A stretch of DNA of 31,313 nucleotides from a virus. This document shows, piece by piece, positions 1 to 31,313 of this stretch (position 1 is the stretch's first letter; the number at the start of each line of letters is the position of its first letter). The position numbers and the translations under genes are program-made. The stretch lies in the IMG/VR virus record IMGVR_UViG_3300005264_000036, positions 1 to 31,313 of that record. The stretch is one strand, 5' to 3'. Under the pieces are notes generated by a model, which was not told where the DNA came from, ran no database searches, and saw only the letters and a list, made by a program, of their open reading frames with translations.

Positions 1-75
1 TGTTGCTGTTGGCGATGTTGTTTACCTCCGTTCGCAATCTACTGTTTCTGAAAATGGGCTTTATGTTGTGGGTAC
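1..75. repeat. Terminal overlap, left copy (identical to 31239-31313)
   Basis: The first 75 bases are identical to the last 75 bases of the window. The repeat lies inside a protein-coding gene and its reading frame is continuous across the junction, so the sequence closes into a circle of about 31,238 bp. The most economical reading is an assembly overlap of a circular or circularly permuted genome rather than a true packaged terminal repeat. Confidence 0.95.
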
Positions 76-1210
76 TGGTAATATTATTGCTGCAATGGTT
101 CATACTCCGGAACCTCTACTTTATATCATCCAACAGGGTACTTCTAATGGCGATTCTCTTTTTATTAGAGTTTCCGATAATGGTGATGAGATTGTAAGCG
201 TTAAAAATGGCTTACCTACCTCTGTTGCTGAGTCTATTCTATTTGGAAATGCTACTGGTGGTTGGAATATTTCAAGCACTGCAAAATGTACTGGTGCCAC
301 CTTTGAAGTTGGTATCGTTGAGCTCCTTCCTACTGGTGTGATGGTTTCAGATAGTGCTGGCAATAATACCAATTTAATAACTGACCTTTCAATGTTATTA
401 ACCGATATTGCTAATAGCAATACTAATGAAATAACTGACTCCCAAATATTATTGACTTCCGCTCCTGTTGCTGGGCAAACTGCTCGCTTACGAGATGATG
501 AATTGTTATTTACAGATACTGTTGGTGGTGATACTGGGCAATATACTAATGGTAATTTGAAGATTTGGGATATACTTCATTTATCAGAATTAACAAATCA
601 AACTTTCCAAATGTCCATTCATGCTCAAGATCTTGTTACTAATATTGTTGCTACTACCGATGGCTACCACTTAAATGATCTTGCCAATGATGACATCCTT
701 GAAAGCGATGAAATATTTAATGATAATAATTATGATAATTGGAAGTTCCTTAAGCTTAATTCTGTGCAAACTGAATCAATGCTTGAAATTTCCGCTCAAT
801 TAGTTGTTCTTTTCCCAACTCCTCAATCTTTGAGCGAAGGCTTTAGATTCCGTTTTTCATTAGATTCAACTGCAGTTGTTGATATTATTGGTGTTGCTCC
901 TGTAAAAAGGATCTATCTAGGCACCAATATATTAACATCAGAAGTCTATTCCTTTGAAATTGATCCTTATATCAAAATGATTCATATCGGTAATTATGCC
1001 GATTTCTATCCTGTTAATAATGAAACTGAAACAGGGTATTATCTATATGAAATACGTTTCCAAATGTATCTTCATGCCACTGCTGGTGGTCCTAAATTCC
1101 CCGACGATATTATTCTTTCAGTAGCAAAACAATCTGGCACCGAAGCATTAACTCTTGTTGAGGGTTCTTATCTTCGCCATGAATATATTAATAACATTAA
1201 TAATACTTAG
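2..1210 (+). CDS. Tail fibre / receptor-binding protein, 3' part (begins at 31033)
   Basis: This is the continuation of the gene that starts at 31033. The frame at base 2 (VAVGDVVYLRSQ) is the same as at 31240. An internal ATG at 68 would give a shorter 380-aa protein, but it lies mid-domain and has no ribosome binding site, so the full 471-aa product is preferred. The segment VAVGDVVYLRS followed by ENGLYVV resembles the short beta repeats of phage tail-tip adhesins. The C-terminal 250 residues are rich in Asn, Thr and aromatic residues. A terminator follows 36 nt after the stop, ending the late operon. Fibre function is inferred from position and composition. Confidence 0.75.
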   Translation, partial: VAVGDVVYLRSQSTVSENGLYVVGTGNIIAAMVHTPEPLLYIIQQGTSNGDSLFIRVSDNGDEIVSVKNGLPTSVAESILFGNATGGWNISSTAKCTGATFEVGIVELLPTGVMVSDSAGNNTNLITDLSMLLTDIANSNTNEITDSQILLTSAPVAGQTARLRDDELLFTDTVGGDTGQYTNGNLKIWDILHLSELTNQTFQMSIHAQDLVTNIVATTDGYHLNDLANDDILESDEIFNDNNYDNWKFLKLNSVQTESMLEISAQLVVLFPTPQSLSEGFRFRFSLDSTAVVDIIGVAPVKRIYLGTNILTSEVYSFEIDPYIKMIHIGNYADFYPVNNETETGYYLYEIRFQMYLHATAGGPKFPDDIILSVAKQSGTEALTLVEGSYLRHEYINNINNT

Positions 1211-1245
1211 TGATTCTTTCTTTTTAGCGTTGGAACTCACTAGAT

Positions 1246-1270
1246 AGCGTACTTACTGTACGCTTTTTTT
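1246..1270 (+). terminator. Rho-independent terminator after the fibre gene
   Basis: A 7-bp perfect stem AGCGTAC/GTACGCT with a 5-nt loop is followed by a run of seven T. It lies 36 bp after the fibre stop codon and closes the rightward tail operon. Confidence 0.88.
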
Positions 1271-1274
1271 ATCG

Positions 1275-1289
1275 TATTTTAAAATAAAA
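1275..1289 (+). promoter_or_regulatory. Palindromic upstream element TATTTTAAAATAAA (copy 1 of 3)
   Basis: The 12-bp palindrome TATTTTAAAATA plus flanking A residues begins 65 bp before the ATG at 1340. The same sequence lies 69 bp before the replication operon (8286) and 66 bp before the gene at 13098. Constant distance from the first gene of each unit suggests a promoter-linked element or operator. It is followed here by three short TTTACG-like repeats. Confidence 0.6.
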
Positions 1290-1339
1290 TTTATACGTTT
1301 ACGTTTACGTTTTATATAGTTTATTTATTTAGGTGTATT

Positions 1340-1675
1340 ATGGATTTATTGAAGAAAAGAGTATATATTTCGGGACCTATTACAGGTGCTACTGAAGAGC
1401 AATTAAAAGCTTTTACTGATGCTGAAAAACTATTGAAAACTATTGGATTTGAACCTGTGAATCCTGTTACTCTGGGGCAGTCTTATATTAAATTATATGG
1501 TTCTACTAATGAAAAAGACATCTTGTTAAATGATCTGGAAGAGTTAGGAACATGTTCAACTATGGTGCTTTTACCTGGTTATGGGAAATCGCTTGGATGT
1601 ATTACTGAAATAGCTTTTGCTAATTTTTGTGGTATTACTATTTGGGATGAGTTTGATGCTAATGGGTGGAAGTAA
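1340..1675 (+). CDS. DUF4406 / nucleoside deoxyribosyltransferase-like protein
   Basis: This 111-aa protein starts with the signature VYISGPITG (about residues 8-16). It then shows an A-x2-L-x3-G-x3-VNP pattern (residues 27-43) and the C-terminal LLPGYGKSLGCITEIAFA (about 77-94). These are hallmarks of the DUF4406 group, related to nucleoside 2-deoxyribosyltransferases (Rossmann-like). Phages often carry such small proteins; a role in nucleotide metabolism is assumed, not demonstrated. The ATG follows a TAGGTG site by 5 nt. The gene heads a short unit with its own palindromic element upstream, and its stop overlaps the next start (TAATG). Confidence 0.82.
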   Translation: MDLLKKRVYISGPITGATEEQLKAFTDAEKLLKTIGFEPVNPVTLGQSYIKLYGSTNEKDILLNDLEELGTCSTMVLLPGYGKSLGCITEIAFANFCGITIWDEFDANGWK

Positions 1676-1868
1676 TGTATAATATTAAAAAGAAAGATGA
1701 TTCTTGGTATTTCAGTGATGTTTCGATGAAAGCATTAAGTCTTTTGAATTTAAATTTACTGAAAAGACAATAAGATCAAAACTGCTTATTATAATTGAAC
1801 GTTTTGAAAATTCTATTATTAAATCACTCTATCATGCAAAGATTCTTGAGTGTAATTTTGTTGAATAA
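1675..1868 (+). pseudogene. Small unknown gene split by a -1 frameshift
   Basis: An ATG overlapping the stop of the DUF4406 gene opens a 32-codon frame that stops at 1771-1773. From about 1720 the -1 frame stays open to a TAA at 1866-1868 and reads like a continuation (FDESIKSFEFKF onward, to LECNFVE). Fused, it would be about 64 aa. The second half has no start codon of its own. The shift point is near GATGTTTCGATG, where one missing T in a T run would explain it. No classical slippery heptamer is present, so a deletion or sequencing error is more likely than programmed frameshifting. Function unknown. Confidence 0.55.
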
Positions 1869-1891
1869 TATAATGCCTTGGAGGTGATATT

Positions 1892-2089
1892 ATGCCTGTT
1901 ATGAAGAAATGGCGTGCTTGGTGCCGTAATTCTCAGTTTGCACATGAAAAAAGTGAGCAAATTATTGAAGCTACTTGTAAAGAAGAAGCCTTTCTGGCTC
2001 TTCGTGCAATGGATCCAAAAATTAAAATGCAAGATTTTAGTTTATATAAGCCGTTGCCTTGTGATGAAATCCCATCACTGAAATTATAA
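1892..2089 (+). CDS. Small conserved-looking hypothetical protein
   Basis: This 65-aa protein is preceded by one of the strongest Shine-Dalgarno sequences in the genome, GGAGGTGATATT then ATG, which supports it as a real gene. It is basic at the N terminus (MPVMKKWRAWCRN) with two Cys residues in the first half and one near the C terminus. The segment EATCKEEAFLALRAMDP looks helical. It is the last gene of the short rightward unit and is followed 26 bp later by a strong terminator. No family is recognised. An opposing reading frame at 1832-2032 is a shadow. Confidence 0.7.
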   Translation: MPVMKKWRAWCRNSQFAHEKSEQIIEATCKEEAFLALRAMDPKIKMQDFSLYKPLPCDEIPSLKL

Positions 2090-2115
2090 AATTCCTTTTT
2101 ATTGTTTATACGTAT

Positions 2116-2148
2116 AGCCTATCTCCCCCCCCGAGATAGGCTTTTTTT
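2116..2148 (+). terminator. Rho-independent terminator, end of rightward unit
   Basis: The stem AGCCTATCTC/GAGATAGGCT is 10 bp and perfect, with a C-only loop, and runs straight into seven T. It faces the leftward terminator at 2235-2267, so the two transcription units converge here. Confidence 0.93.
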
Positions 2149-2234
2149 GCTCGCGACTTCCCTGCCGTGAGCAAAATATCCCAAAATGAAAATTAGAAAA
2201 ATTTGGTATCGTGGCGAAATTTACTGGTATTTTA
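2149..2234. other. Intergenic spacer between converging terminators
   Basis: No gene is visible. It contains a 7-bp hairpin with one mismatch (GCTCGCG at 2149 and CGTGAGC further on) without a T run. The rest is AT-rich. Confidence 0.5.
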
Positions 2235-2267
2235 TAAAAAAAAAGCTCCAGTATTGCTACTGAAGCT
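2235..2267 (-). terminator. Rho-independent terminator of the leftward operon
   Basis: On the minus strand the stem AGCTTCAGTA/TACTGGAGCT (10 bp with one G-U pair, loop GCAA) is followed by nine T. It lies 33 bp past the stop of the last leftward gene. Confidence 0.9.
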
Positions 2268-2299
2268 ACGATGTTTCATAAATAAAAGACTGAGCTTGT

Positions 2300-2686
2300 T
2301 TATACTCCGTGTTTTTGGTCGATTTTAAGTTTAGATTCTTCAATCTCTATTAATTTGCAAGCGGCAATAAAATCAATTATCGGTCTTCGTGGAATAGGTC
2401 TTGTTATTGGGAGAAATATTGGAATATCGATAAAATTATATCTTCTTATTAGTGGTGTTTCAGTTTGATTAAGATATCCTGTTTCAATTATCCATCTATA
2501 TTTTTTCTTTACTGCAAAGTGGAACTCTTCGGGATTTGTGTTATATACTTCTTCATCTGCGGTGCTGGGAAATTGCCTTTTAATCTCAATCCCTTTGTAT
2601 TTCGCTTCAATCAAGTATGGTATAAGCCATATATAGTATTGTGCATCGTAAACAAATTGTCTTAGTTTGTGTATTATTATTATCAT
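2300..2686 (-). CDS. Hypothetical protein, last gene of leftward operon
   Basis: The frame is open from 2860, but the likely start is the ATG at 2686. It follows AAAGAGGATAA and lies 1 nt after the stop of the upstream gene, giving 128 aa. The longer version would overlap the upstream gene almost completely. The protein starts MIIIIHKLRQFVYDAQYYIW and is rich in Ile, Tyr and Arg. The segment ITRPIPRRPIIDFIAACKLIEIEE lies near the C terminus. It could be a small peripheral membrane or nucleic-acid-binding protein, but no family is recognised. Confidence 0.65.
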   Translation of the reverse strand: MIIIIHKLRQFVYDAQYYIWLIPYLIEAKYKGIEIKRQFPSTADEEVYNTNPEEFHFAVKKKYRWIIETGYLNQTETPLIRRYNFIDIPIFLPITRPIPRRPIIDFIAACKLIEIEESKLKIDQKHGV

Positions 2687-2687
2687 T

Positions 2688-2930
2688 TTATCCTCTTTTA
2701 ATAAGTGTGTTTTTGATTGCATTATATAGTATTTTATGGTTTTCGTCATTAGTGTTGGAACGGTCAGCCGTATAATTGAAAAAAATATTCTGAAAGTCCA
2801 TTCCAATATATAATATGTCTGTATTTGTGTAAAAGATATATACTCTGAGAGCGTTGTCAATTATAAATTGAGTCGATCCTGGTATTGCATTTTCTTTTAT
2901 CATTTCAATCATTTTCTCTTGACTAATCAT
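2688..2930 (-). CDS. Hypothetical protein
   Basis: This 80-aa protein begins MISQEKMIEMIKENAIPG. Its ATG overlaps the stop of the upstream gene by 4 nt (ATGA), and its own stop is 1 nt from the next start. The middle reads like a small alpha/beta domain (ALRVYIFYTNTDILYIGMDF). No family is recognised. Tight coupling on both sides supports it as a genuine gene of the leftward operon. Confidence 0.7.
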   Translation of the reverse strand: MISQEKMIEMIKENAIPGSTQFIIDNALRVYIFYTNTDILYIGMDFQNIFFNYTADRSNTNDENHKILYNAIKNTLIKRG

Positions 2931-3475
2931 TTAATCTCTCCTTTTTTTCCTTTATGCTCATCATTATACTGGTCAATGATAAGATTCCATTCAGTTTCTG
3001 TTATTTTAATTAGATCTGGGGTTTTCATCTCCTCTTCGATATATAAAAGTATCATCTCATTGCTATCAATTTTAATTATTTCCATCCATGGTACTGTAAA
3101 GTTATCGCCATGTTTAATGTCTAGGATTTTATATATATATGAAAAGTTAGACGTTTTTAGACCATGTTCTAATAATTGAAAAATCTCTTTTCCAAGTTTT
3201 GTTCTTTTGTTCGGTGTTAAAACATCTTGATGTTTTTTGTGTTTTTTCCAAGCCTTTGTTATTAATTTTTCTGGATGAAGAAATTTGAATCCTGTATATG
3301 TCCTTGTTCGTAATAATGTTTGCTGGCTGCTGCTTCCTGTATATTGTTTCCAATTGCTACCGCATATTTCTTCTATAGCATCAATATTTTCTTTATCTAG
3401 TTCTAGTTCATGGGTTCTGAGCTCGTGAAATTTCTTGTAAATTTCAGAGTCTTTATTTGTTATTTTATAATACAT
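2927..3475 (-). CDS. Hypothetical protein
   Basis: This 182-aa protein begins MYYKITNKDSEIYKKFHELRT, an opening I associate with uncharacterised phage proteins. The first 40 residues are charged and probably coiled (KKFHELRTHELELDKENIDAIEE). A basic stretch follows near residues 70-95 (KAWKKHKKHQDVL). It then has an alternating hydrophobic segment and a Lys-rich C terminus. Function unknown. Its stop overlaps the downstream start, and 22 nt separate it from the DUF5131 gene upstream. Confidence 0.72.
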   Translation of the reverse strand: MYYKITNKDSEIYKKFHELRTHELELDKENIDAIEEICGSNWKQYTGSSSQQTLLRTRTYTGFKFLHPEKLITKAWKKHKKHQDVLTPNKRTKLGKEIFQLLEHGLKTSNFSYIYKILDIKHGDNFTVPWMEIIKIDSNEMILLYIEEEMKTPDLIKITETEWNLIIDQYNDEHKGKKGEIK

Positions 3476-3497
3476 TTCTTATCCTTATTATTTTCTT

Positions 3498-4178
3498 TTA
3501 AATTTTCCATAGTAATTCTCCTTGAATATATTTATTTCCCATTATTGCTTTTAAGCTATCTTTCATAAATAGTTTAATCCCTCTTTCTTTGCAGTCTTGT
3601 TGTAGCTGAAGAACCCATTCTTTTTTTGGCTTAATTTTACCCTTGCGATTCCCAGTTTCAGCTCCTACTATTATTGATTTTATATTTGCTAAATGGTTGG
3701 GGAGTGTTATAGGTTCTAATAGTGGTTCTATACTTATAAAGTCAATAGTAGCATAATCCAAGCTTAAAATTAAATTTTCTAATTGTGTTTTATCGGTAAT
3801 TGTTACTCCAATAAATGTATTTGGAAAATTTATTTCAGTACTAAAATGTGATGTGTTATATTCATCTCTGCCAATATTCTTTCCGTTTGTGAGAAATATA
3901 TATTGATGATGATTGTATTTTTCTATCATTCCTGCTATGTAATTTATAGCTGTGTACCTCCAAAAATAAATATCGCTCATGCTATTCATAAATATAGATC
4001 TGCCTTTTCCAATTTTTAATTTTTCAAGCTGACCTAAAAAGTATTGCGGATCTGTGAAGTCTTCCGTAAAATGAAATCTTTGGTTCATTTTACGTGCGTA
4101 GCAATATTCACAATTATTTTTACATCCGATTACTGGATTTAATGTGCTATTGCACCAGTCTATTTTTGTGTTATTCAT
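3498..4178 (-). CDS. DUF5131 (Gp37/Gp68 family) cysteine-cluster protein
   Basis: This 226-aa protein starts MNNTKIDWCNSTLNPVIGC and contains the cluster C-x3-C-x2-C (CKNNCEYC, Cys19/23/26). That is the spacing used by radical SAM enzymes to hold a 4Fe-4S cluster. The sequence continues with FTDPQYFLGQLEK, SMSDIYF, a YIFLTNG segment, FIGVTITDKTQLENL, DFISIEPLLEPI and IIVGAETGNR. This is the recognisable order of the phage Gp37/Gp68 (DUF5131) family. The barrel-like order of strands also fits radical SAM. The substrate is unknown. It overlaps the next gene upstream by 4 nt. Confidence 0.87.
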   Translation of the reverse strand: MNNTKIDWCNSTLNPVIGCKNNCEYCYARKMNQRFHFTEDFTDPQYFLGQLEKLKIGKGRSIFMNSMSDIYFWRYTAINYIAGMIEKYNHHQYIFLTNGKNIGRDEYNTSHFSTEINFPNTFIGVTITDKTQLENLILSLDYATIDFISIEPLLEPITLPNHLANIKSIIVGAETGNRKGKIKPKKEWVLQLQQDCKERGIKLFMKDSLKAIMGNKYIQGELLWKI

Positions 4179-4675
4179 ATTGCCACTCCCACCTTAAGTA
4201 AAAAACCTCCATATTCAGTATATTCAAAGCCTCCTGTAACCCCAAATTTAGGAGTTATATTTACGATGGCAATAAGTTCCGCTCCGTAATTAAAGTGGCT
4301 ACCTCGCTTATGTGTGTAGGTGCCGTATGGTATTGGCTCTTGATTTTCAAGTTTAGAAAAATCGGAAAAACCGACTATACTATTTAATGCTACTCTAGTT
4401 TTATCAGAGAGCTTTAAACTCTTACCCAAATAAGCATTATATATAACTGTTTCAATTCCATCTGACTGACCATATCCGCAGCCAAGTTTCAATATAATTT
4501 TATCGCTAGAATATCCAGCTTCAACAACGCAATTTATATCACGTCCTTTACCATATCCAACTAATAAATCACCACCTATTAAATTCACCGTACTAAGAAT
4601 CAGAAGTATTGCTATTATTACAGCAAAATCTATGAGTCTTGCTTCTATTCGCTGCATTTCTTTTTCAGTTTTCAT
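4175..4675 (-). CDS. Predicted membrane-anchored / outer-membrane beta-barrel-like protein
   Basis: This 166-aa protein has a charged N terminus (MKTEKEMQRIEARL) and one hydrophobic segment at about 16-33 (FAVIIAILLILSTVNLIG). It may be an uncleaved anchor or an unusually long signal peptide; a second start at Met7 would shorten the charged part. The rest is a series of alternating Gly/aromatic strands (LLVGYGKG, CVVEAGYSS, LKLGCGYGQ, FNYGAELIAIV, KFGVTGGFEY, GGFLLKVGVAI), typical of a small outer-membrane barrel. If so, it could alter the lysogen surface as other prophage outer-membrane proteins do. That role is inference, and no family is identified. Confidence 0.6.
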   Translation of the reverse strand: MKTEKEMQRIEARLIDFAVIIAILLILSTVNLIGGDLLVGYGKGRDINCVVEAGYSSDKIILKLGCGYGQSDGIETVIYNAYLGKSLKLSDKTRVALNSIVGFSDFSKLENQEPIPYGTYTHKRGSHFNYGAELIAIVNITPKFGVTGGFEYTEYGGFLLKVGVAI

Positions 4676-4887
4676 TATTCTGCTTCCTTATAATATATTT
4701 TTAAAAAACAAGTCTTTTGTGCTTTGTCCCGAAAGCGTGGAGTGTTATTCAAATACACATTCTTTACTGATACTCCGTGTGCTTCTTCATATTGGTTTAT
4801 CAGAGATTGTATATTATCTTCTAATAGCTTTTTTTCAGCTTTTCGGTGATGTTCTTCCATGTTTTTAACTTCTTCTTTAACTTCCAT
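4675..4887 (-). CDS. Small charged hypothetical protein
   Basis: This 70-aa protein begins MEVKEEVKNMEEHHRKAEKK, a highly charged helix. It is followed by SLINQYEEAHGVSVKNVYLN and a C-terminal strand. The ATG overlaps the upstream stop (TAATG) and has a good site (GAGGGG, 7 nt away). The opposing frame at 4632-4868 is a shadow. Function unknown; the helix-strand design would fit a small regulator or adaptor. Confidence 0.68.
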   Translation of the reverse strand: MEVKEEVKNMEEHHRKAEKKLLEDNIQSLINQYEEAHGVSVKNVYLNNTPRFRDKAQKTCFLKIYYKEAE

Positions 4888-5357
4888 TATAATTCCCCTC
4901 TGGTAACATCAATACTTCGGTGCCCATTTGAATTATTTGTGTAGATTATTTCTTTTATTCCCAAAAATTCGAAGTCTTCTTTTTGATCAATAAGGTGAAG
5001 TATATCTCTACTTAATTCATCAGCATGATATTCCAGTGATTTTAAGTGTATTTCGCTTAGATCTACGTGTCTTGTGGATCCAATTAATTGCCATTCGTTT
5101 GAGCTGGCATTCTCTTCATTCATTATATATTTTGTTTTTTGGCTAGTCCCTATGTAAATAAATTGTCCTACCATGATTGGTATTCTATATATTAATTTTG
5201 GTGTTTTTGTTAGTATAAATTCCTTATACTCATCTAATTTCCAATTATCTTCTGGTATGAGTGTAAAAATATCAAATCCTTCTCCCTTATTAATAAATCT
5301 TAATCCAAAGTTTTTTAAATGATTTATTTGGTTTGGTGAAATATTTAGGTGTTTCAT
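4887..5357 (-). CDS. Hypothetical protein
   Basis: This 156-aa acidic protein begins MKHLNISPNQINHLKNFG. It has alternating helix and strand segments and no Cys or recognisable catalytic motif. The middle region (IPIMVGQFIYIGTSQ) looks like a beta hairpin. It overlaps both neighbours by 1-4 nt, so it is translated as part of the leftward operon. No family is recognised. Confidence 0.7.
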   Translation of the reverse strand: MKHLNISPNQINHLKNFGLRFINKGEGFDIFTLIPEDNWKLDEYKEFILTKTPKLIYRIPIMVGQFIYIGTSQKTKYIMNEENASSNEWQLIGSTRHVDLSEIHLKSLEYHADELSRDILHLIDQKEDFEFLGIKEIIYTNNSNGHRSIDVTRGEL

Positions 5358-5554
5358 TTTCTCTCTCCATATAATTTTAATTTAACCACGTCCTTCCAAC
5401 TTTGATTTAAGCTGTCCCATTCTTGGAAGTAATATTCTTGATTATGTTTTGTCGGTAATATGATTTCTGAAAGACAGCAAGTGCATCTAATCCTTCCTAG
5501 AAATACCCAAAACTCGCTATTATTGCAGCAAGGACATTTAATTGATTCGTCCAT
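5354..5554 (-). CDS. Small zinc-ribbon protein
   Basis: This 66-aa protein carries two Cys pairs, CPCC at about 7-10 and CTCC at about 24-27. The pattern is that of a zinc ribbon with two knuckles 13 residues apart, as in phage restriction-alleviation (Lar-like) and related small zinc-finger proteins. The C-terminal half (EWDSLNQSWKDVVKLKLYG) is helical. It probably binds zinc and a nucleic acid or protein partner; the partner cannot be told. It overlaps both neighbours. Confidence 0.75.
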   Translation of the reverse strand: MDESIKCPCCNNSEFWVFLGRIRCTCCLSEIILPTKHNQEYYFQEWDSLNQSWKDVVKLKLYGERK

Positions 5555-5952
5555 TAGATTATCTCCTCAAGTAATTCACAATCATCAATCAATATCTCTA
5601 TATTTACAATCCTGGTTTCTATTTTATTACTCAAATTCCCGTCGCAATCGCAATCTGTAATATATTCCGATAGAGTTAATCCTGGATCTTGAATAAATCC
5701 ATCTTCAGCATATATGGGAATATTATACTCAGTCCAATTAACTTCTGGTACCTCCAGTAAATTATTACTACTATTTTCTAATTGATTGAGATATTTCCTA
5801 AATTGTTGCGTTGCTTCGGCTGGTAGCTCCCCTGTTAAATAAAGAAATGATATTCCGTATGCTTGGGATTTATGTTCTGCTATATAGCATTTACCATGCC
5901 CTTGTTTATAGTCATTTTTGAACATGTAAGCTTTGAGTTTAGAGTTTGACAT
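5554..5952 (-). CDS. Hypothetical protein
   Basis: This 132-aa protein begins MSNSKLKAYMFKNDYKQGHG. A central segment (TQQFRKYLNQLENSSNNLLE) is probably helical. The C-terminal third is acidic (DCDCDGNLSNK, then IEILIDDCELLEEII). It lies 9 nt after the integrase stop and overlaps the zinc-ribbon gene by 1 nt. Function unknown. Confidence 0.7.
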   Translation of the reverse strand: MSNSKLKAYMFKNDYKQGHGKCYIAEHKSQAYGISFLYLTGELPAEATQQFRKYLNQLENSSNNLLEVPEVNWTEYNIPIYAEDGFIQDPGLTLSEYITDCDCDGNLSNKIETRIVNIEILIDDCELLEEII

Positions 5953-5961
5953 ATTGTCTCC

Positions 5962-6852
5962 TTAATTATTATTATTGAGTGGATGAAATTTAGAGTGTGA
6001 TTCCATCATTTTTGCTGTTGAAATTTTTGCGTATATACGCGTTGTTTTTATATCTGAATGCCCTAACATCTCTGATATATCATTTATAGGTGCTCCATTG
6101 TTAAGCATGTGTGTTGCGAAGCTGTGTCGTAATTCATGCCCTCCGTGGAGTGTATGCCCGTGTTCTTGAAAGATTGTTCTTAGTATCGTATAGACTGATT
6201 CTCTTTTTAATTTATTAGCCCGTTGTGTTATAAATAAATACTCTACTTTTTTTCGATTTCTTTCATAATATTGAATGAGAAGTTTTAAATTTATTGCTGT
6301 TTCACTGCTGAATGGTACTATCCGAGTCTTTCTTCCTTTGCCATCAACTCTAACAGTATTGGTTTTGAAGTTAATGTCCTTGATTTTAATATTAATCAAC
6401 TCACTTGTTCTGACTCCAGTATCATAAAACATATATATAATAGCTATATTACGCATATTTATCCATGTTTTTGGATATTGGGAATTTAAAGATTCTATCA
6501 CCTTTAATATAACTTCTTGTGTTAATATTTCTGGCAATTTTTCTTCTCTTTTGATAGCATCAATATTATATACTACGTTACCTGGCAGAATATCTATTGC
6601 TGTTAAGTGCAGTAGGTAATTTTTAATAATTGATACCTTTGTAGCAACACTATTAATAGTATTTTTTTTCAATAGTATATCATTTATATACTTCTGTACC
6701 AGCTCGCTAGTAATATTCTTATCATCGCTAATCCCAATTTTTACTAGCCATCTATACATCTCATCTATACATGATCTATAGTTTTTGATAGTTAGCTCCG
6801 AGCAATTTGAAGCTCGTTTTTTATCTAGGAATGATTCTATATTTTTTTTCAT
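5962..6852 (-). CDS. int: Tyrosine recombinase / phage integrase (Xer-like size)
   Basis: This 296-aa protein has the two-domain layout of XerC/XerD-size tyrosine recombinases. A core-binding SAM-like domain spans about 1-85 (SELTIKNYRSCIDEMYRWL) and the catalytic domain about 105-285. All catalytic residues are visible: Arg148 in TGVRTSEL, Lys172 in GKGRKTR, His239-x2-Arg242 in HELRHSFATHML, His265 in LGHSD and the nucleophile Tyr274 in TRIYAKI. It catalyses site-specific integration or excision, or possibly resolution. It lacks an N-terminal arm-binding domain. It overlaps the upstream gene by 4 nt, so no attachment site can flank it directly. Confidence 0.95.
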   Translation of the reverse strand: MKKNIESFLDKKRASNCSELTIKNYRSCIDEMYRWLVKIGISDDKNITSELVQKYINDILLKKNTINSVATKVSIIKNYLLHLTAIDILPGNVVYNIDAIKREEKLPEILTQEVILKVIESLNSQYPKTWINMRNIAIIYMFYDTGVRTSELINIKIKDINFKTNTVRVDGKGRKTRIVPFSSETAINLKLLIQYYERNRKKVEYLFITQRANKLKRESVYTILRTIFQEHGHTLHGGHELRHSFATHMLNNGAPINDISEMLGHSDIKTTRIYAKISTAKMMESHSKFHPLNNNN

Positions 6853-7115
6853 GCTTTCGCCTCGCTTAATTCAGATAAGTAATCTAGATATTCAGCGACT
6901 GCTTCTGCAAATGCGTCTTGCTCAGTCATGGAAGGGTAGAAGTTAGCTTTGCTAATGTATTTCCATTGTTTATTATCATAAAGACAAATTACACCATTTT
7001 TGCATTGGAAGTTTAATGTCTTGTTTAGGAATTTTACAGATAGCCTATAGATATATTTATTTTCTTCAAAAAACATGAAGATTTTATCTAGTAAGTTACT
7101 TGGTTTAGTTTTCAT
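6849..7115 (-). CDS. Hypothetical protein upstream of integrase
   Basis: This 88-aa protein begins MKTKPSNLLDKIFMFFEENK. It has a Tyr/Phe-rich beta region in the middle and an acidic helical C terminus (AFAEAVAEYLDYLSELSEA). It overlaps the integrase start by 4 nt and may be co-translated with it. An excisionase role is possible by position only; no helix-turn-helix is obvious. Confidence 0.65.
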   Translation of the reverse strand: MKTKPSNLLDKIFMFFEENKYIYRLSVKFLNKTLNFQCKNGVICLYDNKQWKYISKANFYPSMTEQDAFAEAVAEYLDYLSELSEAKA

Positions 7116-7176
7116 TATTTATCCTGTTATTGAGTTTTTGTTTAAGTTTATAAATTTCATTATCTTTATCATTAAT
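7105..7176 (-). pseudogene. Coding-like extension after an in-frame TGA
   Basis: Directly after the TGA stop of the gene at 7177-7509 the same frame stays open for 23 codons to a TAA. It encodes INDKDNEIYKLKQKLNNRINNEN, broken here as INDKDNEIYKLK and QKLNNRINNEN. This continues the charged, coiled-coil pattern of the preceding protein. It overlaps the start of the next gene. A recent nonsense mutation or readthrough would explain it. Confidence 0.4.
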
Positions 7177-7509
7177 TCAGTCTTCATAATCATTTATTTC
7201 ATTTTGCATCTGGTCTAGTTCCTTCCGCCACTCCTGCATATATTCAAATATATATCTTATTAAATCCCTTTTACGTGTGAGAGCTTTTGGAAGTTCATAT
7301 TTGCTGGGTGTGCCATCTATTAATATATTAAGCGTGGTTTGATAAATATTTATTTCAAACTTAAATACAGAGTATTCATATTCAAATGCAGTAATATAAT
7401 TAGTGAGGTCATATTTCCCTTTTGGTGTCTGCCCTTCTCGTGATTCGGTAAGGTTTGCTATTCCTAGCAAACTTATCTTCTTGAGGCGTGAATTAATTGT
7501 GGTTGTCAT
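7177..7509 (-). CDS. Hypothetical coiled-coil protein
   Basis: This 110-aa protein begins MTTTINSRLKKISLLGIANL. The first 75 residues alternate strands and the last 35 form a charged helix (YMQEWRKELDQMQNEIND). The start follows a GGAG site. The frame continues past its TGA into 23 more coil-like codons, so the ancestral protein may have been about 134 aa. No family is recognised. It is the first gene after the terminator-like hairpin at 7533-7589. Confidence 0.68.
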   Translation of the reverse strand: MTTTINSRLKKISLLGIANLTESREGQTPKGKYDLTNYITAFEYEYSVFKFEINIYQTTLNILIDGTPSKYELPKALTRKRDLIRYIFEYMQEWRKELDQMQNEINDYED

Positions 7510-7532
7510 TATAAATTCTCCATTTTTTTATT

Positions 7533-7589
7533 AAAAAAAACCGTCCCAGTGCGTGTTATGTTTGACGATTCTCCGATACGAAGACGGCT
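7533..7589 (-). terminator. Terminator-like hairpin between leftward genes
   Basis: On the minus strand AGCCGTC at 7589 pairs with GACGGTT near 7540 (one G-U pair) and is followed by eight T. The loop is long, about 37 nt, so the structure is less certain than the others. It separates the gene at 7610-7834 from the rest of the operon. Confidence 0.55.
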
Positions 7590-7598
7590 ATAACCATA

Positions 7599-7613
7599 CA
7601 ATTTACTTGTTAT
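7599..7613 (-). repeat. 15-bp repeat next to a stop codon, copy 1
   Basis: The minus-strand sequence ATAACAAGTAAATTG occurs here and again at 7919-7933. In both places it lies at a stop codon and is followed by a terminator-like hairpin. Confidence 0.7.
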
Positions 7614-7834
7614 TTGATTCTATATACTTTATTTGTCTTCATCATATTCTTTACAACGTCTAATTTCAATTTTTCTATTTGATGTCGTGGTATGTTTTTT
7701 ATAGTAGGATAAAAGTAAGGTAAATAAGATTTTTCTTCTTCTTTTAGTTCCATTGATTTGGGGATTTTTACCTCGTCTAATTTTTCAATCATTATCCAAT
7801 ATTCTTTACATTCTTCAAATAATATATTTTTCAT
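7610..7834 (-). CDS. Small hypothetical early protein
   Basis: This 74-aa protein begins MKNILFEECKEYWIMIEKLD. It is Lys- and Glu-rich and probably helical, with a central LPYFYPTIKNIP break. A weak AAAGAGA site precedes the ATG. It is flanked by terminator-like hairpins on both sides, so its expression may depend on readthrough. No family is recognised. Confidence 0.62.
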   Translation of the reverse strand: MKNILFEECKEYWIMIEKLDEVKIPKSMELKEEEKSYLPYFYPTIKNIPRHQIEKLKLDVVKNMMKTNKVYRIK

Positions 7835-7855
7835 ATTAATATCTCTTTATTATTT

Positions 7856-7879
7856 TAAAAAAGGGGCTTTTCAGCCCCT
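7856..7879 (-). terminator. Rho-independent terminator in the leftward leader
   Basis: The stem AGGGGCT/AGCCCCT (7 bp) with loop GAAA is followed by seven T on the minus strand. It stands after the 54-aa gene and before the remaining leftward genes, so it must be read through for the integrase operon to be expressed from the upstream promoter. Confidence 0.88.
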
Positions 7880-7918
7880 AGGCTGTTCCTGTTTGTCGCA
7901 GGTGGTTTACCAGAACCT

Positions 7919-7933
7919 CAATTTACTTGTTAT
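7919..7933 (-). repeat. 15-bp repeat next to a stop codon, copy 2
   Basis: This is an identical copy of 7599-7613 (minus strand ATAACAAGTAAATTG). The stop codon of the 54-aa gene lies within it. The stretch between it and the terminator can fold further, with GTTCTG at about 7915 near CAGGAAC at about 7890. Confidence 0.7.
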
Positions 7934-8087
7934 AATATTTTTCAGATATTGCTATGAGTGTAGGGTTGTCTAATAACTGGACAACCATTGATGTTAGTTC
8001 ATTATTTTTTTCTGCTATCTTTATTATATCATCAATAAGTTTTTTAAAATCTTTTTCTCTGATTTTTGCTTCGATTAATTTCCCCAT
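7923..8087 (-). CDS. Small (54 aa) first leftward gene
   Basis: The 54-aa frame begins MGKLIEAKIREKDFKKLIDD and ends SEKYYNK. The ATG follows GGAGAAGATGA, giving a good Shine-Dalgarno (GGAG) at a suitable distance. Composition is charged and helical. It is the promoter-proximal gene of the leftward direction and is followed by a strong terminator. That arrangement fits a small early regulator or leader product, which is an inference from position. No helix-turn-helix can be identified with confidence. Confidence 0.65.
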   Translation of the reverse strand: MGKLIEAKIREKDFKKLIDDIIKIAEKNNELTSMVVQLLDNPTLIAISEKYYNK

Positions 8088-8354
8088 CTCATCTTCTCCA
8101 ATTTTTAAACAATTTTGGAACTTTTAAGTCCCTTTACAATTCAATTACGATTATATAAACGTAATGTTATATCTTTATTGTAAAATATTGAAAAAAAATT
8201 AAAGTTTTTTTTAAAGTATTTTATAATTATCTTGTTTATTAATTGTTTACAGTCGAAAATATTTTTAAAATATTTTTATTTCTATTATTTTAAAATAAAA
8301 TAATCGTGGTTTCGTTAATTGGTTTTTGACTTTTTAAATATTTATAGGTAGGTT
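8088..8354. promoter_or_regulatory. Divergent control region between leftward and rightward early genes
   Basis: This 267-bp AT-rich region holds no gene. Leftward, a perfect TATAAT (8155 to 8150, minus strand) is followed by the near-palindrome GGAACTTTTAAGTCCC at 8117-8132, before the 54-aa gene. Rightward, TTGTTT (8243-8248), a 17-bp spacer and TAAAAT (8266-8271) form a plausible sigma-70-type promoter. The palindrome TATTTTAAAATAAAA then lies at 8286-8300. This is the expected place for a lysis/lysogeny switch, but no repressor gene is recognised beside it. Confidence 0.6.
8286..8300 (+). promoter_or_regulatory. Palindromic upstream element TATTTTAAAATAAA (copy 2 of 3)
   Basis: This second copy lies 69 bp upstream of the ATG at 8355 and about 15 bp downstream of the candidate -10 box at 8266-8271. 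That would place it just after the transcription start, a typical operator position. It matches copies at 1275 and 13032. Confidence 0.6.
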
Positions 8355-8786
8355 ATGGCAAGATATAAATTATATTTTACACTTGGCGAAGTTAATAAGA
8401 TCGTTTGTTGTGGTGAGTTTATTTTTATGAAAGAGGCTATGTCAATGTTCAGTAAGTGGCAAGCTGTTAAAAACATTCCAGTATCATCTAAAATCCAACT
8501 CTGTGAGGGTGCCAAGGTTTTGTTTGAACATATTACTTATTGTGATTACTGGCATTTAAAGCATCTCTCTAGTCCTCATTGGAAGAGTAGAGCTGAAATA
8601 AATAATGTATATAAACAATTTAACATAAGTAACTTCGTTAAGCAGTCAGAAGAATTCATAGATTATTATACCGACGATCAAGGCACTTACTATTATAACG
8701 AATTATCAGTTATGAGTGAGTATGCCCGCTTGAATGAAGCGAAATTAATTAATTCATCAGTAAATGAGGTTTATGGTAATGTTTAA
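8355..8786 (+). CDS. Hypothetical protein of the replication operon
   Basis: This 143-aa protein begins MARYKLYFTLGEVNKIVCCG and has an AGGTAGGTT site before the ATG. It has a basic/aromatic middle (CDYWHLKHLSSPHWKSRAE) and a Tyr-rich acidic stretch (EFIDYYTDDQGTYYYNE). It overlaps the primase-helicase start by a few codons, so it is co-translated with it and may act in replication initiation or its control. No family is recognised. Confidence 0.68.
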   Translation: MARYKLYFTLGEVNKIVCCGEFIFMKEAMSMFSKWQAVKNIPVSSKIQLCEGAKVLFEHITYCDYWHLKHLSSPHWKSRAEINNVYKQFNISNFVKQSEEFIDYYTDDQGTYYYNELSVMSEYARLNEAKLINSSVNEVYGNV

Positions 8787-11442
8787 TTATGATTCTATAG
8801 ATTGTCGAGAAATAGCCGTTAGATTAGGTGTGCAGCCTCAAGATGGTACTTATTCAGCAAGTGCTGAAAATTCTACTTTTCATTGTTTTAATAAAGCGGC
8901 TCACAAAAATGGAGATCGTAACCCTTCCCTTTCTATATATTATGGTGGTTTCCTTTGTGGTGGTTGTGGGATTAAAGGTAATCGTCGCGATCTTGTGATG
9001 GATATTCTTAGAATAGATGAGAACGCTGCCGATGAGTGGTTAAGATCAACTTTTCCGCACGCTGTTAGTAATTCAAATGTTCCTGTTCCTATAGCTTCTC
9101 CTGCCGCTATTAAAGAGCAGCCTTCTGATAATAAACGAAGTTACCAGGTTAGGCATATTAGTTCCTCTGCGAAGCATAAAACTCTTCATTATCGTTTAAC
9201 ACCTGATCAATTGCGTGATGTTACTGAGCAGGATATTATAAATATTGAAAAAGAAATAAATAAATTCTATTCTTTGGATGCTTTTGTTGCTACTCGTTGT
9301 AAAATTATTGATGGTCCTGTTGAAATTACTCTTAAAAAAACTGGTGAAAAACGCAATATAAAAGTCTATGGTATTGTTTTGCCTCCCAAAGGTGCTGCAA
9401 ATATGTATAGCGTTCCTTGTCTTAATGAAAATTGTGATGAGGCAATAGTTGTTGAGGGTGTTACTGACTTCCTAACAGCTGCTACTATGCAATTACATGC
9501 TCATTTTACTATATTAGCACGCTTTAATAAAACAACCGCTATAAAAGTTAATAAAGGTATTTCTAATTACTTTGTAGTTCGTGATGATGATGAAACCGTT
9601 GATCAGCTTCGTAAATATGTTCATAACGAAGTGAGATTGAAAAATACAATTCGTGAATGTATTTTATCGGATATAAACTATAAAGATTATACAAAAAAAG
9701 TAAAAGACTTGTCTGATTTATGGGAATATTTTAATCGTAATGGCAAAGATTTTGAATTCGATAGTGCAATAGATTGGTTTATTGGTTTAATACGTAAAAA
9801 ATCTCAATTATTGGTGTTTGAAGGTGAGAGTTTTAAGGATGAAAATCTAGCAATTTCTGAGCAATTTTGGTCTGACGATGGAAAAACAATATTTTTGACG
9901 GCTTTTTATAAAGAGCTCGAAAATAGAGGTTGGTGCTGGATACGTGATGAATTTTCAAGTGATGTCGATAAGTTTGAATTGGTCCAAATCAAGAATAATA
10001 TAATTATTCGGAAATTCCCTGCCGAGCTGCCAAATTATGCTATGCGAGTGATTGCTGAGCAAGAAATCGCCGCTATTGATCCAAAACTGGGTAATGCTGT
10101 TGCTCGTGCCCTTCATCGTGATCATCAAATCTTTTCGCCAGTGAAACTTTCATATTTGCCGTTCAAAAATATTGATACATATAGGGATGATTTTAATACT
10201 TTTGGATTGTTTTTCAATGATTTTACTGTTGGTTTATCTGCCGATGAGTTTGGTTATGGGATTGAAAAAATAGATTATTGTGATTTAAGTAAACCTATTT
10301 GGGCTTCTTCAATCAAAAATAATGATGTTGATTTTAAAATAATTTCTGAAACTTTTGATTATTATTCATCTGATCAAACTCCTTATCTGACTTTAAATAG
10401 CGAGAAGCACGCTGCTAAATCTGAGTTTGCTGAGTTTTTAAAGGATATTTGTAGAAATCCAGATACTGAAGAACCGGATATTCCACGTTTAATGAGTTTA
10501 GTATCGGTTTTTGGTTATCTTTGCCATGATAGGCAACCAGGTGAGGCAATAACAGTTATTTTTACTGAATCTAACCTTGGGCATACATCCGAGGGTGGAA
10601 CTGGTAAATCGATGATTATTAAAGCTCTGGGGCATGTCAGAAATATATGTATATTACCCTGTCGAGATATGAAATCTTCGGACGACTTCAAATATGATAC
10701 GTTTATGAAAAATGATAGAGTTATTGTATTTGAGGATGTTAATAAGTCTTTCGATTTCCAGACTTTATATAATACTTCAACTGAAGGTATAACAATAAAT
10801 AAAAAAATGGCTAGGAAAGTAACTCTGCTTGATTGGTTATCGCCAAAAACTGTTGTTACTAGTAATGATCCTGTTGCTTCTGACGATGGATGGAGTACAG
10901 AGAGGCGACGTTTTGACATGGAATTACTTAGGTATTATAATAAGCTGCGTTCCCCGGAGATTAAATTCGGTCATCGTTTCTTCAGTGGGTGGGATTCTAA
11001 AGAGTGGAGTAAATTTTATGGTTTTGCGTGTTGGTGTGTTTCTGAGTTCTTTAGAAATCAAAACCGTATAGCCGACTATGAAAGTCGCACCATTAAACTT
11101 CGTCAGTTAATAGTTGGTCTATCTCAAGAGGCAGTCGATGATATTGACGAGTGGTTTAGATCTCAGGCTCTTTCTACTTACCACGAGTCTAATCATGGTA
11201 TTGTTGAGTTTTTGGTTGATACTCTTGGTAAGCGTGAGCTTAGGACTAAAATTCGTGATACCGTCGGAGTTGAGCAAAAAAGATTACCAGATAAGATAAT
11301 TGATACTCTATTAAATAAATATTGCCATATTAATAAAATCAATACAAAAAGTGTTAGGAAAGATAAAAAACGTCATACTCTTTATTATGGTTCTTTATCA
11401 GCCTTTGGTTTGTCTGACGATGATTTAAAACCTTCTCTTTAG
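8779..11442 (+). CDS. Primase-helicase fusion (CHC2 zinc finger, TOPRIM, SF3 helicase)
   Basis: This 887-aa replication protein starts at 8779, the ATG 9 nt after GAGG; ATGs at 8764 and 8773 are less well placed. A CHC2-type zinc finger lies near residues 35-65 (HCFNKAAH, then CGGC). A TOPRIM core follows, with VVEGVTD at about 223-229 and RDDDE at about 267. The C-terminal third is a superfamily 3 (D5/DUF5906-like) helicase: Walker A GGTGKS at about 606-611, Walker B-like VIVFEDVNK at about 648-656 and sensor KTVVTSNDP near 690. It would melt and prime the phage origin. No DNA polymerase gene is present, so elongation must use the host replisome. The candidate origin lies directly downstream. 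Confidence 0.92.
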   Translation: MFNYDSIDCREIAVRLGVQPQDGTYSASAENSTFHCFNKAAHKNGDRNPSLSIYYGGFLCGGCGIKGNRRDLVMDILRIDENAADEWLRSTFPHAVSNSNVPVPIASPAAIKEQPSDNKRSYQVRHISSSAKHKTLHYRLTPDQLRDVTEQDIINIEKEINKFYSLDAFVATRCKIIDGPVEITLKKTGEKRNIKVYGIVLPPKGAANMYSVPCLNENCDEAIVVEGVTDFLTAATMQLHAHFTILARFNKTTAIKVNKGISNYFVVRDDDETVDQLRKYVHNEVRLKNTIRECILSDINYKDYTKKVKDLSDLWEYFNRNGKDFEFDSAIDWFIGLIRKKSQLLVFEGESFKDENLAISEQFWSDDGKTIFLTAFYKELENRGWCWIRDEFSSDVDKFELVQIKNNIIIRKFPAELPNYAMRVIAEQEIAAIDPKLGNAVARALHRDHQIFSPVKLSYLPFKNIDTYRDDFNTFGLFFNDFTVGLSADEFGYGIEKIDYCDLSKPIWASSIKNNDVDFKIISETFDYYSSDQTPYLTLNSEKHAAKSEFAEFLKDICRNPDTEEPDIPRLMSLVSVFGYLCHDRQPGEAITVIFTESNLGHTSEGGTGKSMIIKALGHVRNICILPCRDMKSSDDFKYDTFMKNDRVIVFEDVNKSFDFQTLYNTSTEGITINKKMARKVTLLDWLSPKTVVTSNDPVASDDGWSTERRRFDMELLRYYNKLRSPEIKFGHRFFSGWDSKEWSKFYGFACWCVSEFFRNQNRIADYESRTIKLRQLIVGLSQEAVDDIDEWFRSQALSTYHESNHGIVEFLVDTLGKRELRTKIRDTVGVEQKRLPDKIIDTLLNKYCHINKINTKSVRKDKKRHTLYYGSLSAFGLSDDDLKPSL

Positions 11443-11471
11443 ATTACTTCTCATTTTTTTTCTCCATTCAT

Positions 11472-11500
11472 AGCCAGTTTTGTTTACTGGCTTTTTTTTT
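11472..11500 (+). terminator. Rho-independent terminator after primase-helicase
   Basis: A perfect 7-bp stem AGCCAGT/ACTGGCT with a T-rich 7-nt loop is followed by nine T. It lies 30 bp after the stop codon and closes the replication operon. Confidence 0.9.
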
Positions 11501-11515
11501 GCTCTTTTTTAAAGA

Positions 11516-11565
11516 AATACCAAAAAATACCAAAAACTTTTAATTTTACCAAAAACTTCTAATAT
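11516..11565. repeat. Tandem iteron-like repeats, TACCAAAAACTTYTAATWT
   Basis: Two adjacent 19-bp direct repeats (11528-11546 and 11547-11565) differ at two positions. They are preceded by a shorter copy of the TACCAAAAA core at 11518. Tandem repeats directly downstream of the replication gene are the classic design of an iteron origin. Confidence 0.75.
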
Positions 11566-11612
11566 TTTAAGTCGTTTTAAACCAATGAATTAATATTGAG
11601 CTATAGGAATAA

Positions 11613-11649
11613 TACCATATTTTCATATATATTCATATTAAATATGGTA
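11613..11649. repeat. 10-bp inverted repeat in origin region
   Basis: TACCATATTT and its exact reverse complement AAATATGGTA are separated by 17 bp. The arms contain the TACCA core of the iterons, suggesting a binding site for the same protein in opposed orientation. Confidence 0.7.
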
Positions 11650-12080
11650 AACATAAATAATACTAATTTATAGAAGTTATTTGATTCTATACCAATTTTA
11701 TGAGCATTATTGCTATAGTAGATCCCTATTACTAGTTACTATATATACTATATATTATATATATATTCTTGATACTTAATATTATTGTAGTGTTTATTTG
11801 GTATAATGGTTGTAAGTTATTGAAATCAATAAAGTTAATGGCACCAAAAACAGCCAAAAAAAATGGTACTTAATATTCCAAATTTGGTTTTATGATATAA
11901 GTCTTTATTTTAATTAGCTTATTAAAGTTGATGTATTTGGTACTTTAGTTCTTAATTTGGTTGATTGCTTTCTTACTTTTCAATTGTTCCACAGGTGAGT
12001 AGATTTTTATATTAAGTCTTTATCTCTTCAATATTAAGATTATTTTGAAGTATTTTACAACATTATACCTATAATGTTAT

Positions 12081-12125
12081 AAGAAAAACCTAACTAATAT
12101 CATAATTTATTAGTTAGGTTTTCTT
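12081..12125. terminator. Bidirectional terminator-like hairpin
   Basis: The arms AAGAAAAACCTAACTAAT and ATTAGTTAGGTTTTCTT form a long stem (one extra A) over a short loop. T-rich tracts are present on both strands. It lies beyond the end of the reversed gene at 12168-12596 and would stop transcripts from either side. Confidence 0.8.
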
Positions 12126-12167
12126 GATTGTTTAATTTTTAGGTTTTTTTGGCATTTTGCCATTTTG

Positions 12168-12596
12168 TCAAGAGATTATTATCGTTGCCAACCATCCATC
12201 TTCGATATGTTCCACAACGTAAGGTGAGAGTTGAATCCCATTCAGCTTAGCAAATCTATTATTAGCTCCTCCCAATATCGTATATATATCTTCAATCCTA
12301 TCCAATATCCCCTCTGGATACCGTGCCGCTCCAGTTCCTGTTGGTGAGCTCGCTCTCATATACAGCCAGAGCTGAACAACCTCCTGTAAGTCATACAATC
12401 TATCATCTGTAGTATAACCTGTTGCTATCGAATCGCTAATATTTAGTGTGATGTTAGTAGTCTGCCGCTTAAGCATCTTGGTGGTAGATTCATAGTCTGC
12501 CTCTCCAAGAGTCTGAATAAACTCTATCTCTTCAAATGCTTCATCAGCTAACAGTAAACTCTTAATCAAATCGCTCTTGTCTTGTATCAATGACAT
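12168..12596 (-). CDS. Reversed-orientation hypothetical protein (tail terminator-like?)
   Basis: This 142-aa protein is encoded alone on the minus strand between two rightward modules. The ATG follows AGGAG by 5 nt. It starts with charged helices (DEAFEEIEFIQTLGEADYES), has a central DLQEVVQLWLYMRAS helix and ends EHIEDGWLATIIIS. Length, helix order and the C-terminal strand recall phage tail terminator proteins. The rightward head-tail operon lacks an obvious one, but the match is by feel only. Its orientation argues for an independently expressed accessory gene instead. Function remains open. Confidence 0.6.
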   Translation of the reverse strand: MSLIQDKSDLIKSLLLADEAFEEIEFIQTLGEADYESTTKMLKRQTTNITLNISDSIATGYTTDDRLYDLQEVVQLWLYMRASSPTGTGAARYPEGILDRIEDIYTILGGANNRFAKLNGIQLSPYVVEHIEDGWLATIIIS

Positions 12597-12739
12597 ATAA
12601 GCTCCTATATATAATCAGTTAAAAAAGTTTAGACGTGTTAATAATAACCTTATTGCTATTCAATCGCCTTAGTTAATGCGCCGTTCGTTCGCTCCCCCTC
12701 TGTGCCGTACCCTCTCGGCGGGGGGCTCTCTCTCGGCGA

Positions 12740-12821
12740 GCATTGGGTTTCGGCTGTTTGGCAGCTGCATTGTCCCTACGGGGCATTCTTATATTTTTTT
12801 TTTACGCCGAAAACCCAATGC
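12740..12821 (+). repeat. Long inverted repeat with internal hairpin and T run
   Basis: The left arm GCATTGGGTTTCGGC and right arm GCCGAAAACCCAATGC pair over 15 bp with one bulge. They enclose the palindrome GCAGCTGC and the hairpin TGTCCC-TAC-GGGGCA, followed by a long T-rich stretch. A transcript would fold into a compact two-level structure. Confidence 0.75.
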
Positions 12822-12916
12822 TAAATAAGAGCGTGATCATATCGTTTTCCTGGCAGCAGGTAAATGATAACCAACCATTTTCCTCTCGGTGGGCAATTGG
12901 TTTGTTAAATTATATT

Positions 12917-12930
12917 TGTTCCATGGAACA
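12917..12930. promoter_or_regulatory. Perfect 14-bp palindrome TGTTCCATGGAACA
   Basis: This exact dyad is centred at 12923/12924 in the non-coding region upstream of the 13098 operon. Such a perfect palindrome is typical of a dimeric repressor operator. I saw no second copy in the window. Confidence 0.55.
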
Positions 12931-13013
12931 TAGTAGGGGGGGTACGTCCCGAAATCTCTAACTCGAAAAAAATCTTTTCCCATCTTCCTAAAATATTTGA
13001 GATTTGAATTCGT

Positions 13014-13045
13014 TATAATATGCAGAAGTTTTATTTTAAAATAAA
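13014..13045 (+). promoter_or_regulatory. Promoter-like TATAAT followed by TATTTTAAAATAAA (copy 3 of 3)
   Basis: A perfect TATAAT at 13014-13019 has no good -35 partner. The palindrome TATTTTAAAATAAA follows at 13032-13045, 66 bp before the ATG at 13098. The order of -10 box then palindrome matches the replication operon at 8266-8300. Confidence 0.6.
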
Positions 13046-13097
13046 CTTTTACGTAATTGAGTAATTCTAAGTAAAAAAGCAAGGATACCGAAGAAAA

Positions 13098-13457
13098 ATG
13101 GCAAAATATGAAGTACCAAATATTATTCCAATCGAAAAAAGAGGGGAAGCGGCGAAATTAGCTAAAATCACCTTTGATGATAATGTTACTTTGTTTCGTA
13201 GTCAAGCTTCGGAAGGTTTATTAGAGCGTATCCCAGTTTTTTTTGAAGCTTTGGATGAGATGAAGGAAACTGCGGGTGCAAAATATGCGGCTGTGTTTAT
13301 TGATACTGCTGCTAAAATATTTCCGCGTTCTCAAGAAACAGAAGTTAAGTTTGATTTTACTCCTCCGGTAATCAATATGGGTGTTCGTGCTCCTGTTGGT
13401 AATGAAGATGAAAATAAATTATTAAAAAATAAGGTGCAGGAAGATGGAAAAATATAG
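13098..13457 (+). CDS. Hypothetical protein, first gene of rightward late region
   Basis: This 119-aa protein begins MAKYEVPNIIPIEKRGEAAK. It has helical stretches (LLERIPVFFEALDEMKETAG, then KYAAVFIDTAAKIF) and a Pro-rich loop, ending in a charged tail. A small-terminase or DNA-packaging role is conceivable, since no small terminase is recognised beside the large one, but the evidence is weak. It has its own promoter-like sequence and overlaps the next gene by 14 nt. Confidence 0.65.
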   Translation: MAKYEVPNIIPIEKRGEAAKLAKITFDDNVTLFRSQASEGLLERIPVFFEALDEMKETAGAKYAAVFIDTAAKIFPRSQETEVKFDFTPPVINMGVRAPVGNEDENKLLKNKVQEDGKI

Positions 13458-13788
13458 TCGTATTATAGATATTGCCGATTCAGATACTTTTACAATCGTT
13501 CTTTCGTTGGCTCTTTTGCCAGCTTTTCCGCGTATAATTACTATGCAGGCGACTGGTATTGCCGATGATACTGATCCTATTCCTACAGCTACTGTAGATA
13601 TATTTGGTTCTATTAATGGTGGTTCTAGTTGGTTCCCTGTTGATTCTGTTAGTGTTGGTCCTACTGCTGCCGTTGATTCGGGTGTTATTGATACTCCTAT
13701 TGAGCAGCTTAAGTATGTTTTGGATGAAACTACTACTTCAACTACTGGAATTATTGATATTGATATTTTAGTTGATTATGGGGTTTAA
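13444..13788 (+). CDS. Hypothetical virion-like beta protein
   Basis: This 114-aa acidic protein is rich in Thr, Asp and Ile and has the phrase ATVDIFGSINGGSSWFPVDSV (split here as ATVDIFGSIN and GGSSWFPVDS). That pattern occurs in Ig-like or decoration-type phage proteins (comparing a measured value with expected values in beta sandwiches). It overlaps the preceding gene and lies 2 nt before the fibre gene, so a fibre-associated or head decoration role is plausible. No family is firmly recognised. Confidence 0.62.
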   Translation: MEKYSRIIDIADSDTFTIVLSLALLPAFPRIITMQATGIADDTDPIPTATVDIFGSINGGSSWFPVDSVSVGPTAAVDSGVIDTPIEQLKYVLDETTTSTTGIIDIDILVDYGV

Positions 13789-13790
13789 TT

Positions 13791-15356
13791 ATGGCTTACG
13801 TTTTTCCTAGCGAAGAAGCAGAAGCGGCTTGGGGTGCAATTACTGGCACTCTATCAGATCAAACAGATTTACAAACAGCTTTAGACAATAAATTATTATT
13901 TCTAAATGGGTTTGATTTACAAGATTCGGATACATTAGGCGATTTGGCTTTCAACGATGGAACTAGAACATTAAGTATTGCTGTGAAATCAGGAAAGCCA
14001 AATTATAGTTTTTGGGCTGATAACACAAAATTTACAAAAACAACAACAGCATCTGTAGTTATACCTGATACAACTGGTGTATATTATGTTTATTTTGACA
14101 ATTTAGGTGTTTTACAACATGTTACTGAAGCATTAATGCCGTTGACTGTAATATATGAAAATGCTTTAATTGCGTTGGTGTATTGGAACGCTACAGCAGG
14201 CACGGCTTTTGTTGGAGATGAAAGGCACGGTGTAAGAATGAGTTCTTCAACACATGCTTACAATCATAAAACTTTTGGTGCAAGATATGAATCACCGGGA
14301 TTAAATATTACTGGCTTAGAAGATGGAGAACCCGATTATACAAATACATCGTCGGGTGCTTTTTGGGACGAAGATATTAGACATGTAGTAGCATTACAAA
14401 CAACACACCCATTCATGTATAAATTAGGTACTGGTGGAGAGTGGACGGGCACGACACCTGATAGTAACGTTGGTTTTAAAAATAGTACATCAAACGTTGT
14501 TTTCAATGAAAATGATGGTGGTGATTGGAAATTAACAGAAAGCGGTACTTCAACTGATTATATGATTTATTTCTTTATAGCGACACCTGATATAAATGGT
14601 TTTCCTATTAAAAAAATTATTGGACAAAATGGTTATCCTAATAGAAGTTCGGCACGTGCAGCAGTAGAAACTGAAATATCAAATATTGTTATGGATGGTT
14701 TGCCTTCACCTGAATTTATATTTTTATATGCTTATATTGTAAAAAGAAATGGCGACCTTGAGAATTTAGCAGATGGTGGAACTTATGTAGATTTACGAAC
14801 TGTGAAAGGTGGTATAAGTGGAATATCAGGATCAGCAAGTTTAGCAGCAGACGTTACAACGGATGTAACAAATTTTAATAATATTTTAAGTGCTTCTGAT
14901 ACTAACGTACAATTAGCATTAGATACAATAGATAATAATGCTGCATTACAATCAAATGTATTAGAATTAGACAATGCAACAAGTTTTACTCCAGATGCCG
15001 ATTACGAACCAGCTACAAAAAAATATGTCGATGATAATATCTTAGATCCATCTTCAATAACTTATGATAGTAAAACATCAAATTATACTTTGGCACTATC
15101 AGATAAAGGCAAAGGTATTGCAATGAATTCATCATCCAATTTAACGGTTACAATACCAACAAATGCAAGCGTTGCTATTCCTATTGGGGATGTAAGGCCA
15201 TTTTCCAGAGAAGGTACAGGGACAGTTACTTTCACTGGTGCTGGTGTAACGATACAATCAAAAGATAGCAAAGTAACTATTGCAGGTCAATATGGTGAAG
15301 CTGTATTAAGAAAAAAAGCTACAGATACTTGGGCTCTGGCTGGGAGTTTGGAATGA
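13791..15356 (+). CDS. Tail fibre / receptor-binding protein
   Basis: This is a 521-aa protein. Near the N terminus, WGAITGTLSDQTDLQTALDNK (residues 14-34, given here as WGAITGTLSDQ and TDLQTALDNK) is a motif common in tail fibres. The body is beta-rich. Residues near 360-405 (NVQLALDTIDNNAAL, then PATKKYVDDNI) form a typical trimeric fibre stalk. The C-terminal 90 residues match a widespread fibre tip pattern: LALSDKGKGIAMNSSSN, VTIPTNASVAIPIG, VTFTGAGVTIQSK and AVLRKKATDTWALAGSL. It probably recognises the host surface. Codons ending in A are more frequent than in the virion genes, suggesting separate acquisition. Confidence 0.85.
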   Translation: MAYVFPSEEAEAAWGAITGTLSDQTDLQTALDNKLLFLNGFDLQDSDTLGDLAFNDGTRTLSIAVKSGKPNYSFWADNTKFTKTTTASVVIPDTTGVYYVYFDNLGVLQHVTEALMPLTVIYENALIALVYWNATAGTAFVGDERHGVRMSSSTHAYNHKTFGARYESPGLNITGLEDGEPDYTNTSSGAFWDEDIRHVVALQTTHPFMYKLGTGGEWTGTTPDSNVGFKNSTSNVVFNENDGGDWKLTESGTSTDYMIYFFIATPDINGFPIKKIIGQNGYPNRSSARAAVETEISNIVMDGLPSPEFIFLYAYIVKRNGDLENLADGGTYVDLRTVKGGISGISGSASLAADVTTDVTNFNNILSASDTNVQLALDTIDNNAALQSNVLELDNATSFTPDADYEPATKKYVDDNILDPSSITYDSKTSNYTLALSDKGKGIAMNSSSNLTVTIPTNASVAIPIGDVRPFSREGTGTVTFTGAGVTIQSKDSKVTIAGQYGEAVLRKKATDTWALAGSLE

Positions 15357-16033
15357 TTATCAGTTTAGCAGCAATAGTTTGTAGTAGTGAAAGTGGTGGG
15401 AGTACATCTGATCGGCTGTATTGCTGTGATAGAAATGCGGATAAAAATTATGAGATAGATATTGATACGTTAGCAACAATTAATACTGTAAATAGTCAAG
15501 GTGGTAATCCTTATGGTATTGGTGGAATATCAGATCGTTTATATAGTTGTGATTATACTACTCAAAAAAACTACGAGATAGATATTGATACACTAACAGT
15601 TTTAAATACCGTAGATAGTCCAGGTGTTTACCCAAGAGGCATTGGTGGTATTTCAGATCGTTTGTATAGTTGTGATTTTACTGCTCAAAAAAACTACGAG
15701 ATAGATATTGATACACTAACAGTTTTAAATACCGTAGATAGTCCAGGTATTTACCCAAGTGGCATTGGTGGTATTTCAGATCGTTTGTATAGTTGTGATT
15801 TTAACACCGATAAGAATTACGAGATAGATATTGACACATTAGCAACAATTAACACCGTCAATAGCCCTGGATCTGTTCCTTTCGGTATCGGTGGAATATC
15901 AGATAGATTGTATTGCTGTGATTATAATACTAAAAAGAATTATGAGATAGATGTTGATACATTGGCAACGATTAATACAGTAGATAGTCAGAGTACAGCA
16001 CCATCTGGTATTGGCGGATTGAAATTAAGTTAA
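15353..16033 (+). CDS. Five-repeat propeller-like protein (fibre tip or receptor binding)
   Basis: The start is taken at 15353, where ATGA overlaps the stop of the fibre gene; an ATG at 15329 is possible but lies within that gene. The 226-aa product has a short hydrophobic N terminus (MIISLAAIVCSS) and then five repeats of exactly 41 residues. Each opens SDRLY-x-CD, continues KNYEID-x-DTL and closes GIGG. Short repeats of this kind usually build beta-propeller blades. Coupling to the fibre gene suggests a host-binding tip subunit. Repeats 2 and 3 are nearly identical in DNA, so copy number could change by recombination. Confidence 0.75.
   Translation: MIISLAAIVCSSESGGSTSDRLYCCDRNADKNYEIDIDTLATINTVNSQGGNPYGIGGISDRLYSCDYTTQKNYEIDIDTLTVLNTVDSPGVYPRGIGGISDRLYSCDFTAQKNYEIDIDTLTVLNTVDSPGIYPSGIGGISDRLYSCDFNTDKNYEIDIDTLATINTVNSPGSVPFGIGGISDRLYCCDYNTKKNYEIDVDTLATINTVDSQSTAPSGIGGLKLS
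15413..16024 (+). repeat. Five 123-bp (41-residue) coding repeats
   Basis: Five in-frame units of 123 bp encode SDRLY(C/S)CD...GIGG(I/L). The second and third units are almost identical over more than 80 bp, whereas units 1, 4 and 5 have diverged in silent positions. The period was measured from the shared CTCAAAAAAACTACGAG starting at 15561 and 15684. Confidence 0.9.
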
Positions 16034-16064
16034 AAATATAAATTAATTATAAAAAAGGAAAATC

Positions 16065-16382
16065 ATGAATTTTTTAAAAATAACAAGTAGCAAAAACATT
16101 AATTTACGTGCCATATTTGGTACTACAGGAACTAAAATTAATTGGGCTTCTTTAGGATTGGATTCTAAAGCACCCCAAGAATATTTCGGAGTAAATCCAT
16201 CAAATAATAATATATTGCAAATTTTAGCAATAGATAATATTGATATTATAAATAGCAATATAACAACATGGCAAACGAATGCAAATCATAGAAGTATTGC
16301 AGCAACTTTAACTGTAATAAATGAAACAACAATGACATCAGATAAAGCAGCTTTTATTGCTTCTTTACCAGCAACAGAATAA
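16065..16382 (+). CDS. Hypothetical protein downstream of fibre genes
   Basis: This 105-aa protein begins MNFLKITSSKNINLRAIFGT and has an AAGGAAAATC site before the ATG. It contains LGLDSKAPQEYFGVNPSNN and ends TMTSDKAAFIASLPATE. Rich in Asn, Ile and Thr, with A-ending codons like the fibre gene, it appears to belong to the same cassette. It could be a fibre chaperone or a small tip protein. No family is recognised. Confidence 0.68.
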   Translation: MNFLKITSSKNINLRAIFGTTGTKINWASLGLDSKAPQEYFGVNPSNNNILQILAIDNIDIINSNITTWQTNANHRSIAATLTVINETTMTSDKAAFIASLPATE

Positions 16383-16410
16383 TTATTTTTTACACAATAC
16401 AAGGTATCCC

Positions 16411-16527
16411 ATGTCATTCAATTACCCATCAGATCCATTTTCAAAAAAACAAAAGCAAGGTCTAAATATACCGACTAAGCCGAGTAAAATAAAATCGTTT
16501 TTCAAAAAAATATTCAAGGTATCTTAA
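16411..16527 (+). CDS. Small basic peptide (38 aa)
   Basis: The 38-codon frame begins MSFNYPSDPFSKKQKQG and ends KSFFKKIFKVS. It has an AAGGTATCCC site before the ATG, and its stop overlaps the next start (TAATG). The C terminus is amphipathic and strongly basic. It sits at the head of the lysis genes and may be a small membrane-active or leader peptide. Coupling to the next gene supports it as real. Confidence 0.55.
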   Translation: MSFNYPSDPFSKKQKQGLNIPTKPSKIKSFFKKIFKVS

Positions 16528-16829
16528 TGTTTGAACCAGCTGGTATAATGGCAAGTGTCGCTCTTCTGGGGCTTGGTATCCAAGTTGTTTCCAATCTTCG
16601 CACTGGAGCAAATAAAAATTTTAAATCGTGGTGGATTGAGTTCAAGGAATTCCGTACAGAATTTAAAGATTTCCGTAAGGAATACAAACAGGATAATAAT
16701 AGATTTTACGATGTGATGGATGCTCGTTATAATGCTCTTTCTGATGATAATAAGGTGCTTAGACAAGATTTTACAGCTTGTAAATTGAATCATGCAGGTG
16801 CTTCTCAAAATAATATCTCAAGGAATTAA
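16527..16829 (+). CDS. Membrane-anchored coiled-coil protein of lysis module
   Basis: This 100-aa protein has one hydrophobic segment at about 6-22 (GIMASVALLGLGIQVVS) and then a charged helical region with regular Phe/Lys/Glu spacing (FKEFRTEFKDFRKEYKQD). The layout is N-in membrane anchor plus coiled coil. It overlaps the preceding peptide and precedes the holin-like gene by 1 nt. It may modulate the holin or act as a spanin-like or XhlA-like factor; no family can be assigned. Confidence 0.68.
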   Translation: MFEPAGIMASVALLGLGIQVVSNLRTGANKNFKSWWIEFKEFRTEFKDFRKEYKQDNNRFYDVMDARYNALSDDNKVLRQDFTACKLNHAGASQNNISRN

Positions 16830-16830
16830 T

Positions 16831-17151
16831 ATGAAAAATTTAAAATTTAGAAATAAAATGATACTAGCAAGGGTTCTTCCTGCTGTTTTTGGCTTATTAG
16901 CTATGGTTGCTAATATTGCCGTTCTCCGTGTTTTTGGCGAATCAGCCTTGTTGGTTGATGTGCGTATGGTACTTTCGTTAATGGTTGCTTCTGCTTCCGC
17001 TTATTACATCTACCTAATGGCTAGCAAGTGTATTACTCCTGCTATCTCTTTTGATGATAATAGTAATTTCGCTATGGTCCATGCTGCTATTATTCTTGGC
17101 TCATTTTTAATGACTGCTCTCTTATGGTTAGGTATCTATTTTGCTGTATAA
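16831..17151 (+). CDS. Holin-like protein with three membrane segments
   Basis: The start is taken at 16831 (AAGGAATTAAT then ATG), giving 106 aa. Three hydrophobic segments are visible at about 11-33, 44-65 and 82-105, with a basic N terminus (MKNLKFRNKM). Size, topology and position directly before the endolysin (stop and start overlap as TAATG) are those of a class I-type holin that permeabilises the inner membrane. Assignment rests on topology and context. Confidence 0.75.
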   Translation: MKNLKFRNKMILARVLPAVFGLLAMVANIAVLRVFGESALLVDVRMVLSLMVASASAYYIYLMASKCITPAISFDDNSNFAMVHAAIILGSFLMTALLWLGIYFAV

Positions 17152-17750
17152 TGAAAGTTTTTAGTTTATATATCGCCCTTATATTAATTTCATCAGTAAA
17201 TCTGATGTCATGGGATCGTTATATAATTGAAGTTGATGATTACCAGTTACTCCATACTTCTCGCCAATTAATGATGACTCAAGTCGGTTTGACTGAAAAA
17301 ACTGGCAAAAATGATGGTGCTCATATCACCGCTTATATGAACTCAACTGGTCTCTCTGGCAAAAAACAGTATCCTTATTGTGCAGCAGGTCAATCTTGGT
17401 GCCTTTCTCGTGCTGCTTTTATCCTCCAAATTGCTTATCCATTTTCAAAACGCTCTGCCGTTGCAAATTATTACTATGAATATGCTGTAAAAACTGGTGT
17501 TTTAGATACTGTTTCAGCTGTTTCTATAGATGATTTAATTATCTGGAAACATCGCACTGGTAGAACAGGTCATATTGAACGTATTATTTCAACTGACAAA
17601 GGAATTTTTACAGTTGGTTTCAATACTTCAAATGGGAAGTCTGGTAGCCAAAGGGAAGGTAATGGTATATTTATCCGAAAAAGAAATTTAAAGTCCCCTC
17701 TGGGTCGTATGCGTTTGCGTGGTCTAGTAGGGTTTAATGTTAAACGTTAA
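17151..17750 (+). CDS. CHAP-type endolysin with N-terminal signal/anchor
   Basis: This 199-aa protein starts at the ATG overlapping the holin stop; an upstream ATG at 17124 is inside the holin gene. Residues 4-20 are hydrophobic (FSLYIALILISSVNLMS) and likely a signal peptide or signal anchor. The CHAP-like amidase/peptidase domain follows: QVGLTEKTGKNDG at about 44-56, Cys77 in YPYCAAGQSWC, His141 in GRTGHIERI and Asn158 in VGFNTS. It would cut peptidoglycan cross-bridges or stem peptides. Export by the host secretion system, with the holin timing release, is the expected mode. A terminator-like hairpin follows. Confidence 0.87.
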   Translation: MKVFSLYIALILISSVNLMSWDRYIIEVDDYQLLHTSRQLMMTQVGLTEKTGKNDGAHITAYMNSTGLSGKKQYPYCAAGQSWCLSRAAFILQIAYPFSKRSAVANYYYEYAVKTGVLDTVSAVSIDDLIIWKHRTGRTGHIERIISTDKGIFTVGFNTSNGKSGSQREGNGIFIRKRNLKSPLGRMRLRGLVGFNVKR

Positions 17751-17753
17751 TTT

Positions 17754-17824
17754 GGTGGTCGGTTATAATAATTGAATTCTTCTCTCAATTTTTGACAACT
17801 CTTTTCTGACCACCTATTTTTTTA
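17754..17824 (+). terminator. Structured terminator after endolysin
   Basis: GGTGGTC at 17754-17760 pairs with GACCACC at 17808-17814, followed by a T-rich tract with seven or more T. The loop contains a second hairpin AATTGA/TCAATT. It lies 4 bp past the endolysin stop. Confidence 0.75.
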
Positions 17825-17843
17825 TATTTTATAAGGTTCCAAA

Positions 17844-18335
17844 ATGAAAATATTTATTGAAAAAACACTGTTAGCACTGCTTAAAGTAGTCTCATGGTCT
17901 CGATTAATTGATATGATATTAATCGTCGCTGGCAAAATCGCACTCATAACTAAAAATGTTTATGATGATATTGCTGTTAAGCTCATCCGTGGTGGTATCA
18001 AAATTACAGATTCTGCTAAGTCGGGTGAAGAAACTCGCTTTATTATTGCCGATTCCTGTGAGTTGGTTGCTGATTCATTAGAAGTACTTGCCAAAAAATC
18101 GAAAACAAAATTAGATGATGCTATCCTCCAATTATTATCTGCTTCTGCTGATTTAATTAGATTGCAAGATGATGATGACCCAAAAGAATCATTAATTTTA
18201 GTGCTCAATTCTGTTGAAACTGCTTTTTCTTCCTACGTAAAAGCTACTGATACTCCAATTGATGACTATATTTTATTAGCTCTTTCAGCTCTTGCCGATG
18301 CTCTTGCCGAAGAAAATAAAGGTATTATAGTGTAA
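17844..18335 (+). CDS. Helical hypothetical protein before terminase
   Basis: This 163-aa protein has an amphipathic/hydrophobic N terminus (FIEKTLLALLKVVSW) and two similar helical segments: KTKLDDAILQLLSASADLI at about 95-113 and DTPIDDYILLALSALADAL at about 137-155. This suggests internal duplication. Its stop overlaps the large terminase start (TAATG). That is where a small terminase would stand, but no DNA-binding motif is visible. Its link to the lysis module equally suggests a holin-associated factor. An AAGGTT site precedes the ATG. Confidence 0.65.
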   Translation: MKIFIEKTLLALLKVVSWSRLIDMILIVAGKIALITKNVYDDIAVKLIRGGIKITDSAKSGEETRFIIADSCELVADSLEVLAKKSKTKLDDAILQLLSASADLIRLQDDDDPKESLILVLNSVETAFSSYVKATDTPIDDYILLALSALADALAEENKGIIV

Positions 18336-19624
18336 TGGCAAAGTTTGTTCCAAAATGGTCAAATTGGGATGATGTCCCTTGGTCTCTCACTTCAAAACAG
18401 TGGGAGATTGAGGATTACATGAATAATGGTGGTAAACTTGTTGGTTTGTTTCCTGCTCGTCGTTGGGGAAAAACTTGGTATGCTGTAAGTCGTACTTCTC
18501 GTCTTTGTGTTACTAATCCTAATTTTAGAGCTCTGTTTATTGGCTTCACACATGGTCATGCGGAAAATGTATTTTATCCATTATTTCAAAGATTATTACA
18601 TCCGTCGTGGGTTAGTTCTGTTGCCTCTAAATTACCTGTTCGGATTAATTTCCGAAATGGTTCTCTTATCGATCTTGTTGGTTCTACTGAAATTCTACAA
18701 TCTCAAGGTGTTTCTTACGATTTAGTAATTATAGATGAAGTTGGTGATCAAGACCCTGCTGTTTGGAATCAATATTTACAGCCTTTGTTGCTTGAGCATT
18801 CTGGTACTGCGATGTTATTAGGTACTCCCAAAGGTACTCACTCTTGGGTCTATAATGAAATCGTTATTAATCCAGATTCAGATTTTAAAATCTTTGAAGG
18901 TCCTACTATTGATGGTGGTATTATCTCACCAGCAAATATTGAGCAAGCTCGTAGAAATATGCCAGAGAGGCAATATCGTCAAGAAATTCTTGGCGAATGG
19001 GTGTCTTCTACTGGTTTAGCTTATTCTGAATTTGATGCAGCTACTTGTGTTTCTGATCAGGTTTTTAATCCAGAATTATCTACTTATGTTAGCTGGGATT
19101 TCAATGTTACTCCTATGTGTTTTTGCATTATTCAACCGTCTCTAATTAATCCTGATGGTTTCGTTGTTGTCGAAGAGTTTTCTATTGAAAATACTACGAC
19201 TCGTTTATGTGCTGAGTTTTTGAAAGATTGGTTGATTAGCCATGGTTTCAAAAGGTCTGTAACTCCTTTACAATTTACTGGCGATTTCGCTGGTAATCAT
19301 CGGCATACTTCAGCTGAAGAAACTGATTGGCAAATTTTAACTTCTCATTTTAATGATTATGTTGATTTTTCTGCTCGTCGTCGTAAAACTGATTTTGTTC
19401 GTACTCGTGTAACTCATTGTAATCAAATGTTTTTTGATGGTAGATTTAAAGTTTCTAAAAAATGCCCTTTTTTAATTCGGGAGTTTTCTTCTATGGAATA
19501 TAAAAAAAATGGTAAAGAATTAGAAGATAAACATGGGAAAGTAGGGCATAGAACTGATTCTGCTTGCTATTTCCCCTGGAATATTCTACCGTTTGAAGAT
19601 GTTATTGGTAAGTGGAATTTTTAA
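18335..19624 (+). CDS. terL: Large terminase subunit
   Basis: This 429-aa packaging motor has both terminase domains. ATPase: Walker A FPARRWGKT at about 39-47, Walker B LVIIDE at about 130-135 with the catalytic Glu, and coupling motif LLGTPKG at about 161-167. Nuclease (RNase H fold): Asp255 in VSWDFNVTP, Asp317 in FTGDFAG and Asp408 in HRTDSACYF. It cleaves and pumps DNA into proheads through the portal encoded next (9 nt downstream). Packaging mode cannot be fixed without subtype comparison; circular permutation of the contig would fit headful packaging. Confidence 0.95.
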   Translation: MAKFVPKWSNWDDVPWSLTSKQWEIEDYMNNGGKLVGLFPARRWGKTWYAVSRTSRLCVTNPNFRALFIGFTHGHAENVFYPLFQRLLHPSWVSSVASKLPVRINFRNGSLIDLVGSTEILQSQGVSYDLVIIDEVGDQDPAVWNQYLQPLLLEHSGTAMLLGTPKGTHSWVYNEIVINPDSDFKIFEGPTIDGGIISPANIEQARRNMPERQYRQEILGEWVSSTGLAYSEFDAATCVSDQVFNPELSTYVSWDFNVTPMCFCIIQPSLINPDGFVVVEEFSIENTTTRLCAEFLKDWLISHGFKRSVTPLQFTGDFAGNHRHTSAEETDWQILTSHFNDYVDFSARRRKTDFVRTRVTHCNQMFFDGRFKVSKKCPFLIREFSSMEYKKNGKELEDKHGKVGHRTDSACYFPWNILPFEDVIGKWNF

Positions 19625-19633
19625 AGGTAAATC

Positions 19634-21124
19634 ATGGTTAATAATTATAATTCAAATACTAGTGTTGGGCAATCTTTTTATGAGGCTGCTTTTACTCCTC
19701 GTTTGGGTGATATATGGAGAAATACTTTAAGTGTTGATGAAGTTAGTTATTTGGCTTATTATCATGCTCTTGTGGCATTTATTGAAGATAATCCTAATTC
19801 TGAGTTAGCTCGTAGAGAGTTATTATACTTTTATTGTTTGCCATTTATGTCGAATAAGCAATCTGCTTCTTTAACTAAAGCTCGCGGTACTCTTCCTACG
19901 AATAATCTTTATATTCGTCAAATTTTGCAAGCATCTTGCCAATTATATGTTAATCCTCCAGTTCGTACTATTTCGGGTAGTGGTGGCTCTCTTGATGATT
20001 TTTATGATATGGTTAATGGCTCGGATATAAATTCAACTTTAAATGAAGCTCATAAAGTCGCTAAATTTACTTCCGAGTGTCTAGTTCGCCCTTATTTTGA
20101 AAAAGTGATTTTATCTAATGGTAAAGAATCTGGTCAGTTATTATTTGAAATTATTGCTCCAGATGCTTATTACTGGTTATCTGATGACCTTGGTAACCCA
20201 GTGTTAGATATTCATCGTTATTATTTTGCAAATGATGGAAAAGCTTATGATTGTCATTGGAAGTGGATGTCTGATGGTTCTGTTATCGTTGTCGATAATA
20301 ATGGAAATTTAATACCATCGGAAATGGATCAAATTCAAACTATTTATAATTCTATTCCTTATGTTCACCTTCAATTAAATATTGGTGTTAATGGGGAATC
20401 TTCATCTATGTGGGAGATGCTTAGAGCTCAGCTTGATTACAATAAATATTCATTGCTCGGTGATAATAACGTAACTTTGAATGGTTTTGCCACTCCAGTT
20501 ATTATAAATATGGGCTTTACCGAGGGTGATACTCTTGGTGCGGGTATGGTTCTTGCAAAAAATAATATAGCTTCTAATTCTGGCTTATTAGATCCGCAGA
20601 TTGATTATGTTGATCCTCCAATTAATTTCCCAGAAATCGACGATTATAAAAATACTAGTATTAAAAATGCTCTTCGTTCTGCAAATATGCCGAACTCTCT
20701 TATCGATCGTTCTGCAAATCTTCAATCCGGTCTTGCTATGCAAATTGATAGGCAAGCCTTAGATGAGCAGCGAATATCTGACGAATCTCGTATGAAAGCA
20801 TTCGATAAAGAATTGATAAATAAAATTGCAGAAGTTTCTAACGCACAATTAAATACTAATTATGGTGTTTTAGATGTTTCTATTGAATATGTCGAAACTG
20901 TTTATCCTTCTGATGCTACTGCCGATTATCAATTGACTAGGCAAAAGTTTGTTGATGGTGTACTTTCACCACGTCAATACCTTCGTCTTACAACTGATCT
21001 TGATGCTACTTCTGATTATCTGAAAACTGATGAAGCTGCATTAGCTTATATTAATAAAAATAAAACTGCTTCTAGCGGTGTAATAGATTCCAACACTAAT
21101 TCAAATGAGGTTAATAATGTCTGA
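19634..21124 (+). CDS. Portal protein
   Basis: This 496-aa protein follows the terminase by 9 nt. It shows a portal-like order: a mixed N-terminal domain, a wing region with repeated Tyr/Trp strands (YYWLSDDLGNPVLDIHRYYF), the phrase LRAQLDYNKYSLLGDN, a long helical stretch (DEQRISDESRMKAFDKELINKIAEV) and a C-terminal acidic/Asn tail. Length and position between terminase and scaffold are typical of SPP1-gp6-type portals. It forms the dodecameric DNA gate of the head. It overlaps the scaffold gene. Confidence 0.88.
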   Translation: MVNNYNSNTSVGQSFYEAAFTPRLGDIWRNTLSVDEVSYLAYYHALVAFIEDNPNSELARRELLYFYCLPFMSNKQSASLTKARGTLPTNNLYIRQILQASCQLYVNPPVRTISGSGGSLDDFYDMVNGSDINSTLNEAHKVAKFTSECLVRPYFEKVILSNGKESGQLLFEIIAPDAYYWLSDDLGNPVLDIHRYYFANDGKAYDCHWKWMSDGSVIVVDNNGNLIPSEMDQIQTIYNSIPYVHLQLNIGVNGESSSMWEMLRAQLDYNKYSLLGDNNVTLNGFATPVIINMGFTEGDTLGAGMVLAKNNIASNSGLLDPQIDYVDPPINFPEIDDYKNTSIKNALRSANMPNSLIDRSANLQSGLAMQIDRQALDEQRISDESRMKAFDKELINKIAEVSNAQLNTNYGVLDVSIEYVETVYPSDATADYQLTRQKFVDGVLSPRQYLRLTTDLDATSDYLKTDEAALAYINKNKTASSGVIDSNTNSNEVNNV

Positions 21125-21680
21125 CCAAAATTCTACTCCTCCAGCGGATGATATAAATGTTCCTGGTGAGGAAAATACTGGTGGTTCTCCACCTGACGCG
21201 AATCCTCCAAATTCGCCTCCGCAATTATCAGCTGAAGAAATAGCTGCTCTTGTTGCACAAAATAAACAGTATGCTGATGATAAAACTGCTGCTATTAAAG
21301 CTCAGCAAGATGCTGAAAAAGCTAGTCTTCTTGAGCAAAAAAAATATGAAGAGTTATATACTTCATCAGAGCAAGATCGTATAAAACTTGAAAAAGAAAA
21401 TGCCGATCTTAAGCCTATTGTTGAAGCTCGTAGAGCTCGTTTGTTAGATAAACTTGGTGCTAAGGACGATAAAGATATGGCTGCTTTACCAGTTTTGGTG
21501 CTTGAAAATCTTGCTGCTAAATTTGCTGTTGCTCCTCAAGGTCCTACGCCTCCTGGTGGTGCCGGTGGTGGTGTTGGTCCTCGTGGTGGTGCAAAAGCTG
21601 CTGTTGATGAGCTTGCTGCCCGTGGCGATTTTAAAGGTGCGTGGAAAGAAGCACAGCATACTGGTGTCCCTTTTAGTTAG
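21117..21680 (+). CDS. Scaffolding protein
   Basis: The start at 21117 (GAGG, 6 nt upstream) gives 187 aa; the ATG at 21105 is less well placed. The first 45 residues are Pro/Gly/Asp/Asn-rich. Residues about 45-130 form a charged coiled coil (EEIAALVAQNKQYADDKTAA, then EQDRIKLEKENADLK). A Gly-rich linker follows and the C terminus is helical (AARGDFKGAWKEAQH). This layout, between portal and major capsid protein, is that of siphovirus scaffolds, which guide prohead assembly and then leave the head. Confidence 0.85.
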   Translation: MSDQNSTPPADDINVPGEENTGGSPPDANPPNSPPQLSAEEIAALVAQNKQYADDKTAAIKAQQDAEKASLLEQKKYEELYTSSEQDRIKLEKENADLKPIVEARRARLLDKLGAKDDKDMAALPVLVLENLAAKFAVAPQGPTPPGGAGGGVGPRGGAKAAVDELAARGDFKGAWKEAQHTGVPFS

Positions 21681-21737
21681 TTTATTGAGTTAATTAGAAA
21701 AATTTAATTATTGTTTCATTATATATGAGTTGATTTT

Positions 21738-22730
21738 ATGGCTCAAATAGTAAAAAGTGCCTCTTGGGGAGGCATGTTTTGGGAATCTGCTGAAGGTAGG
21801 CAGAATGTTTATGATCCTAGGTGGGGTCTTGTAGATAAATTTGAATGGTCTGACCGTTTAGATGATGCCTTAAATAGCGATGTTGGTGTCGCAGTCTCTT
21901 GGGGCTCAAATGAGTCGCTAGTTGTTGATTCAACTCGTATTGTTGCTGTTGATACTGCCGTTACTGCTGCATTTTTAGACCAGGTTAAATATACCGCTAC
22001 CATGCAACGTGATGGTTCTGGTGTTTCTGAATCTAATGTCTTAATTAGTGATAATGGTATGCCTGTTTTAGAGGCTCAAGTCTCTAAGCAAAAAATGGCT
22101 TTACAACAATTTAATATGCAGAAGGATTTGAAATCTATCCTTGATGGTATTTTTGCTGCCGATTTGGCTGCTTCTTCTGATTATATTTATGATATTTCAG
22201 CTGCTTCTGGTACTGCTGCTATATTAGTTCCTAGTGATTTGTTAGATGTTAGAGAAACTCATTACCCTAATCTTGATCAAGGTATTGTTGTTAATTTCAT
22301 TTGCAATTCAAAGGTTGCTCGCTCGCTTGGTGATCAGCTTACTTCTGCCAATCAAAAGAATTTCTTAGAAGAAAATGGTCTTCCAGTAAATGTCGAAGGT
22401 TTTAGGATTATTCCTAATAATACTCTTTGTACTGAAACTGCTGGTGATTATACTTCTTATTTGACTTTTGAAAAGCCTTTTTCTGTTTCCGAACAGATCC
22501 CTGTTAAGCTTGTTAATGAGTTTAAAGCGGGTGAAGGCATGGGACGTAGTAATTGGTATTTATACTGGGCTACAGTTCAAGGTGTTCGTGGAGCTTCTTG
22601 GAAAGGTGCTACTTCTAGTTCTCCTACTCGTGCGGCTTTGGCTACTGCCGGTAATTGGCAATTATTAATGCAAGATGCTGAAAACTTCCCAATGATCAAG
22701 GTTGTTTCTAGAATCGCTGCTGCGTCTTAG
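21738..22730 (+). CDS. Major capsid protein
   Basis: This 330-aa protein lies between scaffold and connector genes. It begins MAQIVKSASWGGMFWESAEG. The sequence is consistent with an HK97-fold capsid protein: a helical spine region (QKMALQQFNMQKDLKSILDG), domain segments such as LEENGLPVNVEGFRIIPNN, and C-terminal VQGVRGASWKG. T-ending codons are strongly preferred, as in the other highly expressed virion genes. Identification is by position, size and pattern. Confidence 0.88.
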   Translation: MAQIVKSASWGGMFWESAEGRQNVYDPRWGLVDKFEWSDRLDDALNSDVGVAVSWGSNESLVVDSTRIVAVDTAVTAAFLDQVKYTATMQRDGSGVSESNVLISDNGMPVLEAQVSKQKMALQQFNMQKDLKSILDGIFAADLAASSDYIYDISAASGTAAILVPSDLLDVRETHYPNLDQGIVVNFICNSKVARSLGDQLTSANQKNFLEENGLPVNVEGFRIIPNNTLCTETAGDYTSYLTFEKPFSVSEQIPVKLVNEFKAGEGMGRSNWYLYWATVQGVRGASWKGATSSSPTRAALATAGNWQLLMQDAENFPMIKVVSRIAAAS

Positions 22731-22754
22731 ATTTTTTTATTTATTAGGTATATT

Positions 22755-23177
22755 ATGAGTTTATTTGTTGATCTTGAAGCATATCCAAATCTGATGCGTG
22801 ATGAAAATGAAGAAATTTGGGGCGAAGAAAGTGATGAAACTTTGATAGCTTTATATCAAAGTGCTGGTCTCTTAGAACTACGTTCGGTTATTACAACTGT
22901 TCGTGGTCTTCGTGGTTCTTCTGCTGATGTGATGTTGGTTCTTGATGATCTCGCTACTAATTATAGTGATTCATTGCGTTTTGCATTAACTTATCAGCAG
23001 TGTGCGATTTTTTATGATAATTACCCAGATGGTGAGGGTTCTGCTTCCGCAAATAAACGTGATGGTTACCTAACTAAATTTAGAGATTTTGTGTCTAGAA
23101 TTCAAAGACTGGAATTATCTTCTCCAGAAGATGAAGATAATGATATTCCTGTTTCATTCAATTTCAATATTGGTTAA
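22755..23177 (+). CDS. Head-tail connector / adaptor protein
   Basis: This 140-aa, mostly helical acidic protein follows the capsid gene. It reads MSLFVDLEAYPNLMRDENEE, then helices (LIALYQSAGLLELRSVITTV, then YSDSLRFALTYQQCAIFYD). Size, helix content and order (after capsid, before the gp10-like gene) fit a head completion (gp6/gp15-like) adaptor that binds the portal. It is 2 nt from the next gene. Confidence 0.72.
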   Translation: MSLFVDLEAYPNLMRDENEEIWGEESDETLIALYQSAGLLELRSVITTVRGLRGSSADVMLVLDDLATNYSDSLRFALTYQQCAIFYDNYPDGEGSASANKRDGYLTKFRDFVSRIQRLELSSPEDEDNDIPVSFNFNIG

Positions 23178-23179
23178 TC

Positions 23180-23743
23180 ATGGCTCGTGTTCAATATATT
23201 GATTTAACTGATACCTTAGAAGTTATCTTTCTTGAAAAAGCTCAAGAAAGGCTTGCTGAGCTTTCTGATAATCAAGCTAGAATTGCAGAATTAAAGCGAA
23301 AAATTGTAAATAGAGCAAAACGTCATATTAGAGCTCGCACAAAAGCGGGCTTTGATAGCGACGGTAACAAGTTTAAACCTGTGAAAAAAACTTATCGTAA
23401 GTATTACCAGTTTCATCATACATCTGAGAAGAAAACTAACTATGCTTCTTCATCTAAATCAGATGATATTCAGTTTACTGGGCAGATCTTTAAAAACCTT
23501 GATGTCAAGGTTAAAGATGTGCTTATTGATTCTGAAGGTGTAACTGTTGAAGTGGAAGTTGGTGTCAAAGGTGCGAGAAATAAGAAAATTGCGAAAGTCC
23601 TTGAAGGCTCAATCGGTACTGCTAGGAATAAAAAACGTTACCGTAAGGCGAAACGTCCTTTCTTAGCTATTTCTGATTCGGGTAGATGGGGCACTCAATT
23701 TGAAAAAGAAATTATTAAAACTATTGAAAATACATTATTTTAA
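23180..23743 (+). CDS. HK97 gp10-like / virion morphogenesis protein
   Basis: This 187-aa basic protein begins MARVQYIDLTDTLEVIFLEKA. It has a helical N terminus and the segment IVNRAKRHIRARTKAGFDSDG. An F-x-P phrase follows (KFKPVKKTYRKYY) and the C terminus holds KRPFLAISDSGRWG. The pattern R-T-G/K-x-LRDSI-like core with a basic RxFLG-type end belongs to gp10/virion morphogenesis proteins at the head-tail junction. The match is approximate. It precedes the major tail gene. Confidence 0.75.
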   Translation: MARVQYIDLTDTLEVIFLEKAQERLAELSDNQARIAELKRKIVNRAKRHIRARTKAGFDSDGNKFKPVKKTYRKYYQFHHTSEKKTNYASSSKSDDIQFTGQIFKNLDVKVKDVLIDSEGVTVEVEVGVKGARNKKIAKVLEGSIGTARNKKRYRKAKRPFLAISDSGRWGTQFEKEIIKTIENTLF

Positions 23744-23764
23744 AATTAATTATAAGGAATTGTT

Positions 23765-24346
23765 ATGGCTGCTAATCCTTCGGCTCTTGCCGAGAAAATT
23801 GGTGTTGGTGATGGTTCGAGAATAGATTTACTTCCTGAAGGTTCGGGTGGTATTTCTGCTGATGTTATCATTACTGCTATCACAGGTAATGCTTTTGCTG
23901 GGTTATTTTCTGGTGCAGGTACTGTTGATATTAGTAATCTTGACCTTGCGGTTCGTACAGAACTTCTTGCAGGCTATGTTAATGTAGATCCTGCTTCTGT
24001 TGATTATACCTTTACTGATAATCGTAAAGGTTCACTCTATCCTGGTGCCGATACCGCTGAAACTGAGGATAAAATAATAAATTATATTTATTATGGTCCT
24101 GTTATTCGTGGTGAGGATAAAAGATTGGTTATTTGTGGACGTGCTTTTATCGGTGGTACTTCTGGCGATGGTGGTGGTTCTCCAGGTACTCCATTCCCTG
24201 CGAACTTCCAATTATTCCCAGCTCCGTCATCTGATGCGGTAACTATCGCTTCTTCTGATTTCGATGCTGCTTTTGTAACTGTTGCTGATTTTGTGATACC
24301 TGCCAATATGGCTTCTCACGAAATTCACATGGCGTTACCTGCTTAA
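23765..24346 (+). CDS. Major tail protein
   Basis: This 193-aa protein begins MAANPSALAEKIGVGDGSRI and is preceded by AAGGAATTGTT. It is acidic and beta-rich, ends HMALPA, and is rich in T-ending codons. The place in the operon (after the connectors, before the chaperone and tape measure) identifies it as the tube subunit. A terminator directly follows, which would keep its own transcript abundant compared with the downstream tail genes. Confidence 0.8.
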   Translation: MAANPSALAEKIGVGDGSRIDLLPEGSGGISADVIITAITGNAFAGLFSGAGTVDISNLDLAVRTELLAGYVNVDPASVDYTFTDNRKGSLYPGADTAETEDKIINYIYYGPVIRGEDKRLVICGRAFIGGTSGDGGGSPGTPFPANFQLFPAPSSDAVTIASSDFDAAFVTVADFVIPANMASHEIHMALPA

Positions 24347-24350
24347 TCTT

Positions 24351-24378
24351 GGGGAGTTCTTCTCCCCTTGTTTTTTTT
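24351..24378 (+). terminator. Terminator inside the tail operon
   Basis: GGGGAG/CTCCCC (6 bp, loop TTCTT) is followed by TTG and eight T, 4 bp after the major tail stop. It is expected to reduce transcription of the chaperone and tape measure genes relative to the tube protein. Confidence 0.88.
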
Positions 24379-24400
24379 ATTTATATAGTGAGATATTATA

Positions 24401-24892
24401 ATGTCTAAAAAAGAAGAAAATTTAAAATCATTCACAGTTTTATTGAAGTTCGGTAAAACTAATCGTAATGCTTACATCCCAGTTAAGAGGTTAACTTTTA
24501 AAAATCTTGTTGATATTCTACCACACGCCAATGCTGTTGGTGAGTATTATTTAAGTATATTTAATGAAGTTTTTTCACATGATCAAGGTGAAATTAATCC
24601 AAATAACTTTACTGATATGTTTGAATCTATGCAAGCTCGGCAAGTTGGTATGTCAGTTGATCAATATTCAAAATATTATCGACTTTTATGTGTATTTACT
24701 GCCAATCTAATTGATATTGATTCATCTGAAATGGAAAGACATATTGATATTCGTGAAGGTGTCGAGGCTTTATTGAATTGTAATGATTCTGATGATTTAC
24801 CTGTGTTTTGGGAAAACCAATTCACAGAGCATTTGGAAGAGGCTTTAAACTCCTTTCGCCGTTTGTCGAAGACATCAAAAATCCGAGTGTGA
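24401..24892 (+). CDS. Tail assembly chaperone, short (zero-frame) form
   Basis: This 163-aa protein begins MSKKEENLKSFTVLLKFGKT, with strand-helix order and an acidic helical C-terminal half (MERHIDIREGVEALLNCND). Position between major tail and tape measure and a -1 slippery site near its end identify it as the gpG-type chaperone, which binds tape measure during tail assembly. The slippery heptamer lies at 24844-24850; without a shift, translation ends at a TGA at 24890-24892. Confidence 0.85.
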   Translation: MSKKEENLKSFTVLLKFGKTNRNAYIPVKRLTFKNLVDILPHANAVGEYYLSIFNEVFSHDQGEINPNNFTDMFESMQARQVGMSVDQYSKYYRLLCVFTANLIDIDSSEMERHIDIREGVEALLNCNDSDDLPVFWENQFTEHLEEALNSFRRLSKTSKIRV

Positions 24893-24945
24893 TAGATTTA
24901 GCTCCTTATTTAATACGGAGCTATCTATTTTTAAAGCGAATTTGA
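24401..24945 (+). CDS. Tail assembly chaperone, frameshifted (gpGT-like) form
   Basis: A -1 shift at TTTAAAC yields 150 zero-frame residues plus 31 more. The 31 begin LLSPFVEDIKNPSVIDLA and end YLFLKRI, with a stop at 24943-24945 and a total of 181 aa. The sequence after the shift is protein-like, whereas the zero frame after the site (SFRRLSKTSKIRV) is not. Such fusions are a conserved trait of long-tailed phages. The G-to-GT ratio sets tail assembly. A 7-bp hairpin (TAGCTCC/GGAGCTA) lies 48 nt downstream. Confidence 0.8.
24844..24850 (+). promoter_or_regulatory. Slippery heptamer TTTAAAC for -1 frameshift
   Basis: In the zero frame it reads T-TTA-AAC, the X-XXY-YYZ pattern, identical to the classic highly efficient slip site. 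It connects the chaperone to its 31-codon extension. Confidence 0.85.
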
Positions 24946-25151
24946 AAAAAAAATACTTGTATAGCGATGCTCTTGGAGCTCAACTCACTAAAGTTGGTGG
25001 TGTCCTCGTGCAAGATGAATACTTCTTATTATCATTTGCTTCTTTGAATAATTTTAATTATCAAGATCTATGTTCAAATTGGCTATTAGAAGATGTTTAT
25101 CGTTTGTCAGCTATATCTACTGTTAAGCAATTACAATCTATTGAGGCTTAA
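24942..25151 (+). CDS. Small protein between chaperone and tape measure
   Basis: This 69-aa frame starts with TTG at 24942, overlapping the stop of the frameshifted chaperone (TTGA). It reads KKKYLYSDALGAQLTKVGG onward, is helical in the second half (LEDVYRLSAISTVKQLQS), and ends 3 nt before the tape measure start. No ATG start is available, and the ribosome binding site is weak, so translation is probably coupled. It may be a second chaperone component or a product of a rarer shift. Confidence 0.65.
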   Translation: MKKKYLYSDALGAQLTKVGGVLVQDEYFLLSFASLNNFNYQDLCSNWLLEDVYRLSAISTVKQLQSIEA

Positions 25152-25154
25152 ATA

Positions 25155-28100
25155 ATGGCAAAATTGCAGAGTTTTGGAGCAGGGTTTGACTACTCTGAAT
25201 TCAAAAAAGGTTTAGATGAAATAGTAAAATTATCAGCAAAATCTATGAAAGGTATTGTTGATGATGTGCGTGGTGTTGAATCTGAATTAAATAAAATAGA
25301 TCCTCCAGTAAAAAAAATATCAAAACTTGGTAATGAATTCGCTGATGTCTCCAAAATGGCTGCGAAGTCTGATTCAGAAGTCAAGAAGCTAAATAAATCC
25401 CTTGATGATACTGCTAAAACCAATAGTAAATTAAAGAAAACTGCCGATAGCTTAAATGCTGTTGGCGATTCTGCTAAAGGTGCTGGTGATGATGTTGATG
25501 ATTTACAACAGAAACTTAAAAAGCTTTCTGATCAAGATTATGATATTGATATTAATTTAGATCAAGATAAGCTTGCTAAGGGTAAAAAAGGACTTGGTGG
25601 TATTGCTGAGGGGCTTGGTGGTATTTCTAAAGCTGCGGGTGCTGCTGCCGTTGTTGCTGGTATTGTGGTTGGTCTTTCAGAAGTTTATTCTATCGGTACT
25701 GAAGTTAATAAAACTCTCCGTAATGTTGCTAATGCTACTGGTCTTACTGCCGAAGAATCTGAAAAATTAAAAATGCAAGCTACTGATCTTTATGGTCAAG
25801 GTTTTGCCGATGACATCTCTGGAGCTATTACTTCGCTTGGTGAGTTGCAATCTACTTTCAAAGGTATTGCTTCTGTTTCTCCAGATGATTTTGGAGATAT
25901 GGCTCTTGTCTTTGATGGGCTTTCAAAGGCTGCAAATATTGAATTTGAAGATGTTGCTAAATATAGCCGTAATATGTTCCAACAGTTTGGTATTGATGCA
26001 GAAGAAGGTACTAATCTTATTGCTTATGGTTTCCAAAATGCTAAAACTGCTGGCGATGACTTCCTCGAAACAATTAATGAATATTCAATTGATGCTGCAC
26101 GTGCTGGGCTTTCTGCTGAAGAGTTTATTGGTTTCCTTTCCGAGGGTTCTACTCAGGTTCGTGAGCTTGATAAGCTTGGTGATACTGTTCGTGAATTAGC
26201 TCTCCGAATGGGTGATCTTGGTACTGTTGATGCTCTTGAAGGCTTTAAAGAAGGTGCTTCTTCTGCTGAAAAAGAAGTCCTTGCTAGTTTACAAGGTATT
26301 GTTACTGGAGTTAAAGCTGGTGATTTAACGATTGCTGAGGGTATCCAAGCTTATGGTGATTCTGCAAAGAAAGCTTTTGATTCTGGTGAAATCAGTGAAT
26401 CTCTCCAATTGCAAATAACTGATGCTCTTGCAGGTGGTATTGCTGCTGAAGAAGTTGGTCCTAAGATTGTTGCTGGTTTAGCTGCTTCCTTTGGTGATCC
26501 TGCTCTTACAGCTGGCATTGCTGAAGCTGGTGCTACTGCCTCCGAACAATTCTCTAATGCCTTGGTAGTGGATGCTCAAGGTATTGAAGGTTTAAAAAGA
26601 ATATTTACAACGCTTGCTGTTGATTTATCTGATACTGTTATCCCTATTGTCAATGAATTGGCTGGTGTCATTGGGTTAATATTGCCAGAAATAACTCCAC
26701 TTCTTAAATCTGTTACTGAATTCCTTGCTCCTATTTTGGTAAAAGTAGCCGAGCTTATTGGTAAATTATTGCCTCCTATTATTCAAGTTGTAGATGTAAT
26801 TTTTGAAGCTCTTGCTCCTGTAATTGATGTCCTTATTGATGCTGTTCTTGAAATTGTAGATGCTTTTTTACCGGTTATTGATATTATGGCTGAAATGGCT
26901 AATCTTTATATGCCTTTGCTTTCTGATGCTATCTTATTTGTTGTTGAATATGCCCTTACTAGTTTAGTTGGAATTGTTAAAATTGTAGCTGCTGTAATGG
27001 AATTTACTGGTAATATTATGCTTAATGTTGCCCAAGTTGTAATTCCTATTGTTCATTCTGCTGTGGATTTTTTAACAAAAGTTTTTGGTTTCTTCGCAGG
27101 CATAATTGAAAAAGTTACTTCTGGGATTGCTAGGTTTATTGGTGGTGAAAAAGAAGCTGTTGATACTACCGATGAGCTTGCTGCTGCTGTTGGTGAGCTT
27201 GAGGAAGAAGAACAAACCCTTGATGATACTCTTGATGATACTACTGAAGGAGTTGATGATAATACAGATGCTCTTGGTAAAAATTCCGTTGCCGTTAAGA
27301 CTGCTAAGGCTGAAATTAACTCTTATATCAAATCATTAGAAGATAATAACAAGAAAACACAAAGTTCAGTTAAAGCTCTGGCTGATGAACTGGCAACCAT
27401 CACAAATGATGCCTTAGCTGCTACTCGTGCTAAACTTGTTGCTGAAAATGATGCCTTAATGGAACAGCAAAAGAAATTACAACAGCAACTCTTCTCGGCT
27501 AAGGTTAGAGATTCTGAGTTTGAGCCAGTTTCTGGAATTTCTTTTGTTATAGATGAGTTCCGTGTTAATGATTCTGCTGTTACTCAACTGCATGATTCTT
27601 TGCTTGCGGAAGCTGTAACTATTAGAGAGGATATGGCTGCGGAGCTTGCTCAAATCGCTACTGATTTCACTGCCGAAGGTGGTAAGTTAATTGGGGCTTT
27701 CTCTTCACTGGCAAGTCTTGATTTGTCTTCATTCTTATTACAGTTAGATGAAATAGATTTATCTGCTATTTCTGATGGTATTGAAAATCTTGATTCTGAG
27801 GCTCTTGAGGAGTTTACTAAGAATGTTGCTATCGCTGGTGCTCAACTTGGTGAGGCTCTTTATGGTATTGGTGAAGAAATTGCTGCTGGCAATGCTTCTA
27901 TTGCAGAGGGTATCGTTAAAGGACTCCAAGCAATGATACCCGCTGCTGTAGTTCAAATTACTACTATGCTTGCAATTGCTAACCCTTTCTTGGGACTTCT
28001 TGCTGGTGCGGGTATTGGTCTCGCTCTTTATGGCTTACTTGGTATTGCTGAAAATGCTCTTGGTGCACATGAAGGTGGTACTATAACTGCTGATTATTCA

Positions 28101-28529
28101 GCTCCAAAACATGCTCTTGATACTATCCCCGTTTGGCTAGAGCCAGGCGAATTTGTTACAAAAACCAATATTGCTAATAATCCTTTCAATAAAGCAATAC
28201 TGCAAACTATGAATGATGGTGGTGATTTAACTGGTATGCTATCAGATTCATTTGTTGGTGCTTCTAATCTCCATCTCGATGGTCTTACTGATGTTGAGTT
28301 GGATAATAAAAGGATCGCTATATTATCGCAATCTACTAGCTCTGTGAATGCTCCTATTGATACTGCTTTGCTTGCTAATATGGCTAATAGTCTTAATTCT
28401 ATCGATTCTAAAATGGATACCTTGGTTGATGAAGTGAAAGATCAAGTTATTGATGTTACAATACAAAATAATAATCGTTATTTTAATAATGAAACTCGTA
28501 ATTATCGAGTTCCTAATTCTCATAGGTAA
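25155..28529 (+). CDS. Tail tape measure protein
   Basis: At 1124 aa this is the longest gene in the genome. The N terminus is a coiled coil (MAKLQSFGAGFDYSEFKKGL). A glycine-rich hydrophobic block lies near 155-180 (GAAAVVAGIVVGL) and a large hydrophobic helical region spans about 495-650 with many Val/Ile/Leu. An acidic linker (LEEEEQTLDDTLDDTTEG) separates it from a second coil and a Gly/Ala hydrophobic segment near 965-985. This is the usual design of tape measure proteins, which set tail length and pass through the host envelope on DNA entry. By the usual relation of about 0.15 nm per residue the tail would be about 165-170 nm. Confidence 0.92.
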   Translation: MAKLQSFGAGFDYSEFKKGLDEIVKLSAKSMKGIVDDVRGVESELNKIDPPVKKISKLGNEFADVSKMAAKSDSEVKKLNKSLDDTAKTNSKLKKTADSLNAVGDSAKGAGDDVDDLQQKLKKLSDQDYDIDINLDQDKLAKGKKGLGGIAEGLGGISKAAGAAAVVAGIVVGLSEVYSIGTEVNKTLRNVANATGLTAEESEKLKMQATDLYGQGFADDISGAITSLGELQSTFKGIASVSPDDFGDMALVFDGLSKAANIEFEDVAKYSRNMFQQFGIDAEEGTNLIAYGFQNAKTAGDDFLETINEYSIDAARAGLSAEEFIGFLSEGSTQVRELDKLGDTVRELALRMGDLGTVDALEGFKEGASSAEKEVLASLQGIVTGVKAGDLTIAEGIQAYGDSAKKAFDSGEISESLQLQITDALAGGIAAEEVGPKIVAGLAASFGDPALTAGIAEAGATASEQFSNALVVDAQGIEGLKRIFTTLAVDLSDTVIPIVNELAGVIGLILPEITPLLKSVTEFLAPILVKVAELIGKLLPPIIQVVDVIFEALAPVIDVLIDAVLEIVDAFLPVIDIMAEMANLYMPLLSDAILFVVEYALTSLVGIVKIVAAVMEFTGNIMLNVAQVVIPIVHSAVDFLTKVFGFFAGIIEKVTSGIARFIGGEKEAVDTTDELAAAVGELEEEEQTLDDTLDDTTEGVDDNTDALGKNSVAVKTAKAEINSYIKSLEDNNKKTQSSVKALADELATITNDALAATRAKLVAENDALMEQQKKLQQQLFSAKVRDSEFEPVSGISFVIDEFRVNDSAVTQLHDSLLAEAVTIREDMAAELAQIATDFTAEGGKLIGAFSSLASLDLSSFLLQLDEIDLSAISDGIENLDSEALEEFTKNVAIAGAQLGEALYGIGEEIAAGNASIAEGIVKGLQAMIPAAVVQITTMLAIANPFLGLLAGAGIGLALYGLLGIAENALGAHEGGTITADYSAPKHALDTIPVWLEPGEFVTKTNIANNPFNKAILQTMNDGGDLTGMLSDSFVGASNLHLDGLTDVELDNKRIAILSQSTSSVNAPIDTALLANMANSLNSIDSKMDTLVDEVKDQVIDVTIQNNNRYFNNETRNYRVPNSHR

Positions 28530-28532
28530 TTT

Positions 28533-29000
28533 ATGGCTTTTTCAATAAATTTATATGGTGCCGATTCCATGCCAACTGTAGCTACTGTTAGGCAAACTAA
28601 ATCTTGTACCGCTTCTCTTGTTTCTTGGGACCGATCTCTTGTCGGTTTTACCCCTCAAAAATTAGAGATCGATCCTAAATTTAATCCTTCAACAACTTTA
28701 TTTCTCGATGGTAATGAAGAAGACAATGGTTATGAACAATCAACGGTGATGATTAAAACTATTCCGCAATTTTTTCCAAAAACTGCGAAATATAATTCAG
28801 AATGCTTCCCCGAATTGCCTATCATGCGTTCAAAATACCTATATATCTTATCAACTGATTATAATATTTTGCTTGCTAAAACTCCTACTATTGCATATAG
28901 GTTAATTAAAGATGGTGATTACCAACCCGTAAATGATAGAGATGGTTTTATTCGCTCTATGCAATATAATTTCAAACTTGCCAGAGGAGTATTATCATAA
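28533..29000 (+). CDS. Distal tail protein-like (Dit position)
   Basis: This 155-aa protein begins MAFSINLYGADSMPTVATVR. It follows the tape measure by 3 nt and its stop overlaps the tail hub start. Length and position are those of a short distal tail protein, but the sequence (YILSTDYNILLAK, then KDGDYQPVNDRDGFI) does not show a known domain. It probably forms a ring at the tail tip. Assignment is by position. Confidence 0.62.
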   Translation: MAFSINLYGADSMPTVATVRQTKSCTASLVSWDRSLVGFTPQKLEIDPKFNPSTTLFLDGNEEDNGYEQSTVMIKTIPQFFPKTAKYNSECFPELPIMRSKYLYILSTDYNILLAKTPTIAYRLIKDGDYQPVNDRDGFIRSMQYNFKLARGVLS

Positions 29001-31024
29001 TGGCTAATTTAGTTGATTTATCCTTTGCTTATCGTTATACTTCTGGTAATATGGAGTATAAACTTGTTATGATACCTGCTTATCATTCAGTTTTACCTGC
29101 TTCTATAGAAGAAATTGAATTTCCTCCAGATACTTTCCTTCGTGTTGGTGATATTTCTGGTGGCTTTAAAGCTGGTATGTTTATCGGTTGTCCAGAAGCA
29201 ATGGAATTAGTGTGCGATGTCCAAGCTAATAATTTCTATGGTTCTTTTACCGATTCTGATTCTACTAGCCATACTTGGCTTTCAGTTGCTCAAGTTATTA
29301 TCAACCGTGGCTACTCGTCTTTAACTTCTGACCCTACTGAAACTGCTTTTAATTATTATACTAATCGTTGGACCCGCTATAAAAAGAAATCTACTGAAGC
29401 TGACTCTGCTTTTGAAGTAGATTTTATTGGCTTTCAAGTTCCTGGTGGTGATACTCGTAGTCGTGAACTTAATTTTGGAGATTCAGAAGCCAAAGAAGTG
29501 TTTGAATTACGTTGCCAAGATTATTATCGTACTGTTCTAGCTGACTGTAATCTTGATGCTACGCTTTTAACCCAATTTGAACCTACTTATACCGCTACGA
29601 TTGAAAACTCTCCTGTTCTCGCTGCAAATCGTATTCCTTTCTTCGATTATCATTATTTATTTCATTTGCTCGATGAACCAGGATTAAATCTTGGTACTTT
29701 AAATCCAGATGACCCAGATGATCCTTTAACTCTTAATTCTGCATTTGTTAAAGAATCTTATGAGCTTGTTAGTTATGATGATATTTTTAAATTTTTGGGG
29801 TATCGAATATATTATGTGATGAATAAAAAATTAAGAAAATCTGTTGATGCTACTGCTCTTCTTCGCTATCTTACTGGGGGATTTTATGAAACTGAAACTT
29901 TTTATAAAGCTACTACTACTAAAGATGATACTATTACTGTAGGTGCTGCTTTAACTGATTCTGATTTTTATTATTTATTAAATCGGAATATTTGGGATGA
30001 TGATGCTACTGTTAGTTCTCCGTCTTATTCTTCTGTATGGAATTTATTTTCGGATGGCTTTATGAATTCTGATAATATATTTGATTTATTGCACGCTTGG
30101 TGCGAAGCTACTGGATGTAAAGTGCTTTCATATAAATATGTTTTAGATGAGACCCGTCCTTTTTATATTGCTAAATGTGATGAGGCTGTTTCCAGTAGTG
30201 ATGTTGCCGATGCAGTTGCCTTACTCCCTTATATGTTTGCTGATACTTTACTTGCCAGTGAATTATTAGATAATGTTTCTTCAGCGATTTATCATTATAA
30301 AGATATGCAGAATGTTATTAGTGATTCTTTCCAAGTCTTATCTCCAGCTTCCTTAAATTCGCAACCATCATTTGAATTAAATGCTTTAGTGGATAATTGT
30401 TTCCCTGGTGCTATTAATAATGGTGATGATACTGTTGAGCATGATATGAATTACGGTTTATTGTCTAGTATTTATTTTTCCTTTGATTTTGGAGCTTATT
30501 TTAAATCTAATAGTAAATTTTCCAATATATTTTATCTCGATGAGGCTCCTTATGGTGCTGGTAGTTCTACTACTCCTGTTCAAATAGCTGTGAATCCTGT
30601 TAATAAAATAAATTCAAATAGTGTTGATTATGGCGATGTAACTGGTTATCCTTTAGTCGGTTCTTTTTATCCTGCTTTTTGGCAGTTCACTTCTGCATGG
30701 GTGAACAATTATTATGTTAAGTGGCAAAACTCAATTCAACTTCACGATGCTTATCCCGAGTGGTTACTGGCTCAAATTAATTCCCTGTTTGGCTCTTCTG
30801 CCAATCTATTTACTATTAAAGCAAAAATTTCTGGTGAGTTCTTCTCGCCTCAGGATATTATTAGTCCTAGTTATATTACTAAATTAGATTACTCTACTGA
30901 TTTTAGTTCTTCAGGACTTGATTATGGTGATCCAATTTATGGATTTATCACAGCAATCAATAGTTATGATATTGAAAATGACACTTACGATGTGGATATT
31001 GTTCTTTCAAACGGTATTAGTTAA
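29000..31024 (+). CDS. Tail hub / tail-associated protein
   Basis: This 674-aa protein starts at the ATG overlapping the previous stop (TAATG). It is beta-rich, with many Tyr and Asp residues. Phrases such as HTWLSVAQVIINRGY and HAWCEATGCKVLSYKYVLD recall baseplate hub domains. The C terminus (PQDIISPSYITKLDYSTDF, then YGDPIYGFITAINSYDIEND) resembles an OB-like hub end. It lies between the distal tail gene and the fibre gene, so a central baseplate hub role is likely. No lysozyme motif is recognised. Confidence 0.7.
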   Translation: MANLVDLSFAYRYTSGNMEYKLVMIPAYHSVLPASIEEIEFPPDTFLRVGDISGGFKAGMFIGCPEAMELVCDVQANNFYGSFTDSDSTSHTWLSVAQVIINRGYSSLTSDPTETAFNYYTNRWTRYKKKSTEADSAFEVDFIGFQVPGGDTRSRELNFGDSEAKEVFELRCQDYYRTVLADCNLDATLLTQFEPTYTATIENSPVLAANRIPFFDYHYLFHLLDEPGLNLGTLNPDDPDDPLTLNSAFVKESYELVSYDDIFKFLGYRIYYVMNKKLRKSVDATALLRYLTGGFYETETFYKATTTKDDTITVGAALTDSDFYYLLNRNIWDDDATVSSPSYSSVWNLFSDGFMNSDNIFDLLHAWCEATGCKVLSYKYVLDETRPFYIAKCDEAVSSSDVADAVALLPYMFADTLLASELLDNVSSAIYHYKDMQNVISDSFQVLSPASLNSQPSFELNALVDNCFPGAINNGDDTVEHDMNYGLLSSIYFSFDFGAYFKSNSKFSNIFYLDEAPYGAGSSTTPVQIAVNPVNKINSNSVDYGDVTGYPLVGSFYPAFWQFTSAWVNNYYVKWQNSIQLHDAYPEWLLAQINSLFGSSANLFTIKAKISGEFFSPQDIISPSYITKLDYSTDFSSSGLDYGDPIYGFITAINSYDIENDTYDVDIVLSNGIS

Positions 31025-31032
31025 GGACTATT

Positions 31033-31313
31033 ATGCCAAAACTTGATAATTCAAATAAAAAATCTGTTAATACTATCATCGGAGCAATGTTCGGTGATAG
31101 TTCTTCTTCTTCATCTACTGGTAGTGGTGGTGGTGGTGGTATAGTTACTTCCACTGTTGAAGCTATATTATGTGCTGCTGCTTCTGCGGACGCTGAAAAT
31201 GTAACCCTCCCAAATCTTACTACTCTTGATTCTTATACTGTTGCTGTTGGCGATGTTGTTTACCTCCGTTCGCAATCTACTGTTTCTGAAAATGGGCTTT
31301 ATGTTGTGGGTAC
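31033..31313 (+). CDS. Tail fibre / receptor-binding protein, 5' part (continues at 2-1210)
   Basis: This is the N-terminal part of a protein that runs off the right end and resumes at the left end. The start ATG follows an AAGGA site 9 nt after the stop of the tail hub gene. The first residues are MPKLDNSNKKSVNTIIG, then a low-complexity linker of about six Ser and five Gly residues near positions 23-36, then a beta-rich segment. Joined across the circle the product is 471 aa. Position directly after the tail hub as last gene of the tail operon suggests a baseplate or tail-tip fibre. No family is recognised, so the fibre role is inferred from position and composition. The Ser/Gly linker probably separates an attachment domain from the exposed part. 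Confidence 0.75.
   Translation, partial: MPKLDNSNKKSVNTIIGAMFGDSSSSSSTGSGGGGGIVTSTVEAILCAAASADAENVTLPNLTTLDSYTVAVGDVVYLRSQSTVSENGLYVVG
31239..31313. repeat. Terminal overlap, right copy (identical to 1-75)
   Basis: This is the second copy of the 75-bp terminal overlap. Position 31239 corresponds to position 1. It lies in codons of the fibre gene that begins at 31033 and continues at the left end of the window. Confidence 0.95.

Follow-up and report, generated by a model that had tools for sequence, protein, structure and literature searches.

An A/T-only palindrome at the heads of the three rightward transcription units of an orphan phage as a candidate dispersed operator

In phage P1, the operators of the C1 repressor are scattered over many operons; these operators are asymmetric, and their repressor is known. 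T4 late promoters lie before genes, where a short A/T-rich element replaces the full host promoter. They are an example of phage-specific promoters (see PMC6024815). In the cluster A mycobacteriophages (L5, TipsytheTRex), one short site is repeated at promoters and in gaps, also within operons, and one phage repressor recognises it (PMC9283540); these stoperators number more than 20, are asymmetric 13-mers and bind a monomeric protein that combines an HTH with a stoperator domain.

Like the cluster A genomes, the phage genome studied here has a single short site repeated over it, but the sites here are three, symmetric, A/T-only and placed at unit heads, and no repressor was recognised. The perfect palindromes and the three exact copies at unit heads do not fit a cluster A stoperator system. 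The proposed arrangement resembles that of P1 in that several lytic units would stand under one dispersed operator, whereas the sites here are palindromic rather than asymmetric and the regulator is unrecognised rather than known. It has in common with T4 late promoters a short A/T-rich element ahead of genes, yet this element is a perfect palindrome, and no sigma factor or co-activator genes were recognised. Dispersed-operator control is of a known kind, proposed here in an orphan phage.

The window (the whole stretch of 31,313 bases that was analysed, IMG/VR record IMGVR_UViG_3300005264_000036) is probably a whole genome, with a 75-bp terminal repeat in which the first 75 bases (1-75) recur at the end of the record. 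As drawn from gene direction and terminator-like sites, it holds three rightward and two leftward transcription units. The principal features are as follows.

1275..1286, palindrome copy 1, TATTTTAAAATA, 12 bp (common 14-mer 1275-1288), 65 bp 5' of the ATG at 1340
8285..8298, palindrome copy 2, TTATTTTAAAATAA, 14 bp (common 14-mer 8286-8299), 69 bp 5' of the ATG at 8355
13030..13045, palindrome copy 3, TTTATTTTAAAATAAA, 16 bp (common 14-mer 13032-13045), 66 bp 5' of the ATG at 13098
8174..8187, - strand, near-copy TATTTTACAATAAA with one mismatch, sharing the divergent region of copy 2
1340..2089, + strand, DUF4406 cassette (1340-1675, DUF4406; 1892-2089, no assigned function, perhaps with its own promoter)
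2116-2142, terminator-like hairpin after the DUF4406 cassette
2300..8087, - strand, leftward unit with an XerC/D-like recombinase (5962-6852) and small genes without assigned function; terminator-like hairpin at 2267-2244, head without exact palindrome
8355..11442, + strand, replication operon (a 143-aa gene without assigned function and an 892-aa DUF5906 protein)
11472-11492, terminator-like hairpin after the replication operon
13098..31313, + strand, late operon (fibre, endolysin, TerL, portal, head and tail genes), running across the terminal repeat to 1210
1..1210, + strand, end of the late operon, whose last reading frame crosses the join from an ATG at about 31033
1246..1264, + strand, terminator-like hairpin with a T run, after the gene ending at 1210

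The 14-mer TATTTTAAAATAAA occurs in three exact copies on the + strand of the whole window, at 1275, 8286 and 13032, so that exact matching confirms what the first-pass annotation had reported, a palindrome 65, 69 and 66 bp before three first ATGs. Both strands together give four exact matches, the fourth being the - strand reading of the third palindrome (13030-13043). Every base of the palindrome is A or T, and the perfect palindromes around the three copies span 12, 14 and 16 bp. All three rightward unit heads carry an exact copy and neither of the two leftward heads does, and a real shared cis-element at the rightward heads is well supported; candidate internal promoters (for example before 1892 and 17844) are without it. 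The earlier view that the palindrome heads three units therefore holds, but its description of the 13098 unit as fibre and lysis genes was incomplete, since this is the whole late operon, with packaging, head and tail genes as well. Copy 1 follows the terminator-like hairpin at 1246-1264 after a gap of ten bases, and copy 2 sits within the divergent intergenic region 8088-8354, where the near-copy TATTTTACAATAAA is a possible second site that is not significant alone. The terminator consensus scan, which covers 1-20000, found 26 sites against 9.8 in shuffles.

In our judgement, the chances are a shade better than even that the palindrome serves as a dispersed operator through which one dimeric regulator controls the rightward programme. 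One symmetric (dimeric) DNA-binding protein would bind all three palindromes, whose perfect symmetry over 12, 14 and 16 bp fits a dimer, and would jointly switch the units for replication, the late genes and the DUF4406 cassette. It would most likely repress the lytic programme, activation being the other possibility. The XerC/D-type tyrosine recombinase suggests a temperate phage, which would need a lytic switch. The regulator could be a host protein or a small gene product that escaped recognition, such as one from the leftward unit. No regulator emerged above the cut-offs of searches with PHROGs (40 of 41 called genes), Pfam (29 of 41), NCBIfam (10) and PDB sequences (3), and the original remark that none is recognised stands for these proteins and libraries. 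The product of 6849-7115 gave a sub-threshold SWIRM match (17.1 bits against a cut-off of 28.6), and two AlphaFold models were of low confidence (mean pLDDT 45.6 and 60.9).

Counting against an operator are that there are three sites only, that operators need no constant distance to the ATG, and that no promoter rises above background at the three sites. It is doubtful, although conceivable, that a single palindrome of A and T alone governs all the lytic units of an orphan temperate phage, replication and late genes included, via a regulator outside the known DNA-binding families or a co-opted host protein and without a separate late activator. The repeated site at every rightward unit offers a concrete handle for isolating the missing regulator, in a phage with neither a repressor nor an activator that can be recognised and for which the collections searched gave no close relative.

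The main rival, rather unlikely but to be taken seriously, is that the palindrome is a promoter element or a host-factor site. In its promoter version, TAAAAT inside the palindrome would be the -10 box of an activator-dependent or phage-specific promoter; in its host-factor version, a host protein favouring this A/T palindrome would act at promoters. Either could account for the near-constant distance of 65-69 bp from palindrome to first ATG and for the missing -35 box. TAAAAT, which matches TATAAT at 5/6 positions, is present in each copy and is at the top of the list for copy 1. Moreover, CGT starts 16, 14 and 15 bases past the palindrome centre and would give a direction to the site, although this spacing was noticed post hoc. 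Against this rival, perfect palindromes of up to 16 bp are not required of promoter elements, and no phage-encoded sigma factor, RNA polymerase, co-activator or late activator was recognised with the libraries tried, in which many genes are without a family. The following sequences near the copies bear on a promoter.

8266..8271, + strand, -10-like TAAAAT, 20 bp 5' of copy 2, not above background
13014..13019, + strand, -10-like TATAAT, 18 bp 5' of copy 3, with a best -35 partner of 2/6
13049..13056, TTACGTAA, directly 3' of copy 3, a possible second common element, picked post hoc

Around the three copies, the top-scoring hexamer pairs reach 8, 9 and 8 of 12, whereas the commonest score among 3112 sampled positions is already 8; an ordinary sigma-70 promoter at the palindromes is not supported, as the -35/-10 pairs do not exceed background. 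At a distance of 18-20 bp upstream of copy 1, none of the hexamers agrees with TATAAT at more than three of six positions. The boxes at 8266 and 13014 that the first-pass annotation had pointed out are present as written, but they are ordinary for an A/T-rich genome and copy 1 has none. The annotation's view that the palindrome directly follows the transcription start finds no backing beyond background, although the site may still lie close to one. Its proposal of a common operator or promoter element survives as a shared cis-element at the rightward unit heads, whereas the promoter part is weak. TTACGT, contained in TTACGTAA, is found at 1299 and 1305 as well, downstream of copy 1, and five of its 14 matches fall within the 11 larger intergenic segments, all five in the three head regions; two of these five are both readings of one TTACGTAA, and the match at 8159 is nearer the leftward unit. 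Because TTACGT was picked post hoc, a second common element remains a lead only.

The promoter or host-factor reading draws further on other viral contigs. A scan of these with the 16-mer motif returned at least 120 stretches; the test of position covered 93 clusters. Searched by tblastn with the proteins of the window, these stretches gave two integrase matches only, which indicates that they are not kin of this phage. Among the matches listed, the 16-mer is intergenic in 55 of the 93 clusters, 53 of them with a distance to a start. It lies 80-119 bp before starts in 14 of these 53 clusters, whereas 21 of 310 controls do so (Fisher p 9e-5, among the matches listed); this bin was picked post hoc, after an earlier look at the positions. 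The 60-79 bp bin, into which the copies of the window fall, shows no clear excess (5 of 53 clusters and 20 of 310 controls, p 0.39, among the matches listed). The 80-119 bp excess speaks more for a general role linked to promoters or to a host factor than for an operator private to this phage; it lowered our estimate for the operator from moderately to barely above even, and raised that for a promoter element or host-factor site within the unlikely range. This position bias in unrelated contigs suggests that the palindrome may not be specific to this phage, and, if upheld, it would point to a more widely shared host factor or promoter element.

It is improbable that the palindrome is a chance product of A/T-rich intergenic DNA. 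Such an origin would suit its A/T-only composition, the listed intergenic segments having 8-42% GC and the three heads 26, 18 and 39%, and the core ATTTTAAAAT is also met inside genes at 10331 and 18882 and at a gene end at 23737. However, the frequency of the palindrome exceeds what composition explains. Whole-window dinucleotide shuffles predict 0.01 exact 14-mer matches, and none of 100 shuffles reaches four. When the three leaders (100, 128 and 266 nt, with 5000, 5000 and 2000 trials) were dinucleotide-shuffled, none of 12,000 trials gave a 14-mer in common, the longest common word being one of 12, found once; a common 10-bp palindrome appeared in 0 of 5000 and a common 8-bp palindrome in 13 of 5000. 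At up to two mismatches the 14-mer has 16 matches in the window against 5.7 expected (largest shuffle 12), of which six are the true copies and their shifted other-strand readings, leaving 10. With the repeats inside the gene at 15329-16033 set aside, it is the sole 14-mer of the window with at least three + strand copies at least 100 bp apart, and every other 12-bp A/T palindrome of the window is present once at most. Furthermore, TATTTTAAAATA is found twice in 1.27 Mb of other viral loci, and its reversed control three times. Only two of 365 fetched loci (L007 and L057; 3.86 Mb in all, fragments and duplicate contigs included) carry a 12-bp palindrome, of whatever sequence, in three or more copies spaced by at least 100 bp; another, L190, has an A/T palindrome in three copies, two of them within 100 bp of each other.

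Less probable still is a leader-RNA element, which would influence stability or translation from within the 5' untranslated RNA. The near-constant distance to the start codon would fit it, as would the minimum-energy fold of copy 2, in which the palindrome is self-paired over 9 pairs. However, the palindromes of copies 1 and 3 are not self-paired in their folds, the isolated 16-mer has a folding energy of 0 kcal/mol, and all three leaders fold more weakly than their average shuffles (z = 1.07, 0.83 and 2.00). A stable RNA structure common to the leaders was rejected, with self-pairing of the palindrome in copy 2 only, and Rfam and tRNA scans of the window gave no matches. The unfolded 16-mer RNA and leaders no more structured than shuffles point to recognition at the DNA level, where the proposed operator would act. 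Scarcely credible is a recombination site of the phage's own recombinase: that enzyme is strongly XerC/D-like and half of the palindrome resembles an Xer arm with two mismatches, but Xer sites need a central spacer and these arms abut without one, arm-like matches are not enriched (45 against 50.6 in shuffles), and a dif-like site of two 11-bp arms around a 6-bp centre was rejected, with no 11-6-11 match at three or fewer mismatches.

In the collections searched, this phage appears to have distant kin only, at about 24-31% identity. The replication protein, TerL and MCP as single queries found no relatives in the viral contig collection, where profile scans returned distant homologues of 24-31% among the best 80 listed per scan; a portal profile gave three loci at 26%, and one scan of the genome contig collection gave at least three loci at 24-28%. 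In the phage collection, tblastn gave only distant matches, of 22-27% for the replication protein, 24-29% for TerL among those listed and 37% at best for the DUF5131 protein, with none for portal, MCP and the 674-aa protein. Among the publications listed by literature searches, judged by titles and the beginnings of abstracts, there was none on the palindrome motif. The 12-mer is present in none of the seven loci that have at least two genes in common with the window, none of which is known to share these leaders. The nearest syntenic record, IMGVR_UViG_3300003688_000005, and its near twin 3300005452_000009 have TerL, portal, MCP, endolysin and one more gene in common with it at 25-31%; in these two and a third contig (L367-L369), the repeated 10-bp palindromes are AAAAATTTTT and TTTTTAAAAA only. 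The phage MW202828 (L007), whose replication protein is distantly related (24%), carries a repeat, GTGTCGTTAACGACAC, that like the palindrome of the window recurs upstream of genes; it differs from the latter in its 14 copies, its G/C-containing sequence, its spacing and its location, half of the copies being inside genes. All 14 copies lie in bases 35,000-60,850 and none in 1-35,100, and seven of the 14 fall between genes, 30-53 bp upstream of the following annotated start (six of them at 30-37 bp), so arranged that the repeat looks like an operator array.

The 14-mer TATTTTAAAATAAA starts at 1275, 8286 and 13032 on the + strand in a motif search of the window, its single match on the - strand being copy 3 read in mirror image, and the perfect palindrome measures 12, 14 and 16 bp in copies 1, 2 and 3, respectively. 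The 14-mer begins 65 bp before the ATG at 1340, 69 bp before that at 8355 and 66 bp before that at 13098, so that motif search and reading of the leaders bear out the coordinates and ATG distances of the first-pass annotation. The record is probably a complete phage genome, since it begins and ends with the same 75 bp, as a direct terminal repeat, and a long reading frame spans the join. Gene directions and terminator-like sites (26 found in bases 1-20000, against 9.8 expected) suggest five units:

13098 round to 1210, + strand: late operon (fibre, endolysin, TerL, portal, major head protein, tape measure)
1340-2089, + strand: DUF4406 cassette (gene direction, family match)
8087-2300, - strand: leftward unit (XerC/XerD-like recombinase, DUF5131 protein)
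8355-11442, + strand: replication operon (DUF5906 protein)
12596-12168, - strand: single leftward gene (gene direction), with no terminator-like site listed on its own strand in the scan of bases 1-20000

With units drawn in this way, the palindrome heads all three rightward units and neither of the two leftward ones. It is also absent at the possible internal promoters before 1892 and 17844, where promoter-like pairs score 10 of 12; such pairs number 103, versus 102 expected in shuffles. The recombinase (5962-6852, - strand) scores 216 bits for XerC (curated cut-off 335) and 204 for XerD (cut-off 330), thus below both thresholds, and is a strongly XerC/D-like integrase. With this likeness one may ask whether the phage integrates at a dif-like site; the window contains none at up to three mismatches.

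Given a symmetric site at lytic unit heads together with an integrase-type recombinase, the likeliest reading of the palindrome is an operator for a single dimeric regulator, for which we infer the binding, its sign and the regulator itself. One dimeric regulator would bind the site at the head of every lytic unit, and would thereby hold or release the entire rightward programme. This kind of control is already known; what is new is the palindrome sequence and its putative regulator. Phage P1, with its dispersed operators, is one precedent. Cluster A mycobacteriophages, in which dispersed operators exist according to PMC9283540, are the other precedent for the window's palindrome. No DNA-binding regulator scored above cut-offs in the 41 called genes (PHROGs 40, Pfam 29, NCBIfam 10, PDB sequences 3), and the earlier remark that no regulator is recognised holds for these genes and libraries. 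The only hint, a weak one, is a SWIRM match of 17.1 bits (cut-off 28.6) in the product of 6849-7115, and AlphaFold models of two regulator candidates were uninformative (mean pLDDT 45.6 and 60.9).

In the main rival reading the palindrome is a promoter element or host-factor site. This rival includes the possibility that the TAAAAT inside the palindrome is itself the -10 element, in which case the constant spacing to the ATG would be better accounted for than under the operator reading. The first-pass annotation placed the palindrome just after the transcription start on the strength of -10-like boxes. Such boxes do exist, 20 bp before copy 2 and 18 bp before copy 3, but they score at background: the best hexamer pairs near copies 1-3 reach 8, 9 and 8 of 12, a score of 8 being the most frequent one among 3112 sampled positions. 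Because, in addition, no such box was found at the corresponding place for copy 1, which lies ten bases from a terminator-like hairpin, this placement is not established. The three leader RNAs fold no better than shuffles, and the palindrome pairs with itself in the predicted fold of copy 2 only.

Among the matches listed in other viral contigs, the 16-mer (the full palindrome of copy 3) is intergenic at 64 of 109 distinct sites (59%), compared with 859 of 1664 (52%) for control all-A/T 16-mers, and in 55 of 93 clusters after related contigs were clustered. Among these same listed matches, 5 of the 53 clusters with a distance, versus 20 of 310 controls, fall 60-79 bp before a start, the bin of the window's copies (p 0.39), whereas 14 of these 53 clusters versus 21 of 310 controls fall 80-119 bp before one when TTTATTTTAAAATAAA is intergenic in viral contigs unrelated to the window, comparison loci L094-L213 (Fisher p 9e-5, for a bin picked post hoc, after the first position analysis). 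The exact spacing is therefore a property of the window genome, while a looser tie of the 16-mer to promoter distance may be general. The 80-119 bp excess thus shifts the odds toward a promoter or host-factor role. Separately, four comparison loci (L098, L159, L163 and L181) each carry TATTTTAAAATA twice, 1339 bp apart, and one copy in each appears to adjoin a hairpin and T run, like copy 1 of the window.

Chance is an unlikely origin for the triple palindrome, though with so few sites it keeps a small probability. Whole-window shuffles give 0.01 expected 14-mer matches. Because intergenic DNA is mostly A/T-richer than the rest of the window, the three leaders were also shuffled on their own (100, 128 and 266 nt upstream; 5000, 5000 and 2000 trials): a 14-mer common to all three never arose, the longest common word was 12, once, and a common 10-bp palindrome appeared in 0 of 5000 shuffles. 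The only other 14-mers with at least three dispersed copies in the window are internal repeats of ~123 bp (DRLYSCD...NYEIDIDTL) in gene 15329-16033, likely a variable repeat protein. In a yardstick set of 365 fetched loci (3.86 Mb, mean length ~10.6 kb, contigs partly overlapping or duplicate), 120 of them fetched for carrying the 16-mer, two (L007 and L057) have a 12-bp palindrome in at least three copies spaced 100 bp or more from one another; L190 has TATTATATAATA three times, with two copies 67 bp apart.

No close relative emerged from protein scans of viral and genome contigs, among the matches listed, or from tblastn of phage records; the nearest syntenic contigs among those matches have five genes in common with the window at 25-31%, namely TerL, portal, major head protein, endolysin and one other. 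In the seven loci with at least two genes in common with the window, none with a known comparable leader, TATTTTAAAATA is absent and ATTTTAAAAT occurs once, in one locus, a comparison that does not bear on conservation.

Other repeats deserve mention. L007 (MW202828.1 35000-60850) carries 14 copies of the palindrome GTGTCGTTAACGACAC at locus positions 8748-20157, all within 43.7-55.2 kb of MW202828.1 and none in bases 1-35,100; seven are intergenic, with the next annotated start 30-53 bp downstream, and seven fall within genes, an arrangement resembling that of operators or stoperators in an array. In L057, four dispersed copies of GTCTTCGAAGAC (6071, 13418, 15813, 20282) are possibly another operator array. 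Before the late operon of the window, a further 14-bp perfect palindrome, TGTTCCATGGAACA (12917-12930), lies ~170 bp upstream, and a perfect 12-bp inverted repeat, AGCATTGGGTTT / AAACCCAATGCT (12739-12822), has its arms 60 nt apart in non-coding DNA with a GC content of 39%. Before the leftward unit, an ATTACG / CGTAAT inverted repeat (8144-8165; TTACG matches) flanks a TATAAT-like box and is a possible leftward operator. A 725-bp non-coding stretch, rich in A/T, follows the replication operon; in it, just 3' of the operon, TACCAAAAA occurs three times (11518-11555) and nowhere else in the window; these iteron-like repeats may mark an origin.

Follow-up and report, generated by a model that had tools for sequence, protein, structure and literature searches.

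A structured, GC-rich intergenic island upstream of a putative moron-like gene in a temperate, siphovirus-like phage

Upstream of the late operon of phage lambda lies a short structured stretch with a terminator, the pR'/6S RNA/tR' late leader, and the nut sites of the same phage combine a boxA with a hairpin, the boxB hairpin being 15 nt long. The GC-rich island analyzed here resembles the late leader in being a short structured stretch with a terminator-like element upstream of a late operon, but neither a Q-like gene nor a convincing plus-strand promoter was identified, and the late operon has a promoter zone of its own further downstream. Its likeness to nut resides in a boxA-like CGCTCTTA preceding a hairpin by a few nucleotides on the minus strand; in contrast to nut, the hairpin measures 84 nt, no N-like protein was identified, and read-through would enter the origin region. 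In Stenotrophomonas phage DLP4, a reverse-frame insert carrying YbiA, with a different GC content and its own promoter, is found in the virion module, and its genes were called moron genes (PMC6469090). As in the DLP4 unit, the gene flanking our island on the left is opposite to its surroundings, differs in GC and has its own terminator; its candidate promoters are consensus matches at chance level. Unlike the DLP4 unit, it is a single gene without a family match, and the region upstream of it is unusually structured.

The phage genome and the setting of the island

The window, by which we mean the whole 31,313-nt stretch of DNA analyzed, is IMG/VR virus record IMGVR_UViG_3300005264_000036. 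A 75-bp direct repeat is present at both of its ends, which indicates a complete circular assembly of ~31,238 bp (31.2 kb). The genome has a GC content of 34% (150-bp windows: mean 0.340, SD 0.056) and is that of a temperate, tailed, siphovirus-like phage encoding a terminase large subunit, portal, major capsid, neck and tape-measure proteins, together with an endolysin, a Xer-like tyrosine recombinase and a primase-helicase-like protein. A protein of near-identical repeats (SDRLYSCDFTAQKNYEIDIDTL...) encoded at 15329-16033 is probably a fibre or adhesin. The nearest known proteins share only ~25-37% identity with those of the phage. Alignment-led scans with the terminase and primase retrieved relatives at ~24-36% identity, at whose loci no other protein of the window was matched except for one weak tape-measure match, and a search of genomes with the integrase yielded eight distant relatives (30-35% identity). 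Protein-led searches of IMG/VR with gene 13098, the terminase, the capsid protein and gene 12168 returned no relatives, and no collinear relative of the phage was found in the protein-led and alignment-led searches.

The island sits between oppositely directed genes, namely 12168-12596 on the minus strand and, on the plus strand, gene 13098 (119 aa), with which the late operon begins. The late promoter zone on the plus strand, at 13014-13046, comprises a TATAAT at 13014 and the palindrome TTTATTTTAAAATAAA, the core of which is also found before the other two plus-strand units. The palindrome TATTTTAAAATA(A) occurs at 1275, 8285 and 13030, in all three plus-strand units ~55-70 nt before the start codon, and is probably a promoter or operator motif of the phage. 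On the other side, beside the primase-helicase gene, the non-coding region 11443-12167 (22% GC) carries 19-bp iterons TACCAAAAACTTNTAAT (repeated TACCAAAAA) and is likely to be the replication origin. The original prediction had entertained a second origin at the island; this is unlikely, the island being GC-rich and devoid of iterons, and the iteron-bearing region beside the primase gene making the better origin.

Composition, folding and repeats of the island

Positions 12660-12835 form the GC-richest non-coding stretch of the genome. In 150-bp windows, GC content reaches its maximum of 0.56 near 12661-12815, compared with the genome mean of 0.340, and the sole equal window (21521) is coding; the abrupt GC-rich stretch that had been predicted here is thus real, and all the features named with it were found where they had been placed. 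Among the genome windows sampled, 12665-12824 displayed the lowest folding energy (z ~ -4.2 to -4.4), with a few other sampled windows, including terminator-like stems at 12020 and 2100, reaching a stronger folding z. Relative to dinucleotide-preserving shuffles, 12660-12835 yielded z -4.05 on the plus strand and -3.11 on the minus strand, whereas 12836-12950, with the palindrome and the third CTCTCGG copy, remained at chance level (z -0.99 plus, -0.46 minus). Structure beyond composition is limited to 12660-12835, the left part of the island as first described (12660-12930).

Two hairpins form the core of the left part and abut with no spare base between them. Hairpin A (12679-12738), seen in RNA and DNA folds, is built of an outer stem CGCCG / CGGCG, a middle stem GCTCCCC / GGGGGGC and a tip GCCG / CGGC. 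Hairpin B (12739-12822) is the 16-bp inverted repeat AGCATTGGGTTTCGGC / GCCGAAAACCCAATGCT around 51 nt, the arms of which (12739-12754 and 12806-12822) form 16 pairs with one base unpaired, in keeping with the 15/16-bp repeat originally predicted. No other inverted repeat of the genome offers, within 120 bp, a perfect arm of 12 bp holding at least five G/C, a class expected 0.03 times per shuffled genome. The hairpins carry G-U pairs on the plus strand and A-C mismatches at the same places on the minus strand. We rejected this bias as a sign of a plus-strand RNA, since it vanished against shuffles (z -0.7 to +0.3 for the strand difference); T-rich composition alone produces such an asymmetry, which therefore gives no acting strand. 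Folding of the integron attC type was dropped by eye, the arms beginning with TTGGGTT and not with the RYYYAAC of the attC rule.

The predicted internal GC hairpin followed by a long T run was recovered on the plus strand at 12771-12803 (TGTCCC-TAC-GGGGCA, then T10); the pattern is not above shuffled expectation, 0.8 terminator-like sites being expected by chance in the region scanned. Its stem at 12771-12785 is 6 bp long, and the T10 (12794-12803) begins only after 8 nt. Three plus-strand direct repeats, CCTCTCGGCGGG (12711-12722), TCTCTCGGCGAG (12729-12740) and CCTCTCGGTGGG (12882-12893), contain the three CTCTCGG copies that had been noticed, which are the only ones in the genome; any 7-mer occurred three times in 1.7% of island shuffles. 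The perfect 14-bp palindrome TGTTCCATGGAACA is likewise present, at 12917-12930; lying in the spacer of a promoter-like site on the minus strand, it is a candidate operator. Because 0.475 palindromes of this length with at least six G/C are expected per shuffled genome, it is weak evidence on its own. The boxA-like CGCTCTTA (12826-12833, minus strand), a motif picked post hoc, is the sole copy in the genome and lies 3 nt before hairpin B on that strand.

Searches for homologues of the island were conducted at several levels. Rfam covariance models run over the window produced no match at the gathering score and, at a relaxed threshold, sub-threshold matches only; phage and plasmid searches likewise gave no island homologue, and the two-arm gapped pattern of the inverted repeat was absent from the viral and genome collections. 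The exact 16-mer of the right arm occurs at 39 loci in IMG/VR, which were discarded as relatives, there being no paired arm in the flanks shown and those checked resembling unrelated coding DNA. A single-sequence covariance model (R1) applied to 140-odd distant phage and genome loci matched only the window itself, and 392 genomes of one phylum gave small, chance-sized matches of 23-38 bp and no island homologue. Given that the nearest phages are only ~25-35% identical in conserved proteins, the absence of matches does not refute conservation of the island.

The neighbouring gene and readings of the island

Gene 12168-12596 encodes 142 aa on the minus strand, is preceded by the ribosome-binding site AGGAG and has a terminator of its own at 12085-12122 on the same strand (a perfect 15-bp stem, an 8-nt loop, then a T run). 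Its GC3 of 0.38 is the genome maximum, all other genes ranging from 0.12 to 0.33, and in codon fit it ranks among the bottom two. The gene thereby shares the foreign composition of the island, a likeness that the original prediction does not mention. As the product has no family match (its predicted structure, at pLDDT 36, is too poor for use), its accessory nature is read from composition and orientation. GC content is elevated from 12168 to ~12950 and falls away on both sides (0.22 left, 0.25 right); the rise from the gene into the island is not continuous, since an AT-rich spacer of 64 bp (GC 0.234) separates the gene start from the hairpins. No direct repeats of at least 8 bp were found flanking the unit formed by the gene and the island, and the searches brought up no relative in which the unit is seen to be inserted or missing. 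Two promoter-like sites are directed towards the gene on the minus strand, CCTACT-17-TATAAT at 12909-12937 (8/12) and, just right of hairpin B, TTTACC-17-TATGAT at 12836-12864 (9/12); both are consensus matches, of a kind expected by chance at this frequency in such AT-rich DNA.

The reading that we tentatively place first takes the island as the control region, with promoter, operator and structured leader, upstream of an acquired moron-like unit that has the replication module on one side and the rightward structural operon on the other. Such a unit would be the simplest account of the shared foreign composition, the opposite orientation, the terminator of its own and the single intergenic control region. 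Transcription of gene 12168 would start right of the hairpins, at 12.83-12.91 kb, and the palindrome in the promoter spacer would act as an operator. The hairpins would belong to the leader of the gene or to its boundary with the late operon; formed in a long untranslated leader, they would influence how stable the transcript is or how the gene is transcribed or translated. In addition, the plus-strand hairpin and T10 may halt rightward transcription ahead of the late promoter at ~13.01-13.05 kb. An 8-bp pairing between the start of the minus-strand leader and the ribosome-binding site was rejected as a sign of translational control, since shuffles reach the same in 3.5-14% of cases, according to the stretch examined.

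The same plus-strand hairpin and T10, with the late operon starting downstream at 13098 and a TATAAT at ~12610, could instead belong to a ~180-nt structured RNA that would start near 12.62 kb, end at the T10 (12803) and insulate or gate the late operon in the manner of the lambda pR'/6S RNA/tR' leader. The excess of folding agrees with a structured RNA, but nothing in strand, promoter or homologues singles one out. We regard this explanation as unlikely but worth retaining: the TATAAT has no acceptable -35 box upstream, the primase operon is already closed by its own terminator near 11.47-11.50 kb, the late operon has its promoter zone downstream, and the G-U asymmetry lends no support. A cis-acting RNA on the opposite strand, in which the boxA-like CGCTCTTA and the hairpins of a minus-strand leader would modify RNA polymerase or gate the moron gene under an operator of the host SOS type, appears very unlikely. 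The LexA box of Verrucomicrobia is reportedly TGTTC-N4-GAACA, a motif that TGTTCCATGGAACA, in a promoter spacer, fits exactly. This likeness concerns one site; as a putative LexA-type box, the palindrome is a possible host clue.

That the island has no phage function at all, being repeat-like host DNA, a remnant brought in with the neighbouring gene or the product of a chimeric assembly, would agree with its foreign composition and with a right part structured no more than expected by chance. The nearly perfect preservation of the 16-bp stem and the assembly of the genome as a circle speak against this view, which we judge rather improbable. The confinement of the direct repeats to this region and the position of this GC-rich, unique stretch upstream of gene 13098, the product of which is predicted with low confidence (pLDDT 47, too poor for use) to consist of helices followed by a beta-hairpin, would suit a packaging site (cos/pac) or another locus recognized by a protein, for which the three CCTCTCGGYGGG repeats would be the binding sites. 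However, the large terminase gene (18335) is 5 kb away, gene 13098 matches no small-terminase family, no small terminase gene was identified in the phage, and two of the three repeats overlap hairpin A and may merely reflect it, while the 75-bp repeat at the contig ends indicates circular assembly and says nothing on packaging. A DNA site of this kind is, in our estimate, distinctly unlikely. Xer sites are short 11-6-11 dyads, and the integrase of the phage (5962-6852) is XerC/D-like (TIGR02224, 216 bits, which is below the model's own cut-off). In spite of its inverted repeats, the island, 6 kb from the integrase gene, lacks such a dyad, and a better one, TTACAACATTA-TACCTA-TAATGTTATAA, which resembles a Xer/dif core, is present at 12055-12082 and is a candidate attP for this enzyme. 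An attachment or crossover site in the island, the recombination site of the original prediction, is highly improbable.

If the hairpins act as RNA, they would represent a regulatory RNA not described before, from a lineage of phages without described close relatives. If the island is nothing more than the control region of an acquired gene, as in the reading that we tentatively favor, it would reflect ordinary modular phage evolution, conspicuous in the raw sequence.

Two further structured loci were noted elsewhere in the genome. A terminator between convergent units at 2116-2142 has a run of eight C as its loop (AGCCTATCTCCCCCCCCGAGATAGGCT, then a T run). At 7510-7613 and 7845-7933, two successive small early genes on the minus strand share identical last 15 bp (CAATTTACTTGTTAT), and each is followed by a structured stretch and a hairpin with a T run (e.g. 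GGGGCTGAAAAGCCCC-T6); these may be elements resembling terminators or small RNAs, arranged in tandem where the early operon begins.
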